From Caulobacter mirabilis (GTDB lineage: Bacteria > Pseudomonadota > Alphaproteobacteria > Caulobacterales > Caulobacteraceae): a stretch of 64,000 bases of DNA. How positions within the stretch are numbered: position 1 is the stretch's first letter; the number at the start of each line of letters is the position of its first letter. The stretch spans positions 3,763,001 through 3,827,000 of the forward strand of contig NZ_CP024201.1 of assembly GCF_002749615.1 (NCBI RefSeq), read 5' to 3'. The translations under genes were made by a program, and so were the position numbers. The notes below the pieces were generated by a model. It was not told the DNA's origin, searched no databases, and saw only the letters and a program-made list of their open reading frames with translations. This document shows, in pieces, positions 1 through 64,000 of this stretch.

Positions 1-820
1 CGCCGGCTGAAATTTCGTTGTTCACCGCCAGATAGGCCGCCAGCGCCAGGACGGCCGACTGCAGGATCAGGCGCAGGAACTTGATCGCTCCCGCGTAGCG
101 ACCGCCCGCCAGCTGGGCGTCTGCCTGGGCGGCGGTCGCCAGACGGCGTTGCTCGACCTGCCGTGCGATGGACGACTGCCGCATGCCCAGAGCGCGGACG
201 ATCTCGGCCTGGCCGGCGACTCCTTCCAGGGCCGCGTAGGCGAGGTTCTGCGACTGGATGGCCTTCTTCAGTCGTGGCCGGGTGTCGCGTTCGTTCAGCC
301 ACGCCAAGAGGAACAGCAGCCCGCCGCCGACGAGCGTCAGCAGTCCAATGGCGGGGTGGATCAGGAAGCAGCACAACAGGTAGATCGGCGTCCAGGGCGC
401 GTCGAACAGGGCCAGCATTCCCTGGCCGCCTATGGCGCCGCGCACCTGATCGAACTCACGCAGAGCCAGAGTGTTCGGCGACCTGGTCTGTAGGTCGACA
501 ACCCTCGCCAGCACCTTGCTCGACAGAAGCCGGTCAAGACGGAGCCCGGCTCGCAACATCAGCCGCCCTCGCAACCAGTCCAGCGCGGCCAGGGCGGCGA
601 GGGCGAATAGGGCGACGATCGTGACCAGCGCCAGCGTCGTCAAACCGCCCGTCGGCACGACCCGGTCATAGACCTGCATCATGTACAGGGTCGGCGTCAG
701 ATAGAGCAGGTTTACGAACGCGGAGAACACCGCGGCCCACAACAGGTGCGGTCGACAGGCTCTCAGGGCTTCGGCCAGAGGTTCTGTTCCCGGCTTGTCG
801 GACGAAAGATGCTTCAACAA
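1..820 (-). CDS. Type I secretion system ABC transporter, permease part (PrtD family), 3' end outside window
   Basis: Reading leftward from a TTG at 820 (or 817) gives an uninterrupted frame to the window edge. It starts with about 20 hydrophilic residues, then a hydrophobic segment and the sequence TPTLYMMQVYDRVVPTGG, the signature of the first membrane helix region of PrtD/RsaD/HlyB-type secretion permeases. Further on come LFDAPWTPIYLL and further membrane segments typical of the family. The ATPase domain lies beyond position 1. These inner-membrane proteins export RTX-type or S-layer proteins with an adaptor (PrtE) and an outer-membrane factor; neither partner is in view. An in-frame TAA lies nine codons upstream of TTG 820, so the start cannot be much earlier, and I see no good ribosome binding site. 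The family call is secure; the start is not. Confidence 0.85.
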   Translation of the reverse strand, partial: MLKHLSSDKPGTEPLAEALRACRPHLLWAAVFSAFVNLLYLTPTLYMMQVYDRVVPTGGLTTLALVTIVALFALAALAALDWLRGRLMLRAGLRLDRLLSSKVLARVVDLQTRSPNTLALREFDQVRGAIGGQGMLALFDAPWTPIYLLCCFLIHPAIGLLTLVGGGLLFLLAWLNERDTRPRLKKAIQSQNLAYAALEGVAGQAEIVRALGMRQSSIARQVEQRRLATAAQADAQLAGGRYAGAIKFLRLILQSAVLALAAYLAVNNEISAG

Positions 821-900
821 GGCTGAGCCACGCGACGGTTATCCATGGAGACGGTATCGCACCGCCGGCTCCGTCCAGGATAGCATCGGTCAGCGGCACG

Positions 901-2424
901 TCACCGACGTCGGGCTGCTCCGTCGCCGAACCATTGCGACGCAGCCGCGGCAAACGCGTCGGGATCCAGACCTCCCTCGCCCGCCCAGGCCACGACGCCA
1001 TCGGGTCGGACGAGCACGGCGCTCAGGCCCAACCTGTTCCGAGCTTCGCCGGCGACGTAGTTGATCCGGCCGATCCAGCCGTCGGACAGGTCCTGCAGGG
1101 ACGTCTGCGCCTCGAAGTCCAGCAGGAGGCCCCTGCCGCTCCTGAGCAACACGCCCAGCCGCGTTCCGTCCGTCAGTTCGAAGTCCGGCGCGCTGCGGCC
1201 GACCAGCGGATGATCATCGCCGAGGCCGTAGCGGAGCGACACGCCCCAAACGCGCTCGGCGAAATAGGTCGCCCCGTCGCGCGTGGCGATCAGATCGCGG
1301 ATGACGGCTTCGAGAGCCCGGGAACTGGGGCTCGGCCGCATCAGCGCGACCTGGGCGCGCGACCAGTCGAGAATCTGCGCGCCCGCCGGACTGCGCTCGG
1401 CGAAGTAGCTGTCGAGCAGGCCCCCGGGCGCGTCGCCGCGGATGGTGGCGGCCAGCTTCCAGCCCAGGTTCATCGCATCGCCAAGCCCGAGGTTGAGACC
1501 CTGACCGCCCAGCGGCGAATGGATGTGCGCGGCGTCGCCCGCCAGCAGCACTCGGCCTTTGCGGTAGGCCGTCGCCTGAAAGGCGCGATCCGTCCAGGTC
1601 GTGGCCTGCCGAAGGCCGGTCACCACGACATCGACGCCGGAAACGCGCCTGAGGACCGCCTGCACATGCTCCAGCGTCGCCGGCTGGGTGCGATGAAAGG
1701 CTCCGCCATCGAAGTCGGTCATCGCGATTGTCCCTGGGCGGGCGTAGGTGAACATGCCCGTCGGCGTGTAGTGACGACCCGGCGGAAGCGCCTCCGGATC
1801 GGCCAGCTCGACCTCGACCGAATAGCCGGTGAACTCCGGGTCGGTGCCGATGAAGTCGAAACCGCAGACCTTGCGGACCGTGCTGCGGCCCCCGTCACAT
1901 CCGACCAGCCAGCCGCCATGGAAGGTTGCGTCGCCGGCGCGGACGACCACGCCGTCATCCGACGGTTCAACCGCCTCGACTGTGAAGCCGCGCTGGATCT
2001 CGACCCCGAGGGCAGCCGCGCGCAGGGCCAAGACAGTCTCGAGCCCCTCCATGTCGACGGCCAGGCTGACGCCCGCCGGGCTCGGCAGGCGGTACGGCCA
2101 TGTCGAGGGATCAACGTCGTCCTGGAGGAACTGGATGCCGGCGAAATGGCCGCCCGGCCGGCGCGCCTGGCCGGCCCAGTGGGGCGCCGGCGCTCCGCTT
2201 CGGCCGCCTTGCAACGCTGCGACCTCGTCCAGAAGACCCCGCCGGTGGAAAGCCTCGAGGGTCGGCGCCGACAGGCCGCGCAGCCCGAACGGGAGTCGTT
2301 TCAGCGGGGAACCCGGTTCCTCGGCCTGTTCCAGCACCAGCACCGAAGCGCCGGCGAGGCGCAGTTCACAGGCGAGGAACAGGCCCACGGGGCCCGCTCC
2401 GGCGATCAGGACGTCATGGGTCAT
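901..2424 (-). CDS. FAD-dependent aromatic-ring monooxygenase (class A, PheA/TfdB-like)
   Basis: A 507-residue class A flavoprotein monooxygenase. The Rossmann motif GAGPVG is at residues 9-14, the DG motif (GCDGGRSTVRK) around 175-185, and the FAD-ribityl motif LLAGDAAHIHSP around 293-305, followed by GGQGLNLGLGDA. A roughly 100-residue C-terminal thioredoxin-like domain completes the usual phenol-hydroxylase layout. Such enzymes hydroxylate phenolic or polyketide substrates using NAD(P)H and O2 in the cytoplasm. I chose ATG 2424 over a GTG at 2463 because GAAGAAG lies just upstream and the homology begins there. The gene is divergent from a TetR regulator with a palindromic operator between them, so it is probably derepressed by its own phenolic substrate. 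The substrate cannot be read from the sequence. Confidence 0.9.
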   Translation of the reverse strand: MTHDVLIAGAGPVGLFLACELRLAGASVLVLEQAEEPGSPLKRLPFGLRGLSAPTLEAFHRRGLLDEVAALQGGRSGAPAPHWAGQARRPGGHFAGIQFLQDDVDPSTWPYRLPSPAGVSLAVDMEGLETVLALRAAALGVEIQRGFTVEAVEPSDDGVVVRAGDATFHGGWLVGCDGGRSTVRKVCGFDFIGTDPEFTGYSVEVELADPEALPPGRHYTPTGMFTYARPGTIAMTDFDGGAFHRTQPATLEHVQAVLRRVSGVDVVVTGLRQATTWTDRAFQATAYRKGRVLLAGDAAHIHSPLGGQGLNLGLGDAMNLGWKLAATIRGDAPGGLLDSYFAERSPAGAQILDWSRAQVALMRPSPSSRALEAVIRDLIATRDGATYFAERVWGVSLRYGLGDDHPLVGRSAPDFELTDGTRLGVLLRSGRGLLLDFEAQTSLQDLSDGWIGRINYVAGEARNRLGLSAVLVRPDGVVAWAGEGGLDPDAFAAAASQWFGDGAARRR

Positions 2425-2466
2425 GGCGGCTTCTTCGATAGGGGCGTCGACCGCGGTCGGCACAAT

Positions 2467-2483
2467 ATTACACTCAGTGTAAT
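2467..2483. promoter_or_regulatory. Perfect 17-bp palindrome, probable TetR operator
   Basis: The sequence ATTACACT-C-AGTGTAAT is an exact dyad with 8-bp arms. It lies in the 83-bp gap between the divergent monooxygenase (start 2424) and TetR gene (start 2508). It is AT-rich against a GC-rich background and is placed to cover both promoters. This is the typical arrangement for a TetR repressor that controls itself and the neighbouring enzyme. Confidence 0.8.
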
Positions 2484-2507
2484 TTTATATGTGGTATAGA
2501 ACCACTC

Positions 2508-3134
2508 ATGTCAAACCCACCCGGACTTCGAGACCGCAAGAAGGAAGCGACGCGCCAGGCGATCTCCAACGTCGCCACGCGCCTGTTCATCGAGCATGGC
2601 TTCGACAACGTCTCCGTCGCGGACGTGGCGCGCGAGGCGGACGTCGCCCGCAAGACGGTGTTCAACTACTTTCCCCGCAAGGAGGATCTGGTCTTCGATC
2701 GCGAGGAGGAGACCCGCGCCCTGGTCCGCGAGGCGCTGGCCGATCGCGGCGGCTGTCCGCCCGTCCGGACCTTCCAGGCGTTGATGCGGACCCTGCTCGC
2801 CGAGCAGCATCCCCTGTTTCGGATCACGGAGCGGCCGATCCGGTTCTGGCGCGCGGTCGCGGAGAGCCCGGCGCTCACCGCGCGAGCCTGCGAGCTTCAG
2901 GTCGCGCTAGCCGACGATCTGGCGGCCATGCTGGCCGAGGCGGCCGGCCGCCCCCGCCCGGATCCCTGCGCCGGTCTCGCGGCGACGATGCTGATGGGGA
3001 CGCTGGTGACGGCCTACCGCGAGGCGCTGCGCGCTTTCAGCCAGGGCCAGACGCCCGAGCCGGCCTTCTCGAACGTGATGGAGCGCGGTTTCGTCGGCGT
3101 CGACGCGGCGTTGGCGGGAACGCCCTACGTCTGA
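2508..3134 (+). CDS. TetR/AcrR family transcriptional regulator
   Basis: A 208-residue protein with an N-terminal TetR helix-turn-helix (roughly residues 10-60, with VSVADVAREADVARKTVFNY and the following FPRKEDL) and a variable all-helical ligand domain. The length is normal for the family. The HTH resembles regulators that act with the fatty-acid/aromatic monooxygenase type of target. It is divergent from the flavin monooxygenase and starts 25 bp from a perfect palindrome at 2467-2483, so it very probably represses both genes until an effector binds. The 3' end lies only 6 bp from the end of the convergent YdeI-family gene. Confidence 0.92.
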   Translation: MSNPPGLRDRKKEATRQAISNVATRLFIEHGFDNVSVADVAREADVARKTVFNYFPRKEDLVFDREEETRALVREALADRGGCPPVRTFQALMRTLLAEQHPLFRITERPIRFWRAVAESPALTARACELQVALADDLAAMLAEAAGRPRPDPCAGLAATMLMGTLVTAYREALRAFSQGQTPEPAFSNVMERGFVGVDAALAGTPYV

Positions 3135-3140
3135 CCCTGG

Positions 3141-3749
3141 TCAGCGTTTCGAGCGGTCCCTCTGTGGAAAGGGCGTCTCGCCACGCTCGAGCATGGCGAC
3201 CAGGGTCTCGATCTTCTTCCTGCGGCCGGCTTCGGTCTTCATGTTGTGCGTGCGGAACGCCAGGGCGAAGCGGTTCTGCGCCGACAGCCCGTCGAGCATC
3301 GCCCGCGCCCTCGGACTGGCGTCGATGGCCGACTGCAGGTCGTCCGGAATCGTCATTTCCTTGCTGCCGGCATAGGCCTTGTCCCAGCGGCCGTCGGCCT
3401 TGGCCGCTTCCACCTCCCTCAGGCCGTGCGACGTCATCCGCCCCTCGGCGATCAGACGGGCGACGTTATCGACGTTGATCCGGCTCCAGACGCTGCGCTT
3501 GCCGCGCGGGCTGTAGCGCTGGAGGAAGCTCTTCTCATCCAGGCTCTTGCGCACGCCGTCGATCCAGCCCCAGCAGAGCACGACATCAATGGCCTCGACC
3601 GGCGTGATCGAGGCCAGGCCCGAGGCCTTCTTGTGGACCTTGATCCAGAGCTCGGTCTCGCGGTCATGGTTCTCGCCCAGCCAGACGTAGAAGCTCTCGG
3701 AGTCCGGAAACGCGCGGACCTTGGCGGGATCGACTTGGATGGCGGCCAT
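3141..3749 (-). CDS. YdeI/OmpD-associated family protein
   Basis: A 202-residue protein of the YdeI (OmpD-associated, sometimes called bacteriocin-protection) family. Recognisable blocks are FYVWLGENHDRETELWIKVHKK near the N-terminus, then CWGWIDGVRKSLDEKSFLQRY, a PRGKRSVWSRIN stretch, and the C-terminal FRTHNMKTEAGRRKKIETL. The start ATG at 3749 matches the family start. The biochemical role of the family is not established. It is convergent with the TetR gene and has no obvious functional partner. Confidence 0.85.
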   Translation of the reverse strand: MAAIQVDPAKVRAFPDSESFYVWLGENHDRETELWIKVHKKASGLASITPVEAIDVVLCWGWIDGVRKSLDEKSFLQRYSPRGKRSVWSRINVDNVARLIAEGRMTSHGLREVEAAKADGRWDKAYAGSKEMTIPDDLQSAIDASPRARAMLDGLSAQNRFALAFRTHNMKTEAGRRKKIETLVAMLERGETPFPQRDRSKR

Positions 3750-3888
3750 GTGCAGATCCTAGCGATGACCGTCCGCCGACGCACGCGGCTCTTGCCGCCC
3801 CCTACGTCAGCCGGCGAAACCTGCGCCTGTGGCGCTCGCGATCCTTCACGGCTATGCGTCATCCAACGACAGAGGGAGCCCCTAGGCC

Positions 3889-4863
3889 ATGAAGACCCAG
3901 ATCACCGAACTCTTCGGCATCGAGCATCCGATCATCCAGGGCGGCATGCACTACGTCGGTTTCGCCGAGATGGCGGCCGCGGTGTCGAACGCGGGCGGTC
4001 TTGGGATCATCACCGGCCTGACGCAGGGCACGCCCGAGAAGCTGGCCAAGGAGATCGCGCGTTGCCGCGAGATGACCGACAAGCCGTTCGGGGTGAACCT
4101 GACCTTCCTGCCGGCGGTGACGCCGCCGGACTACCCCGGCTTCGTGAAGGTGATCGTCGACAGCGGCGTGAAGGCGGTCGAGACCGCCGGCAACAACCCG
4201 CAGAAGTGGCTGCCGGCGCTGAAGGAAGCGGGCATCAAGGTCATCCACAAATGCACCAGCGTTCGCCACTCGCTGAAGGCTGAGTCGATCGGCTGCGACG
4301 CGGTCAGCGTCGACGGCTTCGAATGCGGCGGCCACCCGGGCGAGGACGACGTCGGCAATTGGGTGCTGCTGCCCCGCGCCGCCGAGGAACTGAAGATCCC
4401 GTTCGTGGCCTCGGGCGGCGTCGGCACGGGCTCGCAGCTGGTCGCGGCCCTGGCGCTGGGCGCCGACGGCATCAACATGGGCACCCGCTTCATCGCCACC
4501 AAGGAAGCGCCGGTGCATGAGAACGTGAAGCAGGCGATCGTCGCCGCCAGCGAGCTCGACACCCGACTGGTCATGCGCCCGCTGCGCAACACCGAGCGTG
4601 TGCTGACCAACGCCGGCGTCGAGCGACTGCTCGAGAAGGAGCGCACCCTGGGCTCGGACATCAAGTTCGAGGATATCTTCGCCGAGGTCGCGGGCGTCTA
4701 TCCCAAGATCATGGTCGAAGGCCAGATGGACGCCGGCGCCTGGTCCTGCGGCCAGGTCGCGGGCCTGATCCATGACATCCCGACGGTGAAGGAGCTGATC
4801 GACAAGATCATGGGCGACGCCCACGAGATCATCAGCCAGCGCCTGAAGCGCTTCGACGCCTAG
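3889..4863 (+). CDS. NAD(P)H-dependent flavin oxidoreductase, nitronate monooxygenase-like
   Basis: A 324-residue TIM-barrel flavoprotein of the nitronate monooxygenase/2-nitropropane dioxygenase (also FabK-like) family. The N-terminus IEHPIIQGGMHYVGFAEM is the usual first FMN-contact strand. The central GFECGGHPGEDDVGNW carries the His typical of nitronate monooxygenases. FVASGGVGTGSQLVAALALGA forms the FMN-phosphate site, followed by GINMGTRFIAT. It probably oxidises toxic alkyl nitronates or reduces an enoyl-type substrate in the cytoplasm. It stands alone between a YdeI-family gene and cstA, with ribosome binding site GAGGGAG before ATG 3889. Confidence 0.88.
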   Translation: MKTQITELFGIEHPIIQGGMHYVGFAEMAAAVSNAGGLGIITGLTQGTPEKLAKEIARCREMTDKPFGVNLTFLPAVTPPDYPGFVKVIVDSGVKAVETAGNNPQKWLPALKEAGIKVIHKCTSVRHSLKAESIGCDAVSVDGFECGGHPGEDDVGNWVLLPRAAEELKIPFVASGGVGTGSQLVAALALGADGINMGTRFIATKEAPVHENVKQAIVAASELDTRLVMRPLRNTERVLTNAGVERLLEKERTLGSDIKFEDIFAEVAGVYPKIMVEGQMDAGAWSCGQVAGLIHDIPTVKELIDKIMGDAHEIISQRLKRFDA

Positions 4864-4905
4864 AGGGAGGGCAGACCTCCAGCAGCCCTCTGTTCTCCTC
4901 CGACC

Positions 4906-4925
4906 GTCCCCGCGAAGGCGGGGAC
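4906..4925. repeat. Short inverted repeat (8-bp stem), dispersed-element type
   Basis: GTCCCCGC-gaag-GCGGGGAC forms a perfect 8-bp stem with a 4-nt loop in the 201-bp gap 4864-5064 between the flavin oxidoreductase and cstA. It resembles the GTCC/CCCGCGAA-type hairpins scattered in intergenic regions of alphaproteobacteria. It may act as a terminator for the upstream gene, but there is no T-tract. Nothing else recognisable is in this gap. Confidence 0.55.
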
Positions 4926-5064
4926 ATACGGCGGAAGAGAAGCGTCGCGACCGCGCGGCGCCGTCCCCCTCCTTCTCAGCTCCACGACGACCGCCCTACC
5001 CGCACGGCGCCCGCGCTGCTAAGCCCGGACAAACACATCGGAACAAACGCCCGCGGGAGGCCCC

Positions 5065-7125
5065 ATGATCAAGACGCTCAGGACCCACGGGATCTGGTTC
5101 GCCTTCGCCCTGCTCGGGGCCGGCTGCCTGGCGGTGATCGGCGCCAATCGCGGCGAGCAGATCAGCGCGCTGTGGATCATCGCCGCGGCGGTGTCGGTCC
5201 ACCTCGTCGCCTACCGCTACTACAGCCGCTATATCGCCGAGCATGTGATGAAGCTGGACCCCCGTCGGGCGACGCCGGCGATCATCCACAACGACGGGCT
5301 CGACTACGTCCCGACCGACCGCAAGGTCCTGTTCGGCCACCATTTCGCGGCCATCGCCGGCGCCGGTCCGCTGGTCGGGCCGGTGCTCGCGGCCCAGATG
5401 GGCTACCTGCCCGGCATGCTGTGGATCCTGGCCGGCGTGGTGCTGGCCGGGGCGGTGCAGGACTTCATGATCCTGTTCATCTCCATGCGGCGCGACGGCC
5501 GTTCGCTCGGCGAACTGATCCGGTCCGAGATGGGCACGATCCCCGGCATGATCGCCCTGTTCGGGGCCTTCATGATCATGGTCATCATCCTGGCGGTGCT
5601 GTCGCTGATCGTGGTCAAGGCCCTGGTCGGCAGCCCCTGGGGCGCCTTCACCGTCGGCATGACCATCCCGATCGCGCTGTTCATGGGAGTCTACTCCCGC
5701 TTCATCCGGCCGGCCCGGATCGGCGAGGTCTCGATCATCGGCTTCGTGCTGCTGATGGCCGCCATCGTGTTCGGCCAGAACGTCGCCGCTTCTCCCGTGC
5801 TGGCGCCGCTGTTCACCCTGACCGCGACGCAGCTGTGCTGGGCGCTGATCATCTATGGCGCGATCGCCTCAATCCTGCCGGTCTGGCTGCTGCTGGCGCC
5901 GCGCGACTACCTGTCGACCTTCCTGAAGATCGGCGCGATCGTCGCCCTGGCTATCGGCATCGTGATCATGGCCCCGCCGCTGCAGATGCCGGCCTTGACC
6001 CAGTTCGTCGACGGCAGCGGCCCCGTCTGGTCAGGCTCGCTGTTCCCGTTCCTGTTCATCACCATCGCCTGCGGCGCGGTCTCCGGCTTCCACGCCCTGA
6101 TCTCGTCCGGCACCACGCCCAAGCTGATCGCCCAGGAGACCGACGCCCGCTTCATCGGCTACGGCGCGATGCTGATGGAATCCTTCGTGGCCATCATGGC
6201 CCTGGTCGCGGCCTCGATCCTCGATCCGGGCGTCTACTTCACCATGAACAGCCCCGGCGCCGTGGTCGGGACCACCGCCGAAAGCGCCTCGGCCGCCGTC
6301 ACGGCCATGGGCTTCCCGATCGACGCGGCGACCATCAGCCAGACCGCCAAGGACGTCGGCGAGACGACCATCATCTCCCGCGCCGGCGGCGCCCCGACCC
6401 TGGCGGTGGGCATGGCCGAGATCTTCTCCCATGTCATCGGCGGCAAGGCGATGATGGCCTTCTGGTACCATTTCGCCATCCTGTTCGAGGCCCTGTTCAT
6501 CCTCACCGCGGTGGACGCCGGCACCCGCGCCGGCCGCTTCATGCTGCAGGACCTGTTCGGCGCCTTCATCCCGAAGTTCAAGGACACCACGGCCCTGGCG
6601 CCCAGCCTGCTGGCCACCGGACTCTGCGTCTCGGCCTGGGGCTACTTCCTCTACCAGGGGGTCACCGATCCGCTCGGCGGGGTGAACACCCTGTGGCCGC
6701 TGTTCGGCATTTCCAACCAGATGCTGGCCGCGGTCGCCCTGGTCCTGGCCACGGTGGTGCTCTTCAAGATGAAGCGCCAGCGCTATGCCTGGGTCACGGC
6801 CCTGCCGGCCGCCTGGCTGGTGGCCTGCACCATGACGGCCGGCGCCCTGAAGCTGTTCTCGCCGGATCCGGCGGTCGGCTTCCTGTCCCACGCCGCCAAG
6901 TTCTCGAAGGCCTTGGCCGACGGGACCGTGCTGGCGCCGGCCAAGAGCCTGGCCGACATGCAGCAGATCGTCCTGAACGACCGGATCAACGCCACGCTCT
7001 GCGCGCTGTTCATCGCCGTGGTGCTCAGCATCCTGGTCTACGGCGTTCGGGCCGCGCTGAAGGCTCTGCGGACGGCGGAGCCCACCGCCCAGGAGACGGC
7101 GCCGCAGGCGCTGCCGGCCGAATGA
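5065..7125 (+). CDS. cstA: CstA family carbon-starvation protein, pyruvate transporter
   Basis: A 686-residue inner-membrane protein with about 16 hydrophobic segments. The family signatures GHHFAAIAGAGPLVGPVLA (from about residue 91), QDFMILFISMRRDGRSLGE, and CGAVSGFHALISSGTTPK are all present. CstA and its relative BtsT import pyruvate (and in some bacteria peptides) by proton symport and are induced on carbon limitation. ATG 5065 follows GGGAGG. The stop codon overlaps the start of a 70-residue YbdD-family gene, the conserved partner of CstA proteins. Confidence 0.95.
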   Translation: MIKTLRTHGIWFAFALLGAGCLAVIGANRGEQISALWIIAAAVSVHLVAYRYYSRYIAEHVMKLDPRRATPAIIHNDGLDYVPTDRKVLFGHHFAAIAGAGPLVGPVLAAQMGYLPGMLWILAGVVLAGAVQDFMILFISMRRDGRSLGELIRSEMGTIPGMIALFGAFMIMVIILAVLSLIVVKALVGSPWGAFTVGMTIPIALFMGVYSRFIRPARIGEVSIIGFVLLMAAIVFGQNVAASPVLAPLFTLTATQLCWALIIYGAIASILPVWLLLAPRDYLSTFLKIGAIVALAIGIVIMAPPLQMPALTQFVDGSGPVWSGSLFPFLFITIACGAVSGFHALISSGTTPKLIAQETDARFIGYGAMLMESFVAIMALVAASILDPGVYFTMNSPGAVVGTTAESASAAVTAMGFPIDAATISQTAKDVGETTIISRAGGAPTLAVGMAEIFSHVIGGKAMMAFWYHFAILFEALFILTAVDAGTRAGRFMLQDLFGAFIPKFKDTTALAPSLLATGLCVSAWGYFLYQGVTDPLGGVNTLWPLFGISNQMLAAVALVLATVVLFKMKRQRYAWVTALPAAWLVACTMTAGALKLFSPDPAVGFLSHAAKFSKALADGTVLAPAKSLADMQQIVLNDRINATLCALFIAVVLSILVYGVRAALKALRTAEPTAQETAPQALPAE

Positions 7126-7334
7126 TGATCCGCTGGGGAGAACGCCTGTCCGACGCGGCCCGCTGTCTTTGCGACAGCGCCAGGCTGATGGTCGGGCTGC
7201 CCAACTACGAGGCCTATGTCGCGCACATGGCCAAGACCCATCCGGGCCAGGCGCCGATGACCTACGAGCAGTTCTTCCGGGAACGGCAGGACGCCCGCTA
7301 CGGCGGCGGCAAGGGCGGCTTCCGCTGCTGCTAG
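7122..7334 (+). CDS. YbdD/YjiX family small protein, CstA partner
   Basis: A 70-residue protein. Its core LMVGLPNYEAYVAHM followed by HPGQAPMTYEQFFRERQDARYG is the YbdD/YjiX (DUF466) family signature. It ends in CC after a Gly-rich tail, as usual. Its ATG at 7122 overlaps the cstA stop (ATGA at 7122-7125), so the two are translationally coupled. In enterobacteria the small protein is required for transport by the CstA/BtsT carrier, and that role is inferred here. An adjacent second ATG at 7125 would shorten it by one residue. Confidence 0.93.
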   Translation: MMIRWGERLSDAARCLCDSARLMVGLPNYEAYVAHMAKTHPGQAPMTYEQFFRERQDARYGGGKGGFRCC

Positions 7335-7342
7335 GCCCGTCC

Positions 7343-7370
7343 GGCCCCGCCGCGCGACGCGGGCGGGGCC
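7343..7370. terminator. Bidirectional hairpin terminator between ybdD-like gene and autotransporter
   Basis: GGCCCCGCC and GGCGGGGCC form a perfect 9-bp stem around a 10-nt loop. The structure sits in the 49-bp gap between two convergent genes and can serve both. There is no strong T-tract on either side. Confidence 0.7.
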
Positions 7371-7383
7371 TCCTAGACGTCGC

Positions 7384-10300
7384 CTAGAACTGGGTCTCCA
7401 GCATGATCCGTACGGTGCTGGAGGTCTGGTCGTTGGACAGCATGCCCTCGTAGTCGAGACCGAAGCGGGTCCCGCTCTTGCGGAGCAGGTCCAGACCCAG
7501 GCCGTAGAGCATCCGGTTGCGATCCAGCGGGCTGGCGTCGAGGCTGTAGACGTTGCCGCTCAGCCAGTCGGCGTAGCGGATCCGCTGCGTCCTCGACCCC
7601 TGCAGATCATAGGCGTACTCGATCCGGAAGCTGGGGATCGCCCGCCCGAACCGGGTCTTCAGGGCATACTCGCCCCTCAGGCCGATCGCGCCGGTCACGG
7701 TGTTGGTCGTCTGCTCCTCATAGGCCAGGGCGAAGGCGCCGCCGCCGGTCTCGGTGAAGGCGCCCAGGGTCGAGCGGCTCGCCTCGATCCGGCCGTAGGG
7801 CGACAGCTTCAGGCCGTGCGGATGGCGATAGTCCCATCCGGCCGTTACCGCCCCGAACCACTGGTCCCCGTCCCGCTGGCCGTAGGCGAACTGGCCGTTG
7901 GCCGTCACATACCGCTTGGAGTCGAAGTCCAGCTTGCCGTAGCCCAGCACCACATCCAGCCAAGCCGCCTCGGTCGGCTGGAAGCTGCCGTACACCGACA
8001 GGCTCCAGGCGTCCGCCTCGCTGCGGGTGCCCCTTCCGCCGATCTTGCTGGTGTCGGTCGCCCAGCCCAAGGCGCCGCCCAGCACCAGCTTCTCGCTCAG
8101 CCGCCGGTCGACCCCGATGGTCAGGCCGTCGGTGTTGAACTTGAAGCCCTCGCGGTCGCGACCGTCGTCGGCCCGGCCGAAGTTGGCCGCCCCCGACACC
8201 CACACGCCCCACGGACCGGAGCCGCCGCCGCCCATGCCGGACGTCCGCAGGTCATCCTGACGCCGTTCGGGCGAGCCGTCGAAGCCCAGGGCCCGGTCGC
8301 CCGGCAGGAACCGGCCGCTCAGCCCGCCGATCACGCCGAAGGTCTCCTGCATTCGCCGCAGTTCGCTCGGATCGTTGGCCAGACCGCCCGCCAGGGCGCC
8401 GCCGCTGCTCAGGCTCAGGCTGCTCGAGAAGCCGCCGCCGCCCTCGCCGTCGCCGTGCAGCTGCTCCAGTCGCCGGTTGATGTTGCCGATCTGGGCCGTG
8501 GCGAAGCGGCGCGCCGTCTCGCCCTGGGCCGCGATCAGGCCGGTCACTTCCGCGTCCTTCGTCGGATCCGGCCGCGGCTGCACCACAATGGTCACTGTTC
8601 CTGGCGCGCCGGTCGTGAAGGCGTTGCTCAGGGTGTAGGTCACCACCGCGTTGCCGGTGAAGCTGTCGACCGGCTTGAAGGTCAGGTCGTACAGCTGCTG
8701 GCCGCCCGCGACACGGCCGCTGATCGTGGCCGCTCCCGATCCCGCCGGCGTCACCGACACGACCGCCGCGCCGGTGAACGGAGCCCCGAAGGCGCCCTGG
8801 GTCAGCTCCACCGTCGCCGTCTGGCCGGCCATGATGGTCACCGTCTTGGGCGGCGCGGGCACGACGGCCGGGTTGACCGTGATCGTCACCGTCGCCGGGG
8901 CGGAGACCCCGCCGGGGTTGGTCACGGTGTAGGTGAAGCTGTCGGGACCGGCATAGGCGCCGTTGGCCGTGTAGGTGATGGTCAGGCCGCTGGCGACCGC
9001 CGTCCCATGGCTCGGCGGCGTCGCCACCTGGGCCGCGATCAGGTCCAGGCCCGTCGCCCCCTGGGCTGCGTCGATGATCACGCTCTGGCCGCCCACCACG
9101 CTGACCGTCTTGGGCTGGACCACCGGGATCGGCGTGCCGATCGCCAGGGTATAGGCCGCCGACTGGGTGAAGCCGTGGGCATCCGTCGCCGTCACCGTGA
9201 AGCTGTTGCTTCCGGCCGTCGTCGGGGTCCCCGCGAGGACGCCCGCCGTGGTCAGGGTCAGGCCGGCCGGCAGGGTCCCGGTCGCCACCGTGAAGCTGTA
9301 TGGTGCCGTGCCGCCGCTGGCCGAGATCGTCTGGCTGTAGGCCACCGTCCGCAGACCGCCCGGCAGCGCCCCCGCCGCCGGCGTCATCACGATCGTCGGC
9401 GCGTTGATCTGCAGGGTGTAGGCCACGGACGCGCTGACGAACGGCCCCGGCGCCGGGCTCGCGTCGGCCGCCCTGACCGAGAAGCTGTAGTTCCCCGCCG
9501 CGGTCGGAATCCCCGACAACGTCCCGCCGGTCGACAGGGTCACGCCCGGCGGCAGCGACCCGGACGCCACCGTGAAGCTATGCGCGCCCTGGCCGCCTGT
9601 CGCCGTAAACGCCTGGCTGTAGGCTGTTCCGCCGACGCCGCCCGGCAACGCCCCCGCCGCCGGCGACGTCAAGGTGATCGTCGGATCCGCCACCACGACC
9701 GTGTAGGCGCGATCGCCAGTGAAACCATGCGTGTCGGTGGCGCGGATGGTGAAGTTGTAGGTTCCCGCCGCCGTCGGCGTCCCGGAGAAGGCGCCGGCGC
9801 TGTTCAGGCTCATGCCGATCGGCGGCGCGCCGGACGGCAGACTGAAGCTGTAGGGCGCCGTCCCGCCGGAGGCGGTGAAGGTCTGGCTGTAGCTTGCAGC
9901 CGTGGCGGCCGCCGGCAGGCTGGCCGGGCCGACGGTGATCGACGGCGCGGCGATCGTCACGCTGTAGGCGACCGGCGCGCTGGTGAAGGGTCCGCCGTCC
10001 ACGCCCGGGCTGCTGTCGGTCGCCCGCAAGGTGAAGTTGAAGGTTCCGGCCGCCGTCGGGGTCCCCGACAGGACTCCCGCCGAGCTGAACGCCACGCCGA
10101 TCGGCAGCGTGCCCGACACCAGCGAGAAGCTGTGCGGTCCCTGGCCGCCCGAGGCCGTGAAGGTCTGACTGTAGGGCGAACCGCCCGTGCCGCCGGGCAG
10201 AGCCCCTGCAGCGGGGGCGGTGATGGCGACCACCGGATCGGCGACCACGACCGTATAGGCCTGGTTGGCGGTGAACCCGTGCGTGTCGGTGACCCGAACC

Positions 10301-13300
10301 GTGAAGCTGTACGTCCCCGCCACCGACGGCGTGCCGGACAGCACCCCGGCGCTGCTGAAGCTCGTGCCGATCGGCAGCGACCCGGACGGCAGGCTGAAGC
10401 TGTAGGGCGCCGTCCCGCCCGAGGCGGTGAGGGTCCGATTGTAGAGCACCGCCGTCACGCCATCCGGCAGGCTTGTCGGATTGATCGTGATCGTCGGGGC
10501 CGCGATGGTCAGGCTGTAGGTGACCGGCGCGCTGGTGAACGGCCCGCCGTCCACGCCAGGACTGGAGTCGGTCGCCCGCAGGGTGAAGTTGAAGGTTCCC
10601 GCCACCGTCGGCGTCCCGGACAGGACTCCCGCCGAGCTGAACGCCGTTCCGATCGGCAGTGTGCCCGCGACCAGCGAGAAGCTGTGCGCTCCCTGGCCTC
10701 CGGAGGCGGTGAAGGTCTGACTGTAGGGCGATCCGCCCGTGCCGCCGGGCAGCGGTCCAGGGGCCGGCGAGGAGATGGTGATCACCGGATCGGCGACCAC
10801 GACCGTATAGGCTTGGTTGCCGGTGAACCCGTGCGTGTCGGTCGCGCGGATCGTGAAGTTGTAGGTCCCGGCCGTCGACGGCGTGCCTGAGAAGGCTCCG
10901 GCGCTGTTGAGGATCATGCCGATGGGCAGCGTTCCGGACGGCAGGCTGAAGCCGTAGGGCGCCGTCCCGCCGGAGGCGGTGAAGGTCTGGCTGTAACCCA
11001 CGGCCGTGGTCGCGTTCGGCAGGCTGGTCGGGCTGAGCGTGACCGTCGGCGCCGTAACCGTGAGGCTGTAGGCGACCGGCGCGCTGCTGAACGGTCCCGG
11101 CGCCGGACTGGCGTCGGTGGCCCTGATGGTGAAGTTGAAGATTCCCGCCACCGTCGGCGTGCCGGACAGCACGCCGCCGGCGCTCAGCGTCACCCCGGCC
11201 GGAAGCGAACCCGCGGCCAGAGCGAACGTGTGCGTTCCCTGACCGCCGCTGGCGGTGAAGGTCTGGCTGTAGGCCGTTCCGCCCGTGGCGCCGGGCAGGG
11301 CGCCGGTCGCGGGCGACGTCACGCTGATCACCGGGTTGGCGACCGCGACGGTGTAGGCGCGGCTTCCCGTGAAGCCGAGGTTGTCGGTGGCCGTGACCGT
11401 GAAGCTGTAGTTGCCGGCCGCCGTGGGCGTGCCGGTCAGGCCGCCGCCCGCCGCCAGGATCAGGCCGGTCGGCAGGGTCCCGGCGGTGACCGCGAAGCCG
11501 TGCGGCGCCGTTCCGCCCGTGGCCGTGATCGTCTGGCTGTAGGCCAGGGCCGTCGTCGCGTTCGGCAACGTCGTCGGATTGACCGTGATCGTCGGCGCGA
11601 CGATGGCCAGGCTGTAGACGACCGGCGCGCTGGTGAACGGCCCGCCCGGGGTCGGACTGGAGTCGGTGGCCGTGACCGAGAAGTTGAAGTTCCCGGAGAC
11701 CGTCGGCGTGCCGGACAGGCTTCCGCCGGCGCTGAGGGTCACCCCGGCCGGAAGCGAGCCGGCGGACACTGCGAAGGTGTGGCCGCCCTGGCCACCGTTG
11801 GCGGTGAAGGTCTGGCTGTAGGCCACCCCGCCCGTCCCGCCCGGAAGCGGCCCCGCGCTCGGCGAGGTGACGGTGATCACCGGATCGGCGACCACGACCG
11901 TATAGGCGCGGCTGCCGATGAAGCCGAGGTTGTCGGTCGCCGTGACCGTGAAGTTGTAGGTGTTGGCCGCCGTCAGCGTCCCGGAGATCACGCCGGTGGC
12001 GCCGTCCAGGGACAGGCCCGTCGGCAGAGTCCCGGCGGTGACCGTGAAGCTGTACGGCGCCGTTCCGCCGGTCGCGGTGATGGTGTCGCTGTAGCTGACC
12101 GCCGTGGTCGCGTTCGGCAGGGTGAGCGGACTGACCGTGATCGCCGGCGCCGTGACCGTGATGCTGTAGGCGACCGGCCCGCTGTTGAACGGTCCCGGCG
12201 CCGGGCTGGCGTCCGTCCCCGTCAGCGAGAAGTTGAAGGTGCCGGCCGCCGTCGGCGTGCCGGACAGCACGCCGCCGACCAGGCTCAGTCCCGGCGGCAA
12301 GGTCCCGCCGGTCTGGGCCACGCTGTGCGTCCCCTGGCCGCCCGAGGCGGTGAAGGTCTGGCTGTAGGCCACGCCGCCGGTGGCGCCCGGCAGCGCGCCC
12401 GCCGCCGGCGACAGGGTGATCACCGGGTTGGCGACCGCGACGGTGTAGGCGCGGCTTCCCGTGAAGCCGAGGTTGTCGGTGGCCGTGACCGTGAAGCTGT
12501 AGTTGCCGGCCGCCGTGGGCGTGCCGGTCAGGCCGCCGCCCGCCGCCAGGGCCAGGCCAGTCGGCAGGGTCCCGGCGGTGACCGCGAAGCCGTGCGGCGC
12601 CGTTCCGCCCGTGGCCGTGATCGTCTGGCTGTAGGCCAGGGCCGTCGTCGCGTTCGGCAGCGTCGTCGGATTGACCGTGATCGTCGGCGCGACGATGGCC
12701 AGGCTGTAGACGACCGGCGCGCTGGTGAACGGCCCGCCCGGGGTCGGACTGGAGTCGGTGGCCGTGACCGAGAAGTTGAAGTTCCCGGAGACCGTCGGCG
12801 TGCCGGACAGGCTTCCGCCGGCGCTGAGGGTCACCCCGGCCGGAAGCGAGCCGGCGGACACCGCGAAGGTGTGGCCGCCCTGGCCGCCGCTGGCGGTGAA
12901 GGTCTGGCTGTAGGCCACCCCGCCCGTCCCGCCCGGAAGCGGTCCCGCGCTCGGCGAGGTGACGGTGATCACCGGATCGGCGACCACGACCGTATAGGCG
13001 CGGCTGCCGATGAAGCCGAGGTTGTCGGTCGCCGTGACCGTGAAGTTGTAGGTGTTGGCCGCCGTCAGCGTCCCGGAGATCACGCCGGTGGCGCCGTCCA
13101 GGGACAGGCCCGTCGGCAGGGCTCCCGCCGTGACCGAGAAGGTATGCGGCGTGGTGCCGCCGCTGGCCGTGACAGTCTGGCTGTAGGCCGTCGCCGTCGT
13201 TCCGTTCGGCAGGGTGGTCGGACTGACCGTGATCGTCGGCGCCGTGACCGTGATGCTGTAGGCGACTGGCCCGCTGTTGAACGGTCCCGGCGCCGGGCTG

Positions 13301-16197
13301 GCGTCCGTCCCCGTCAGCGAGAAGTTGAAGGTGCCGGCCGCCGTCGGCGTGCCGGACAGCACGCCGCCGACCAGGCTCAGTCCCGGCGGCAAGGTCCCGC
13401 CGGTCTGGGCCACGCTGTGCGTCCCCTGGCCGCCCGAGGCGGTGAAGGTCTGGCTGTAGGCCACGCCGCCCGTGGCGCCCGGAAGCGCTCCGGCCGCCGG
13501 CGACAGGGTGATCACCGGGTTGGCGACCGCGACGGTGTAGGCGCGGCTGCCCGTGAAGCCGAGGTTGTCGGTGGCCGTGACCGTGAAGCTGTAGTTGCCG
13601 GCCGCCGTGGGCGTGCCGGTCAGGCCGCCGCCCGCCGCCAGGGCTAGGCCAGTCGGCAGGGTCCCGGCGGTGACCGCGAAGCCGTGCGGCGCCGTTCCGC
13701 CCGTGGCGGTGATCGTCTGGCTGTAGGCCAGGGCCGTCGTCGCGTTCGGCAGGGTTATCGGACTGACCGAAATCGCCGGCGCGGTGATCGTGATGCTGTA
13801 GGCGACCGGCGCGCTGTTGAACGGTCCCGGCGCCGGACTGGCGTCCGTCCCCGTCAGCGAGAAGTTGAAGGTGCCGGCCGCCGTCGGCGTGCCGGACAGC
13901 ACGCCGCCGACCAGGCTCAGTCCCGGCGGCAAGGTGCCGCCGGTCTGGGCCACGCTGTGCGTCCCCTGGCCGCCCGACGCCGTGAAGGTCTGGCTGTAGG
14001 CCACGCCGCCGGTTCCGCCGGGCAGCGCTCCCGCCGCCGGCGACAGCGTGATCACCGGGTTGGCGACGACCACCGTGTAGGCCCGGCTGCCGATGAAGCC
14101 GAGGTTGTCGGTCGCCGTGATCGTGAAGTTGTAGGTGTTGGCCGCCGTCAGCGTCCCGGAGATCGCGCCGGTGGCGCCGTCCAGGGACAGGCCCGTCGGC
14201 AGCGTCCCCGAGGTCACCGAGAAGGTCCGGGGCGCCGTCCCGCCGGTGGCGGTGACGGTCTGGCTGTAGGCTGTCGCCGTCGTTCCGTTCGGCAGGGTCG
14301 TCGGACTGACCGTGATCGTCGGCGCCGTGACCGTCAGGCTGTAGGCCACGGGCGTGCTGGTGTACGGGCCGGGATTCGGACTGGAGTCCGTCGCCGTCAC
14401 CGTGAAATTGAAGGTCCCCGAAACCGACGGCGTGCCGGACAGCGCCCCGCCCGTGCTCAGCGTAACGCCGGCCGGCAGCGAGCCGGACGCCAGGGCGAAG
14501 CTATGCGGCGTCTGGCCGCCGCTGGCGGTGAAGGTCTGGCTGTAGGCCACCCCGCCCGTCGCGCCGGGCAAGGCGCCGGCGGCCGGCGAGGTGATCATCA
14601 CCGGCGGCGCCAGGATATCCACGGCGTAGCTGCGCGTGACCGCGAACGGGGCGCCCGTCCCGGTGCTCGAATCCTGCGCCCGGACCGTGAAGTTGGCCGG
14701 CCCCATCGCGGTCGGCGTGCCGGTGATCGCGCCGGTGCCCGGGTTGATGCTCAGGCCGGCCGGCAAGGCGCCGGCGGAAATGCTGTAGGTGTACGGCGCC
14801 TGGCCGCCCGAGGCCGTGGTCGTCTGATTGTAGGCGACGCCCATGGTCCCGTCCGGCAGACTGACCGGGTTCAGCACCAACGTCGGCGGACTGACCGTGA
14901 CGGTCACCGTCGCCGGCGCGGAAGTGCCGGCCGTGTTGGTCGCCGTGTAGGTGAAGCTGTCAGGCCCCGCATATCCTGGCGTGGGGGTGTAGAGAATCGC
15001 AAGGCCGCTCGGCGTCGCCGTGCCATGTGTCGGCGGCGTCGCGACCGCCACGCTGGCGGCGGCCCCGCCGGTGATGCTCAATGTGAGCGAATTGTTGCTG
15101 CTGTTGTGGGCCACTGTCCGCGAGACCGGATTGGCCACCGGCGGGATCGCGGCGATGCTGAAGCTGTAGGCGCGCGTGCCGAAGTAGGGGCCGGTGCCGG
15201 TGCTCGAATCCTGCGCCCGCGCCGTGAAGTTGAAGGAGCCGTTCCCCGTCGGGGTGCCCGACAGGACGCCGCCCGCGCTCAGCGCCAGACCCGGAGGCAG
15301 GGCGCCGCCGCTGACGGTCCAGGTATAGGGCGAGGTGCCGCCGGTCGCCGCGAGCGTCGTCGGGCCGTAGGCCGATCCCTCGGTGCCGTTGGGCACCGAC
15401 GCCGTGGTCACGGTGATCGTCGGCGGACTGATGGTGACGGTGTAGGGCTGGTCGATCGTGAACGGACCCGTGCCGATCGAGTTGTCCTGCGCCCGGATCG
15501 TGAAGTTGAACGTCCCGCCGGCCGTCGGCGTGCCGGACAGCGTCACCGTGCTGGTGGTCGCATTGGGATTCGAGACCACGCCGAGGGACAGTCCCGGCGG
15601 CAACGATCCCGAGATGACCGAGAAGGTGTAGGGCGAGGCCCCGCCGCCGGCGGTCAGCGTCTGGCTGTAGGCCGTCGCCACGGTCCCGTTGGCCAGGGTC
15701 GGCGTGAGGGTGAGCGTCGGCGCGGCGACCGTCACGTTGACGGTGGCGGTCAAACGCCCTGCCCCGCTGCACCCGGCGTCGTTGCAGAAGTACATCGTGT
15801 AGGTGTCGGGCCCCGCCCATCGCGAATGCGGCGCGAAGGTCAGGGTGTTGTCGGAGGCGTTGGTGACCCCCGACCAGGTCCCGCCGCCGGTCGACGTGCC
15901 GCTGGTGGGCGCCGCGACGCCGCTGTCGACCGCCGGATAGCGTGGGTCGCAGGCCGCGAGCACCGCCGGATTCTGGCTGGTGCTCATCACGAAGGTGTTG
16001 CCGGTCGAACGGTATGGGACCGTTCCCCAGTTGATGGTGCAGGTCCCAGCCGCCTGTGCGGGCTGCGGCGCCGCCAAGGTCAGCAGCGTCGCCGCGAAGA
16101 CGAACATGAGAAGGCCCATCGGGCCGAACGACACGACATCGCGGATCACCCGCGAAAGATTGAAACGCTGCACCCCGCCCTCGCTGTCCTGATTCAA
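7384..16197 (-). CDS. Giant autotransporter with about 23 putative-Ig (He_PIG) repeats
   Basis: A 2937-residue surface protein. The N-terminus is basic (RFNLSRVIRDVV), then a hydrophobic signal segment (GLLMFVFAATLLTLAAP) ends at AQA. Next come about 23 immunoglobulin-like repeats of roughly 87-95 residues with the recurring pattern ...YSQTFTASGG...LPPGLSL...LSGTPTAAGTFNF..., interspersed with a few Big_9/cadherin-like units (YAGPDSFTYT). After a linker with an LRRMQETFG segment, the last roughly 270 residues are an autotransporter beta-barrel (GPWGVWVSGAANFGR ... RIMLETQF) ending in Phe. It should be exported by Sec and insert in the outer membrane as a long adhesin or stalk. The start is uncertain: TTG 16197 lacks a clear ribosome binding site, and GTG 16173 or ATG 16116 are alternatives. 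Repeats at 11330-14050 are almost identical at the DNA level. Confidence 0.93.
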   Translation of the reverse strand: MNQDSEGGVQRFNLSRVIRDVVSFGPMGLLMFVFAATLLTLAAPQPAQAAGTCTINWGTVPYRSTGNTFVMSTSQNPAVLAACDPRYPAVDSGVAAPTSGTSTGGGTWSGVTNASDNTLTFAPHSRWAGPDTYTMYFCNDAGCSGAGRLTATVNVTVAAPTLTLTPTLANGTVATAYSQTLTAGGGASPYTFSVISGSLPPGLSLGVVSNPNATTSTVTLSGTPTAGGTFNFTIRAQDNSIGTGPFTIDQPYTVTISPPTITVTTASVPNGTEGSAYGPTTLAATGGTSPYTWTVSGGALPPGLALSAGGVLSGTPTGNGSFNFTARAQDSSTGTGPYFGTRAYSFSIAAIPPVANPVSRTVAHNSSNNSLTLSITGGAAASVAVATPPTHGTATPSGLAILYTPTPGYAGPDSFTYTATNTAGTSAPATVTVTVSPPTLVLNPVSLPDGTMGVAYNQTTTASGGQAPYTYSISAGALPAGLSINPGTGAITGTPTAMGPANFTVRAQDSSTGTGAPFAVTRSYAVDILAPPVMITSPAAGALPGATGGVAYSQTFTASGGQTPHSFALASGSLPAGVTLSTGGALSGTPSVSGTFNFTVTATDSSPNPGPYTSTPVAYSLTVTAPTITVSPTTLPNGTTATAYSQTVTATGGTAPRTFSVTSGTLPTGLSLDGATGAISGTLTAANTYNFTITATDNLGFIGSRAYTVVVANPVITLSPAAGALPGGTGGVAYSQTFTASGGQGTHSVAQTGGTLPPGLSLVGGVLSGTPTAAGTFNFSLTGTDASPAPGPFNSAPVAYSITITAPAISVSPITLPNATTALAYSQTITATGGTAPHGFAVTAGTLPTGLALAAGGGLTGTPTAAGNYSFTVTATDNLGFTGSRAYTVAVANPVITLSPAAGALPGATGGVAYSQTFTASGGQGTHSVAQTGGTLPPGLSLVGGVLSGTPTAAGTFNFSLTGTDASPAPGPFNSGPVAYSITVTAPTITVSPTTLPNGTTATAYSQTVTASGGTTPHTFSVTAGALPTGLSLDGATGVISGTLTAANTYNFTVTATDNLGFIGSRAYTVVVADPVITVTSPSAGPLPGGTGGVAYSQTFTASGGQGGHTFAVSAGSLPAGVTLSAGGSLSGTPTVSGNFNFSVTATDSSPTPGGPFTSAPVVYSLAIVAPTITVNPTTLPNATTALAYSQTITATGGTAPHGFAVTAGTLPTGLALAAGGGLTGTPTAAGNYSFTVTATDNLGFTGSRAYTVAVANPVITLSPAAGALPGATGGVAYSQTFTASGGQGTHSVAQTGGTLPPGLSLVGGVLSGTPTAAGTFNFSLTGTDASPAPGPFNSGPVAYSITVTAPAITVSPLTLPNATTAVSYSDTITATGGTAPYSFTVTAGTLPTGLSLDGATGVISGTLTAANTYNFTVTATDNLGFIGSRAYTVVVADPVITVTSPSAGPLPGGTGGVAYSQTFTANGGQGGHTFAVSAGSLPAGVTLSAGGSLSGTPTVSGNFNFSVTATDSSPTPGGPFTSAPVVYSLAIVAPTITVNPTTLPNATTALAYSQTITATGGTAPHGFAVTAGTLPTGLILAAGGGLTGTPTAAGNYSFTVTATDNLGFTGSRAYTVAVANPVISVTSPATGALPGATGGTAYSQTFTASGGQGTHTFALAAGSLPAGVTLSAGGVLSGTPTVAGIFNFTIRATDASPAPGPFSSAPVAYSLTVTAPTVTLSPTSLPNATTAVGYSQTFTASGGTAPYGFSLPSGTLPIGMILNSAGAFSGTPSTAGTYNFTIRATDTHGFTGNQAYTVVVADPVITISSPAPGPLPGGTGGSPYSQTFTASGGQGAHSFSLVAGTLPIGTAFSSAGVLSGTPTVAGTFNFTLRATDSSPGVDGGPFTSAPVTYSLTIAAPTITINPTSLPDGVTAVLYNRTLTASGGTAPYSFSLPSGSLPIGTSFSSAGVLSGTPSVAGTYSFTVRVTDTHGFTANQAYTVVVADPVVAITAPAAGALPGGTGGSPYSQTFTASGGQGPHSFSLVSGTLPIGVAFSSAGVLSGTPTAAGTFNFTLRATDSSPGVDGGPFTSAPVAYSVTIAAPSITVGPASLPAAATAASYSQTFTASGGTAPYSFSLPSGAPPIGMSLNSAGAFSGTPTAAGTYNFTIRATDTHGFTGDRAYTVVVADPTITLTSPAAGALPGGVGGTAYSQAFTATGGQGAHSFTVASGSLPPGVTLSTGGTLSGIPTAAGNYSFSVRAADASPAPGPFVSASVAYTLQINAPTIVMTPAAGALPGGLRTVAYSQTISASGGTAPYSFTVATGTLPAGLTLTTAGVLAGTPTTAGSNSFTVTATDAHGFTQSAAYTLAIGTPIPVVQPKTVSVVGGQSVIIDAAQGATGLDLIAAQVATPPSHGTAVASGLTITYTANGAYAGPDSFTYTVTNPGGVSAPATVTITVNPAVVPAPPKTVTIMAGQTATVELTQGAFGAPFTGAAVVSVTPAGSGAATISGRVAGGQQLYDLTFKPVDSFTGNAVVTYTLSNAFTTGAPGTVTIVVQPRPDPTKDAEVTGLIAAQGETARRFATAQIGNINRRLEQLHGDGEGGGGFSSSLSLSSGGALAGGLANDPSELRRMQETFGVIGGLSGRFLPGDRALGFDGSPERRQDDLRTSGMGGGGSGPWGVWVSGAANFGRADDGRDREGFKFNTDGLTIGVDRRLSEKLVLGGALGWATDTSKIGGRGTRSEADAWSLSVYGSFQPTEAAWLDVVLGYGKLDFDSKRYVTANGQFAYGQRDGDQWFGAVTAGWDYRHPHGLKLSPYGRIEASRSTLGAFTETGGGAFALAYEEQTTNTVTGAIGLRGEYALKTRFGRAIPSFRIEYAYDLQGSRTQRIRYADWLSGNVYSLDASPLDRNRMLYGLGLDLLRKSGTRFGLDYEGMLSNDQTSSTVRIMLETQF
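11330..14050. repeat. Higher-order tandem repeat, period 1092 bp, inside the autotransporter gene
   Basis: The same block recurs at offsets of exactly 1092 bp: GACCGCGACGGTGTAGGCGC is at 11341, 12433 and 13525. Each 1092-bp period encodes 364 residues, that is four Ig-like units. The first two copies (about 11330-12420 and 12420-13510) differ at only a few positions where I compared them; the third is partial. The period is a multiple of three, so gain or loss of a copy keeps the frame. Confidence 0.85.
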
Positions 16198-16533
16198 TCG
16201 GACTCGATCGGCGCGCGTCGGCGCCGAGTACGCAGAGACTCAACGCGTCGGGATCAGCCCCCCACGGGCCACCCCAGGTTTACAGACACACCTTATGCCA
16301 GTTCAGGCCGCACCCTTAACTGTAAACTCGTAAAAAGCGAAATCCTCTGTGGCATATTGCCAAAATTGCGGACTTGGTTCCTATTGGCGGCGCGACGACT
16401 GGCGGGGCGGCAGTCGTTCGAGCGAACCGCTCATCCGGGGAGAACTCCCCCGGGAGACCAGTGGGGTATGTCGCGCAAGCGTACATCCAAGCTGTTCGGG
16501 CAGGCCGAACGGCGCTGAGCGGGAGAGCGCCCA
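16198..16533. promoter_or_regulatory. Divergent promoter region of autotransporter and tail-collar genes
   Basis: A 336-bp gene-free stretch, locally AT-rich around 16275-16370. It contains a dyad TGGCA-tat-TGCCA at 16350-16362 and an inverted pair TTTACAG (16279-16285) / CTGTAAA (16320-16326). These are candidate regulator sites for the two divergent transcription units. No convincing open reading frame with coding character was seen here. Confidence 0.45.
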
Positions 16534-17076
16534 GTGGCAGAGTATTACCTCGGTCAGATCATGATGACCGGCTTCAACTTCGCCCAGAAGAACTTCGCCA
16601 TGTGCAACGGGCAGCTCCTGCCCATCGCACAGAACCAGGCCCTGTTCTCACTGCTGGGCGTGATCTACGGCGGCAACGGCACGACCAATTTCCAGCTGCC
16701 CAACCTCATGGGACGCGCGCCCGTCGGGCAGGGACGCGGCCCCTTCGGCACGAACAACATCGGCCAGAGCGGCGGCGTGGAGAACGTGACGGTGCTGCTC
16801 AACCAGTTGCCGCAGCACACCCATATGTTCGCGGCCAACACCGCGGCCGGCACGACGCTGACGCCGTCGGCGGCGCCCGGCACCTACGCGACGGCGACCA
16901 TCTCCGGCGGCGGGACCGAGTCGATCTACGCGCCGCCCGCTTCCGGAGCGCTGGTTCCGCTTTTGCCGGCGGCCATCAGCTCCGTCGGCGGCACGCTGCC
17001 TCACGCGAACATGCAGCCGTTCGAGGTGATCAACTTCAACATCGCCCTCAACGGCGTCTATCCGTCGCGCAACTGA
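16534..17076 (+). CDS. Phage tail collar domain protein (microcystin-dependent-protein type), copy 1
   Basis: A 180-residue protein with an N-terminal tail-collar domain. It has the hallmark CNGQLLPIAQNQALFSLLG and YGGNGTTNFQLPNLMGRAP, then HTHMF, and a C-terminal LPHANMQPFEVINFNIALNG that ends in the typical YPSRN. It starts with GTG 16534 after GGGAGAG. The family derives from phage tail-fibre tips and is found in bacterial genomes as small secreted or particle-associated proteins of unknown function. It is first in a row of three related genes with the same orientation, 15-60 bp apart. There are no other phage genes nearby. Confidence 0.92.
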   Translation: MAEYYLGQIMMTGFNFAQKNFAMCNGQLLPIAQNQALFSLLGVIYGGNGTTNFQLPNLMGRAPVGQGRGPFGTNNIGQSGGVENVTVLLNQLPQHTHMFAANTAAGTTLTPSAAPGTYATATISGGGTESIYAPPASGALVPLLPAAISSVGGTLPHANMQPFEVINFNIALNGVYPSRN

Positions 17077-17091
17077 GCTGGAGAGGACAAC

Positions 17092-17622
17092 ATGAGCACG
17101 CCCTATCTCGGCGAAATCCGGATGTTCGGCTTCCCGCGCATCCCGACCGGCTGGCAGAACTGCAACGGCCAACTCCTGTCGATCGCGGAATACGACGCCC
17201 TCTTCAACCTGCTGGGCACCACCTACGGCGGCGACGGCATCACCACCTTCGCGGTGCCGGACCTGCGCGGCCGCCTGCCGCTTCACCAGGGTCAGGGCCA
17301 AGGCCTCAGCCCCCGCCCGATCGGCCAGAGCGGCGGCACGGAAACCGTCCTGCTGAACACTCAGCAGATTCCGAGCCACACCCACTCCTGGATGGCCACC
17401 CAGGGGGCGGCGAACTCGGCGAGACCCGCGAACACCGAGGTCCTCGGCGCCCTGGCGACCGACACCCAGTATCTCACGGACATCACCGGCTACATCGCCT
17501 ATCCGCTGGCCCCGACGACGGTCCAGCCGGCCGGCGGCAGTCAGCCGCACGAGAACATGATGCCCTCCCTGACGGTGAACATCTGCATCGCGCTCTTCGG
17601 CATCTATCCGTCGCAAGGCTGA
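17092..17622 (+). CDS. Phage tail collar domain protein, copy 2
   Basis: A 176-residue paralogue of the genes on both sides. It begins MSTPYLGEIRMFGFPRIPTGW and carries CNGQLLSIAEYDALFNLLG and YGGDGITTFAVPDLRGRLP. The HTHSW motif, then QPHENMMPSLTVNICIAL, and a final YPSQG follow the family plan. ATG 17092 is preceded by GGAGAGGA. The 15-bp gap from copy 1 implies cotranscription. The three copies differ in sequence, so they are old duplications that may form a hetero-oligomer; that is an inference. Confidence 0.92.
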   Translation: MSTPYLGEIRMFGFPRIPTGWQNCNGQLLSIAEYDALFNLLGTTYGGDGITTFAVPDLRGRLPLHQGQGQGLSPRPIGQSGGTETVLLNTQQIPSHTHSWMATQGAANSARPANTEVLGALATDTQYLTDITGYIAYPLAPTTVQPAGGSQPHENMMPSLTVNICIALFGIYPSQG

Positions 17623-17676
17623 CCCACCGCATCGACAGCGGCGGCCTAGACCGTCGCCCGAACATCGAGAATCTCC

Positions 17677-18210
17677 ATGACCGAACCCTTCATCGGCGAG
17701 ATCCAGCTCTTCGGATTCCCCTTCGCCCCCGCCAAGTGGGCGACCTGCTCCGGCCAGCTGATCCCCATCCAACAGAACACCGCCCTGTTTTCCCTGCTCG
17801 GCACCCAGTACGGCGGCAACGGCACCACCAATTTCGCGCTGCCCAATTTTGGCCAGTACTCCCCTGACAACCAAGGCCAGGGCCCCGGTCTGACGCCCCG
17901 AACCGTGGGGGAAATGGTCGGGACGCCGACCGTGACCCTGCTCCAGAACGAAATGCCGGCCCACACCCACACCGCCCAGATCTACATGGCGCGGGGGGTC
18001 ACGGCCCGAGTCGGGACGCCGCAGGCCAACTCGGCGCCCAGCAACCCGACCGCCGCGCAGGGCTTCGTCACGACCGGCGCGCCCGACACCGTCCTGTCGC
18101 CGATGACCCTTGCCATGTCGGGAGGCGGCCTGCCGCACGAAAACAGCCAACCCTACCTGACGGTCAACTTCTCGATCGCCTTGCAGGGCGTGTTCCCGAG
18201 CTTCGGCTGA
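17677..18210 (+). CDS. Phage tail collar domain protein, copy 3
   Basis: A 177-residue tail-collar protein: MTEPFIGEIQLFGFPFAPAKW, CSGQLIPIQQNTALFSLLG, YGGNGTTNFALPNFGQYSP, HTHTAQIY, then LPHENSQPYLTVNFSIALQG and a C-terminal FPSFG. It follows copy 2 after 54 bp and precedes a GNAT gene by 13 bp. Function is unknown. The conserved HTH after the collar fold corresponds to the metal or trimer contact region of fibre tips. Confidence 0.92.
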   Translation: MTEPFIGEIQLFGFPFAPAKWATCSGQLIPIQQNTALFSLLGTQYGGNGTTNFALPNFGQYSPDNQGQGPGLTPRTVGEMVGTPTVTLLQNEMPAHTHTAQIYMARGVTARVGTPQANSAPSNPTAAQGFVTTGAPDTVLSPMTLAMSGGGLPHENSQPYLTVNFSIALQGVFPSFG

Positions 18211-18223
18211 CGCAGAGACACTC

Positions 18224-18739
18224 GTGCCCAAGCGTATCGACGCCCCCGCCGGCTGGTCCGCGCGGGGGCTTGTTCTTCGAAGCCGAACGGACGCCGACCG
18301 GCTGTTCCTGCGCCTCCTCTACGGCTCGTTCCGCGCTGAGGAGATGGCGCCCGTGCCGTGGCCCGAGGCGGTCAAGGCGCAGTTCCTGGACAGCCAGTTC
18401 GAGCTGCAGAACGTCCATTTCGACCACTTCCATGCCGACGCCGATTTCATGGTCGTCGAGGAGGCAGGCTTCCCGATCGGTCGCCTCTATCTGGATCGCA
18501 AGCCCGACGGCTGGCTGATCGTCGATGTCGGCTTCCTGCCGCACCGGCGCAGCGCCGGCCTGGGCGCCGAGCTGCTGCGCCACGCGCATCGCCGCGCTCG
18601 GCAGGCCGGAGCCCCGAGAGTCTGGCTCCACGTCGCGCCGTCCAACCCTCGGGCTCGGCAGCTCTATGAACGGCTGGGCTTCCGGCTGATCGAGGCCGAC
18701 GCAGGCCCCTACCTGGCGATGGAATGGCCGGTCAGTTGA
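18224..18739 (+). CDS. GNAT family N-acetyltransferase
   Basis: A 171-residue acetyltransferase. The acetyl-CoA loop is FLPHRRSAGLGAELLRHA (about residues 105-122), followed by LHVAPSNPRARQLYERLGF, the classical GNAT C-terminal half. It starts with GTG 18224, 13 bp after the third tail-collar gene, and probably shares that operon. It may acetylate one of the neighbouring proteins, but the sequence gives no direct evidence for the substrate. Its last 8 bp overlap the convergent DUF6916 gene. Confidence 0.88.
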   Translation: MPKRIDAPAGWSARGLVLRSRTDADRLFLRLLYGSFRAEEMAPVPWPEAVKAQFLDSQFELQNVHFDHFHADADFMVVEEAGFPIGRLYLDRKPDGWLIVDVGFLPHRRSAGLGAELLRHAHRRARQAGAPRVWLHVAPSNPRARQLYERLGFRLIEADAGPYLAMEWPVS

Positions 18740-19025
18740 AGACCGCCTGGTACAGGATCCCCTGAACGTCCCGTCCGACGGGGACCAGGAAGAGGTCCAC
18801 CGGCCCCATGGTCGCGTTGGTCAGGCGATAGGTCTTCTGCGGCAACACGACCGGCGAGCCGCTGCGAAACACCAACGAGAACGGAGCGCGCGACATGCCC
18901 GGAAAGGCGTGCGGCGTCAGCGCCTGCACCTCGACCAGCGTCATGGGCAGGCTGCTCTCGCCCAGGCTGACGTCGAACGTCTCGTTCGCCCGCCCCGCAA
19001 ACGCCTCACGTGACATAAGCTGCAC
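18732..19025 (-). CDS. DUF6916-like small protein
   Basis: A protein of 97 residues (94 from the internal ATG at 19016). The pattern LPMTLVEVQALTPHAFPG, then REAF... and APFSLVFRSGSPVVLPQKTYR, DLFLVPVGRDVQG and the terminal YQAVFN match a small uncharacterised family that I know as DUF6916. It typically sits next to tail-collar genes. I prefer GTG 19025 because GGGGAGGG lies 8 bp upstream. The gene is convergent with and overlaps the GNAT gene by 8 bp, and is divergent from the sulfotransferase. Function unknown. The small beta-rich look suggests a capping or chaperone protein, which is speculation. Confidence 0.75.
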   Translation of the reverse strand: MQLMSREAFAGRANETFDVSLGESSLPMTLVEVQALTPHAFPGMSRAPFSLVFRSGSPVVLPQKTYRLTNATMGPVDLFLVPVGRDVQGILYQAVFN

Positions 19026-19178
19026 CGCAAGCCCTCCCCGCCTGACTGCGCCTCCGAGGTTCGCGCGACTTTGGCGCCGATGCAACCATCGGAGGCTTGC
19101 GAAGGGCTGTGGCCGCTTGGCGCAGGCGACGATCCGGGCGAAGAAGGAGGCTCCGTCGCCCGCGCCCCAGGGACCTGT

Positions 19179-20810
19179 GTGATCGCTCCCCATCCCCTCG
19201 TCCTTGAAGCGCGGTCAGCCCTCCAGGCGGGCGACGCCCGACGCGCCTCCGCGGCCGCGGCAAAGCGGCTCCAGGCCGCTCCGGCCGATGTCGATGCGCT
19301 CGAAATCCGCTTCCTGGTCGCCCGGCAGATCGGAACCCCGGCCGAAGCGGAGACGATCCTGCGGCTCATCCTGGATCAGGCCCCCGAACTGGCCTGGGCG
19401 CACCACGATCTGGCGCAGCTTCTCGCGGGCGACGGCCGTCGCCACGACGCTCTCGCCGCCGCGGAGACGGCCGCCCGGCTGGACCCTGGCAACCCGCAGA
19501 CTCACCTCACCCTCGGCGCGCTGCTGTCCGAGGCAGGGGGCCTGGCGCCCGGCGAACATCACCTCCGCCAGGCGCTGGTCCACGCCGGCGAGCATCCCGC
19601 CATCCTGGCGCCCCTGGCCCTGAACCTGCTGACTCAGGGACAGCTGGACGAGGCCGAGCCTCTGTACGAGAAGCTGGAGCGCCTCGGCGCCTTGGACGTC
19701 CCGGCCCTGGCCCACTGGGCGAAGCTGCGCGAGGCCCGGGGCGACCTGGACGGCGCCCATCGCCTGCTCGATCGCGCAGAAGCCGGCGGCGGCGATGTGC
19801 GGCTGGGACGGGCGGTGGTGCTCGCGCGCGGCGGCCGCGCCGCCGAGGCGGTCGCTCTGCTCGACGCTCCGGGGCCGCGTTCTCTGTCGGCCGACGCCCA
19901 GCTCGAACGGGGCCGCCTGCGCGACCGGCTGGGCCGCCACGACGAGGCCTGGGCCGACTATGTCTCCGCCAAGGCGCGCCTCTCACAGGAGACGGGCCGT
20001 CGCTACGAGGCCGGCGCCGTGGGGGACCGGCTCAGCCGGCTGCAGCGCGCCTTCGCCCACCCCGCCATGCCGGTCTCGACCGTTCGCGAGGAACGGCCGC
20101 TTCCCGTCTTCATCCTGGGCTTTCCGCGGTCCGGAACCACCCTCGTCGAGCAGGTGCTGTCCAGCCATTCTCAAGTCCGGGCCGGCGGCGAACTGCCGTT
20201 CCTGGCCGAACTCGAGGACGTCGACCTGGGCGACCTGACCACCGCCGCCGTTCATCTGCGTGATCACTATCTGACGCGGGCCGAGGCCTATGGCCTACGC
20301 CGCCCCGGCGCGCGCTGGTTCACCGACAAGATGCCGCTCAACGACATCTGGCTGCCGCTGCTGCGGTTGGCCTTTCCCGACTCTCCGATCATCCGTGTGC
20401 GACGCCATCCCCTCGACGTCGCCGTCTCGATGCTGTCGCACCACCTGACCCACGGCTTCGACTGCGGCTACCGGATCGAGGACATCTTCGCGCATATGCG
20501 GGCGATGCAGACCCTGTCGGAGGCCTATGACGCCGCGGCCGGGGCGCCCTTCACGCTGCGCTACGAGGCCTTCGTCGCCGATCAGGAAGCGCTGACCCGC
20601 CAGATGCTGGCGCTGCTGGATCTGCCGCTCGAGCCGGCCTGTCTGACCTTCCACGAGAGCCGCCGCTACGCGCCGACGCCGAGCTACGCTCAGGTGACCG
20701 AGCCTCTGAATGATCGCTCCGTGGGCCGCTGGCGGCGCCATGCCGACCGTCTGGCGCCGTTCCTGCCGGCGTTGGCCGAATTGCTCGAAGCCCAGGGCTA
20801 CGCCGGCTAG
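19179..20810 (+). CDS. TPR-repeat sulfotransferase
   Basis: About 543 residues. The first half is a run of tetratricopeptide-like helices (for example AWAHHDLAQLLAGDGRRHDA, then AAETAARLDPGNPQTHLTLG). The second half is a PAPS-dependent sulfotransferase fold with the 5'-phosphosulfate loop VFILGFPRSGTTLVEQVLSS, the catalytic-region WFTDKMPLN, and the 3'-phosphate segment IIRVRRHPLDVAVSML. The frame is open back to 19071, but I choose GTG 19179 because AGGGA lies five bases upstream and the TPR homology starts there. Such proteins probably sulfate a carbohydrate or protein that the TPR half recruits. The gene ends overlapping nagE by 4 bp, tail to tail. Confidence 0.85.
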   Translation: MIAPHPLVLEARSALQAGDARRASAAAAKRLQAAPADVDALEIRFLVARQIGTPAEAETILRLILDQAPELAWAHHDLAQLLAGDGRRHDALAAAETAARLDPGNPQTHLTLGALLSEAGGLAPGEHHLRQALVHAGEHPAILAPLALNLLTQGQLDEAEPLYEKLERLGALDVPALAHWAKLREARGDLDGAHRLLDRAEAGGGDVRLGRAVVLARGGRAAEAVALLDAPGPRSLSADAQLERGRLRDRLGRHDEAWADYVSAKARLSQETGRRYEAGAVGDRLSRLQRAFAHPAMPVSTVREERPLPVFILGFPRSGTTLVEQVLSSHSQVRAGGELPFLAELEDVDLGDLTTAAVHLRDHYLTRAEAYGLRRPGARWFTDKMPLNDIWLPLLRLAFPDSPIIRVRRHPLDVAVSMLSHHLTHGFDCGYRIEDIFAHMRAMQTLSEAYDAAAGAPFTLRYEAFVADQEALTRQMLALLDLPLEPACLTFHESRRYAPTPSYAQVTEPLNDRSVGRWRRHADRLAPFLPALAELLEAQGYAG

Positions 20811-22531
20811 GCCAAGGCCGCCGCCACGCCGTCGGCGTTCTCGAGCAGAACATGGACGCTCCCGTCCAGGTGCACGACCGCCCGAGCTCCGAGATCGAGC
20901 AGCGCGTCCTCGCGAACCGCCGTGGCGTCCGCGACTTCCAGCCTCAGACGGCCGGCGACCGCTTGGAGCCGGCGGACATTGCCCGCACCGCCGAACGCCG
21001 CCAGCCAGGCGAGGCGATCCAATGCTGCCGGCGCGCCGGCTGCGGCCGGCCCGGGCTTTTCTTGGGGTTCACTCGACGCTGCACTGCCCGAAGCCGCGGC
21101 CGCGGCGCGGATCTCGCCGGCGACCTGGTCGGCGATCGGGCCCAGCACGACCTGCAGCGCGTTGGCCGAGGGACGAACCAGGCCGCGCGATCCGAGGCTC
21201 TTCAATGCAGCTTCGTCGACCCGAGCCTGATCCGCGACGACGAGGCGCAGCCGGGTTGTGCAGGCGTCGACCGTGACCAGGTTCTCCGCGCCGCCGAGCG
21301 CGGCCGCAAACTGTTCGCCTCGGCCGCCGCTGGCCAGGACGACCGCCGCGACAGGCGCATCCTCGGCCTCGCGGCCGGGCGTGCGCAGGTTGAACCGGGT
21401 GATCACGAACCGAAACACGCCGTAGTAGATGGCGAAGTAGACCAGCCCGATCGGGATCAGCATCAGCGGCCGGGTCGACTTGTTGAAGTTCAGCACATAG
21501 TCGATCGCCCCGGCGGAAAAACCGAAGCCCAGCTTCACCCCCAGAACGTCCATGAGAACCATGGCCGCCCCCGTCAGCACGGCGTGAAGCGCATAGAGCA
21601 GCGGGGCCAGGAACATGAAGGTGAACTCGATCGGCTCGGTCACCCCGGTCAGGAAGGCGGTGGCCGACATCGACAGCAGCATCCCGCCCACCGCCTTGCG
21701 GCGGTCCGGCCGGGCCGAGTGGTACATGGCCAGGCAGGCGGCGGGCAGGCCGAACATCATCACCGGGAAGAAGCCCGACATGAAGGCCCCGGCGCTGGGA
21801 TCGCCCGCGAAGAACCGGCGCAGATCGCCGGTGGCGCCGCCATACTCGCCGACCACGAACCAGGCGATGTTGTTCAGGATGTGATGCAGTCCGGTGACGA
21901 TCAGCAGCCGGTTCAGCACGCCGTAGACGAACAGGCCGATCTCGCCGGACGCGACGATGCCGCGGCTAAGGGCGTCAAAGCCATGGTCCAGGCCGGGGAA
22001 CCCCAGGCCCACGATCAGAGCGATCAGCAGGCCGCCGACGCCGCTGACGATCGGCACGAACCGCCGGCCGCCGAAGAAGGCCAGGTAGTCCGGCAGCTTG
22101 AAGTCGTGGAACCGGTTGTAGGCCGCCCCGGCCAGCAGGCCCGAAACGATGCCTATGGGCACCGACAGCTTGCCGGTCGCCTTGTCCTTGAAGGCGGCGC
22201 TGGCCAGATCGACGGCCGGACCCGTGAAATCCTTCAGCGCCTCGGGCGGCACGGTCATCAGCGCCTGGGCGCCCTCGACCGAGATCAGATAGCAGACCAC
22301 CCCGGCCAAGCCGGCCGCGCCGTTGTTGTCGCGCGCGAATCCGACCGCGACCCCGATGGCGAACAGCAGACCCAGGTTCGAAAACACGGCGTCGCCGGCC
22401 GCGGCCATGAACGGGATGTTCAGCAGATCCGGCTGCCCCAGGCGGAGCAGCAGACCCGCCACGGGCAGCACGGCGATCGGCAGCATCAGCGCGCGGCCGA
22501 GCGGCTGCAGCGCCTCCAGTGGCGACTTCAT
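20807..22531 (-). CDS. nagE: PTS N-acetylglucosamine transporter subunit IICB with an extra degenerate IIB domain
   Basis: A 574-residue membrane permease of the glucose/GlcNAc PTS family. The N-terminal IIC domain (to about residue 375) has MLPIAVLPVAGLLLRLG, ARDNNGAAGLAGVV, and the TGVTEPIEFTFMFLAP signature that is characteristic of this permease class. A IIB domain follows, with phosphorylated Cys in VDACTTRLRL. A second IIB-like domain at the C-terminus (from about residue 500) keeps the fold but reads LQAVAGRLRLEV, so Val replaces Cys. It imports and phosphorylates GlcNAc to GlcNAc-6-P using the neighbouring EIIA-HPr-EI fusion, with which its start overlaps (ATGA at 22528-22531). There is no IIA domain, unlike enterobacterial NagE. 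Confidence 0.95.
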   Translation of the reverse strand: MKSPLEALQPLGRALMLPIAVLPVAGLLLRLGQPDLLNIPFMAAAGDAVFSNLGLLFAIGVAVGFARDNNGAAGLAGVVCYLISVEGAQALMTVPPEALKDFTGPAVDLASAAFKDKATGKLSVPIGIVSGLLAGAAYNRFHDFKLPDYLAFFGGRRFVPIVSGVGGLLIALIVGLGFPGLDHGFDALSRGIVASGEIGLFVYGVLNRLLIVTGLHHILNNIAWFVVGEYGGATGDLRRFFAGDPSAGAFMSGFFPVMMFGLPAACLAMYHSARPDRRKAVGGMLLSMSATAFLTGVTEPIEFTFMFLAPLLYALHAVLTGAAMVLMDVLGVKLGFGFSAGAIDYVLNFNKSTRPLMLIPIGLVYFAIYYGVFRFVITRFNLRTPGREAEDAPVAAVVLASGGRGEQFAAALGGAENLVTVDACTTRLRLVVADQARVDEAALKSLGSRGLVRPSANALQVVLGPIADQVAGEIRAAAAASGSAASSEPQEKPGPAAAGAPAALDRLAWLAAFGGAGNVRRLQAVAGRLRLEVADATAVREDALLDLGARAVVHLDGSVHVLLENADGVAAALA

Positions 22532-25029
22532 GAGATCGCTCCCGTCAGGAAGGTCTGGGCCATGGCGCGCACGGCCTCGGCGGAGGGTTGCAGCAGGGCC
22601 CGTTCGGCCAGGGCCTCGCAGGCGTCACGCTTCAGCCGCCGGACCAGCGCCTTGATCTCCGGCACGGCCGAGGCGGTGGCTGACAGCTCGGTCACGCCCA
22701 GGCCGATCAGGATCGGCGCGGCGGCGGGATCGGCGGCCAGACCGCCGCAGACTCCGACCCAGCGCCCGTGGCGGCGCGCGCCCTGGGTGGTCTGCGCGAT
22801 CAGCCTGAGAACAGCGGGATGCAGGGCGTCTATGCGCGGGGCCAGCTCGGCGTTCCCACGATCCATGGCCAGCGTGTACTGGGTCAGATCGTTGGTTCCG
22901 ATCGACAGGAAGTCGGCTTCGGCCGCCAGCAGATCGGCGGTGAGCGCGGCCGCGGGGGTCTCGACCATCACGCCCAACTCGACCCGCTCTACGACGCCCA
23001 GGTCGCGCCGCGCTTCGTCGAGCACCGCGCGGACCGCGCGCAGCTCGTCCAGCCCGCTGACCATGGGGATCATGATCCGGCACTGGCCGATCGGCTTCAC
23101 CCTGAGGATGGCCCGCAGCTGGGCGCGCAGCAGCTGCGGTCGCCAAAGGCTGACCCGCACGCCGCGTAGCCCGAGGGCCGGGTTCTCCTCCGTCGGCAGC
23201 GCCAGATAGGGCGCGTCCTTGTCGCCGCCGACGTCCAGGGTCCGCACGATCAGCGGCCGCCCCTCGAGCGCCGAGGCGATCGCCTGGTACTGACGATGCT
23301 GCTCATCCTCGTCCGGGGGCGTCTCGCGATCGAGGAACAGGAATTCCGTGCGCAGCAAACCGCACCCTTCGGCGCCGGAAGCCGTGGCCGCGACGGCGTC
23401 CGCCAGCGAGCCGACATTGGCGAACACCTCGATACGGCCGCCGTCGGCCATACGCCCGGGCTCATGCGCCGCGGCCCGCGCCGCCGCGCGACGCTCGTGA
23501 CGGACGGCGATGGCGCTCTGAGCGGTCTCCAGCGCCCCGGCGTCCGGCGCCACGCGCAGGAGGCCGCTGTCGGCGTCAAGGATCAGAGTCGTCCCGTCAG
23601 CGATCGCGGTCACGCCCGCGCCCGCCGCGACCAAGGCCGGCAGGCCCAGGGCTGCGGCCAGGATCGCCACGTGCGAAGTGGGCCCGCCGCGCCCGACGCA
23701 GAGACCGGCCAACCCGGCGCTGTCGAGACCCATGAGTTGCGAGGGCAGAAGATCCTCGGCCAGGAGGATCGAGCCGGGCGGCGGCGCGATCGTCGCCTCC
23801 GCCTCGCCTGACAGGATGGCCAGCACCTGGTGTTCCAGATCCAGAAGATCGTCGACCCGCTCGGCCAGGCGACGGTCGCCCATCGCCTTCAGCGCATCGA
23901 CATAGCCGCCGATCGCCGCCCGCCAGGCGAAGCCGGCGCTGCGTCCTTCGGCGATCGCGCGGCGCGCCGCGGCGGTCAGTTCCGGATCCTCGAGGAAGGC
24001 GAGATGCGCGCCCAATATGCCGCGACGAGCCTTGTCGCCGCCCTCCGCCGCAGCCTCGATCCGACGACGGACGATATCGACGGCTTCGGCCAGGGCCGCC
24101 TGTTCCTGCGCCAGGCCGCGGCCATCCTCAGCCACGGTGATCGCCCGGGCCGACAGCCGAAAGGCTTTGCCAATGGCCAATCCGGGCGCCGCCGTGACGC
24201 CGCGCAGAACGCCGACTTCGGTCGGGGCTTGAGGCGTGACCGGGGCCGGAGCCTCCTCGATGGGCGCCTCGGCTTCCTCGCCGGCGCCGTCCTCGATCAG
24301 TCGGGCCAGGGCTGCGACCGCGGCCTCCGCGTCCGGCCCGGACGCGGTCAGGGTGATTTCGTCGCCATGGCGAATGGCCAGGGACATCAGCCCCACCGGA
24401 CTGCGTGCGCTGGCGCTGCGATTGAACGCCAGGACCCGCACCTCGGCCGCGAACCGCCGCGCGGCGTCGCTGATCCGCGCCGCGGGCCGGGCGTGGACCC
24501 CGTGCGGCAGCGGCACGACCAGGGTCCGCGAGACGCCGCCCGCAGCGACAGCCTCAGCCGCCGCCACCGTCGCGCCCTTCAGGATCATCAGCGGCTCGCC
24601 GACCTTGATCCTGTGATCGATCTCGCGCCGTTCGATGGCGAAGGCCTCGCCGTTGGCCACGATCACCGGCGTCATCAGGCTGGGAGCCGACTGCGAGAGC
24701 CGGTCAAGGTCGAAGGCCAGCAGCGGTTGGCCCGCCGCTACGGTCGCGCCTTCCTCGACCAGGACCTCGAAACCCTCGCCGCCCAGGGCGACGGTGTCGA
24801 GCCCGAGGTGCATCAGGATCTCGGCGCCTTCGGGCGTCACCAGGGTGACGGCGTGGCGCGCGCGATGGATGGAAGCGATCCGCCCCGCGCAGGGCGCATG
24901 CAGACGAGAGCCGGTGGGGTCGATGGCCACGCCGTCGCCGAGCATTCGCCCCGCGAAGACCGGGTCCGGCGTTTCCGTCAGCGGCGCGACCCAGCCATCC
25001 AGCGGCGAAACGAGAACGATCTGGACCAC
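22528..25029 (-). CDS. PTS EIIA-HPr-EI fusion phosphotransferase for GlcNAc
   Basis: An 833-residue soluble PTS fusion. Domain 1 (about 1-150) is EIIA of the glucose type, with the phospho-His in ILMHLGLDTVAL. Domain 2 (about 165-250) is HPr, with PHGVHARPAARI. Domain 3 (about 275-833) is enzyme I: phospho-His in GRGGPTSHVAILA, the PEP site LSIGTNDLTQYTLAMDR, and the catalytic Cys region WVGVCGGLAADP. All phosphorelay residues are present, so the protein can carry phosphate from PEP to NagE by itself. It overlaps the nagE start and lies 3 bp from the GH20 gene, forming one operon. Confidence 0.95.
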   Translation of the reverse strand: MVQIVLVSPLDGWVAPLTETPDPVFAGRMLGDGVAIDPTGSRLHAPCAGRIASIHRARHAVTLVTPEGAEILMHLGLDTVALGGEGFEVLVEEGATVAAGQPLLAFDLDRLSQSAPSLMTPVIVANGEAFAIERREIDHRIKVGEPLMILKGATVAAAEAVAAGGVSRTLVVPLPHGVHARPAARISDAARRFAAEVRVLAFNRSASARSPVGLMSLAIRHGDEITLTASGPDAEAAVAALARLIEDGAGEEAEAPIEEAPAPVTPQAPTEVGVLRGVTAAPGLAIGKAFRLSARAITVAEDGRGLAQEQAALAEAVDIVRRRIEAAAEGGDKARRGILGAHLAFLEDPELTAAARRAIAEGRSAGFAWRAAIGGYVDALKAMGDRRLAERVDDLLDLEHQVLAILSGEAEATIAPPPGSILLAEDLLPSQLMGLDSAGLAGLCVGRGGPTSHVAILAAALGLPALVAAGAGVTAIADGTTLILDADSGLLRVAPDAGALETAQSAIAVRHERRAAARAAAHEPGRMADGGRIEVFANVGSLADAVAATASGAEGCGLLRTEFLFLDRETPPDEDEQHRQYQAIASALEGRPLIVRTLDVGGDKDAPYLALPTEENPALGLRGVRVSLWRPQLLRAQLRAILRVKPIGQCRIMIPMVSGLDELRAVRAVLDEARRDLGVVERVELGVMVETPAAALTADLLAAEADFLSIGTNDLTQYTLAMDRGNAELAPRIDALHPAVLRLIAQTTQGARRHGRWVGVCGGLAADPAAAPILIGLGVTELSATASAVPEIKALVRRLKRDACEALAERALLQPSAEAVRAMAQTFLTGAIS

Positions 25030-25032
25030 GCG

Positions 25033-27363
25033 CTACTTCCCGCCGGCCATCGCGCCGGGAACGAGGGTGACGCGATCGATCGCCCACATCGGCTCGACGC
25101 CCCGCTGGGTGAAGGTGAAGCAGAGATCCTGCTTGCCGCTTCGCGATGCGATCGCGCCGGTCAGGACGGTGACGGCCGGATTGTCGACCGCGGGAGCCAG
25201 AGGCAGAACGCCGATCCGCTCGCCCTTGCAGCCGCCAGCCCGCACCTCGAGTTCTCCGGCCGGGGTCGCCGGCGGGCGGAAGGTGATCTTCTCGATATCC
25301 TTGCCGATCTGGAAGTTGAACGGCAGCTGTCCGACCGCGACCTCGATGCGCGAGACGCCGGTCAGATCGGCGGCGTTCCAACGCCAGCAGGGCTCCAGGA
25401 TGTCGATCAGGAACACCGCCCGTTCGCCGCGCAGGGGGGCGTCGTCCTCCAGCGCCAGATTCAACTTGTCGGAACACATCGCCAGCTGCCCGCTGTAACG
25501 GGTTCCGGCCAGCCGGGCGTCGGCCGTCCAACGCCGCGCTTCGCCGAGCGGTCGCCCGTCGACGAAGGTCCGCGCCTGCACCGTCGCATCCAGCGGAACC
25601 GTGATGGGCTCGCCATACAGCGGCGACTTCGCCGTCGGAGTCGATCCGTCGGTCGTGTAGCGGATCTCGCCGGCGCCGGCGGGAACGCCGAGCCCCACTC
25701 GGACCCGCCGCCCTGCGCGGTCAGCGACCAGCGTCGGCTCCAGAGCCAGGATGTCGAACGGATTGCCGAGCAGCGCCAACCGCGCCGTCTCGACCGGCAG
25801 GCGGGCGCTGAATCCGGCCCAACTGCGGCGCCCCTCATCACTCCAACCGGCTTCGGCCACGGCGGCCGCGCGCGGCCAGGCCGAGCGCCAGACCCGATCC
25901 TCGGTGCGCATATGTTCGGTCCAGAGCGTCGCCTGGACGCCAAGCACGTGCCGCCGCTCATCGACCGTCATCTGCGACGGCGCGGGGTCGAAGGCGTAGA
26001 CCTCTTTCAGCGTCACCACCTTGCCGCGGCCAGGCTGCTCCTCCGGCGCGCCGCTTTGGCGATGGTTCAGATAGAGCATCGGCTGCGGCGAAAGGACGGT
26101 GTCGTGGCCCATCCGGGCCGCGGCGACGGCGCCGTCCAACCCGCGCCACGACATCACCGTCGCGTCCGGCGCCAAGCCGCCTTCGAGGATCTCGTCCCAG
26201 CCGATCAGACGCCGGCCGCGCGCCTTCAGATGCAGCTCGAGCTCGTGGATGAACCAGGACTGCAGCGCATGTTCGTCCTTGACGCCCAACGCCTTCATCC
26301 GCGCCTGAACGGCCGGATTGGCCTTCCACTGATCCTTGACCGCCTCATCCCCGCCGACGTGAATGTAGGGGCTCGGGAACAGCTCCACGACTTCGTCAAG
26401 CACATCGCGGGCGAAGCCCATCGCCGTGTCGTCGACGCCAAACAGGTAGGGGAAAACGCCCCAGTCGGCCTCGACCGTCTTCGGCGGCGTCAGAGCCGCG
26501 CCGATTTCGGGATAAGCGACCAGAGCGGCCTGGGCGTGACCCGGCATGTCGATCTCGGGCACGATGGTGATGTTGCGCGCCGCGGCGTAGGCGACGATCT
26601 CGCGGACCTGATCCTGCGTGTAGTAGCCGCAGTACTCGCGCGGCCGGCCGGTCGCGGGGTCGATGTCCTTCTGCGCCTCGCCAGCCGGGACGCGACAGGC
26701 GCCGGCCCCGGTCAGGCGCGGATACTTGCGGATCTCCAGGCGCCAGCCCTGGTCATCCGTCAGGTGCCAGTGAAGAACGTTCAGCTTGTAGACGGCCATC
26801 TGGTCGATGAACCGCTTGATGAATTCCACGCTCTGGAAATGGCGAGCCGAATCCAGCATCAGCCCGCGCCAGCCGAATCTGGGCGCGTCCTCCACGCGAA
26901 CCGCGGGAACGGTCCTGGCGCCCGGCGCCTGGGTCGCCAGCTGCCAGAAGGTCGTGGCGCCGTACAGCCGGCCGCCATCGCCCGAAGCTTGGATCACCGC
27001 CCGGTCTGGGCCCACTGTCAGAGCATAGGCTTCGGGGCCAGAGACTTGGCTCGTCTCGAAGACGATGGCCGGACGCGCGCCCGCCGCGCCTTCGCGGATA
27101 TCCGGCGTGAAGCCGTGACTCCGTGCGATCAGGCCCGCGAGAAAGGACGCCGCGTTTCGCGCGCCCGCGTCGCCATCCGGAACGACGATCTCGACGCCGC
27201 GATCGAGCGGAAAGGCGCCGGCGGCCTGTTCGACCAGCCGCGGCGCGGGCGTCAGGGCAAGGGATGAGGTCTCGGCCGAGGCCGGGAAAGCGGCGCTCAG
27301 GACCGCCGCGCAGGCGGCCAGGAAGACGCCCCGCCAGGGCGCCGAAGGAAGGCTCGAAGGCAT
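25033..27363 (-). CDS. Beta-N-acetylhexosaminidase, glycoside hydrolase family 20
   Basis: A 776-residue periplasmic enzyme. A signal peptide (GVFLAACAAVLSAAFPASAE) leads into a GH20b domain and the catalytic barrel. The substrate-assisted pair is in YIHVGGDEAVKDQW (Asp339-Glu340), and HWHLTDDQGWRLEI and PEIDMPGHAQAAL are also conserved. The C-terminal part contains a CHB_HEX_C-like segment (RYTTDGSTPTAKSPLYG). It trims chito-oligosaccharides taken up by the upstream TonB receptor to GlcNAc for the PTS. The ATG at 27363 is supported by the signal peptide. The whole receptor-hydrolase-PTS series runs in the same direction. Confidence 0.95.
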   Translation of the reverse strand: MPSSLPSAPWRGVFLAACAAVLSAAFPASAETSSLALTPAPRLVEQAAGAFPLDRGVEIVVPDGDAGARNAASFLAGLIARSHGFTPDIREGAAGARPAIVFETSQVSGPEAYALTVGPDRAVIQASGDGGRLYGATTFWQLATQAPGARTVPAVRVEDAPRFGWRGLMLDSARHFQSVEFIKRFIDQMAVYKLNVLHWHLTDDQGWRLEIRKYPRLTGAGACRVPAGEAQKDIDPATGRPREYCGYYTQDQVREIVAYAAARNITIVPEIDMPGHAQAALVAYPEIGAALTPPKTVEADWGVFPYLFGVDDTAMGFARDVLDEVVELFPSPYIHVGGDEAVKDQWKANPAVQARMKALGVKDEHALQSWFIHELELHLKARGRRLIGWDEILEGGLAPDATVMSWRGLDGAVAAARMGHDTVLSPQPMLYLNHRQSGAPEEQPGRGKVVTLKEVYAFDPAPSQMTVDERRHVLGVQATLWTEHMRTEDRVWRSAWPRAAAVAEAGWSDEGRRSWAGFSARLPVETARLALLGNPFDILALEPTLVADRAGRRVRVGLGVPAGAGEIRYTTDGSTPTAKSPLYGEPITVPLDATVQARTFVDGRPLGEARRWTADARLAGTRYSGQLAMCSDKLNLALEDDAPLRGERAVFLIDILEPCWRWNAADLTGVSRIEVAVGQLPFNFQIGKDIEKITFRPPATPAGELEVRAGGCKGERIGVLPLAPAVDNPAVTVLTGAIASRSGKQDLCFTFTQRGVEPMWAIDRVTLVPGAMAGGK

Positions 27364-27401
27364 CGCGTCGCCACGCTGCTGTCAGACAGGGGAAAACAAG
27401 A

Positions 27402-27450
27402 CGCGGGCGGACGGATTTGGTCAATCGCGGACCTTGTCCGTCCGCCCGCG
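27402..27450. terminator. 14-bp stem hairpin between receptor gene and GH20 gene
   Basis: CGCGGGCGGACGGA (27402-27415) pairs perfectly with TCCGTCCGCCCGCG (27437-27450) across a 21-nt loop that can form a further GGTC/GACC stem. No T-tract follows. It can be an attenuator or an mRNA-stabilising structure at the receptor 3' end. Confidence 0.65.
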
Positions 27451-27459
27451 CAGTAGGAA

Positions 27460-27485
27460 GGACCGGCCGCGCAAGAAGCCGGTCC
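27460..27485. terminator. Second hairpin just after the TonB receptor stop
   Basis: GGACCGGC (27460-27467) and GCCGGTCC (27478-27485) form an 8-bp stem with a 10-nt loop, 14 bp beyond the receptor stop codon. Together with the hairpin at 27402-27450 it makes a double structure in the 135-bp gap. Confidence 0.6.
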
Positions 27486-27498
27486 TCTGGAGGGAAGC

Positions 27499-30141
27499 CT
27501 AGAACTTGGCCCGAGCGCCGACGTAGAAGGTGCGCCCGTTGTCGTAGACCGCCCGGGGGATATTCGGGTTGTCGACGTAGTAGTAGAGTTGCTGATCCGT
27601 CAGGTTCTGGGCGTCGAACGTCAGCGCGACATTGTCCGACACGCTCACGCTGATCGACGCATCGAGCGAGCCGATGTCGTCCTGCCACATGTCTGAGCCG
27701 CGGTCGTTGCCGCTCTTGAACTTGGAGCGGAAGTTGTAGGCCAGACGGGCGCTGAGCCAGTCGTTCTCGAAGTAGCCGGTCAGGTTGTAGGTGTTCTTCG
27801 AGTTGCCGTCGATCGGCGCGCCCGCATCCGTCTTGGCGTCGGCGTAGGTGTAGTTGACGATGAAGCCGAAACCGTAAGCCACCGGTTGCTGGAGGCTGAT
27901 CTCGAAGCCCTTGTTGGTGCCGCCGCCGCCGTTGATCGGCCGCTGCATCCGGAAGGTTGCGCCGTTCGGATTCTGCGGTGTCCGGTGAACCTCCGGGTAG
28001 GGATCCGACATCGTCACATAGCTCTCGATGTCGAGGTAGAAGAAGTTCAGCGCGAGCAGGGCCTCCTTGCCGTAGTACCACTCGGCGCCGAGGTTGAACT
28101 GCTTGGCGCGGAAGGGATCCAGGCTCGGGTTGCCGCCGGCGGTGCCGGTGAGCGTCGTCTCGATCAGCGAAACCGCGCCGGCGAGCTGAGCGTAGCCTGG
28201 CCGCGACATGACCTTGGCCGCCGAACCGCGCAGGATGATGTCGTCAGTCAGGTCGAAGGCGATGTTCGCGCTGGGCAGGATGTCCCAGTAGTCGCGCGAG
28301 GTCTCGATCTTACCGAACCTGCCGAACACATTGTCGATGGTCAGCACCGGGGCCTGGCCCGAGTACTGGGTGGTTTCCTGAGAGGTATGGACCGCCCGGA
28401 CGCCGATGTTCCCGCGCCAGCGGTCGCCGCCCAGGTTGGCCATCGCGTAGACCGCCGCCGTCTTCTCCGACACGGCGAAGCTCGCCGGCGGGTAGAAGGC
28501 GAACTGGCGGCCGCCATGGGTGCTGTTCAGCAGATCGAACACCGCCTGACGGTTCGCCAGCGAGTACCGGATGCCGGGGCCGATGCCGTCGAAGTAGTTG
28601 CTCGGAGTCTGGTCGCCCTTATACACCGAACCGAGATCGACGGTTGAGGCGCCTGAGTTGATCCCGTTGCCGGCCCAGGCATAGGCCGTATTGGTCAGCT
28701 CGCGCGTATGGTCGGTGTAGCGGGCGCCGAAGTGCATCGACCGCACCGACCCCTCGTCGACCTGATAGTCGACATCGCCCTTGGCGTAGAACTCGGTGTC
28801 CGGCGACTCGACCTTGCCGCCCCACGACCAGCCGAAGAAGTTGTTCAGATAGGCCGGCGAGGTCGGGTCCGACGGCAGCTGCGGATAGGAAACATCCGCG
28901 CGCTTGCCCTTGAACTCGTAGCTGGCGCCGGTGTGCCAGTAGGTTTCCCAGGCCGCGCTGTCGCTGGTCACGCCCTCGCCCTCGGCGTAGCCGATCTGGC
29001 CGGACACGCTCAGCCTGTCCGTCAGCTCGTAGCGGCCGTCCAGGTTCAGGAACCAGGACGTCGAATGCGCCGTCCGGAAGATGTCGTCCTGGACGCGGCC
29101 CCGCACCGGCGTGGCGCCGGCCATCGGACCCCAGGAGGCCGCCGTGAGGTAGCCGTCCTTGATCGTGTAGGAGGTCAGCGCGCTCATCGCGTTGCCGACC
29201 AGCCAACTGCCCCACAGCATGGAGTTCACGTTGACGTTGTCAGCGTCCATCTTGGTGTAGAGGCCCGACAACGTCAGCGCTGCACGGTCGCTGGGCTCCC
29301 ACTGGATCGCGAAATTGCCGCCCTTACGGATGCGTTCCTGGGTGAAGTAGGACCAGCCGATGAGGTTCGGGACCTTCACGGTCTGGCCGGTGCCGGCGAA
29401 GTTCGGCACGTCGCCGTAGCCGAGGAACTCCTGGCCGTCGCGGCGGAACTCGCGCGCTTCGTAGAACAGGCCGACCAGGATGCCGAGCGTGGCGGCGTCG
29501 TTCTTCCAGCTGATCATGCCGGAGAGCTGCGGCGTCCACTTGTCGGGACGACTAGCATAGGCGCCTTGCGCCGACATGTTGACGGTGAAGGCGGGCAGAT
29601 CCAGCGGATTGCGGGTGTGGACGTTGACCGTGCCGCCCACGCCGCCTTCCGGGATGTTCGCCTGGGCGCTCTTGATGACTTCCATCCGGCCGACCAGCTC
29701 GGACGGCAGCATGCTGAAGTTGAAGCTGCGGCCGCCGCTGGTCTGGTCGAGGACGAACCAATCGCCGGTGGCGACGCCGTGCCCGTTCAACAGCGTCAGG
29801 TTCAGGTTCGGATCGGTGCCGCGGATCGCGATCCGCTCATTCTCACCGAAACCGCCGGCGGCGGCCGAACCGGTGACGACATTGACGCCCGTAACGCGAC
29901 CGAGCGAGTCGGCCACGTTCATGTCGGGGAACTTGCCGATATCTTCGGCGGTGATCACTTCGACCACCTGATCGGCCTTTCGCTTCGACTCCAGGGCTTC
30001 CTGGAGCGAGGCGCGGATGCCGGTGATGACGACCGCCTCTACGTCCGTCGCCTTCGGCTCGTCGGCCGCCAGCGCCGGAGACGCCGCCAAGAGCGTGAGC
30101 GCGCTCGTCGACGCGACGAGCAATGCCTTTCGAAATACCAT
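27499..30141 (-). CDS. TonB-dependent receptor for GlcNAc/chito-oligosaccharides
   Basis: An 880-residue outer-membrane receptor. The signal peptide (KALLVASTSALTLLAASPALA) is followed by a TonB-box region (EAVVITGIRASLQEALESKR) and a plug domain (DIGKFPDMNVADSLGRVTGV). A 22-strand barrel ends in VGARAKF with terminal Phe. The opening with GIRASLQEALE/KR is typical of carbohydrate-class TonB receptors of Caulobacter and Xanthomonas. ATG 30141 follows GGGAGGG with 8-bp spacing. The location upstream of GH20 and the PTS genes and divergent from a GntR regulator identifies the substrate by context as GlcNAc or its oligomers. Confidence 0.93.
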   Translation of the reverse strand: MVFRKALLVASTSALTLLAASPALAADEPKATDVEAVVITGIRASLQEALESKRKADQVVEVITAEDIGKFPDMNVADSLGRVTGVNVVTGSAAAGGFGENERIAIRGTDPNLNLTLLNGHGVATGDWFVLDQTSGGRSFNFSMLPSELVGRMEVIKSAQANIPEGGVGGTVNVHTRNPLDLPAFTVNMSAQGAYASRPDKWTPQLSGMISWKNDAATLGILVGLFYEAREFRRDGQEFLGYGDVPNFAGTGQTVKVPNLIGWSYFTQERIRKGGNFAIQWEPSDRAALTLSGLYTKMDADNVNVNSMLWGSWLVGNAMSALTSYTIKDGYLTAASWGPMAGATPVRGRVQDDIFRTAHSTSWFLNLDGRYELTDRLSVSGQIGYAEGEGVTSDSAAWETYWHTGASYEFKGKRADVSYPQLPSDPTSPAYLNNFFGWSWGGKVESPDTEFYAKGDVDYQVDEGSVRSMHFGARYTDHTRELTNTAYAWAGNGINSGASTVDLGSVYKGDQTPSNYFDGIGPGIRYSLANRQAVFDLLNSTHGGRQFAFYPPASFAVSEKTAAVYAMANLGGDRWRGNIGVRAVHTSQETTQYSGQAPVLTIDNVFGRFGKIETSRDYWDILPSANIAFDLTDDIILRGSAAKVMSRPGYAQLAGAVSLIETTLTGTAGGNPSLDPFRAKQFNLGAEWYYGKEALLALNFFYLDIESYVTMSDPYPEVHRTPQNPNGATFRMQRPINGGGGTNKGFEISLQQPVAYGFGFIVNYTYADAKTDAGAPIDGNSKNTYNLTGYFENDWLSARLAYNFRSKFKSGNDRGSDMWQDDIGSLDASISVSVSDNVALTFDAQNLTDQQLYYYVDNPNIPRAVYDNGRTFYVGARAKF

Positions 30142-30386
30142 TACCTGACCCTCCCTTTCAGTCCGGACACTGTCCGCAGCCGACCCAGAGCCCGAAACAA
30201 GACCAATTTGAAACCACAGCGTGGCCAAAACCCCAGGTCTCGGGCTCCCCCAACGCGAACTGTGATGAAAAATTGAAAGATGACAATACCAAAAAAGTAC
30301 AAATCGCAGATGTTCTGGCTATTGGTATTCGAATGGTCATGCCATAAGGTGCCGAAAGGTGGGGAACCTCGGAAGGGAGAGGCGGC
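30142..30386. promoter_or_regulatory. Divergent control region of the GlcNAc module with inverted repeats
   Basis: A 245-bp AT-rich gap between the TonB receptor and the GntR gene. AATACCAA at 30285-30292 and TTGGTATT at 30322-30329 are exact reverse complements. ATTCGAAT (30327-30334) is a palindrome right next to the second copy, and ATGG-TCATG-CCAT lies at 30333-30345. GntR/HutC-family GlcNAc regulators bind related TGGTAT/TGGTCT half-sites, so this is probably the operator region. The exact site is not proven. Confidence 0.55.
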
Positions 30387-31130
30387 GTGACGATGTTTTC
30401 CGAGCGGGTCGGGCGGCTCGACGAGCACGACCCCGCTCCGCTGTATCGCCAGCTGCAGCGCGCGCTGCGCGACGCCATCCAGTCCAAGGTCCTGGCGCCG
30501 GAAGACGCGCTGCCCGCCGAACGCGACCTGGCCGACGACTTCAAGGTTTCGCGCATCACCGTCCGCAAGGCGCTCGATGGCCTGGTCGCCGAGGGATTGC
30601 TCACGCGGCGGCAGGGCGCCGGGACCTTCGTCGCCGCGCGCGTAGAGAAGAGCTTCTCCAAGCTGTCCTCGTTCTCCGAAGACATGCTGTCCCGCGGGCG
30701 CACCCCGCACAGCGTCTGGCTGAACCGATCGGCCGGAACCGTGACACCGGAGGAGTCTCTGCGGCTGGGCCTGTCGCCCGGTTCGCCCGTCTACCGCTTC
30801 AACCGGATCCGCTACGCCGACGATGCGCCGATGGCGCTGGAGTATTCGACGGTGCCCGGCTTCACCCTGCCCTCGACCGAGGTCGTCGAGGCGTCGCTCT
30901 ACGAGGCGCTCGCTTCCCATGACGCCAGACCGGTGCGCGCCCTGCAGCGCCTGCGCGCGGTTCTGCTGAACGCCGAGCAGGCCCAGCTCATGGGCGTGCA
31001 GCCCGGCGATGCGGCCTTGCTGATAGAGCGCCGGGGGTTCGCCAAGGACGGCCGGACCGTGGAGTTCACCCAGTCCTACTACCGCGGCGACGCCTACGAC
31101 TTCGTCGCCGAACTCAATGATCTGTCTTGA
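30387..31130 (+). CDS. nagR: GntR family (HutC/UTRA type) regulator of GlcNAc genes
   Basis: A 247-residue regulator. The N-terminal winged helix includes LYRQLQRALRDAIQSK, the recognition helix VSRITVRKALDGLVAEG, and RRQGAGTFV. The C-terminal UTRA ligand domain contains YRFNRIRYADDAPMALEYS and ends EFTQSYYRGDAYDFVAEL. NagR/YvoA-type proteins sense GlcN-6-P or GlcNAc-6-P and repress GlcNAc genes. It starts at GTG 30387 (GGAAGGGAGAGG upstream; ATG 30393 is an alternative). Its stop overlaps the frame of the deaminase gene, and it is divergent from the receptor gene, so it probably regulates both arms. The symbol rests on context. Confidence 0.88.
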   Translation: MTMFSERVGRLDEHDPAPLYRQLQRALRDAIQSKVLAPEDALPAERDLADDFKVSRITVRKALDGLVAEGLLTRRQGAGTFVAARVEKSFSKLSSFSEDMLSRGRTPHSVWLNRSAGTVTPEESLRLGLSPGSPVYRFNRIRYADDAPMALEYSTVPGFTLPSTEVVEASLYEALASHDARPVRALQRLRAVLLNAEQAQLMGVQPGDAALLIERRGFAKDGRTVEFTQSYYRGDAYDFVAELNDLS

Positions 31131-31141
31131 AGAGGCCTGAC

Positions 31142-32215
31142 GTGGGAGTCTTGCTCAGCATGGAGTCGTCGAACGTGAAGCGGAACCCAGGCTCGCCGGA
31201 AGGCTCGCGGATGTTCCTCGAGACGGCGCAGGCGCCCGGAGCGGTCGCCGGCCAGCTCGAGATCAACGGCGAGCGGATGGCCCGCCTGGGCGCCCGGCTG
31301 CGCGAGATGAACCCGCGAGCGGTCGTCACCTGCGCCCGGGGCAGTTCGGACCACGCCGCCACCTATGGCCGCTATCTGCTGGAGATGCGGGCCGGCGTGC
31401 TGACCTCGTCCTTTTCGCCGTCGGTGAGCTCGGTCTACGCCCGCACGCCGAACTTCGAGGGCGTCGTCTATCTGGCCATCTCCCAGTCGGGCCGCAGCCC
31501 CGACCTGCTGGCCGCGACCGAAGCCGCCAAGAAGGCCGGCGCCTATGTCGTCGTCCTGGTCAACGACATCAACGCGCCGCTGGCCGAGCTGGCCGACGAG
31601 GCGATCCCCCTGCGCGCGGGTCCGGAAACCAGCGTCGCCGCGACCAAGTCCTACATCACCAGTCTGACGGCGCTGGCCAACCTGGCCGCAGCCTGGACCG
31701 ACGACAAGGCGCTGCTGTGCGCGCTGGACCAACTGCCCGAACAGCTGACCGAAGCGCTGGCGCTGGACTGGTCGCCGGCGGTCGAGGCCCTGGCGCCCGC
31801 GACCAACCTGTTCGTCATCGGCCGAGGACCAGGTTTCGGCGTCGCCCAGGAGGCGGCGCTCAAGCTGAAGGAGACCTGCGGCCTGCACGCGGAGGCGTTC
31901 AGCGCCGCCGAGGTGGCCCACGGCCCCCGCGCCCTGGTCAAGCCGGGCTTCCCGACCCTGGTCTTCGCCCAGGACGACGAGACGCGAGCCGGCGTCGAGG
32001 CCACCGCCGCCGACCTGGCCGCTCGGGGCGCCAACATGCTGTTCGCAGGCGTCAACGGCCCTGAAGGCGCGCTGCCGGCCCTGGCCGCGCATCCCGCGCT
32101 GGAGCCGATCCTGATGATCCAGAGTTTCTATCGCATGGCGAACGCGTTGTCCTTCCGGCGCGGGTTCGATCCCGACCAGCCGCCGAACCTGCGCAAAGTG
32201 ACCGAAACCCGCTGA
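31142..32215 (+). CDS. SIS-domain glucosamine-6-phosphate deaminase (NagB-II type)
   Basis: About 357 residues with two SIS domains related to the isomerase half of GlmS: VVTCARGSSDHAATYGRYLLE, AISQSGRSPDLLAATEAA, ETSVAATKSYITSL, then IGRGPGFGVAQEAALKLKE and GPRALV. It replaces the classical NagB and converts GlcN-6-P to fructose-6-P plus ammonia. Its place between nagR and nagA supports this over a GlmS role; the glutaminase domain is absent. I choose GTG 31142 (AGAGG six bases upstream). TTG 31127 and ATG 31160 are alternatives. Its stop overlaps the nagA start. Confidence 0.88.
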   Translation: MGVLLSMESSNVKRNPGSPEGSRMFLETAQAPGAVAGQLEINGERMARLGARLREMNPRAVVTCARGSSDHAATYGRYLLEMRAGVLTSSFSPSVSSVYARTPNFEGVVYLAISQSGRSPDLLAATEAAKKAGAYVVVLVNDINAPLAELADEAIPLRAGPETSVAATKSYITSLTALANLAAAWTDDKALLCALDQLPEQLTEALALDWSPAVEALAPATNLFVIGRGPGFGVAQEAALKLKETCGLHAEAFSAAEVAHGPRALVKPGFPTLVFAQDDETRAGVEATAADLAARGANMLFAGVNGPEGALPALAAHPALEPILMIQSFYRMANALSFRRGFDPDQPPNLRKVTETR

Positions 32216-33360
32216 TGATCACCGCGCTCGTCAACGGCCGCGTCCTGACGGAAGCCGGCGTCATCGAAGATCGCGTCGTCCTCATCGAGGACGGCCGCAT
32301 CCTGGCGCTCGCCGACGCCGCGCCGGAGGGCGCCCGGATCCAGGATCTGAGCGAGGGGCTGCTGCTGCCCGGCTTCATCGACACCCAGGTCAACGGCGGC
32401 GGCGGCGTGCTGTTCAACGATGCGCCTACGGTGGAGACCATCGAACGGATCGGCGCGGCGCATCGCCGCTTCGGCACGACCGGTTTCCTGCCGACCCTGA
32501 TCAGCGACGACCTCAGCGTGGTCCGGCAGGCGATCAAGGCGGTCGATGAAGCGATCGCGCGCGGCGTTCCGGGCGTCCTCGGGATCCACGTCGAAGGGCC
32601 CTTCCTGAACGCCCGGCGAAAGGGCATCCACGACTCGACCAAGTTCCGCGCCCTGGACGACGAAGCCTTCGAGGTCCTCACCGGTCTGGGGCGCGGCCGC
32701 ACCCTGGTCACCCTGGCGCCCGAAACCACGACGCCGGAGACGATTGCTCGACTGGCCGCAGCCGGCATCATCGTCTCCGCCGGCCACACCAACGCCACCT
32801 ACGCCACCATCCGGTCGGCGCTCGACAATGGCCTGCGCGGCTTCACCCACCTGTTCAACGCCATGTCCCCACTGACCCATCGCGAGCCGGGCGTGGTCGG
32901 CGCGGCGCTGGAAGACCGCCACGCCTGGTGCGGCCTAATCGTGGATGGCCGCCACGTCGCCCCGCCGGTCCTGCGGATCACCATGGCCGCGCGCCCGCGC
33001 GATCGCCTGATGCTGGTCACGGACGCGATGCCGAGCGTCGGCACCGACGAGACGACATTCGTCCTTCAGGGCCGCGCGATCAGCGTCCGCAACGGCGTCT
33101 GCGTCGATGAGCACGGCACGCTGGCGGGATCCCACCTCGACATGGCCTCGGCGGTGCGAAACACCGTCGGCCTGACCGGCGTCTCGCTGGCCGAGGCGTC
33201 GCTCATGGCGTCCGGCTCTCCGGCGGCCTTCCTGCGGCTGGAAACGGAACGCGGCGCCATCGCGCCGGGCCGACGCGCCGATCTGGTGCTGGCGGACGAC
33301 GAGTTGCGGGTGTTCGAGACCTGGATCGACGGCCGCCCTTCGGGAGCCCGCTTCGCCTAG
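32215..33360 (+). CDS. nagA: N-acetylglucosamine-6-phosphate deacetylase
   Basis: A 381-residue amidohydrolase. LPGFIDTQVNGGGGVLFND near residue 50, the metal-binding HVEGPFLN, GHTNA, and HLFNAMSPLTHREPG are all in place, followed by DAMPSVG and LAGSHLDMASAV. It removes acetate from GlcNAc-6-P to give GlcN-6-P for the SIS deaminase immediately upstream; the genes overlap at TGATG (32213-32217). It completes the GlcNAc route to fructose-6-P. Confidence 0.96.
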   Translation: MITALVNGRVLTEAGVIEDRVVLIEDGRILALADAAPEGARIQDLSEGLLLPGFIDTQVNGGGGVLFNDAPTVETIERIGAAHRRFGTTGFLPTLISDDLSVVRQAIKAVDEAIARGVPGVLGIHVEGPFLNARRKGIHDSTKFRALDDEAFEVLTGLGRGRTLVTLAPETTTPETIARLAAAGIIVSAGHTNATYATIRSALDNGLRGFTHLFNAMSPLTHREPGVVGAALEDRHAWCGLIVDGRHVAPPVLRITMAARPRDRLMLVTDAMPSVGTDETTFVLQGRAISVRNGVCVDEHGTLAGSHLDMASAVRNTVGLTGVSLAEASLMASGSPAAFLRLETERGAIAPGRRADLVLADDELRVFETWIDGRPSGARFA

Positions 33361-33462
33361 ATACACGCCAAGATAGCGGCAAGGACTCGCAAACGGCGAA
33401 CCCCTGTTCTCAAAACGCCCGCATGACGCTAGCTTGCGCACGCACCCTGGGGCAGCCCCGTA

Positions 33463-34209
33463 ATGCTAGACGACCTGACGCGCGCGACGGTTTTCCGGTT
33501 CCTGCAAGACGCCCAGGGACTCTCTTCCCTTGAGGAGCTGAACCGGCGCTTCATGGGCGCGGTGCAGGCCATGGGGTTCACTGGAGCGGTCTACATCCGC
33601 CTGTCGGCGAACGGTCAGGCCCTGCCGCCCCGTCCCGTGTTCGGCGAGCCGCCGCCAGGCTGGGTCGACCACTACTTCGCCAACAACTACGCCCGGTTCG
33701 ACACCGCCATTCCGATGTCGTTCCAGTCGCGCGAGCCGTTCACCTGGAGCGAGGCCGCCCTGCGCGGCGTCGATCGCAAGACCGACACCCTGTTCGGCGA
33801 GGCCTTCGAGTGGTGGAACTCCGAAGTCCTCATCTGCCCGGTTCGCGGCATCAACGGCGGGCTGTCGATCGTCGATCTGACCATGGAGCGCGGCCGGCAG
33901 CTCAGCGAGATGGAGCGCTCGACCGCGCACGCCCTGGCCAGCCTCTACGCGGTGGCCGGCGAGGGCTTCATGGAAGCCCCTGCGCCCCAGCCCACGCTGG
34001 AGAAGGCGCTGACCCAGCGCGAGATGGAATGCGTCTACTGGGTCTGCCTGGCCAAGTCGGACGATGAGATCGGCCAGATTCTGTCGATCTCCCGCAAGAC
34101 GGCCAACCACCACATAGAGGCGGCCAAGGCCAAACTGGGCGCGGGCAGCCGCGCGAATCTGGCCTGGCGCGCCTTCGCCCTGGGTCTGGTGCAGCCGCCG
34201 CTCTTCTGA
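33463..34209 (+). CDS. LuxR-type acyl-homoserine-lactone-responsive regulator
   Basis: A 248-residue protein with an N-terminal autoinducer-binding domain and a C-terminal LuxR helix-turn-helix. In the first domain, the Tyr/Asp/Trp pocket is seen in YARFDTAIP and EPFTWSE, and VRGINGGLSIVDL corresponds to the conserved Gly region. The DNA-binding part runs from LTQREMECVYWVCLAKSDDE through SRKTANHHIEAAKAKLGA. It lies directly upstream of a LuxI-type synthase with 80 bp between. The region before its ATG (GGGGCAGCCCC at 33451-33461) can fold over the ribosome binding site. Confidence 0.92.
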   Translation: MLDDLTRATVFRFLQDAQGLSSLEELNRRFMGAVQAMGFTGAVYIRLSANGQALPPRPVFGEPPPGWVDHYFANNYARFDTAIPMSFQSREPFTWSEAALRGVDRKTDTLFGEAFEWWNSEVLICPVRGINGGLSIVDLTMERGRQLSEMERSTAHALASLYAVAGEGFMEAPAPQPTLEKALTQREMECVYWVCLAKSDDEIGQILSISRKTANHHIEAAKAKLGAGSRANLAWRAFALGLVQPPLF

Positions 34210-34218
34210 CGCCTCGCA

Positions 34219-34236
34219 ATGGGGTGAAAGCCCCAT
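34219..34236. promoter_or_regulatory. Inverted repeat upstream of the luxI-type gene, possible LuxR site
   Basis: ATGGGG-tgaaag-CCCCAT is an 18-bp dyad with 6-bp arms, 54 bp ahead of the synthase start and just after the luxR-type stop. The size and position suit a lux-box-like operator for positive autoregulation. The composition differs from the classical lux box, and it could equally be a small hairpin. Confidence 0.45.
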
Positions 34237-34289
34237 AGTCGGTTTTCGCCGCCTCGCCGACCGTGCCTTCCGCAATCGGGAGGTCGGTC

Positions 34290-34988
34290 ATGATCCACGT
34301 CGTCACCCACGAACAACGGCCGTTCTACGCGGTCCAGCTGGAGGCGATGCATCGACGCCGGCGCGAGGTCTTCATCGACGAACGCGGCTGGAACCTCGAG
34401 GAACGCAACGGCGGCGAATACGACCCCGGCGACGACGATCAGGCCATCTATCTGATGATGCTCGATATCGCCGGGCGCCTGCAGGTGTCCGTCCGCGTCA
34501 GGCCCGTCCTGGACTGGAGCATCCTGATCGACGAGATGCCGGGCTGTGTGGAGGGCGACGCCGAGACTCTGCGCCGCGCCGATGTCTGGGAAATGGCCCG
34601 GCACCTCGCCAACGGCGCCGGCAGCGCGATCGGCGAAGCCCGCACCCGCGCCGCCGAGTTCCGCATCGCCCTTCTGGAAGCCGCCCGCGAGCATGGCGTC
34701 AACCGGCTGGTCGGTTCGGTCGACGTCGGACTTCTCGCCCACGGCATCCGCGCCTGGCTGGACCTGAAGCCGCTCGGCGTTCCGGTGGTCTACCCCGAGG
34801 GCGGCGCCGCTGTCGGCTACGAGATCCCGGTGACCGACGATCTCATCGCCCGGTTGCGCGCGATGCACGGCATTCACGAGGCCGTCGCCTACGAAATGAC
34901 TGGTCTTCCGCCCGGCGGGCTGACCCCCGCGATTCTCGAACAAGCCATGCGCGCAGACCGCTCCTGGCCCCTCAGGAAAGTCGCATGA
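34290..34988 (+). CDS. LuxI-type acyl-homoserine-lactone synthase
   Basis: A 232-residue autoinducer synthase. The invariant residues fall at the same numbers as in the prototype: Arg24, Phe28, Trp34 (RRREVFIDERGW), acidic residues Asp45 and Asp48 (EYDPGDDD), Arg71, and Glu101/Arg104 (ADVWEMARHL). It makes an acyl-homoserine lactone from S-adenosylmethionine and an acyl donor in the cytoplasm. ATG 34290 has GGGAGG seven bases upstream, so I reject the earlier start at 34263. Its stop overlaps the next small gene (ATGA at 34985). The acyl group cannot be predicted. Confidence 0.94.
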   Translation: MIHVVTHEQRPFYAVQLEAMHRRRREVFIDERGWNLEERNGGEYDPGDDDQAIYLMMLDIAGRLQVSVRVRPVLDWSILIDEMPGCVEGDAETLRRADVWEMARHLANGAGSAIGEARTRAAEFRIALLEAAREHGVNRLVGSVDVGLLAHGIRAWLDLKPLGVPVVYPEGGAAVGYEIPVTDDLIARLRAMHGIHEAVAYEMTGLPPGGLTPAILEQAMRADRSWPLRKVA

Positions 34989-35200
34989 CCCTCCGCCGCG
35001 ACGAAAACACGCAGGTTCTCGAAAACGAGAACGAGACCTTCCTGGACCTCGTCCGCCGGTTGCCGCCGGACTGTCGCCGGGTCCTGAATCTGTTGCTGCG
35101 TAAGGTGGCGGACGTCGAGGAGAGCGAGGGCGAGACGGCCGCCTTGACCCTAATCGACGACGTCTCAACCATCATCGCGACGCCCCATACGACGCACTGA
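34985..35200 (+). CDS. Small unknown protein coupled to the luxI-type gene
   Basis: A 71-residue, acidic, probably helical protein (ENENETFLDLVRRLPPD, then CRRVLNLLLRKVADVEESEG). No signal peptide or membrane segment. I do not recognise a family. Its ATG overlaps the stop of the synthase gene by 4 bp, so it is almost certainly translated with it. A role in modulating the LuxR/LuxI circuit (an antiactivator of the TraM or QteE kind) is only a guess. Confidence 0.75.
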   Translation: MTLRRDENTQVLENENETFLDLVRRLPPDCRRVLNLLLRKVADVEESEGETAALTLIDDVSTIIATPHTTH

Positions 35201-35273
35201 CGCCAGGTTGTGTCCGGGGCCGTCCGGGCGCATTAATCCTGTGCGTACAGTGACGACGCTTGGAGTGGACAAC

Positions 35274-35663
35274 ATGCCTGATCCTATCGACATCGATGTC
35301 GGCGCTCGTATCCGTGTGCGCCGCAAGGAGCTCGGCTACAGCCAAGCCTATCTCGCCGATCACCTGGGCCTGACGTTCCAGCAGGTTCAGAAGTACGAGC
35401 GCGGCTCGAACCGCGTGTCGGCTTCGATGCTGGTTCGGATCGCCGAGCGTCTGGGTTGCACCGTCGGCTATCTGGTCGGCGAAGAAGCCGGCTCGGGCGG
35501 GAATCTTGAGAACGGCCTCCTCGGCCGCTTCGCCAAACCCGGCGTGACCGAGCTGGTGGAAGCGTTCGACTCCATCGAAAGCCCGCAGGTGCGCGGCGCC
35601 CTGCTTCGCCTGGCCCGCAGCATGGCCGAGGGCGACGACGACTTCGAAGTCACCGCCGCCTGA
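35274..35663 (+). CDS. XRE family transcriptional regulator
   Basis: A 129-residue regulator with a Cro/CI-type helix-turn-helix in residues 10-65 (RIRVRRKELGYSQAYLADHL, then LTFQQVQKYERGSNRVSAS). A short C-terminal helical domain ends GDDDFEVTAA. This layout is common among Caulobacteraceae and rhizobial XRE proteins. ATG 35274 has GGAG nine bases upstream and fits the homology better than the earlier in-frame start at 35208. It follows the quorum-sensing genes in the same orientation after 73 bp and may belong with them. Confidence 0.88.
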   Translation: MPDPIDIDVGARIRVRRKELGYSQAYLADHLGLTFQQVQKYERGSNRVSASMLVRIAERLGCTVGYLVGEEAGSGGNLENGLLGRFAKPGVTELVEAFDSIESPQVRGALLRLARSMAEGDDDFEVTAA

Positions 35664-35668
35664 CTCTC

Positions 35669-35688
35669 CGCCTGACGACCGTCAGGCG
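35669..35688. terminator. Palindromic terminator between XRE gene and thiolase gene
   Basis: CGCCTGACG-ac-CGTCAGGCG is a perfect 9-bp stem located in and around the 18-bp gap between two convergent genes, overlapping the thiolase stop codon. It can fold on transcripts of either strand. Confidence 0.6.
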
Positions 35689-36965
35689 TTCTCCAGCAGC
35701 GCCATCGTGCCCTGCCCGCCGTCGGCGCAGATGGACACGATGGCCCGGCTGCCCTTCGGCCGCGACGCCAGCTCCTTCACAGCCTGACTGAGAATACGCG
35801 CGCCGGTGGCGCCGAACGGGTGGCCGAGCGCGATGCTGCCGCCGTGCGGGTTCATGCGATCCCGCGGGAAGTCGCCCAGGTCCGCAGTCACGCCGGCCTT
35901 GTCACGCAGGAAGCTGCGGTCTTCCCAAGCCTTGATGTGGAAGAGGACCTGGGCCGCGAAGGCCTCGTGGATCTCCCACAGGTCGATGTCCTCGTAGGTC
36001 AGACCGTTGCGGGCCAGCATCCGCGGCACGCCGTAGGCCGGCGCCATCAGCAGCCCCTCGGTGCGGAAGTCGACCGAGGTGACCTCGTAGTCGACCAGCT
36101 TCACGCGCGGCAAGGCGGCGGGCAACCGCGCCAGCCCCGCCTTCGAAGCCACCCACAGGCCGGCGGCGCCGTCGGTGAGAGGCGTCGAGTTGCCGGCGCT
36201 CAACGTGCCCTTGCCGCTGGTCCGGTCGAAGGCCGGCGGCAGCTTGGCCAGCCGTTCGGCCGAGGTGTCCTTGCGCGGCAGGACATCCCTCGTCACTTCG
36301 CCGAATGGGATGACCAGGTCGTCGAAGAAGCCCGCCTCCCATCCGGCCACCGCCTTTTGGTGGCTGGCCAGGGCGATGGCGTCCTGGTCGACCCGGGCGA
36401 TCCGCCATTCCTGGGCGGTGATCTCGGTGTGCTCGCCCATGCTCATCCCGCTGGTGCGGTTGGTCACGCTGGGAATGAACAGCTTCACGTCGCCGATCTT
36501 GAGCGAGGACAGGTGATTCAGCTTGTCGCTCAGCGTCCGCGCCTGCTGGAACTTGCGGAGCCAGTCGGAGAGCTTCTGCCCCAGGCCGATCTGAACCCGG
36601 CTCATGCTCTCGACGCCGCCGACGAGCGCCAGGTTGCGCGCCTCGCCGTCGATCAGTCCGGCCGCCTCGAAGGCGCCGATCATGCTGGTCGAACAGGCCA
36701 TGACGGTCCCGAAGGCCGGGATCGTCGCATCGAAGCCGGCGTCCATCAGGATCTCACGGGCGATGTTGCTCCAGGTGAGGTTCGGCGCGACCGCGCCCCA
36801 GACCGCGAAATCGGGCTTTCCACCGTCGAGCTGGCCGATCATGTGCCGGACCACCGGAACGGACAGTCCGATCGCATCGGCCCCGGCCAACGGACCGTCC
36901 ACCTTCGCGAACGGCGTCCGCACGCCGGACGCCAGCCAGATCTCGGGTTTCGCACGCGCCGCCAT
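35682..36965 (-). CDS. Acetyl-CoA acetyltransferase / 3-ketoacyl-CoA thiolase family
   Basis: A 427-residue thiolase. The acyl-accepting Cys is Cys91 (MACSTSM), the NPHGGSIALGHPFGATG block provides the second His near residue 382, and the general-base Cys is in SICADGGQGTM near 413. It cleaves 3-ketoacyl-CoA or catalyses the reverse. ATG 36965 follows TGGAGG; the longer frame to 37052 has no support. It is the leftmost gene of the catabolic island and is divergent from a Rieske oxygenase over the palindrome at 37072-37083. In this setting it probably carries out the last thiolytic step of the pathway. Confidence 0.93.
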   Translation of the reverse strand: MAARAKPEIWLASGVRTPFAKVDGPLAGADAIGLSVPVVRHMIGQLDGGKPDFAVWGAVAPNLTWSNIAREILMDAGFDATIPAFGTVMACSTSMIGAFEAAGLIDGEARNLALVGGVESMSRVQIGLGQKLSDWLRKFQQARTLSDKLNHLSSLKIGDVKLFIPSVTNRTSGMSMGEHTEITAQEWRIARVDQDAIALASHQKAVAGWEAGFFDDLVIPFGEVTRDVLPRKDTSAERLAKLPPAFDRTSGKGTLSAGNSTPLTDGAAGLWVASKAGLARLPAALPRVKLVDYEVTSVDFRTEGLLMAPAYGVPRMLARNGLTYEDIDLWEIHEAFAAQVLFHIKAWEDRSFLRDKAGVTADLGDFPRDRMNPHGGSIALGHPFGATGARILSQAVKELASRPKGSRAIVSICADGGQGTMALLENA

Positions 36966-37071
36966 GTCATCCTCCAGGGGAAGCCGTGACTCTAGGTAGG
37001 CGCGATAGCCGGCCGCCGGGAGCCCTCCATTGGTATGATCACGCTCAACCACAGCGCGGCTTGCATATAGA

Positions 37072-37083
37072 TTAGATATCTAA
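37072..37083. promoter_or_regulatory. Regulon palindrome, site 1 (TTAGATATCTAA)
   Basis: A perfect 12-bp palindrome in the 151-bp divergent gap between the thiolase gene and the Rieske oxygenase gene, 33 bp before the oxygenase start. It is identical to site 5 at 51727-51738. Confidence 0.75.
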
Positions 37084-37116
37084 CTATTATCGATCCGAAG
37101 CGAAGGAGCGCCGCCG

Positions 37117-38169
37117 ATGTATCCCTTCGACCCCGGCGTCTACGCCGCCCGCAACCGCTGGTACGTCGCCGCGCTGTCCAGCGAGATCGGCCGCACGCCG
37201 ATGGAGCGTTGGATTCTCAACAAGCCGGTCGCCTTCTACCGCACCGAGGCCGGGACGCCGGTCGCGATCGGCGGCCGCTGCCCCCATCGCGGCTATCCCC
37301 TGGGCAAGAGCCAGCTCAGGGGCGACGCGGTGGTCTGCGGCTATCACGGCATGACCTTCGAGGCCGACGGCCGCTGTTCGCACATCCCCTGTCAGGACGT
37401 CATCGCGCCAAACGCTCGGGTGAAGGCCTATCCGCTGATCGAGCTGTGGGACTGGGTCTGGATCTGGCCGGGCGACCCTGAACGCGCTGACCCGGCGCTG
37501 ATCCCCGACCACTTCGAGCTGGGCCTGACCGATCCGGCCTGGAAGAAGCGGCCGCCGATGTACTGGCCGGTGAACGGCCGCTACCAGCTGCTCAACGACA
37601 ACCTGCTCGACCTCAGCCACCTGACGGTGCTGCACGCCTCGACCATCGGCGGCGCGGACGTGGCGGCGACGCAGGAGACACACGAAGAGGGCGGCGGCTG
37701 GGTTCGCAGCACCCGCTACATCGAAGACGCCTTCATGACCGACTGGTCGCGTCAGGCGCGCGGCATCGAGGGCAAGGTCGACCGCGAGATCGGCATGACC
37801 TTCCTGATGCCCGGCCTGCACCACGGGCACGATCGCTTCTACCGTCCGCGGTCCGAGGCGACCGGCGCCAATGAGCCGATCCTGGAGGTCCGGGTCTTCC
37901 ATGCGGTCACCCCGGCGACCCTGACCACCTGCCACTACTTCGCCGCCAGCGCCGTTGATCCGACCACCCACGAGATCGCCGCCCGGACACAGCCCGATCC
38001 CAAGGCGACGATGCGGATCTTCCTCGAGGACATCGAGGCGACCAATGAGATCGAGCGGCTGCTGCAGACGGCCGGCGAGTTCAAGGAACTACCGCTGCGT
38101 AGTGACGTCCATGGCCTGCGCGGCCGACGGATGCTGCAGGCGATGATCAAGGCCGAACAGGCCGCCTGA
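37117..38169 (+). CDS. Rieske non-heme iron oxygenase, VanA-like
   Basis: A 350-residue oxygenase. The Rieske cluster ligands are Cys55, His57, Cys74 and His77 (CPHRGY and VVCGYHG). The mononuclear iron site is D-L-S-H168-L-T-V-L-H173. The size and the opening AARNRWYVAALSSEIG are those of vanillate O-demethylase oxygenase (VanA) and related O- or N-demethylating Rieske enzymes. It needs a reductase such as VanB, but none is next to it. ATG 37117 has GAAGGAG upstream. It leads an operon with a DUF3237 protein and an acyl-CoA ligase. Confidence 0.92.
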   Translation: MYPFDPGVYAARNRWYVAALSSEIGRTPMERWILNKPVAFYRTEAGTPVAIGGRCPHRGYPLGKSQLRGDAVVCGYHGMTFEADGRCSHIPCQDVIAPNARVKAYPLIELWDWVWIWPGDPERADPALIPDHFELGLTDPAWKKRPPMYWPVNGRYQLLNDNLLDLSHLTVLHASTIGGADVAATQETHEEGGGWVRSTRYIEDAFMTDWSRQARGIEGKVDREIGMTFLMPGLHHGHDRFYRPRSEATGANEPILEVRVFHAVTPATLTTCHYFAASAVDPTTHEIAARTQPDPKATMRIFLEDIEATNEIERLLQTAGEFKELPLRSDVHGLRGRRMLQAMIKAEQAA

Positions 38170-38211
38170 CCAGAACGACAAGCGTACAGACAGGGGAGCC
38201 GCGTACGACGC

Positions 38212-38712
38212 ATGACCGATGAGACCTTCCAGTGGGGGCCGCTGGCCAGCGAACCCCTGTGCGTCGCCGACTTCCGGGTCGAAGGCCCGATCATGCCGCT
38301 GGGCCAGTCGCCCTTTGGCGACCGCAAGGTGGGCTACGTCACCGGAGGCTCATTCGAGGGGGCGCGGCTGAAAGGGGAGATCCTGCCCGGCGGCGGCAAC
38401 TGGTCGACCAACGGTGCGCTGGACGCCGGTCAGGGGGTGGGGACCTTCGACGCCCGGGCTCTGTGGCGGACCGAGGACGGGGCGATGATCTACGTCACCT
38501 ACACCGGCCGCAGCCTGATCTCCGACGCCGTGATCAAGGCGTTCCGCGATCCGAACGCCGGGCCGGTCGATCCCTCGCGCTACTATATCCGCATCGCCCC
38601 CGTCTTCGAGACCAGCGACCCCCGCTACGCCTGGCTCAACGGCATACTGGCCGTGGGCTGCGGCCAGCGGATGCCCTGGGGCATCCGCCACTGGATGTTC
38701 GCGATTAGGTAG
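38212..38712 (+). CDS. DUF3237 family protein, copy 1
   Basis: A 166-residue protein. The family pattern is clear: GSFEGARLKGEILPGGGNW, then RALWRTEDGAMIYVTYTGR, YYIRIAPVFETSDPRYAWLN and AVGCGQRM near the end. DUF3237 proteins form an eight-stranded barrel of unknown activity. They are frequently found in aromatic and terpenoid degradation clusters of sphingomonads and relatives, so a substrate-processing role is likely. It lies 42 bp after the Rieske gene and 9 bp before the CoA ligase. A second copy is at 42715. Confidence 0.9.
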   Translation: MTDETFQWGPLASEPLCVADFRVEGPIMPLGQSPFGDRKVGYVTGGSFEGARLKGEILPGGGNWSTNGALDAGQGVGTFDARALWRTEDGAMIYVTYTGRSLISDAVIKAFRDPNAGPVDPSRYYIRIAPVFETSDPRYAWLNGILAVGCGQRMPWGIRHWMFAIR

Positions 38713-38721
38713 GCGGAACAC

Positions 38722-40329
38722 ATGCAAGGTCTGATGCAGGATTGGAGCCTCACCCTCGACAGGCTCCTGGATCACGCCGCCCAGTGGCACGGCGCGCGGG
38801 AAATCGTCACCCGCTCCGTCGAGGGCCCGGTCGTCCGGACGACCTACGCCGCGCTGCGCGACCGGGCCAAACAGGCCTCGAACGCGCTGAAGGCCCTGGG
38901 CGTCCAGCCCGGCGACCGGGTCGCGACCCTGGGCTGGAACAGCGATCGTCACCTGGAGGTCTGGTACGGCGCGGTCGGGATCGGGGCGGTGCTGCACACC
39001 CTGAACCCGCGCCTGTTCGCCGAGCAGCTGGCCTACATCGTCAACCACGCCCAGGACCGGATCATCCTGGCCGACCCGGCCTGCGCGCCGCTGCTGGAGA
39101 CCCTGCTGCCGCAGTGCCCGACGGTCGAGCGCGTGGTCTTCCTGACCGACGCGGCGCACATGCCGGCGACGCCGTTCAAGGCCGAGCCCTACGAGGACTG
39201 GATCGCGGGCCAATCGACCGACTGCGCCTGGGGCAGCTTCGACGAGAACACCGCGGCGGGGCTCTGCTACACCTCGGGCACCACCGGCAACCCGAAGGGC
39301 GTGCTCTACAGCCACCGGTCCAACTACCTGCACGCCCTGATGACGCTGCAGACCGACGCCCTGGCGCTGTCGGCGCGCGACACCGCCCTGCTGGTTGTGC
39401 CGATGTACCACGCCAACGCCTGGGGGGTGGTCTACTCGGCCCCGGCCGTGGGCGCGAAACTGGTCCTGCCGGGCCAGAAGATGGACGGCGCCTCGATCCA
39501 CGAGCTGATCGAGACCGAGGGCGTCACCTACTCCGCCGCCGTGCCGACCGTCTGGCAGATGCTGCTGGAGCACCTGCGCGCGACGAAGGGCAGGCTGACC
39601 ACGCTGAAGCGCGTCACGATCGGCGGCTCGGCCTGTCCGGAGTCGATCATCCGCGCCTTCCACGAGGACTACGGCGTCGACGTGATCCAGGGCTGGGGCA
39701 TGACCGAGACCTCGCCCCTGGCCACCGTCTCGCATCCCGACGCGACGATGATCGGCAACGGCTTCGAGGAGCAGTTGCCGCACAAGCTCAAGCAGGGGCG
39801 GCTGCTCTGCAACCTGGACCTCAAGCTGGTCGACGACGCGGGTCAGCGCCTGCCGCACGACGGCAAGACCATGGGCCGGTTGATGATCAAGGGCCCGACT
39901 ATCGTCCGCGCCTACTACGGCGGCGACGGCGAGGTGCTCGACGAGGAAGGCTTTTTCGACACCGGCGACATCTCCACCCTGGACGCAACCGGCTGGATGC
40001 AGATCGCCGACCGGGCCAAGGACGTCATCAAGTCGGGCGGCGAATGGATCAGTTCGGTCGAGATCGAGAACATCGCCGTCGGCCATCCCAAGTGTGAGCT
40101 CGCCGCCGTCGTCGGCGTCCCGCACCCCAAGTGGGACGAGCGCCCGCTGCTGCTGGTCAAGCTGAAGCCCGGCGAGACCGCAACGGCCGCCGACATCCTG
40201 GACTTCCTGGAGGGCAAGATCGCCAAATGGTGGATGCCGGACGAGGTCGCCTTCGTCGACGAGATCCCGCTCGGGCCCACCGGCAAGATCGACAAGAAGG
40301 TCATCCGCCAGCGACTGGCGGCTCAGTAG
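38722..40329 (+). CDS. Acyl-CoA synthetase (AMP-forming)
   Basis: A 535-residue ANL-superfamily ligase. The AMP-binding P-loop is [12 protein letters not shown] (about residue 190), followed by [13 protein letters not shown], and the C-terminal [14 protein letters not shown] with the catalytic Lys. The N-terminal half resembles medium- and long-chain fatty acyl-CoA ligases (FadD class). It would activate a carboxylate to its CoA thioester for beta-oxidation-type steps that end at the thiolase. It lies 9 bp after the DUF3237 gene and is the last gene of this operon. Confidence 0.93.
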
Positions 40330-40341
40330 AAAAAACACGGC

Positions 40342-40362
40342 GCGCCGGAGAGGGGCCGGCGC
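40342..40362. terminator. Hairpin terminator between CoA ligase and TonB receptor
   Basis: GCGCCGG-agagggg-CCGGCGC forms a perfect 7-bp stem in the 46-bp gap between convergent genes. A run of A (40329-40336) on the left provides a T-tract for the leftward transcript. Confidence 0.65.
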
Positions 40363-40375
40363 ACCGCGCCCGCAG

Positions 40376-42559
40376 TCACCGCTTGTAGATGAGGGTCACC
40401 CCGAATGTCCGGGGAGGCGCGTACGGCGCCAGCAGCTGCTGGTAGAGCGGGTAGTTGGTCGCATAGGTCCGGACGAGCTCGTCCGTCAGGTTCTTGCCCC
40501 ACAGGGCCAGCTCCCAGGTCCCGTCCGGCGAGGTCACGCCGAGGCGCGCGTCCAGGTTCTGGAAGGCGTCCTGGGTCTGGTTCACGATGTTGGAGGCGTC
40601 GAAATAGCTCTTCGCCTGGTGGCTGTAGTCCACCCGGGCGCGGACGGACCAGTCCTGCACCGGGACAGTGTACTGGATCCCGACGTTGTACTTGTCCTTG
40701 GGCGAGCGCGGCAGGACGTGGCCGGTGTTGTTGGTCGTCCCGACCACATAGTCGGTGAACTTGGCGTCGAGATAGGCGTAGGAGCCGTCGATCTGGAGGC
40801 CGGCGAACGGCTTGACCAGGAACTCCAGTTCCGCGCCGCGAATGCGGGCCGTGGCGGCGTTGCTGACCACCACACAGCACAGCGGCACCAGGGTCGAGAT
40901 CTGCAGATCCTCGTAGTCGGTCTGGAACACCGACAGGTTCAGGCGCAGCCGGTTGTCCAGCCACTGTGTCTTGGCCCCGGCCTCGTAGCCCCAGGCGAAC
41001 TCGGGATCGTAGGGCGTGGCCGCCCCCTTGGCGGTGCCGGAGAGCCCCTGGAAGCCGCCGCTCTTGTAGCCTCGGGTGGCCGAGGCATAGAGCAGCAGGT
41101 TCTCGCGCGGCTGCCAGTCGACGGCGACGCGCGGCGTGAAGGCCTCCCAACTCTCGCTGGCCCGAACGTCGTAGCCGCCCAGCGTGCCCAGCGGCGGCGG
41201 CAGGCCCGGACCGCCGGTTTTGAACCCCGCGAAGCGGCCGTCCTTCTCCTCCCAGGTCATTCGCGCGCCGGCGGTGACGGTCAGTTCGTCGGTCACGGCG
41301 TAACCGAACTGGCCGAACAGCGCGAAGCTGGTCGCCTGGACCTTCTGCGGATAGCGGGCCGAGCCCTGGATCGCCGGCGTGGCGAAATCCTGGATCAGGT
41401 CCTGCACCCGATCGTTGTCCTCGCGCAGGTAGTAGGCCCCCACCTGCCCTTTCAGCCGGTCGTCGAAGGCGTTGAAGGCGAAACGCAGCTCCTGGCTGAA
41501 CTGCAGGTTCTCCTCCTGGCCGATCTCGGTGGATTCGATCTGGTTCGGCGGATTGACCGGGTTGCTGAAGAACGGGGTCTTGTTGGCGAACTCCGACTGT
41601 CGCAGGGCGGTCAGCGAGGTCAGGGTCCCGAGCGAGGTGTCCCAGTTCACCTCGGCGCGATAGGTGAACAGGTCCCGCTTCAGATAACCGTCGGTATAGG
41701 CGTTCACCCGGCGCGGGTCAGGGTCGATACCCGCGCAGTGGACGCCGTTGTTGAAGGCCGGGTTGCAGATATTGTGGCGCGGATTGCCCTTCTGGTCCTG
41801 GTGGGTGAAGTCGAAACCCAGCAGAACCTCGAGCGTGTCGCTCGGCTTGGCGCGAAGCTGCACCTGGCCGGCCCAAAGGTCCTCGTTGTTGACCCGGTTG
41901 CCGGTGGTCACGTTCAGCTCGTAGCCGTCGCGGACCTTGCGGCTCAGCCCCGCCGAGATCGCGACCGTGTCATTGACCGCCCAGTTGGCCAACGCGCGCA
42001 GGGCGATGCGGTCGTAGTTGCCGTAGGTCGCCTCAAGCTGAAGCGAGTTCTCGTCGCCGGGCTTCTTGCTGACGAACTGGACCAGGCCGCCGACGGCGTT
42101 CTTGCCGAACAGGGTGCCCTGCGGGCCGCGCAGCACCTCGATCCGCTCCAGGTTCAGGGCGTCGATGTCGGGCGTGCCGCCGCGGCCGGCGTAGACGCCG
42201 TCGACGAAGACCACCACAGAGGGGTCGCCGCCGGCGTTCTGGCTGATGCCCTGGGCCGAGCCGATGCCGCGGATGGCGAAGTTGGTCTGGATGGGATCGA
42301 CGGCGGTGGCGGTGAAGCCCGGCGTCCGCTGGGCCAGGTCGAGCACGCTCTCGACATTGCCTTCCTTGAGCCGCTCGGCGCCGAAGGCGGTCACCGCGAC
42401 CGGCACCGACTGCAGGTTCTCCTGGACGCGCTGGGCCGTGACGACGATCTCGTCGACCTGCGTCGCGTCCTGGGCCCAGGCCGCGCCCGCCGTCGCGGCG
42501 GCCAACGCCGCCAGCGATACATTCAGCGCCCGACGGGGCGCCCTCCTCCGACTGGTCAT
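40376..42559 (-). CDS. TonB-dependent receptor of the catabolic island, copy 1
   Basis: A 727-residue outer-membrane receptor. After a basic start and a signal peptide ending AAWAQ comes the TonB box VDEIVVTAQRVQENLQSVPV. The plug domain contains RTPGFTATAVD and the NAVGGLVQFVSKKPG segment. The barrel ends PRTFGVTLIYKR. This is the family expanded in sphingomonads for aromatic and terpenoid uptake. ATG 42559 is better spaced from GGGAGGG than the adjoining GTG 42562. It is divergent from the second DUF3237 gene across a regulon palindrome and presumably brings the substrate into the periplasm. Confidence 0.93.
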   Translation of the reverse strand: MTSRRRAPRRALNVSLAALAAATAGAAWAQDATQVDEIVVTAQRVQENLQSVPVAVTAFGAERLKEGNVESVLDLAQRTPGFTATAVDPIQTNFAIRGIGSAQGISQNAGGDPSVVVFVDGVYAGRGGTPDIDALNLERIEVLRGPQGTLFGKNAVGGLVQFVSKKPGDENSLQLEATYGNYDRIALRALANWAVNDTVAISAGLSRKVRDGYELNVTTGNRVNNEDLWAGQVQLRAKPSDTLEVLLGFDFTHQDQKGNPRHNICNPAFNNGVHCAGIDPDPRRVNAYTDGYLKRDLFTYRAEVNWDTSLGTLTSLTALRQSEFANKTPFFSNPVNPPNQIESTEIGQEENLQFSQELRFAFNAFDDRLKGQVGAYYLREDNDRVQDLIQDFATPAIQGSARYPQKVQATSFALFGQFGYAVTDELTVTAGARMTWEEKDGRFAGFKTGGPGLPPPLGTLGGYDVRASESWEAFTPRVAVDWQPRENLLLYASATRGYKSGGFQGLSGTAKGAATPYDPEFAWGYEAGAKTQWLDNRLRLNLSVFQTDYEDLQISTLVPLCCVVVSNAATARIRGAELEFLVKPFAGLQIDGSYAYLDAKFTDYVVGTTNNTGHVLPRSPKDKYNVGIQYTVPVQDWSVRARVDYSHQAKSYFDASNIVNQTQDAFQNLDARLGVTSPDGTWELALWGKNLTDELVRTYATNYPLYQQLLAPYAPPRTFGVTLIYKR

Positions 42560-42623
42560 CACTCCCTCCCTTTCGTCTCCCTTTTTGATGGGAGACTGTT
42601 GTTGAGCCGTCCGACAAAAATCG

Positions 42624-42635
42624 TTAGCTATCTAA
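42624..42635. promoter_or_regulatory. Regulon palindrome, site 2 (TTAGCTATCTAA)
   Basis: The TTAG and CTAA arms are intact with a non-palindromic centre. It lies in the 155-bp gap between the TonB receptor start (42559) and the DUF3237 start (42715), where it could govern both operons. Confidence 0.65.
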
Positions 42636-42714
42636 GAATTATTGAGACAGATTTCGGCGCGGTCCGCAAGATTTGAGCGAACGCCGGATTGCCGAGCGTC
42701 GCCGGGGAGAGGAA

Positions 42715-43212
42715 ATGACGGGGAACAACAAGGGCTTGGCGACCCGACCGCTGTGCACGGTCGACATCCGTCTGGAGGACGCCGCGCCGATCGTCGTCGG
42801 CAAGACCCCCTGGCGAAACCGTCGGATCAGCCACATCGCCGGCGGCGTCTTCACGGGCGACCGGCTCAAGGGCGTGGTTCATCCGGGCGGGGCCGACTGG
42901 TCGGAAGGCGGCGCCAATGCCGCCGGCGACGTCCTGACCCTGGTCGACGTCCGCGCGCTATGGACCACCGACGACGGGGCCCAGATCTATGTGGTCTACG
43001 CCGGCCGCCTGAACATCCCCGCCGGCGCGCTGGCCGACTTCCGCGACCCGGCCAAGGTCGAAACCCTGCCCGACGACGCCTACTACTTCCGCACCCTGGT
43101 CACCTTCGAGACGGCCGCTCCCCGGTACAGCTGGCTGAACGAGATCACCGCCGTCGGCGTCGGCCGCCGCACCATCGCGGGCGTGCGCTACGACATCGCG
43201 GAGGTGCTGTGA
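42715..43212 (+). CDS. DUF3237 family protein, copy 2
   Basis: A 165-residue paralogue of the protein at 38212: GGVFTGDRLKGVVHPGGADW, RALWTTDDGAQIYVVYAGR, YYFRTLVTFETAAPRYSWLN and a final AVGVGRRT. I take ATG 42715, which follows GGGGAGAGGAA, rather than the earlier frame start at 42673. Its stop overlaps the ATG of the MFS gene (TGATG at 43210-43214). It is first in a tightly overlapped six-gene operon up to 48530. Activity unknown. Confidence 0.9.
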   Translation: MTGNNKGLATRPLCTVDIRLEDAAPIVVGKTPWRNRRISHIAGGVFTGDRLKGVVHPGGADWSEGGANAAGDVLTLVDVRALWTTDDGAQIYVVYAGRLNIPAGALADFRDPAKVETLPDDAYYFRTLVTFETAAPRYSWLNEITAVGVGRRTIAGVRYDIAEVL

Positions 43213-44573
43213 TGAGCGCCCAACCCGTCGAGCCTCTCGCACCGGCCCCGCAAGTCCCCGGCGAACCGCCGTGGCCCAAGCCGGCCTACGCCTGGTACGT
43301 CGTGGGCGTGCTGATGTTCGCCTACACCCTGTCGTTCATCGACCGGATGATCCTCAGCCTGCTGGTCGCCCCGATCAAGGAGGCGCTGCAGATCAGCGAC
43401 ACCCAGATCAGCCTCCTGGTCGGGATGGCCTTCGCCATCTTCTACACCCTGCTCGGCCTGCCGCTGGGCTGGCTGGCCGACCGCAGCAACCGCCGCAACA
43501 TCATCGCCGCCGGCATCGCCCTGTGGAGCGCCATGACCGCCGCGTGCGGCCTGGCGGGCGGCTACGCCACCCTGTTCCTGGCGCGGATGGGCGTCGGCGT
43601 CGGCGAGGCGACCCTGTCGCCCTCGGCGTTCTCGATGCTCAGCGACTACTTCCCGCGCCACCGTCTGGCTCGCGCCATCGCGGTCTATTCGATCGGCGTG
43701 CCGCTGGGCTCGGGCATCGCTCTCATCCTGGGCGCCTTCATCATCAAGGCGGTGCTGGCCTCGCCGCCGGTCCACCTGCCGATCCTGGGCGAGGTCGACG
43801 CCTGGCGGATGATCTTCTTCTGGGTCGCCGCGCCCGGGCTGCTGGGCACGCTGCTGATGTTCACGGTGAAGGAGCCCTTCCGCCGCGGCCAGACCAAGCA
43901 GGCCAGCGCCCTGCCCGGCAAGGACCTGGTGATCTTCCTGCGCCGGCACGGCGGAGCGGTCTGGTGCCACATCTTCGGCATGAGCCTGATCACGATCGTG
44001 ATGTACGGCCTGCTGGCCTGGACTCCGTCCTTCCTGGTCCGCAGCTACGGCATGGATATCTCCAACGCCGGCCTGTGGTTCGGGGCCATCACCGGCCTGT
44101 GCGGCGCGGGCGGCATCCTGCTCGGCGGCTGGGTCGCCGACCGCATGTTCGCCAAGGGCCGGCGCGACGCCCACCTGCGCACCATGCGGCTGTCGATCCT
44201 GCTCGGCGGGCCCCTGGTCGTGCTGATGCCGTTCATGCCGACCGCCGGCCTGGCCATCGCGGTGCTGGTCCCGGCCATGCTGCTGATGACCATGCACGGC
44301 ATCGCCGCCGGCGCCCTGCAGCTGATCGCCCCGAACGAGCTGCGCGCCCAGATCAGCGCGGTGTTCGTCTTCGTCGTGAACCTGATCGGCCTGGGCCTTG
44401 GGCCGACGGCCATGGCCCTGGCGACCGACTTCGTGTTCCGCGACGACGCGGCGCTGCGCTGGTCGATCGCCCTGGTCGCCGCGATCTCGCTGTCGCTCGG
44501 CGCCCTGGTGCTGACCCTCGGCCTCAAGCCCTTCGCCCGCAGCGTCGAGGCCGCCGAGAACGGCTTCAAGTGA
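43212..44573 (+). CDS. MFS transporter (spinster-like family)
   Basis: A 453-residue inner-membrane carrier with 12 predicted hydrophobic segments. Its MFS motif A is GLPLGWLADRSNRRNI between helices 2 and 3, and motif ARMGVGVGEATLSPSAFSML is typical of spinster-type carriers. TLSFIDRMILSLLVAPIK is in helix 1. Carriers of this group occur next to TonB receptors in aromatic degradation clusters and import the substrate from the periplasm. It overlaps the gene before it, and its own stop overlaps the kinase start (TGATG at 44571-44575). Confidence 0.92.
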   Translation: MSAQPVEPLAPAPQVPGEPPWPKPAYAWYVVGVLMFAYTLSFIDRMILSLLVAPIKEALQISDTQISLLVGMAFAIFYTLLGLPLGWLADRSNRRNIIAAGIALWSAMTAACGLAGGYATLFLARMGVGVGEATLSPSAFSMLSDYFPRHRLARAIAVYSIGVPLGSGIALILGAFIIKAVLASPPVHLPILGEVDAWRMIFFWVAAPGLLGTLLMFTVKEPFRRGQTKQASALPGKDLVIFLRRHGGAVWCHIFGMSLITIVMYGLLAWTPSFLVRSYGMDISNAGLWFGAITGLCGAGGILLGGWVADRMFAKGRRDAHLRTMRLSILLGGPLVVLMPFMPTAGLAIAVLVPAMLLMTMHGIAAGALQLIAPNELRAQISAVFVFVVNLIGLGLGPTAMALATDFVFRDDAALRWSIALVAAISLSLGALVLTLGLKPFARSVEAAENGFK

Positions 44574-45571
44574 TGACGACGCAGGACCAGGACATTCTCG
44601 ACGCCCTCGCCCGCCTGGGCCTGGACCCGCGCCCGCCGGTCCAGCGCCTGTCGGGCGGGGTCTCCTGCGATGTGCTCCGCGTCGAGCTGGCGGACGGCCC
44701 GGTCTGCGTGAAACGCGCCTTGCCGCAGCTCAAGGTCGCCGCCGACTGGAAGGCCCCGGTCGAGCGATCGCACAGCGAGGTGCTTTGGCTGAAAGCCGTC
44801 CAGGACATCCCCGGCGTGATCGCGCCGCACGTCCTGGCCGAGTCGGAGGCCGACCACCTGTTCGTGATGTCCTGGTTCGACGCCGCCGACCACCCGGTCT
44901 GGAAGTCGCAGCTCGCCGCCGGCTTCGTCGATATCGGCCTGGCGCGGCAGCTGGGCGCGGCCCTGGCGGCGATCCATTCGACCACCGCCCGCAAACCGGA
45001 AATGGCCGCCGACTTCGCCACCGGCGACCTGTTCCACGCCCTGCGGCTGGAGCCCTATCTGCTGCACACGGCCAAGGCCCATCCGGACCTCGCAACGCGC
45101 CTGACCGCACTTGCGGAGCGCACCCTGGCGACCGGCAAGGCGCTGGTGCACGGCGACGTCAGCCCCAAGAACATCCTCGCCGGTCCGGACGGTCCGGTCT
45201 TCCTCGACGCTGAATGCGCCTGGTGGGGCGAGCCGGCCTTCGACCTGGCCTTCTGCCTGAACCATCTGCTGCTGAAGGGCGTCTGGAAGCCCGCGCACAT
45301 TCCCGCCTACCTCGCCGCCTTCGAGGCGCTGAAGAGCGCCTACATGGCGGGCGTCGACTGGGAGCCCGCCGCCGACCTCGACCGGCGCGTCGCCGCGCTG
45401 CTTTCGGCGCTGCTGCTGGCGCGGGTCGATGGAAAATCGCCAGCGGAATACTTGACCAGCGACCGTGACAAGGACTTCGTCCGAACCGCGGCCCACAGCT
45501 TCGTCCAGCAGGACAATCTCGACCTGGCGAGCCTCGCCGGGCAATGGACCGACAGGGTGCAGAGCTTATGA
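44573..45571 (+). CDS. APH/choline-kinase fold phosphotransferase
   Basis: A 332-residue small-molecule kinase. The catalytic loop is ALVHGDVSPKNIL (His-Gly-Asp...Asn) near residue 195, followed by the metal-binding FLDAECAWWGEPAFDLA. The N-lobe Lys is in VCVKRALPQL. The family includes aminoglycoside phosphotransferase, methylthioribose kinase and homoserine kinase-like enzymes. The position, overlapping the MFS gene and the enolase paralogue on either side, suggests that it phosphorylates the imported compound or a derived alcohol. Antibiotic resistance is unlikely in this context. Substrate unknown. Confidence 0.85.
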   Translation: MTTQDQDILDALARLGLDPRPPVQRLSGGVSCDVLRVELADGPVCVKRALPQLKVAADWKAPVERSHSEVLWLKAVQDIPGVIAPHVLAESEADHLFVMSWFDAADHPVWKSQLAAGFVDIGLARQLGAALAAIHSTTARKPEMAADFATGDLFHALRLEPYLLHTAKAHPDLATRLTALAERTLATGKALVHGDVSPKNILAGPDGPVFLDAECAWWGEPAFDLAFCLNHLLLKGVWKPAHIPAYLAAFEALKSAYMAGVDWEPAADLDRRVAALLSALLLARVDGKSPAEYLTSDRDKDFVRTAAHSFVQQDNLDLASLAGQWTDRVQSL

Positions 45572-46881
45572 AGACCGAAATCGTCTCCGTGAAAGGCCGC
45601 CAGATCTGGGACTCGCGCGGCCGTCCCACCGTGGAGGCGGAAGTGACCCTGGCCGGCGGCGCCATCGGGCGCGGCCTGGCCCCGGCCGGCGCCTCGCGCG
45701 GCGCGCACGAAGCCATCGACCTCCGGGACGGCGGCCACCGCTTCGGCGGCATGGGCGTCGACCGCGCCGTGGCGGCCGTCAACGGCGAGCTGGCCAAGGC
45801 TTTGACCGGCCTCGACGCCGCCGACCAGGACGGCGCCGACCGCGTCATCGTCGACCTGGACGGCACCGCCAACAAGGCTCGCCTAGGCGCCAACGCCACC
45901 GTGGCCCTGTCGATGGCCGTGCTCAACGCCGCCGCCGCCGCCGAGGGCCTGCCCCTGTGGCGTTACCTGTCCCAGGGCGCGCGGGTGCGCGTGCCCCTGC
46001 CCGAGATCCAGATCTTCGGCGGCGGCGCCCATGCGGGTCGCCGCACCGACGTTCAGGACTTCATGGTCATGGTTCCGCACGCCGACACCGTCCGGAAGGC
46101 GCTGGAGGTGACCGCCGACGTCTACCGCGCCGCCGGCGCTCTGATGGAGGAGACCGGCCGCCTGTCCGGCACCGCCGACGAAGGCGGCTGGTGGCCGAAC
46201 TTCTCGTCCAACGAGGAGGCGCTGGTCGCCCTGGTCCAGTCGATCGAGAAGGCCGGCTACCGCCCGGGCGAGGACGTCTACATCTCGCTGGACGTCGCCG
46301 CCAACGAACTGTTCCACGAGGGCGGCTACCGCCTGCCGCTGGACAACGCCCAGCTCGACAGCGCCGCCATCGTCGAGCGGGTCGCCCGCTGGGCCCGCGA
46401 GTATCCGATCCTGTCGATCGAGGATCCGGTCTCGCAGGACGACATGACCGGCATGACCGACGCCACCCGCCGCCTGGGCGACACCGTCCAGATCATCGGC
46501 GACGACTTCCTGGTCACCAACGCCGGCCGGGTCGAAATCGCCGCCGCCCAGGGCGCCTGCAACGCCGTGCTGGTGAAGGTGAACCAGGCCGGGACCGTCT
46601 CCGAGGCCAAGCGCGCCCTGGAGGCCGCCCGCGCCAAGGGCTGGAGCACGATTGTCTCCGCCCGCTCGGGCGAGACCGAGGACGTCACCATCGCCCACCT
46701 GTCCACCGGTTGGGACGCCGGCCAGCTGAAGGTCGGTTCGTTCGCCCGTTCCGAGCGGATGGCGAAGTGGAACGAGTTGTTGCGGATCGAGGACGCCATG
46801 GGCGCCGACGCCGTGTTCGCCGGCGCCTCGGCCTTCCCGGCCGCTGTGGCCGCCAACCTCACCCGGGCGAAGGCCGCGTGA
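45568..46881 (+). CDS. Divergent enolase paralogue
   Basis: A 437-residue enolase-fold protein of full length, alignable throughout with glycolytic enolase. Retained: loop Ser43, His155, Glu205 (ADEGGW), metal ligands Asp242, Glu285 and Asp312, catalytic Lys337 (KVNQAG), Arg366-Ser367 and Lys388. Altered: the canonical QEFM is QDFM (Asp164 for Glu), SHRSGETED is SARSGETED (Ala365 for His), and the loop SGASTG is AGASRG. The proton-abstracting machinery is intact, but the pocket around the leaving hydroxyl and phosphate has changed. I infer dehydration of a different, perhaps larger phosphorylated hydroxyacid made by the kinase whose stop overlaps the ATG at 45568. Confidence 0.88.
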   Translation: MKTEIVSVKGRQIWDSRGRPTVEAEVTLAGGAIGRGLAPAGASRGAHEAIDLRDGGHRFGGMGVDRAVAAVNGELAKALTGLDAADQDGADRVIVDLDGTANKARLGANATVALSMAVLNAAAAAEGLPLWRYLSQGARVRVPLPEIQIFGGGAHAGRRTDVQDFMVMVPHADTVRKALEVTADVYRAAGALMEETGRLSGTADEGGWWPNFSSNEEALVALVQSIEKAGYRPGEDVYISLDVAANELFHEGGYRLPLDNAQLDSAAIVERVARWAREYPILSIEDPVSQDDMTGMTDATRRLGDTVQIIGDDFLVTNAGRVEIAAAQGACNAVLVKVNQAGTVSEAKRALEAARAKGWSTIVSARSGETEDVTIAHLSTGWDAGQLKVGSFARSERMAKWNELLRIEDAMGADAVFAGASAFPAAVAANLTRAKAA

Positions 46882-47825
46882 AGGCGGTCCTGCAGTACCG
46901 GGCCAGCCCCGGCTTCCTGGCCAGCCTGGACGCCGAGGGCGCCCGCGCCGGCCTGACGGTCGTCGCCGTCGACGAGCAGGACGACGCCGCCTTCGCCCGC
47001 GAGATCGCCGACGCCGACGCCCTGCTGCACGTCCTGAAACCTGTGACGGCGGCGATGATGGACGCCGCGCCGAACCTCAAGCTGATCCAGAAGATCGGCG
47101 TCGGCGTGAACACCATCGATCTCGAAGCAGCCAAGGCCCGCGGGGTCGCGGTGGCCAACATGCCCGGGACCAACAGCCAGGCGGTGGCCGAGATGGCCCT
47201 GACCCTGATGCTGGCGACGCTGCGGCGCGTGACCTACTTCGACCCGCTGACTCGCGCCGGCGAGGGCTGGCGGCCGGACCTGGCGATGCTGGACGGCGTC
47301 GGCGAGATCGCCGGCAAGACCGTGGGCTTCGTGGGCTACGGCGCCTCGCCGGAACGGCTGGCGCCGGCCCTGCAGGCGCTGGGCGCGCAGATCGTCTACC
47401 ACGCCACCGCGCCCAAGCCGGATCGGATCGGGCGGTTCGTCGGCCTGGATGAGCTGCTGGCGATCTCGGACATCGTCTCGCTGCACGTTCCTGCGACGGC
47501 CGAGACGCGCGGCATGATCGGCGCCGAAGCCCTGGCCAGGATGAAGCCCAGCGCGATCCTGGTGAACACCGCCAGGGGCGAGATGGTCGACGAGGCGGCT
47601 CTGCATGCGGCGCTGAGCAGCGGCCGCCTGCGCGGCGCGGGCCTGGACGTCTTCGCCGCCGAGCCTGTGGCGCGGGACAACCCGTTGCTGACCCTGCCCA
47701 ACGTCGTGGCCATGCCTCACGTCGCCTGGCTGACGCCCGAGACGCTGGAGCGCAGCCTGGCCGTCGCCTTCGAGAACTGCCGGCGCGTCCGCGACGGCGA
47801 ACCCCTGCTTCACCGAGTGATCTAG
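46878..47825 (+). CDS. D-isomer-specific 2-hydroxyacid dehydrogenase
   Basis: A 315-residue NAD(P)-dependent dehydrogenase of the D-2-hydroxyacid family. The catalytic residues are in VNTARGEMVDEAAL (Arg), LDVFAAEP (Glu) and MPHVAWLTPE (His-Trp). The Rossmann loop reads GFVGYGASPERLA, so the third Gly of the usual GxGxxG is replaced. It interconverts a 2-oxoacid and a D-2-hydroxyacid. GTG 46878 overlaps the enolase stop. As the product of the enolase would tautomerise to an oxoacid, this enzyme could act directly after it. Confidence 0.9.
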   Translation: MKAVLQYRASPGFLASLDAEGARAGLTVVAVDEQDDAAFAREIADADALLHVLKPVTAAMMDAAPNLKLIQKIGVGVNTIDLEAAKARGVAVANMPGTNSQAVAEMALTLMLATLRRVTYFDPLTRAGEGWRPDLAMLDGVGEIAGKTVGFVGYGASPERLAPALQALGAQIVYHATAPKPDRIGRFVGLDELLAISDIVSLHVPATAETRGMIGAEALARMKPSAILVNTARGEMVDEAALHAALSSGRLRGAGLDVFAAEPVARDNPLLTLPNVVAMPHVAWLTPETLERSLAVAFENCRRVRDGEPLLHRVI

Positions 47826-47828
47826 ACC

Positions 47829-48530
47829 GTGCCCGAACGCCCCTCCGTCGTCCTCATCCCCAGCCAGCTCCAGAACGCGCAGACCTGGGGGCCGCAGATC
47901 GCGGCGCTCGGCGGCGACTACGACTTCCACGTCGCCGACAACACCAGGGACGACACGATCGCCGGCATCGCCTCGCGATTGCTGGCGGTATCGGCCCCGA
48001 CGTTCGACCTGGTCGCGCACGGCATGGGCGGCTTCGTCGCCCTGGAGGTCCTGCGCCAGGCGTCCGAGCGAGTGCGCAGCCTGGTGCTGATGTCGACCCT
48101 GGCCCCCAACGACGGCCCGGCCCAGACTGAACGCCGGCAGGGCTACATCAAGCTGGTCGAGGACGGGAACTTCGCCGGGGTGATCGAGGAGCGCATCCCG
48201 ATCCTGGTCCACGCCGCCCGTCGCGAGGACGAACCGCTGCTGGCCGTGCTGCGCCGGATGGCCGAGGACACCGGACCGGACATCTTCCTGCGTCAGCAGC
48301 GCGCCATCATGGCCCGGATCGACAGCCGGCCGTCGCTGGCCGCCATCACCTGCCCGCTGCTGCTGGTCCGCGGCGCCGAGTGCGGCATCACCACCCAGGC
48401 GCACCAGGACGAGATCCTGGCCGCAGTCCCTCAAGTCCGCCTGGAGACGGTCGAGAACAGCGGCCATATGGTGACGCTGGAGATGCCTTGGACGATCAAC
48501 CGCCTGCTGGCGGATTGGCTGGCGCGGTGA
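47829..48530 (+). CDS. Alpha/beta hydrolase-fold protein lacking the nucleophile
   Basis: A 233-residue alpha/beta hydrolase. The nucleophile elbow reads AHGMGGFVAL where GHSMGG is expected, so Gly65 replaces the catalytic Ser. The acid position reads LLLVRGAECGITT, with Cys in place of Asp. The His is kept (ENSGHMVTLEMP). It is therefore either inactive as an esterase or uses the fold for other chemistry, such as a non-hydrolytic lyase or binding role. GTG 47829 starts 3 bp after the dehydrogenase stop. It is the last gene of the six-gene operon. Confidence 0.85.
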   Translation: MPERPSVVLIPSQLQNAQTWGPQIAALGGDYDFHVADNTRDDTIAGIASRLLAVSAPTFDLVAHGMGGFVALEVLRQASERVRSLVLMSTLAPNDGPAQTERRQGYIKLVEDGNFAGVIEERIPILVHAARREDEPLLAVLRRMAEDTGPDIFLRQQRAIMARIDSRPSLAAITCPLLLVRGAECGITTQAHQDEILAAVPQVRLETVENSGHMVTLEMPWTINRLLADWLAR

Positions 48531-48538
48531 TCTGGATG

Positions 48539-48642
48539 CTCCCCTCTGGGGGAGCTGTCGGCGTAGCCGACTGAGGGGGTCCTGCAGCGCGAAAGACCCC
48601 CTCCGTCTCGCCTGATGGCGAGCCGCCTCCCCCAGAGGGGAG
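48539..48642. repeat. Complex palindromic intergenic element with nested inverted repeats
   Basis: Outer arms CTCCCCTCTGGGGGAG (48539-48554) and CTCCCCCAGAGGGGAG (48627-48642) are exact 16-bp reverse complements. Inside are GAGGGGGTC (48573-48581) / GACCCCCTC (48595-48603), a small GTCGGC-gta-GCCGAC hairpin, and CTCGCC-tgat-GGCGAG. The 104-bp element fills most of the gap between two convergent genes. It looks like one of the dispersed palindromic repeats of Caulobacterales and can terminate both transcripts. Confidence 0.7.
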
Positions 48643-48651
48643 GATCCTCCC

Positions 48652-49704
48652 TTAAGCCCCCAGCTCCTTCCGCACGATCGCGGCGCCGTCGGCCATGGCC
48701 TTCAGCTTGGCGAAGGCGACTTCGCGGCTGTGATATTTCATGCCGCAGTCCGGAGCGACGATGATCTGCTCGGGCCGGGCGTACTGCAGCGCCTCGCGGA
48801 TACGGTCGGCGACCAGTTCCGGCGTCTCGACCGTCGGATCGTTCAGGTCGATCACCCCGTACATGATGCGCTTGTTCGGCAGCCCCTTGAGCACCGCCGG
48901 GTCGAGCCGCGGCTGAGCCGCCTCGATCGAGATGATATCGGCCCGGCTGTTCTCCAACTCGGTCAGGAAGTCGTAGTCCGAGGGCTTGGCCGCGCCGTGA
49001 TGCACGTGGGCGTAGCCGAAGCAGATGTGCAGCGCGGTCAGACCGGTGACGCCCTCCAGCGCCCGGTCGATCGCCTTCACGGCATAGTGACGCGCCTTCT
49101 CGGCCCGCGCCTGGAGGTAGGGTTCGTCGAGCTGGACGATGTCCACGCCGGCCGCGAACAGGTCCTTGATCTCCTCGTTGACGGCCACGGCGTAGTCCAT
49201 CGCCAGGGCCTCGTCGTCGGCGTAGTGATCGTTCTGCGCCTGCTGCGTCATGGTGAAGGGACCCGGCAGGGTGATCTTCACCCAGCCCTTGGACCGCTGC
49301 TTCAGGAAGGCGGCGTCCTGGGCCTCGATCGGGCCGCGGCGACGGATCGGACCGGCCACGCGGGGGACCGGATTGGGGGCGCCGGTGCGGTCCATCGCCA
49401 CACCCGGAATGTCGATGTCGATGCCCTCCAAGGCGTTGGCCAGCCGGTTGGAATAGCTCTCGCGCCGCATCTCGCCGTCGCCGACGATGTCGATGCCGGC
49501 CAGCTCCTGATCGCTGATCGCCATCAGCGTCGCGGCCTCCTGGGCATCGGCCAGCCAGGGCTCGGGAATCCGCCAAAGCTCCCGCGCCCGCACACGCGGC
49601 GGCAGGCGGCTCTTCAGGCCCTCCCGGTCGATCAGCCAGTCGGGCTGAGGGTAGCTCCCGACGATCGTTGTGGGGAGAAGAGGGAGGCCGGCCAGCTTGT
49701 CCAT
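48652..49704 (-). CDS. MetE-like (cobalamin-independent methionine synthase C-terminal domain) methyltransferase
   Basis: A 350-residue single-domain protein matching only the catalytic half of MetE. The zinc ligands are His226 and Cys228 (HICFGY), Glu261 (SIEAAQP) and Cys320 (APDCGMKY). The N-terminus LLPTTIVGSYPQPDWL is the family start. Full MetE is more than twice as long, so this is a core-MetE or alkyl-transferase type protein. Its relatives transfer methyl or alkyl groups to thiols. In an island with a VanA-like demethylase it could move a methyl group from the substrate. ATG 49704 is divergent from the MarR gene. Confidence 0.88.
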   Translation of the reverse strand: MDKLAGLPLLPTTIVGSYPQPDWLIDREGLKSRLPPRVRARELWRIPEPWLADAQEAATLMAISDQELAGIDIVGDGEMRRESYSNRLANALEGIDIDIPGVAMDRTGAPNPVPRVAGPIRRRGPIEAQDAAFLKQRSKGWVKITLPGPFTMTQQAQNDHYADDEALAMDYAVAVNEEIKDLFAAGVDIVQLDEPYLQARAEKARHYAVKAIDRALEGVTGLTALHICFGYAHVHHGAAKPSDYDFLTELENSRADIISIEAAQPRLDPAVLKGLPNKRIMYGVIDLNDPTVETPELVADRIREALQYARPEQIIVAPDCGMKYHSREVAFAKLKAMADGAAIVRKELGA

Positions 49705-49733
49705 GGACGAAATCGTCGCCTTTGCAGAAATAC

Positions 49734-49745
49734 TTCGATATCTAT
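49734..49745. promoter_or_regulatory. Regulon palindrome, site 3, weak (TTCGATATCTAT)
   Basis: Two mismatches from site 1, with the GATATC core kept. It lies in the 165-bp divergent region between the MetE-like gene (start 49704) and the MarR gene (start 49870). A weaker site at the regulator's own promoter would suit autoregulation. Confidence 0.5.
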
Positions 49746-49869
49746 GTATCTGACATGAATGGACGCCGGTTGGCAATCGAGGCTGCATACCTTCGGTTGA
49801 CAGCCCGGACAGGCTCGTAAAAGTCGAGCCAGACTGACAAGCGTCGCGATTCCTCGCGCAGGGCACGAA

Positions 49870-50355
49870 ATGAGCGACCGCGAAACCGATCGATTCTACG
49901 CCGATCCCAACAACAGCCTGGGCTATCTCAGCCGGATCGCCTTCCGCTCGTTCTCCCGGGCGCTCGAATCACGCACCGCGCCGCACGGGGTCACCAGCGG
50001 CCAATGGCGCTTCCTCCGGGTCCTGTGGATCGAGGACGGCATCACCCAGCGCGAACTCAGCCGTCGGGTCGGCATGCGCGAGCCCACGACCGTCACGGCG
50101 CTGAAAAGCCTGGAGCGCAGCGGCTTCGTCCGCCGCGAGCAGAGCACCGAGGACCGCCGCAAGGTTCACGTCTTCCTGACTCCGGTCGCCAAGAAGCTAG
50201 AGAAGACCCTGCGTCCTCACGTCCAGGAAGTGAACGAACTGGCCACGCGCGGCATGACGCCGGATGAGGTGCTGGAGCTGCGCCGCCTGCTGGCGCTGGT
50301 CGGACGCAACCTGGCCGAGGAAGCCGAGGGCGTGGCGGCCGACACCGGCGCCTGA
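49870..50355 (+). CDS. MarR family transcriptional regulator, probable master regulator of the island
   Basis: A 161-residue MarR protein. The winged helix runs from GITQRELSRRVGMREPTTVT through ALKSLERSGFVRREQS to the wing EDRRKVHVFLTPVAKKL. N- and C-terminal helices form the dimer domain. It is the only transcription factor among the genes from 35682 to 61484, sits in the middle of them, and has a variant of the shared TTAG-N4-CTAA palindrome in its own promoter region. MarR proteins bind such short dyads and release them on binding a phenolic or CoA-ester effector, so it is the natural candidate for the repressor. Confidence 0.9.
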   Translation: MSDRETDRFYADPNNSLGYLSRIAFRSFSRALESRTAPHGVTSGQWRFLRVLWIEDGITQRELSRRVGMREPTTVTALKSLERSGFVRREQSTEDRRKVHVFLTPVAKKLEKTLRPHVQEVNELATRGMTPDEVLELRRLLALVGRNLAEEAEGVAADTGA

Positions 50356-50380
50356 TCACCTTCGTCGCCGGCAATGAAAA

Positions 50381-50407
50381 AGGGCCGCGCGATCACCGCG
50401 CGGCCCT
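50381..50407. terminator. Bidirectional terminator between MarR and VOC genes
   Basis: AGGGCCGCGCG (50381-50391) and CGCGCGGCCCT (50397-50407) form an 11-bp perfect stem with a 5-nt loop, preceded by a run of A that serves the leftward transcript. The gap holds two convergent gene ends. Confidence 0.8.
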
Positions 50408-50429
50408 CTTCGTCTGATCAGCCTTCGGA

Positions 50430-50984
50430 TCAGGCCGCGACGGTCGCCCGACGCGGCTCATGGGCGACATCGGCCTCGGTGAAGCCGTCGTGGGTCCAGG
50501 CCGCGAACTCCAGGCAGACGCCATCGGGATCGAAGAAGTAGACCGAGCGAACATAGACCTCGTCGGTCATCTCGGGGCTGGTCTGGGTCTCGGAGTTGTC
50601 GTGATTGAGGATCGGGGTGACCGGCACGCCCTTGGCCTTGAGGCGCTGATAGTATTCCTCGAATTTCTCGGCCGGGACCTTGATCGCCAGATGGTTCAGC
50701 GAACCGTGCGCCGAGACGAACGATCCCTGGGTCGGCAACGCCGCCGGGGCCGCGACGCCAGGCTCGTAGCCGGGAGCCTCCGGGAACCAGAAGAAGGCGA
50801 TCGAGTCGCCGTTGCCGCAGTCGAAGAAGAAATGCTGACCGCGATTGCCCGGCAGCTCCAGCGTCTTGATCAGCGGCATGCCGAGGATGTCGCGATAGAA
50901 CTCGACCGTCTTGGCCATGTCCCGGCACACGAGGGCGACGTGGTGCACGCCCCCGAACTGGAACTCCTTGTTTTCGGCGGTCAT
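50430..50984 (-). CDS. VOC family protein, glyoxalase/extradiol dioxygenase type
   Basis: A 184-residue vicinal-oxygen-chelate protein with two beta-alpha-beta-beta-beta modules. The putative metal ligands are His in GGVHHVALVCRD, His in SLNHLAIKVP and Glu in DPDGVCLEFAAW, the H-H-E pattern of extradiol dioxygenases and related enzymes. The length is nearer to small one-domain dioxygenases or glyoxalases than to catechol 2,3-dioxygenase. ATG 50984 follows GGAGGAA. It is divergent from the FMN reductase gene over regulon site 4. With the MhpD-like hydratase nearby, ring cleavage is plausible but not proven. Confidence 0.85.
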   Translation of the reverse strand: MTAENKEFQFGGVHHVALVCRDMAKTVEFYRDILGMPLIKTLELPGNRGQHFFFDCGNGDSIAFFWFPEAPGYEPGVAAPAALPTQGSFVSAHGSLNHLAIKVPAEKFEEYYQRLKAKGVPVTPILNHDNSETQTSPEMTDEVYVRSVYFFDPDGVCLEFAAWTHDGFTEADVAHEPRRATVAA

Positions 50985-51054
50985 GGCTTCCTCCGGTTCT
51001 TTTCTGTTCGCCATTGTTGTCCGCAGCCTATACCAAACGGCCGAATTCGATAAG

Positions 51055-51066
51055 ATAGAATTCTAA
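51055..51066. promoter_or_regulatory. Regulon palindrome, site 4 (ATAGAATTCTAA)
   Basis: The 10-bp core TAGAATTCTA is a perfect palindrome. It lies in the 131-bp divergent gap between the VOC gene (start 50984) and the FMN reductase gene (start 51116). Confidence 0.65.
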
Positions 51067-51115
51067 GTAATTTTCGCTCGGGCGATGACCTGGCGGAACC
51101 GGAGGGGAAGTCGCC

Positions 51116-51691
51116 GTGACCGTGAAACTGCTCGCCCTGGCGGGAAGCACCCGCGAGGGATCGTTCAACCAGCGCCTGCTGGACCTCGCCTGCGCCGCCG
51201 CCGAGGCCGAAGGCGCGACCGTCACCCGCGTACGCCTGGCCGACTACGCCCTGCCCCTCTACAGCCACGAACTGGAGGCGACGGCCTTCCCACGGACCGC
51301 CCTGGACCTGAAGGCCCAGTTCGTCGCGCACCACGGCTTCCTGATCGCCTCGCCCGAGCATAACGGCTCGGTCAGCGCCGTGCTGAAGAACGCCATCGAT
51401 TGGGTTTCGCGCCCGACCGAAGCCGAGACCGCCATCTCCCTGACCGCCTTCCGCGGCAAGACGGCGGGGATCATGTCGGCCTCGATCAGCCCCTTCGGCG
51501 GCCTTCGCAGCCTGACCCACCTACGCCAGATTCTTGGCACGGTGCAGACCCTGGCCGTCACCGAGCAGGTCCTGGTGCCCTTCGCCGACAAGGCCTTCGA
51601 TGGCCCCGAGCTCGTTGACGCCCTGCCCCGCATGCTGCTGGGCGGCCTGGCCAAGCGGGTCGTCGAGGTGACGGACGCGCTCAACCGCTGA
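51116..51691 (+). CDS. NAD(P)H-dependent FMN reductase
   Basis: A 191-residue flavodoxin-like reductase. The FMN-phosphate loop is LALAGSTREGSFNQRLL near the N-terminus, and the signature SPEHNGSVSAVLKNAIDWVSR is typical of the family. It delivers electrons or reduced FMN in the cytoplasm. Because the Rieske oxygenase of the island has no dedicated reductase, this protein might supply electrons, but its class normally reduces flavins or quinones. GTG 51116 has GGAGGGGAAG upstream. Confidence 0.92.
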   Translation: MTVKLLALAGSTREGSFNQRLLDLACAAAEAEGATVTRVRLADYALPLYSHELEATAFPRTALDLKAQFVAHHGFLIASPEHNGSVSAVLKNAIDWVSRPTEAETAISLTAFRGKTAGIMSASISPFGGLRSLTHLRQILGTVQTLAVTEQVLVPFADKAFDGPELVDALPRMLLGGLAKRVVEVTDALNR

Positions 51692-51726
51692 GCGTTGCCA
51701 ACGCCTCGGCGCCATGGCAATATTGC

Positions 51727-51738
51727 TTAGATATCTAA
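51727..51738. promoter_or_regulatory. Regulon palindrome, site 5 (TTAGATATCTAA)
   Basis: A perfect palindrome that extends to 14 bp (CTTAGATATCTAAG, 51726-51739). It lies 18 bp ahead of the acyl-CoA ligase start at 51757, close to its ribosome binding site, which fits repression. Confidence 0.75.
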
Positions 51739-51756
51739 GTTAGTTGAGAGCGGGCC

Positions 51757-53322
51757 ATGATCGATCATGAGGCGGTGCGGCTGCTGGGCGACATCCCGGC
51801 GGCGCAGGCGAAGGCGCGAGGCGGCCAGATGGCGCTCTCCAGCGGGGGACGCTCGCTGACCTACGCCGAGCTCGAGCATCGCGCCCGCGTCATGGCCGAG
51901 GTCCTGCGCGGCCTCGGCGTCCAACGGGGAGACCGCGTCGCCTGGCTGGGCCGCAACAGCGAGTTCTATTTCGAGCTGTTCTTCGGTCTGGCCGCCGTCG
52001 GCGCATGCCTCAATCCGGTGAACTTCCGCCTGTCGCCACAGGAGATCGCCTTCATCCTGGAGGACAGCGGCGCGCGGCTCCTGTTCATCACGCCGGACCA
52101 GGCCGGGCTGGCGACCGACGCCCTGGCCCAGCTGGCCGAGGCGCCGGCGGTGGTCAGCATCGGCGGCGCAGCGGCAGGCTATCGCAGCTACGACGTCCTG
52201 GCCGCGACGGTCTCCGACCCGGCTCCGCTCGCGCCGGCCCGGCCCGAGGACGACCTGCTGCAGCTCTACACCTCCGGCACCACCGGCCGGCCTAAGGGCG
52301 TGCAGCTGACCAACGCCGCCTATGGCGAGTTCCTGAAGATCAGCCCTCAGGTCGAAGGCTTCAACTACCCCTCCGGCGACGCCCTGCTGATCGTCATGCC
52401 CTTGTTCCACGTGGCCGGGTTCAACGTCAGCCTGATGGGCCTGGCGCACGGCTGCCGGGTGATCGTGCTGGAGCAGTTCAACGCCGGCGAAGTGCTGCGC
52501 CTCATCGAGGCGGAGAAGGTGGCCCAGATCTTCCTGGCGCCCTCGATGATCCAGATGATGCTGCAGGCGCCCGAGATCGCCGGCGCCGACCTCTCCAGCC
52601 TCAGCACCATCGGCTACGGCTCCTCTCCGATCGGCGAGGCGACGCTGCGCGAGGCGCAGGCGCGCTTCGGCTGCGGCTTCGTGCAGTTCTACGGCATGAC
52701 CGAGTCGGCCGCGGCCGGCACCTTCCTGGCCCCCTCGGCGCACCAGCCCGACAAGCTGCTGTCCTGCGGCAAGCCCTGGCCGGGCGTCGAGGCCCGGATC
52801 GCCGGCCTGGACGGCCGGGAGCTGGCGGTCGGCGAGGTCGGCGAGATCCAGCTGCGCGGCGGCACGCTGATGAAGGGCTACATGAACCGCCCCGAGGCGA
52901 CGGCGGAAACCCTGATCGACGGCGGCTGGCTGCGCACCGGCGACGCCGGCTACCAGGACGCCGAGGGCTTCTTCTACGTGCACGACCGCCTCAAGGACAT
53001 GATCGTGACCGGCGGCGAGAACGTCTATCCGGCCGAGGTCGAGAACGCGATCTTCGGCTGTCCCGGCGTCGCCGACGTCGCCGTCATCGGCGTGCCGTCC
53101 GACCGATGGGGCGAGGAGGTCCGCGCCGTCGTCGTCCCCGCCGCCGGCGCCGAGCCGGACGCTCAAGCCGTCATCGCCTGGGTCCGCGCCCGCATCGCCG
53201 GCTACAAGACCCCCAAGGCCGTGGACTTCGTCGAAGCCCTGCCCCGCAACGCCTCGGGCAAGGTCCTGCGCCGCGAGCTGCGCGAACCCTACTGGGCCGG
53301 ACGCGGCCGGGCGGTCGGCTGA
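51757..53322 (+). CDS. Acyl-CoA synthetase (AMP-forming)
   Basis: A 521-residue ANL ligase. The P-loop is YTSGTTGRPKGV near residue 170, followed by FYGMTESAAAG, RTGDAGYQD and the C-terminal ALPRNASGKVLRRELREPYW. The last region is almost the same as in the partial ligase at 62538, so the two are close paralogues. It resembles ligases that act on aromatic or terpenoid carboxylic acids. It begins an operon with the hydratase (one base after its stop) and the LeuC-like protein, all under regulon site 5. Confidence 0.93.
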   Translation: MIDHEAVRLLGDIPAAQAKARGGQMALSSGGRSLTYAELEHRARVMAEVLRGLGVQRGDRVAWLGRNSEFYFELFFGLAAVGACLNPVNFRLSPQEIAFILEDSGARLLFITPDQAGLATDALAQLAEAPAVVSIGGAAAGYRSYDVLAATVSDPAPLAPARPEDDLLQLYTSGTTGRPKGVQLTNAAYGEFLKISPQVEGFNYPSGDALLIVMPLFHVAGFNVSLMGLAHGCRVIVLEQFNAGEVLRLIEAEKVAQIFLAPSMIQMMLQAPEIAGADLSSLSTIGYGSSPIGEATLREAQARFGCGFVQFYGMTESAAAGTFLAPSAHQPDKLLSCGKPWPGVEARIAGLDGRELAVGEVGEIQLRGGTLMKGYMNRPEATAETLIDGGWLRTGDAGYQDAEGFFYVHDRLKDMIVTGGENVYPAEVENAIFGCPGVADVAVIGVPSDRWGEEVRAVVVPAAGAEPDAQAVIAWVRARIAGYKTPKAVDFVEALPRNASGKVLRRELREPYWAGRGRAVG

Positions 53323-53323
53323 C

Positions 53324-54106
53324 ATGACGTCCCAGGAGGTGGAGGACTGCGCCGCCGCGGCGCTGTGGCGGGCGCGCCTGTCCGTCGCCCAGATCGATCC
53401 CGCCGAGCTGGCTGGCCTCGCCGACGCGGAGGCCGCCTATCGGGTGCAGCGGTTGAACGTCGAGCGTCGCCTCGGCGAAGGCGGGACGGTCACCGGCCGC
53501 AAGATTGGCCTGACCTCGGCCGCCGTCCAGGCGCAGCTGAACGTGGACGAGCCGGACTACGGCTTCCTGTTCGCGGACATGGACGTGTCGGGCCAAGCCG
53601 AGGTCTCGACCCGCCCGCTGGCCCAGCCGCGCATCGAGGCGGAGATCGCCTTCGTCGTCGCCCGCGACCTGCCCGAAGACCTCACGCCCGACCGCGCCGC
53701 CTCGTATGTCGATCACGCCGTGGTCGCCGCCGAGATCGTGGACAGCGCGGTGCTCGACTGGCGCATCGGCCTTCGCGAGACCGTGGCCGACAACGCCTCG
53801 GCCGGCCGCTACGCCCTGGGGAGTCAGCGCCTGTCCCTGGCGAGCTTCGACCCGACCGCCGCTGTCATGCGCATGACCCGCGACGGCCAGGAGGTCTCGA
53901 CAGGAGCCGGCGCCGCCTGCCTCGGCGGGCCCTTGCTGGCGCTGTGCTGGCTGGCCCGCGCCGCCGCCGCGCGCGGCGTTCCGGTCCGCGCCGGCGAGGT
54001 CGTCCTCTCCGGCGCCCTCGGCCCCATGATTCCCGTTTCAGCCGGCGACTGCTTCGAAATCCGCGTCGACGCCGTCGCCCCCTGTCCGTCCGTTTCGCGC
54101 CGGTGA
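53324..54106 (+). CDS. 2-oxopent-4-enoate hydratase-like protein (MhpD, FAH superfamily)
   Basis: A 260-residue member of the MhpD/HpaH/TesE branch. The conserved blocks are [59 protein letters not shown] and [15 protein letters not shown]. These metal-dependent enzymes add water to 2-hydroxydienoates formed by meta-cleavage of catechols. Its presence is the best indication that the pathway passes through a ring-cleavage or dienoate intermediate. ATG 53324 lies one base after the ligase stop. No aldolase partner is in this island. Confidence 0.9.
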
Positions 54107-54110
54107 CCCC

Positions 54111-55547
54111 TTGAGCCGCACCCTCTACGACAAGATCTGGGACGACCATGTCGTCGTCGAGGATGCCGGCGATACGCTGATCTACGTCGACCTGCACCTG
54201 CTGCACGAGGTCTCCTCGCCCCAGGCCTTCGACGGGCTGGCCCAGCGCGGCCAGACCGTCCGCCGTCCCGAGCGGACCTTGGCCATGGCCGACCACAACG
54301 TCCCGACAGAGGGTCAGTCCCAAGGACTGTCGGCCCTGGTCGACGAGGATGCGCGCATCCAGGTCGCGACCCTGGAGGCCAACGCCAAGGCCCACGGCTT
54401 CCAGATGTTCGCCATGGGCGATCCGCGCAACGGCATCGTCCATGTGGTCGGGCCCGAGCAGGGCCGCACTCTGCCCGGCATGACCATCGTCTGCGGCGAC
54501 AGCCACACCTCGACCCACGGCGCCTTCGGAGCCCTGGCCCACGGCATCGGCACCAGCGAGATCGAACACGTCCTGGCCAGCCAGACCCTGCGCCAGAAGA
54601 AGTCGAGGAACATGCGGGTCCGCATCGAAGGCCAGCCCGGCTTCGGCGTGACGGCCAAGGACATCGCCCTGGCGGTGGTGGCGGCCTGCGGCGGCGACGC
54701 CGGCGTCGGCCATGTCGTCGAATACGCCGGCGAGGCGGTCGAGGGCCTGTCGATGGAGGGCCGCATGACCCTCTGCAACATGACCATCGAGGCCGGCGCG
54801 CGCGCGGGCCTGGTCGCCCCGGACGAGACCACCTTCGCCTACCTGAAGGGCCGCCCCGGCGCTCCGACCGGCGTCGCCTGGACCGAGGCCGTCGCCCGTT
54901 GGCGAACGCTGCGCAGCGACCCGGACGCGCGTTTCGATCGCGAGATCGTCGTCGACGCCGCCGCGATCGCGCCGCTGGTCAGCTGGGGCACACGGCCCGA
55001 TCAGTCCGTCGCCGTGACTGAGGTCGTGCCCGACCCGGCCGCCCTGCGCGACGGCGAGCAGCGCATGGCCGCCGAACGCGCCCTGACCTACATGGGCCTG
55101 CGTCCCGGCATGGCGATGGATGGCCTGACGATCGACCGGGTGTTCATCGGCAGCTGCACCAACAGCCGCATCGAGGACCTGCGCGCCGCCGCCGAAGTGA
55201 TCGGCCTGGCCGGCGGACGCGTCGCCGAGGGGATCCGAGCCCTGGTCGTGCCAGGCTCGGGCCTGGTCAAGCAGCAGGCCGAGGCCGAGGGCCTGGACCA
55301 GGTGTTCAAGGCCGCCGGCTTCGAATGGCGCGAGCCGGGCTGCTCGATGTGCGTCGGCATGAATCCGGACAAACTCGGCCCCGGCGAACGCTGCGCCTCG
55401 ACCAGCAACCGCAACTTCGAGGGGCGCCAGGGTCGGGGAGGCCGAACCCATCTGATGAGCCCGGCGATGGCCGCCGCCGCCGCCCTGGCCGGCCGCATCG
55501 TCGACGTCCGTCGCTACCTCGCCTCGCCCGCCAGCCTCGCTTCATAG
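54111..55547 (+). CDS. LeuC-like aconitase-family dehydratase, large subunit
   Basis: A 478-residue aconitase-superfamily protein. The [4Fe-4S] ligands are Cys in [13 protein letters not shown] and two in [34 protein letters not shown] and [10 protein letters not shown], the substrate-binding block, are present. The start is TTG 54111 with no strong ribosome binding site, 4 bp after the hydratase; the homology starts exactly there ([14 protein letters not shown]). Relatives include isopropylmalate isomerase, maleate hydratase and dimethylmalate dehydratase. Since leucine biosynthesis genes are not near, a catabolic role is likely. The partner small subunit is on the other strand, and the 3' ends overlap by 34 bp. 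Confidence 0.9.
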
Positions 55548-56125
55548 GCGCTGATCCGATCCTCATGACGCAGGCTGCGGATGATCTCGTCCGCGCCGGT
55601 CAGCAGCGCCTCACGATCGGGCGCGGCGATCTCGAAGACGACCACCTCGCCGTCCGGCAGCGTGATCCGCCGCTGCTCCAGGTCGACGGCGAACGCCTCG
55701 CCCGCCCGATCCGTCGCCACGGCGACCAGGTGTTCGCAGACCGCCCGCGGCAGGTGGACCAGCAGGATGCCGTTCTTCAGGCAGTTGGCGCGGAAGATGT
55801 CCCCGAAGCTGGGCGCGATCACGCAACGGATGCCGAAATCGGCCAGCGCCCAGGGCGCATGTTCGCGCGAGCTGCCGCAGCCGAAGTTCTCGTAGGCGAC
55901 CAGGATCCCGGCCTGGCGATAGGCTGGCTGGTTGAGCACGAACTCCGGCCGTTCCCTGCCGCCTTCGTCGTAGCGCGCCTCGGCGAACAGCCGCTTGCCC
56001 AACCCCTTCCGGGAGACGGTGGTCATGTAGCGGGCTGGGATGATCTTGTCGGTGTCGACGTGGGTCTGCGGAAACGGGGCGGCGGCGGCCTTGAGGACGG
56101 TGAATTTCTGCACGATGGATCGCAC
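55514..56125 (-). CDS. LeuD-like aconitase-family dehydratase, small subunit
   Basis: A 203-residue swivelling-domain subunit. [16 protein letters not shown], the [13 protein letters not shown] loop that binds substrate, [21 protein letters not shown] and the C-terminal LeuD sequence are typical. It pairs with the LeuC-like protein. I keep GTG 56125 (AAGGG just upstream); GTG 56113 is an alternative. The arrangement is unusual: leuC and leuD are normally adjacent on the same strand, but here the gene is convergent with leuC and shares 34 bp at the 3' end (55514-55547). Its promoter contains regulon site 6. Confidence 0.9.
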
Positions 56126-56158
56126 TCCGCCCTTGGCGAGCGCGCCCGGGCCAATTAA

Positions 56159-56170
56159 TTAGATTTCTAA
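56159..56170. promoter_or_regulatory. Regulon palindrome, site 6 (TTAGATTTCTAA)
   Basis: Arms ATTAGA (56158-56163) and TCTAAT (56166-56171) are exact reverse complements around TT. It lies in the 105-bp divergent gap between the LeuD-like gene (start 56125) and the alpha/beta hydrolase gene (start 56231). Confidence 0.7.
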
Positions 56171-56230
56171 TGTTTATAGCCTCGGCGGGCCCAACCGCCA
56201 AGGCGCAGGGTTCGAGGAGAGGAGCCGGGG

Positions 56231-57361
56231 ATGACCGAAGATGAAATGATGAGCCGCGTGGAATGCCAGTTCATCGGCCGCCCCTCGGCGACCGCGCCGC
56301 GCATCCAGGCCGGCGGCCATCCCTGCCAGGGCCTCTACTGGACCCCCGAGGGCAAGCGCCCGAAGGTCGCCCTGATCGCCACCCACTACAACGTCGACTT
56401 CGCCGAGCACTACATCGCGCCCTACTTCGCCGAGCGCGGCTACGGCTTCCTGGGCTGGAACACTCGCTATCGCGGCGTCGAGGACCAGTTCCTGCTCGAG
56501 CACGCCCTGATCGACATCAGCGTCGGCATGAAGTGGTTGAAGGAAGAAGCCGGGGTCGAGCAGATCATCATCCTGGGCAACTCCGGCGGCGGCTCGCTGA
56601 TGGGCGCCTACCAGGCGGAAGCCATCGCCCCGACCCTGGCCGACCTGCTCAAGGGCGAAGGCCGCGACGTGCTGGCCAGCCTGCCCGGGGCCGACCTGTA
56701 TATCTCGCTGAACGCCCACCAGGGCCGTCCGGAGGTGCTGACCGACTGGATGGACGCCTCGGTGGTCGACGAGAATGACCCGGTCGCCACCGACGAAAGC
56801 CTGAACCCGTTCAACCCGGACAACGGCCCGCCCTACTCGGCCGAGTTCGTCGAACGCTACCGCGCCGGTCAGCGCGCCCGCAACCAGCGCATCACCGACT
56901 GGGCCAAAGCCGAGCTGATCCGCCTGAACGAGGCCGGCATCCCCGACCGCATCTTCCCGATGTTCCGTGTCTGGGGCGACATCCGCTGCATGGACCCGGC
57001 GCTGGACCCGTCCGACCGGATCACCCCCCTCTGCTACCGCGGCCATCCGGCGATCGCGAACAAGACGCCCAGCATCGGCCGCGCCAACACCATCAAGACC
57101 TGGCTCAACATGTGGAGCCTCGAGACCTCGAAGTGCCAGGGCAAGCCGCACCTGGAGAAGTTCGACCTGCCCGCGCTGGTCGTCCAGGGCAGCGCCGACA
57201 CCGGCGTGTTCCCGAGCGACGCCCAGAAGATCCACGACTTCATCGGCTCGAAGGACAAGACCCTGCGCATGCTGCCGGGCGCCCACTATTTCGAAGACTC
57301 CATGCAGCACCGCGTCACCGCCACGGACGTCATGTGCGAGTGGATCGAGGCGCGCCTCTGA
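56231..57361 (+). CDS. Alpha/beta hydrolase, catalytically intact
   Basis: A 376-residue hydrolase. The nucleophile Ser is in ILGNSGGGSLMGA (about residue 119), the acid in LVVQGSADTGVFPS and the His in MLPGAHYFEDSM. An insertion of about 120 residues between strand 6 and helix D forms a large lid. In contrast to the protein at 47829, the triad is complete. It may cleave an ester or C-C bond in the pathway. ATG 56231 follows GAGGAG. It stands as a single gene, flanked by a divergent LeuD-like gene and a terminator. Confidence 0.88.
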   Translation: MTEDEMMSRVECQFIGRPSATAPRIQAGGHPCQGLYWTPEGKRPKVALIATHYNVDFAEHYIAPYFAERGYGFLGWNTRYRGVEDQFLLEHALIDISVGMKWLKEEAGVEQIIILGNSGGGSLMGAYQAEAIAPTLADLLKGEGRDVLASLPGADLYISLNAHQGRPEVLTDWMDASVVDENDPVATDESLNPFNPDNGPPYSAEFVERYRAGQRARNQRITDWAKAELIRLNEAGIPDRIFPMFRVWGDIRCMDPALDPSDRITPLCYRGHPAIANKTPSIGRANTIKTWLNMWSLETSKCQGKPHLEKFDLPALVVQGSADTGVFPSDAQKIHDFIGSKDKTLRMLPGAHYFEDSMQHRVTATDVMCEWIEARL

Positions 57362-57377
57362 GATTTTCTTGCGACAG

Positions 57378-57413
57378 AGGGCCGCGCCCGGGTGAACCCC
57401 GGGATGCGGCCCT
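57378..57413. terminator. Nested hairpin terminator after the alpha/beta hydrolase gene
   Basis: AGGGCCGC (57378-57385) pairs with GCGGCCCT (57406-57413), and inside CCCGGG (57387-57392) pairs with CCCGGG (57398-57403) around a short loop. It lies 17 bp after the hydrolase stop and upstream of regulon site 7. Confidence 0.75.
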
Positions 57414-57426
57414 TGCCTGATAATAG

Positions 57427-57438
57427 TTAGAATGCTAA
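57427..57438. promoter_or_regulatory. Regulon palindrome, site 7 (TTAGAATGCTAA)
   Basis: Arms GTTAG (57426-57430) and CTAAC (57435-57439) are perfect, with a non-palindromic AATG centre. It lies about 50 bp before the sulfatase gene and after the terminator at 57378, so it marks a separate promoter for the sulfatase-receptor operon. Confidence 0.65.
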
Positions 57439-57490
57439 CTTAATTCTCAAGCGGGCCGTCAGTGCGCGCAGAGAATGGGGAGTGATCGAC

Positions 57491-59206
57491 ATGGTCGCAG
57501 GTCCGACCAGACGCAGCGTGCTATCCGCCGGCGGCCTCGTGGTCGCCGCCTCCACCGCGGCTCCGGCCGCGACCGCCGTCGCGGCGCCGGTTTCGCCGAA
57601 GCGCGCGCGCGGACCGCGCGCCCGCCCCCTGAACATCCTGATGATCGTCAACGACCAGGAACGGTCGTTCGCCGACATCCCTTCGGCCATTCCCCTGCCC
57701 GCCCACGACTGGCTGCGGGCGCGCGGCGTCTCCTTCGCCAACTACCACGTCAACACCAGCCCCTGCGGTCCGTCGCGGGCGGTGATGTATACGGGCCAGC
57801 ACACCCAGCGGACGGGCGTCTACGCCAATCCCAACACCCCGCCGATGCCCGAGCTGAAGCCGGACGTCCCGACGATCGGGACCATGCTCCGCCAGCTCGG
57901 CTACCACACCTCCTACAAGGGCAAGTGGCACGTCTCGAACGTGACCCTGGGCGAGACCCACGGCCCCGCCGAGGGCATCTTTCCGAACGCCTCCGGCGCG
58001 CTCGAGGCCTACGGCTTCTCGGACTACAACTTCGACGGCGAGCGGGTCGGCCTGACCTGGCAGGGCTTCATGGACGACGGCGTGACCGCCGCCGACGCCG
58101 TGAACCAGCTGCGGGCCTTCCGCGACGGGGCCGTGGGCGACAAGCCCTGGTTCATGGCGGTCAACTTCATCAATCCGCACGACATCATGTTCTTCGACGC
58201 CGTCGGCGACGGCGAGAAGAGCCGCGCGCGGCCGAACCTGATCTCGCCCCTGCTGCCGGCCCCCGGCGATCCGATCTACGACGTCGACTGGAAGCAGCCG
58301 CTGCCGCGCAGCTTCCACGATGACCTGACCGACAAGCCCGCCGGCCACGCCGCGATCAACGCCGTGGGTTGGGCCTTCTACGGCAAGCTGCCGCGCAGCA
58401 ACGAAGCCGCCTGGCGGAACTTCCAGAACTACTACTTCAACTGCATCCGTGACGCGAACCGGCATGTGATGACGGTGCTCAAGGCGCTGGAGCAGAGCGG
58501 CCAGCTGGACGACACCATCGTCGTCTTCACCTCCGACCACGGCGAGCGAGCCGGCGCCCACGGCATGCGCCAGAAGGGCGGCACCATCTACAAGGAGGAT
58601 CTGCGCGTCCCCTTCGTGGTCGTGCACCCCGACGTCAAGGGTGGTTTCTCGACCGACGCCCTGGCCTCGTCGGTGGACATCGTCCCGACCCTGCTTGCGC
58701 TGGCCGGCCAGACGGACATCGCCGAGAAGCACCCCCAGCTGAAGGGCGTCGATCTGTCGTCGGCCCTGGCCGGACCGAAGGCCCGCACGGCCCGCGACCA
58801 GCGCGGCGTCCTGTTCAACTACGCCATCCGCTACGGCTGGAACGCGCCGGACGCCCCCAGCGGCGACGCCGAGACCCGGCCGCTGCCGCAACCCGACCTG
58901 TCGCTGCGCCGCCTGTTCCGGGGCGTGCACGACGGCCGCTACAAGTTCGCGCGCTACTTCGCGCCCGCCCAGCACCATACGCCTACGACCTGGGAACAGC
59001 TGCGCGCGCACAACGACCTGGAGCTGTACGACACGCTCAAGGACGCCGACGAACTGAAGAATCTGGCCGCTGGGCCCGATGCACCCCAGGGTGAGATCAT
59101 GCGCCTCAACGCCATGACCAACGCCCTGATCGCCGCCGAAGTCGGAAAGGACGACGGCTCCGAGTATCCCGGACCCGCGGGACAGTACACGACCCTGACA
59201 GCGTAA
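57491..59206 (+). CDS. Sulfatase with formylglycine motif
   Basis: A 571-residue type I sulfatase. The Cys to be converted to formylglycine is in SPCGPSRAVMYTGQH (C-x-P-S-R), about residue 93. Metal ligands are seen in MIVNDQERSF and FTSDHGERAGAHG. A twin-arginine-like signal (TRRSVLSAGGLVVAAS) suggests periplasmic export. It would release sulfate from an alkyl or aryl sulfate ester. I take ATG 57491, nine bases after GGGGAG, rather than GTG 57482, which overlaps that motif. The gene is followed by a TonB receptor in the same operon. A formylglycine-generating enzyme is not in view. Confidence 0.9.
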   Translation: MVAGPTRRSVLSAGGLVVAASTAAPAATAVAAPVSPKRARGPRARPLNILMIVNDQERSFADIPSAIPLPAHDWLRARGVSFANYHVNTSPCGPSRAVMYTGQHTQRTGVYANPNTPPMPELKPDVPTIGTMLRQLGYHTSYKGKWHVSNVTLGETHGPAEGIFPNASGALEAYGFSDYNFDGERVGLTWQGFMDDGVTAADAVNQLRAFRDGAVGDKPWFMAVNFINPHDIMFFDAVGDGEKSRARPNLISPLLPAPGDPIYDVDWKQPLPRSFHDDLTDKPAGHAAINAVGWAFYGKLPRSNEAAWRNFQNYYFNCIRDANRHVMTVLKALEQSGQLDDTIVVFTSDHGERAGAHGMRQKGGTIYKEDLRVPFVVVHPDVKGGFSTDALASSVDIVPTLLALAGQTDIAEKHPQLKGVDLSSALAGPKARTARDQRGVLFNYAIRYGWNAPDAPSGDAETRPLPQPDLSLRRLFRGVHDGRYKFARYFAPAQHHTPTTWEQLRAHNDLELYDTLKDADELKNLAAGPDAPQGEIMRLNAMTNALIAAEVGKDDGSEYPGPAGQYTTLTA

Positions 59207-59255
59207 CGACTTTTCAGCGTCGGTGCGCCGGGGCTGGACTACAACGAGGAAACTG

Positions 59256-61484
59256 ATGAAGGCCCAAACCCTCCTTGGCGCCAGTGTGCTGGCGCTCGCC
59301 CTGGCGGCTGGCCAAGCCGCCGCCCAAGACCAGCAGGTCACCGTCGAAGAGGTGATCGTCACCGCGACCAAGAAGGCCCAGACCCTTCAGGAAGTGCCGA
59401 TCTCGCTCGCCGCGGTCACCGGCGAGGTGATCGAGGAACGCGGCATCCGCCAGTTCACCGACCTGCAGGCCTCGGTCCCCAACCTGCAGATCGACCAGAC
59501 CAACGGCAACTACGCCATCACCATCCGCGGCCTGGGCTCGGGCGCCTCGAACCTGGCGTTCGAGCAGTCGGTCGGCCTGTTCGTCGACGGCGTCTATTCG
59601 GGCCGCGCCCGTTCGCTGCAGACCGCCTTCATGGACGTCGAGCGCGTCGAGGTCGTCCGCGGCCCGCAAGGCGCCCTGTTCGGCAAGAACACCAACGCCG
59701 GCGCCATCAGCCTGATCTCCCGCGCCCCGACCCGCAGCTTCGAGGCCGAGGCCCGCGTCGGCGCCGAGCTCGAGTACGGCGGCTGGAACGCCAGCGGCTT
59801 CATCTCCGGCCCGCTCGGCGACAACCTGGCCGGCCGCTTCACCTTCTCCAGCGGCTACTCCGGCCCGTACATCGAGAACCGGCTGAAGAAGACGGACGAG
59901 TACGACAATCAGTACTACGGCATCCGCGGCCAGCTGCGCTGGGAGCCCACCGACGCCCTCGACGTGACCCTCAAGATCGAAGGCTCGCAGAACGAGATCA
60001 GCGGCGGCAACATCGTCTTCAACAACCTCGGGACCTGCGGCCTCTGCAACGTGGCCCGCAACGCGGCCGGCGGCCCCGGCGTGGCGCAGGAGAAGCCGGA
60101 CTTCTGGCGCACCACCAGTTCCGCCCGTCCGGAGTACAACGACACCTCGACGGCCCTGACTTCGGTCACCGCCAACTGGGACCTCGGCGACTGGACCCTG
60201 ACCTCGATCACCGCCTACTCGGGCGTGGTCGCGGACCAGGCCATCGACACCGACGTCAGCGCCCTGCACCTGCTGGACGCCCACCAGTCCGAGCGCTCCA
60301 ACCAGTTCTTCCAGGAGTTCCGCTTCAGCGGCACGATCGGCGAGAACCTCGATGTCATCGGCGGCCTGACCTACCTCAAGTCGAAGATGAAGATCGTCCA
60401 GCTGGTCTACTACAACGGCACGCCCTACGGCCTGCCCGCCTACCAGGCCGACGCCAATCGCAGCTTCCGCCAGGAAAGCGAGTCGCTGTCGCCGTACGTG
60501 GCCCTGGACTACCGGCTGACCGAGCATTGGCACCTGAGCGGCAGCCTGCGCTACAGCAACGAGACCAAGGACGCCCGGATCACTCACACCATCGTCGGCA
60601 CGTTGCCGGCCTCCAACATGCCCTACGACCTGAAGGGCAGCATGGAAGAGGGTCTGTGGGACTATTCGGCGAAGGTCCGCTACCAGTTCAACCGCGACGC
60701 CCAGGTTTACCTGAGCTACGCGACCGGGACGAAGGGCGGCGGCTTCATCTCCAACGACGGCCTGCTGCTCTACAACATCATCAACAACGGCGCGACGATC
60801 GACTACGACTCTGAACGCGCCAAGTCCTGGGAGCTGGGCGCCAAGTTCCGCCTGTTCGACGGTCGGGGCGACCTGAACATCGCGCTGTTCAGCACCGACT
60901 TCACCGACCTGCAGGTGTCGTCCTACACCGGCACCGGCTTCACGACCGGCAACGCCGCCAAGGCGACCTCGAAGGGCGTGGAGATCGAGACCAACTGGCG
61001 TCCGAACGAGATCTTCAGCTTCGGCGGCAGCGTGGCCTATCTCGACGCCAAGTATGACGACTACCCCGGCGCGGCCTGCGTCTACGACGCGCCGCCGACC
61101 TGCGTCCCCAAGACCAACAACCTCAAGGGCTACGCCCTGACCCGCGCGCCGGAATGGAAGTGGAGCGCCTACGCCCAGGTCGAGGTCCCGGTCACCGACG
61201 ACCTGGAGTTCACCGGCCGCGTCTCCGCCGACTACACCGACCTGTCCTACTACCAGTCGGACATGAACCCGCTGAACGCCCAGCCGGCCTACACCAAGGT
61301 CGACGCGCGCCTGGGGATCAAGTCGCAGGCCGGTCGCTGGGAAGCGGCGCTGATCGGGCGCAACCTGACCAACGAGGTGGTCTTCAGCCAGGCGTTCAAC
61401 GTGCCGCTGATCGGCGGCAACAGCCATGGCGCCATGATCAATCCGCCGCGCACCGTTGCGATCGAGCTGGTCAAGAAATTCTGA
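59256..61484 (+). CDS. TonB-dependent receptor of the catabolic island, copy 2
   Basis: A 742-residue outer-membrane receptor. The signal peptide ends AAAQ; the TonB box is VEEVIVTATKKAQTLQEVP. The plug shows RGLGSGASNLAFEQSVGLF and the NTNAGAISLISR segment, and the barrel ends AIELVKKF. ATG 59256 has GAGGAA five bases before it, so the earlier frame start at 59223 is rejected. It follows the sulfatase by 49 bp. The two receptors of the island are clearly different proteins, so they may import distinct forms of the substrate, such as sulfated and free. Confidence 0.93.
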   Translation: MKAQTLLGASVLALALAAGQAAAQDQQVTVEEVIVTATKKAQTLQEVPISLAAVTGEVIEERGIRQFTDLQASVPNLQIDQTNGNYAITIRGLGSGASNLAFEQSVGLFVDGVYSGRARSLQTAFMDVERVEVVRGPQGALFGKNTNAGAISLISRAPTRSFEAEARVGAELEYGGWNASGFISGPLGDNLAGRFTFSSGYSGPYIENRLKKTDEYDNQYYGIRGQLRWEPTDALDVTLKIEGSQNEISGGNIVFNNLGTCGLCNVARNAAGGPGVAQEKPDFWRTTSSARPEYNDTSTALTSVTANWDLGDWTLTSITAYSGVVADQAIDTDVSALHLLDAHQSERSNQFFQEFRFSGTIGENLDVIGGLTYLKSKMKIVQLVYYNGTPYGLPAYQADANRSFRQESESLSPYVALDYRLTEHWHLSGSLRYSNETKDARITHTIVGTLPASNMPYDLKGSMEEGLWDYSAKVRYQFNRDAQVYLSYATGTKGGGFISNDGLLLYNIINNGATIDYDSERAKSWELGAKFRLFDGRGDLNIALFSTDFTDLQVSSYTGTGFTTGNAAKATSKGVEIETNWRPNEIFSFGGSVAYLDAKYDDYPGAACVYDAPPTCVPKTNNLKGYALTRAPEWKWSAYAQVEVPVTDDLEFTGRVSADYTDLSYYQSDMNPLNAQPAYTKVDARLGIKSQAGRWEAALIGRNLTNEVVFSQAFNVPLIGGNSHGAMINPPRTVAIELVKKF

Positions 61485-61510
61485 CCGAAAGCCGCTTTCG
61501 GAAGACTGGG

Positions 61511-61542
61511 CGGGCGGGGAGCGATCCCCGCCCGTTTCTTTT
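61511..61542 (+). terminator. Strong intrinsic terminator after the TonB receptor
   Basis: CGGGCGGGGA (61511-61520) and TCCCCGCCCG (61525-61534) form a 10-bp perfect stem with a GCGA loop followed by TTTCTTTT. This is a textbook rho-independent terminator and marks the right end of the catabolic island. Confidence 0.92.
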
Positions 61543-61563
61543 GCGCCCTGTTTCGTCTGGCCG

Positions 61564-61577
61564 TTGATCCAGATCAA
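61564..61577. promoter_or_regulatory. FNR/FixK box
   Basis: TTGAT-ccag-ATCAA is a perfect match to the FNR consensus TTGAT-N4-ATCAA. It lies 53 bp upstream of the small membrane-protein gene at 61630. An FNR-type regulator gene is immediately downstream. Confidence 0.85.
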
Positions 61578-61629
61578 CGACGACCGACGCCCGTCGGCGG
61601 AAAGCTGCCCCCTGCAAGGAGACAGCGAA

Positions 61630-61830
61630 ATGATCGAAGCCCTTTCCCAGCTGCCCGTCGTCCACCAGATCTATCTGGTCGGCGTGATCGCCGCGTTCAG
61701 CGCCTTCGGCGTGGCGCTGGCCATCGTGCATGTCTGGTCGAACGCGCCCGTCAGGCCTCTCGCCCGCCGGCCAGCCGCCGAAGACGTTCGGGATCTTCGA
61801 CCCTTGCAGACCGCGCGGTTGGCAGCGTGA
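61630..61830 (+). CDS. Small single-span membrane protein, probable FNR target
   Basis: A 66-residue protein with one hydrophobic segment (QIYLVGVIAAFSAFGVALAI) and a basic C-terminal tail. ATG 61630 has AAGGAGA six bases upstream, a good ribosome binding site. The perfect FNR box at 61564 points to induction under low oxygen, so it may accompany a respiratory complex or stress response. Its last 80 bp overlap the 3' end of the convergent fnr gene. I know no family for it. Confidence 0.7.
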   Translation: MIEALSQLPVVHQIYLVGVIAAFSAFGVALAIVHVWSNAPVRPLARRPAAEDVRDLRPLQTARLAA

Positions 61831-62488
61831 TCACGCCGGCCGACTTGAGCTTGGTCAACGTCCGGCTGACCGTCTCGATGGTCAGGCCCAGATAGTCGCC
61901 GATCTCGGACCGGCTCATCGGCAGCGAAAACTCCCCGCCCTTGCGGACACCGCCCTCCCCTCGGGCCGCGACGTCCAGGAGGAACGAGGCCAGCCGCTCG
62001 GACGCCGACTTCCGCCCCAGGAGCAGCATGTGTTCCTGGGCCGCCTGGAGATCATGCGAGGCGCGATCGAGCAGAGCGGCTTCCAGGCTCGGCACCTCAG
62101 CCAGCAGCGTACGATAGGCGCTGCGCTTGAAGCGGCAGACGGTCACCGGTTCGACCGCCTCGGCGGAGAACGGATAGACCTCTCCGGCCGCCATGCCGAG
62201 AAAGTCGCCCGCGAACAGGAAGCCGACGATCTGACGTCGACCGTCGGGCAGCAGCTTGCTCACCCGGACGACGCCGGAGGTGATGTTGAACAGGTGATCG
62301 GCCGGATCGCCCTCATAGGCGAGGGTCGCATCGGCCGGCAGGGTCAAGGTCTCCGCGATCGCGGCCAGGCGGTCCAGGCCGGCCTCGTTCAGCGCGCCGC
62401 AGACGCTGATGGCGCGCGCCGAACACTGGCCGCAGGCGCTGACGCTCTCGACATGAGGGCAGTCGCGAAGGGAAAGCTGGGCGAGCAA
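61751..62488 (-). CDS. Crp/Fnr family oxygen-sensing regulator (FNR/FnrN type)
   Basis: A 245-residue regulator. An N-terminal Cys cluster (Cys19, Cys22, Cys30 in SACGQCSARAISVC) plus Cys118 (VTVCRFKRS) gives the four ligands for an oxygen-labile [4Fe-4S] cluster. The cyclic-nucleotide-like beta roll follows. The helix-turn-helix EIGDYLGLTIETVSRTLTKL has the E-x-x-S-R residues that read TTGAT half-sites, so it should recognise the box at 61564. The start is TTG 62488, with AAAGGCGG five bases upstream. Four Cys residues distinguish it from FixK. Confidence 0.9.
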   Translation of the reverse strand: MLAQLSLRDCPHVESVSACGQCSARAISVCGALNEAGLDRLAAIAETLTLPADATLAYEGDPADHLFNITSGVVRVSKLLPDGRRQIVGFLFAGDFLGMAAGEVYPFSAEAVEPVTVCRFKRSAYRTLLAEVPSLEAALLDRASHDLQAAQEHMLLLGRKSASERLASFLLDVAARGEGGVRKGGEFSLPMSRSEIGDYLGLTIETVSRTLTKLKSAGVITLPTARSARVEDPERLRRLAGGREA

Positions 62489-62490
62489 CG

Positions 62491-62518
62491 GGGCCGCCTT
62501 TCGTGATCGAGGCGGCCC
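62491..62518. terminator. Hairpin between acyl-CoA ligase and fnr-type gene
   Basis: GGGCCGCC (62491-62498) and GGCGGCCC (62511-62518) form an 8-bp stem with a 12-nt loop, located between two leftward genes. It would end the ligase transcript, but one arm contains the fnr ribosome binding site (AAAGGCGG on the minus strand), so it may instead limit fnr translation. Confidence 0.6.
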
Positions 62519-62537
62519 TTCTAACAGACCCCTTCGG

Positions 62538-64000
62538 TCAGTTCACCCTCCGCTCGCGACCGGCCCAGTAGGGCTCTCGCAGCTCACGGCGCAGGATCTT
62601 GCCCGAGGCGTTGCGCGGCAGGGCGTCGATGAAGTCCACGGTCTTGGGCGCCTTGAAGGCGGCGATCCGGCCGCGGGCGAAAGCGATGATGTCGTCCGGC
62701 GTCGCGGTCTGGCCGGGCTTCAGCGCCACGACGGCCTTCACCGCCTCGCCCCACTTCTCGTCCGGCACGCCGATGACCGCCACCTCCGCCACCGCCGGGT
62801 GGCCGTAGACAGCGCTCTCGACCTCGGCCGGATAGATGTTCTCGGCGCCGGAGATGATCATGTCCTTCACCCGGTCGTGGATGAACAGGTAGCCGTCCTC
62901 GTCCAGGTAGCCGGCGTCGCCGGTGCGCAGCCAGCCGTCCGCACCGACCGTGGCCCGGGTGGCCTCGTCCAGACGCCAGTAACCGGCCATGTTGGCGACC
63001 GAGCGGGTCGCCACCTCGCCCACGGTGTTCGGCGGCAGGCTGTTTCCGTCGCCGTCGATGATCTTCAGCTCGACGCCCGGCATGGGCAGGCCGGCGGCGC
63101 GCATGCGGGCGTTGCCGGCGGGATCGTGATCCTCGGGCGGCAGATAGACGATCGTGCCGCACGTCTCGGTCATGCCGTACTGCTGGCAGAAGCCGCAGCC
63201 GAACACCTCCATGCACTCCCGAAGCAGGTCCAGCGGAATCGGGCTGGCCCCGTACAGGATGTACTTCATCCGGCTGTAGTCGACCTCGCGGGCGCGCGGC
63301 TGGCGCACCACGATCTGCAGCGCCGCCGGCACCATGAACATCTTGCTGATCCGCTCGTGCTCGATGAAGTCGAGCACCTTGAACGGGTCGAACTCGCGAG
63401 CCACGACGCCCTTGGCGCCGTTGTAGAGGCCGACGATGCCCCAGCCGGTGCCGCCGATATGGGCCACCGGCATGGCCACCAAACTGACGTCGTCCGGTCC
63501 CCACTCGTTCCAGGCCATCTTCGCCTCGGCCGCCGCGCGGCGGCCCGACAGGATGTTGGCGTGGGTCAGCATGGCGCCCTTGGGCCGCCCGGTCGTGCCT
63601 GAGGTGTAGAGCTGAACCGCCACGTCCTGGGCGGTGATGGCGACGGCCGGATCGGCGTCGGAAGCCGCGTCGCGCCAAGCCTCGAACAGCGGCGCGTCCC
63701 CCGCGCCCTCGGCCTCCATCGCGATGACCTTGGGCCGCTGGGTCAGATGAGCGGCGACATCTTCGGTCAGGCCGATGACCTCGGGACCGACGAACACCAG
63801 CGGCGCCTCGGAATCCTGGACGATGTAGGCGACCTCGGGCGGGGCAAGGCGCCAGCCGATCGGGGTCATGACGACGCCGACCTTGGCCGCTCCGATCAAC
63901 AGCTCGAAATAGTGGTCGCTGTTCTTGCCGACGTAGGCGATCCGCTGCCCCTTCTTCAGGCCCGCGGCCGTCAGGGCGTTGGCGACGCGGTTGGTGTTGC
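62538..64000 (-). CDS. Acyl-CoA synthetase (AMP-forming), 5' end outside window
   Basis: The frame is open from 62538 to the right edge, so the start lies beyond 64000 and at least 487 residues are seen. The P-loop is YTSGTTGRPKGA, followed by QYGMTETCG, RTGDAGYLD and the C-terminal ALPRNASGKILRREL. The internal ATG at 63899 is not the true start because coding similarity continues upstream of it (YVGKNSDHYFELLIGAAK). It is a close paralogue of the ligase at 51757. Transcription runs toward fnr. It may be an outlying member of the same catabolic programme, though no TTAG palindrome is visible near its 3' end. Confidence 0.92.
   Translation of the reverse strand, partial: NTNRVANALTAAGLKKGQRIAYVGKNSDHYFELLIGAAKVGVVMTPIGWRLAPPEVAYIVQDSEAPLVFVGPEVIGLTEDVAAHLTQRPKVIAMEAEGAGDAPLFEAWRDAASDADPAVAITAQDVAVQLYTSGTTGRPKGAMLTHANILSGRRAAAEAKMAWNEWGPDDVSLVAMPVAHIGGTGWGIVGLYNGAKGVVAREFDPFKVLDFIEHERISKMFMVPAALQIVVRQPRAREVDYSRMKYILYGASPIPLDLLRECMEVFGCGFCQQYGMTETCGTIVYLPPEDHDPAGNARMRAAGLPMPGVELKIIDGDGNSLPPNTVGEVATRSVANMAGYWRLDEATRATVGADGWLRTGDAGYLDEDGYLFIHDRVKDMIISGAENIYPAEVESAVYGHPAVAEVAVIGVPDEKWGEAVKAVVALKPGQTATPDDIIAFARGRIAAFKAPKTVDFIDALPRNASGKILRRELREPYWAGRERRVN

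Follow-up and report, generated by a model that had tools for sequence, protein, structure and literature searches.

Enolase is usually treated as a matter of one reaction and one gene. A paralogue of the family has been recruited for another enol phosphate in bialaphos biosynthesis (carboxyphosphonoenolpyruvate synthase), a case to which the protein discussed here may be likened. Glycerate kinases, in the cited part of the relevant account, fall into classes I, II and III (PMC2063504); what they share with the kinase of our locus is the reaction proposed below, glycerate to 2-phosphoglycerate, but the latter protein belongs to a different family (APH, rather than PF02595 of class I or the MOFRL type, PF05161, of class II). 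S-methyl-5-thioribose kinase (TIGR01767) is likewise of the APH type, but methionine-salvage genes are absent among the neighbours named at our loci. Finally, the non-phosphorylating route for L-fucose and L-rhamnose, as given in the portion cited, uses a 4-dehydrogenase and an FAH hydrolase and ends in pyruvate and L-lactate (PMC11199699); an SDR and FAH pair adjoins the genes considered here in five clusters, where a hexonate would instead give glycerate, a compound that the kinase and enolase might then use.

The window (the whole 64,000-nt stretch analysed) comes from Caulobacter mirabilis (GCF_002749615.1, NZ_CP024201.1, 3,763,001-3,827,000 of the forward strand), and all coordinates below are positions in it. 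It contains a tight run of six plus-strand genes, followed by three others of interest:

42673..43212, plus strand: DUF3237 protein of 179 aa, whose stop codon overlaps the GTG taken as the MFS gene start
43209..44573, plus strand: MFS transporter, 454 aa; stop and kinase start overlap by 1 nt (TGATG)
44573..45571, plus strand: APH-fold small-molecule kinase, 332 aa, ATG start
45568..45571, plus strand: 4-bp start/stop overlap (ATGA) of the kinase and eno2 genes
45568..46881, plus strand: enolase paralogue ('eno2') of the D164/A365 subfamily, 437 aa
46878..47825, plus strand: D-2-hydroxyacid dehydrogenase, 315 aa; GTG start overlaps the eno2 stop (GTGA)
47829..48530, plus strand: alpha/beta hydrolase, 233 aa, starting 3 nt past the dehydrogenase gene
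48652..49866, minus strand: stand-alone MetE C-domain-like protein (domain match)
49870..50355, plus strand: regulator, presumably of the MarR type; also in the G022 and G137 clusters
50430..51014, minus strand: VOC/glyoxalase-fold protein (domain match); also in the G022 and G137 clusters

The frames and positions of the overlapping kinase and enolase genes are thus as the preliminary description gave them. The best NCBIfam match of the transporter is the D-galactonate transporter model TIGR00893, at 133 bits (below the cut-off of 395). The dehydrogenase matches PF02826 and PF00389, and has the motifs ARGEMVDE, DVFAAEP and MPHVAWLT, which we take to be the positions of the R/E/H triad. In two other genomes (G022 and G137), genes for the MetE C-domain-like protein, MarR, VOC protein and hydrolase recur with the three module genes.

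By homology, eno2 is a member of the enolase family, with both N- and C-terminal domains (PF03952, 1.4e-46; PF00113, 2.4e-84) and a score of 472.5 bits against the NCBIfam 'eno' model TIGR01060, whose curated cut-off is 300, so automatic annotation would call it the housekeeping enolase. It is 40-46% identical to enolases, and its AlphaFold2 model (mean pLDDT 94.1, pTM 0.93) matches solved enolase chains over the whole fold (TMq 0.88-0.95 for the 50 among the Foldseek matches listed). The metal ligands D242, E285 and D312 are retained, as are K337, K388 and E205 (presumably the catalytic Lys345 and Lys396 and the Glu211 of canonical numbering) and the phosphate-binding R366 and S367; however, D164 replaces an active-site Glu, A365 a His and R44 a Thr of the mobile loop. 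The two former residues correspond to Glu168 and His373, which in the cited part of an enolase-PEP structural study hold the leaving water (PMC8996150), and whose roles we carry over to eno2 by motif mapping. A literature search for mutants of these two residues returned one reference-list entry and nothing else.

How general are these changes? From the kinase loci L012-L099, 84 enolases were chosen by similarity; each of the 83 rows readable at position 164 has D164, and each of the 80 readable at position 365 has A365. In the wider alignment, 117 distinct eno2 rows (the window included) have Asp for Glu168 and 116 have Ala for His373, one row being cut short, whereas all 13 canonical rows have Glu and His; every enolase row was either D/A or E/H, with no mixtures. 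D242, E285, D312, K337 and E205 are found in 117/117 eno2 rows, R366 and S367 in 116 and K388 in 115, the remainder being rows cut short. The retained catalytic apparatus and the two substitutions noted in the preliminary description therefore hold across the subfamily, but the mobile-loop Arg, though present in the window, does not: R44 occurs in only 21/117 distinct rows, in the window's branch and others (T in 80, K in 12, M in 3, I in 1), and we have dropped it as a hallmark. More constant in the mobile loop are new arginines at 158 (103/117) and 159 (107/117), and the main eno2 branch has further near-constant changes at Q148, G151, A203, W209 and W401. The N-to-R change in DSRGRP was also dropped as a diagnostic, since a Synechococcus enolase construct carries the same Arg in the part of the report cited (PMC8996150). 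The suspicion that eno2 is unlikely to be the housekeeping enolase is supported both by the replacement of the two leaving-group residues and by a second, canonical eno in the same genome (G000 C1:2401711-2402976(-)), 45% identical to eno2.

The kinase matches APH (PF01636, 6.6e-16) and has the motifs HGDVSPKN at residue 193, presumably a Brenner-type catalytic loop, and DAE at residue 212, so that both the family match and the HGD loop of an APH-type kinase are present. In a Pfam search it had no PF02595 or PF05161 match (PF01636 and a sub-threshold PF03881 were the only ones), and thus it is not a glycerate kinase of class I or II; the closest NCBIfam model was that of methylthioribose kinase, at 53.5 bits (far under the cut-off of 275). 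That this kinase is coupled to an enolase, as had been supposed, is confirmed: in 88 kinase loci (L012-L099, 80 of which are the best 80 of 173 from a scan), eno2 adjoins the kinase gene in 85, and in the other three the sequence stops within 85 bp of the kinase gene. The order is kinase then eno2 in 83 loci (median gap 0 nt) and the reverse in two. Kinase and eno2 are a conserved module, seen in Alpha- and Betaproteobacteria, Rhodococcus and a haloarchaeon. A search of open-licence papers, covering kinase-enolase operons, L-glycerate kinases and enolase with L-2-phosphoglycerate, turned up nothing on the pair.

What might the module do? It seems probable, from genomic context, that glycerate of one or other configuration goes in and phosphoenolpyruvate (PEP) comes out. 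The APH-fold kinase would use ATP to phosphorylate the 2-hydroxyl of glycerate, eno2 would remove the 3-hydroxyl of the resulting 2-phosphoglycerate as water, and the PEP would feed central metabolism. We favour L-glycerate over D-glycerate as substrate, with L-2-phosphoglycerate as the kinase product, because a second enolase would be superfluous for D-2-phosphoglycerate and because the face of eno2 that holds the leaving group is rebuilt (an argument from reasoning about the active site rather than from structural modelling). An L-glycerate 2-kinase with a dedicated PEP-forming enolase is accordingly a tentative proposal, and it is with still more reserve that we suggest a widespread, unrecognized enolase subfamily dehydrating L-2-phosphoglycerate (the enantiomer of the intermediate of glycolysis) to PEP, in which the acid and base roles of the two active-site faces might be exchanged. 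The preliminary description had envisaged a novel phospho-hydroxyacid, but the neighbourhoods point to the conversion of 2-phosphoglycerate (possibly L) to PEP. Its suggestion that the D-2-hydroxyacid dehydrogenase acts next is unlikely: such a gene is near the pair in at least 51/85 loci (a lower bound, as some loci are short), and in others a 2-dehydropantoate-reductase-like protein or an SDR adjoins the pair. Any role of the dehydrogenase would more likely lie upstream, as a source of the 2-hydroxy acid.

The glycerate reading draws on sugar-acid neighbourhoods. Five clusters (G042, G165, G320, Paracoccus and Roseibium) have genes for kinase, eno2, FAH and SDR proteins, in that order, with a LacI regulator gene upstream, and the window's eno2 groups, together with its closest relative, in the branch of the G042, G165 and G320 copies (SH-aLRT 94 in a quick tree). 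The best solved relative of the G042 FAH protein is L-2,4-diketo-3-deoxyrhamnonate hydrolase (280 bits, the next being 171), although the NCBIfam model of that enzyme gave 334 bits, under its cut-off of 500; the closest solved relatives of the SDR of this cluster carry function-less names. In the cited portion of work on the L-fuconate route, an SDR 4-dehydrogenase accepts L-2-keto-3-deoxygalactonate (PMC11199699). By analogy, an FAH/SDR-type route acting on a hexonate would yield pyruvate and glycerate, so the enzymes beside the pair should liberate glycerate in these clusters. G042 and G165 also have agarase-type proteins and a 3,6-anhydro-L-galactonate cycloisomerase within about 30 kb. Of 299 genomes in the window's order, only two have the cycloisomerase (E<=1e-75), both among the nine with the kinase. 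Since the product of the cycloisomerase is the L form in the part of the source cited (PMC11219438), glycerate arising there would be L. Against this, G042 has a D-galactonate-dehydratase-like gene (3rr1, 224 bits) some 3 kb upstream of the kinase gene, with the same orientation and beyond the LacI gene, and this could mean D-glycerate. No FAH/SDR pair adjoins kinase and eno2 in the cluster of the window itself, which counts against the glycerate reading. In two Rhizobium plasmids, ppc (whose product matches PEP carboxylase), dehydrogenase and kinase genes follow one another in the same direction, with eno2 nearby, which suits PEP as the end product; ppc occurs in two of nine annotated plasmid regions.

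A somewhat unlikely alternative is that the pair handles D-glycerate, made from hydroxypyruvate by the dehydrogenase. The kinase would then represent a fourth class of D-glycerate 2-kinase, of the APH type, and eno2 would be an enolase dedicated to this pathway but acting on ordinary 2-phosphoglycerate. The frequency of the dehydrogenase gene near the pair suits this reading, as does its presumed membership of a D-specific family and what we take to be the R-specificity of the 2-dehydropantoate-reductase-like neighbour in Burkholderiales loci. The dedicated ppc of the two Rhizobium clusters indicates that such operons can hold isozymes of central enzymes, but a 2-phosphoglycerate isozyme should not need to replace two residues kept in every canonical row, and the agar-linked clusters predict the L form. 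Co-occurrence with the MOFRL D-glycerate 2-kinase failed to decide between D and L. Outside the window's order MOFRL was found in 27/31 kinase genomes and 11/13 controls, so that nothing suggests its replacement by the pair; within the order it was absent from all nine kinase genomes and all seven without the kinase, so the argument says nothing there (the 31 come from 38 kinase genomes outside the order, and both sets of controls were hand-picked among genomes listed without a kinase match). Of the 28 class-level genomes with kinase and eno2 that were tested (eno2 being told from eno by identity where the locus sequence was not retrieved), 27 carry MOFRL, and a D-specific pair would do the same job twice. 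This argument is blurred by the activity of known MOFRL kinases on L-glycerate, 13-34% of the D rate in the data cited (PMC2063504). On the other side, G302, G615 and G636 have the kinase and canonical eno only, without eno2 or MOFRL, as if the kinase took the place of the latter, and this argues for D; the G302 and G636 kinases share a branch of the kinase tree with that of the window (support 92; long branches), and canonical enolase may process the kinase product in these two. The window's own genome also lacks MOFRL and class I glycerate kinases, the two classes covered by the search.

It is unlikely that the pair instead dehydrates larger 2,3-dihydroxy acids (tetronates, tartrate or aldonates) at the expense of ATP, forming a 2-phosphate from which eno2 would eliminate the 3-hydroxyl to give a substituted enol phosphate. 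The change of Glu168 to Asp and His373 to Ala would open the C3 side, Arg158 and Arg159 could bind a carboxylate, and some loci have a four-carbon acid kinase, PdxA, an IlvD-family dehydratase or a tripartite carboxylate transporter receptor; but the clustered neighbours include no common fourth enzyme for a substituted enol phosphate, and PEP carboxylase is a neighbour in two plasmids. Aldonate dehydration in particular is weakened by that gene beside the kinase and by the conventional dehydratase that the G042 and Inquilinus clusters already possess (no dehydratase adjoins in Paracoccus and Roseibium). Of all the readings, that of larger acids comes closest to the idea of the preliminary description. 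Elimination of a sulfonate or other group from C3 of a 2-phospho acid (sulfolactate, for example) would also give PEP, suiting the ppc neighbour, and the leaving-group face has changed and is rich in Arg in the main branch; this is nevertheless very improbable, as no sulfite-handling gene is among the common neighbours named and the FAH/SDR clusters indicate glycerate. Loss of two conserved active-site residues might even suggest a catalytically dead protein with a regulatory or structural role, but this is scarcely credible when every complete row retains the catalytic Lys, Glu205, the metal ligands and the Arg and Ser that bind phosphate.

If the glycerate-to-PEP reading is true, the kinase stands for a new glycerate kinase class and eno2 is a catabolic enolase; should the substrate be L-glycerate, a textbook reaction would be stereochemically inverted, and a bacterial route for assimilating L-glycerate, for example from the 3,6-anhydro-L-galactose of agar, would fill a gap in the catabolism of L-hexoses and agar. 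Whichever reading is correct, eno2 genes should not count as glycolytic enolase without a test, yet a subfamily with two constant active-site changes bears the 'eno' label: in all eight annotated plasmid regions that contain it, eno2 is entered as 'eno, phosphopyruvate hydratase'.

The kinase and the non-canonical enolase (eno2) form a real and conserved module. The two open reading frames, the ATGA that they share and the APH fold of the kinase, all reported in the preliminary description, were confirmed:

44573-45571, plus strand: APH-fold kinase
45568-46881, plus strand: eno2, a full-length enolase that passes the NCBI eno model

Both belong to a plus-strand run of six genes encoding a DUF3237 protein, an MFS transporter, the kinase, eno2, a D-2-hydroxyacid dehydrogenase and an alpha/beta hydrolase; from one gene to the next they overlap by 4, 1, 4 and 4 nt, and the last two are 3 nt apart (assuming a GTG start for the MFS gene). 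A canonical eno, for which a check had been proposed, is present elsewhere in the genome (one contig, 4.58 Mb): the one other enolase is 45% identical to eno2 and has a normal active site. Two DUF3237 proteins (38212-38712 and 42673-43212) lie in one catabolic region, and DUF3237 genes also adjoin the kinase in genome G636 (locus L146) and on a Phenylobacterium contig (L020).

How widely do the two genes go together? When genome contigs were searched with just the kinase, 173 relatives appeared; the best 80 were retained (from Acetobacteraceae, other Rhodospirillales, Burkholderiales and others, the closest named locus among them being a Phenylobacterium contig at 65%) and combined with eight from the order to which the window belongs. 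In 85 of these 88 loci (L012-L099) eno2 adjoins the kinase, in the order kinase-eno2 in 83 and reversed in two; in the other three the contig ends 85 bp or less from the kinase. The kinase-eno2 gap has a median of 0 nt and is at most 30 nt in 77 of 83. At E<=1e-20, and counting the window's own genome, the kinase occurs in 9/299 genomes of the order, 39/385 of the class and 9/398 of the phylum. Of the 38 class-level kinase genomes besides the window's own, 35 carry eno2 (called mostly by identity, and in G522 by locus L111), and G302, G615 and G636 have the kinase with no eno2 in the genome. Outside L012-L099, the pair is separated in genomes G593, G769 and G711 and on Rhizobium and Cupriavidus plasmids, eno2 being elsewhere or 4-9 kb off.

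Plasmid records with the module, its two genes adjacent or within about 7 kb in the regions examined, come from Rhizobium, Azospirillum, Cupriavidus, Rhodococcus, Paracoccus, Roseibium, Methylobacterium and Haladaptatus. The haloarchaeal pair (Haladaptatus, L197) lies in an island rich in mandelate-racemase-family genes, with an IlvC-like gene, PdxA and a four-carbon acid kinase. An Enterobacter chuandaensis plasmid region (L194, 8872-17835) has a distant kinase homologue (37%) and no annotated eno; the run around it (U32 peptidase, aminotransferase, iron-containing redox enzyme, MFS) is reminiscent of a small biosynthetic gene cluster.

The active site of eno2 is equally constant. Among 84 enolases chosen by similarity from L012-L099, Asp164 was found in 83/83 readable rows and Ala365 in 80/80. 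When later loci were added and duplicates removed, the 130 distinct rows fell into two groups with no mixture, 117 eno2-type (window included; 116 Asp/Ala and one incomplete Asp row) and 13 Glu/His, so that the Asp for Glu and Ala for His first noticed in the window hold throughout eno2. All complete rows conserve the metal ligands, the two lysines, Glu205 and the Arg/Ser that bind phosphate, in agreement with the earlier claim that the catalytic Lys, metal ligands and Glu205 were retained. The Synechococcus enolase-PEP structure is described as having Glu168 and this His bind a water at 3.5 A from C3, on the side of the active site across from the base Lys (PMC8996150). Because these residues, matched to the eno2 positions by motif, lie on that other side, the leaving-group side of eno2 is, as judged from sequence, rebuilt and its proton-abstracting side unchanged.

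AlphaFold2 models an enolase fold with high confidence (mean pLDDT 94.1), and the model matches solved enolases. In a quick tree, which carried long-branch warnings, a branch supported at 99 separates the canonical rows from the rest, and window eno2 and locus L152 group with the copies of G042, G165, G320, G630, G406 and G960 (support 94). Arg158/Arg159, Trp209, Phe392 and Trp401 typify the main eno2 branch; they are not characteristic of a divergent Asp/Ala set (L013, L135, L171, L172, Rhodococcus, Methylobacterium, Haladaptatus).

What might the module make? The proposal of phosphorylation followed by elimination stands in outline, but the predicted product is probably PEP, formed from a glycerate, and not a new enol phosphate. 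The best hint of PEP as product is ppc near the kinase. On plasmids of Rhizobium sp. Pop5 and R. indicum (two of the nine annotated plasmid regions examined), ppc, dehydrogenase and kinase follow one another in the same direction, and eno2 lies some 4.5 kb beyond them on the opposite strand; the Pop5 ppc product matches E. coli PEP carboxylase (474 bits), and the PEP carboxylase motifs are in place.

Neighbour families were assigned from representatives with Pfam and NCBIfam and mapped in each locus. The commonest third gene is the D-2-hydroxyacid dehydrogenase (at least 51 of 85 paired loci, L012-L099); elsewhere a 2-dehydropantoate-reductase-like protein or an SDR is found. Five clusters (G042, G165, G320, Paracoccus seriniphilus and Roseibium aggregatum), all with Asp/Ala eno2, have kinase, eno2, FAH hydrolase and SDR genes in that order, with an upstream LacI regulator gene. 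Among solved proteins, the FAH hydrolase of G042 is closest to L-2,4-diketo-3-deoxyrhamnonate hydrolase (280 bits; next 171), although against the NCBIfam model for that enzyme it scores 334 bits, below the cut-off of 500. In G042 a D-galactonate-dehydratase-like protein is encoded about 3 kb upstream on the same strand, past the LacI gene, and a 3,6-anhydro-L-galactonate cycloisomerase (378 bits to 5xd7) 8 kb away. The flanks hold PF17992 agarase-type proteins (two in G042, one in G165) and, in G042, a porphyranase-type protein. Of the order's 299 genomes just two, G042 and G165, have the cycloisomerase at E<=1e-75, and both are among the nine with the kinase (chance about 0.0008 if independent). 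The bacterial 3,6-anhydro-L-galactose route is described as yielding 2-keto-3-deoxy-L-galactonate (PMC11219438), a compound reported to be accepted by the L-fuconate pathway's 4-dehydrogenase (PMC11199699); the G042 SDR, whose nearest solved relatives are unnamed SDRs, is a candidate counterpart only. Oxidation at C4 and hydrolysis would then give pyruvate and L-glycerate.

L-glycerate is our tentative choice of substrate, at somewhat less than an even chance. It is favoured because a dedicated enolase is needed only where the canonical one does not take the substrate, because the leaving-group face of eno2 is remodelled and because agar-linked clusters carry the pair. For D-glycerate, which we think rather unlikely, the canonical enolase would suffice, and both the remodelled face and the agar-linked clusters count against it; in its favour are the family of the neighbouring dehydrogenase, the D-galactonate-dehydratase-like gene of G042, and G302, G615 and G636, which have the kinase with only a canonical eno and in which neither a MOFRL (class II) nor a class I glycerate kinase was found. 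The branch that holds the window's kinase (support 92) includes two of these three kinases, and the three genomes lend themselves to finding out whether the kinase product is ordinary 2-phosphoglycerate.

Of the 31 class-level kinase genomes tested, 27 have a MOFRL D-glycerate kinase, vs 11 of 13 controls, so the pair does not look like a substitute for it, which we count for L-glycerate; known MOFRL kinases are, however, described as acting on the L form at 13-34% of their rate with D-glycerate (PMC2063504), so that their presence separates the enantiomers less sharply. No MOFRL was found in the window's order (nine genomes with the kinase and seven without tested), and one of 60 genomes has a class I glycerate kinase. 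Larger 2,3-dihydroxy acids are rated slightly below D-glycerate.

The window's own catabolic route may need the module and have acquired it more than once: VOC, MarR, MetE-like, hydrolase, dehydrogenase, eno2 and kinase genes occur together in G022 and G137, and in G137 the dehydrogenase and eno2 are of divergent types and the gene order differs. In G636 the VOC, MarR, kinase, dehydrogenase and DUF3237 genes are clustered and the genome lacks eno2, which speaks for a product usable there by the canonical enolase. The G137 locus (L013, 990-10453) is a window-like VOC-MarR-MetE-hydrolase cluster ordered dehydrogenase-eno2-kinase, and its dehydrogenase (39%) and eno2 (48%) look like a repeated acquisition. 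Catabolic clusters on Rhodococcus (L184, L189), Rhizobium (L185, L186) and Cupriavidus (L188, unannotated) plasmids combine the module variously with FAH proteins, NAD(P)H-dependent oxidoreductase, alcohol dehydrogenase and VOC, PEP carboxylase being present in Rhizobium only.

Finally, we draw attention to other features of the window, the second and third identified by reading translations:

14358-14456, minus strand: tRNA-Pro(CGG), called at 99 nt, above the usual length
20807-33360: putative N-acetylglucosamine/chitin utilisation cluster (PTS proteins, hexosaminidase, TonB receptor, GntR, SIS deaminase, deacetylase)
33463-34988: adjoining genes resembling a LuxR-type regulator and an autoinducer synthase
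48652-49866, minus strand: stand-alone MetE C-domain-like protein inside the catabolic cluster, with apparently intact Zn ligands
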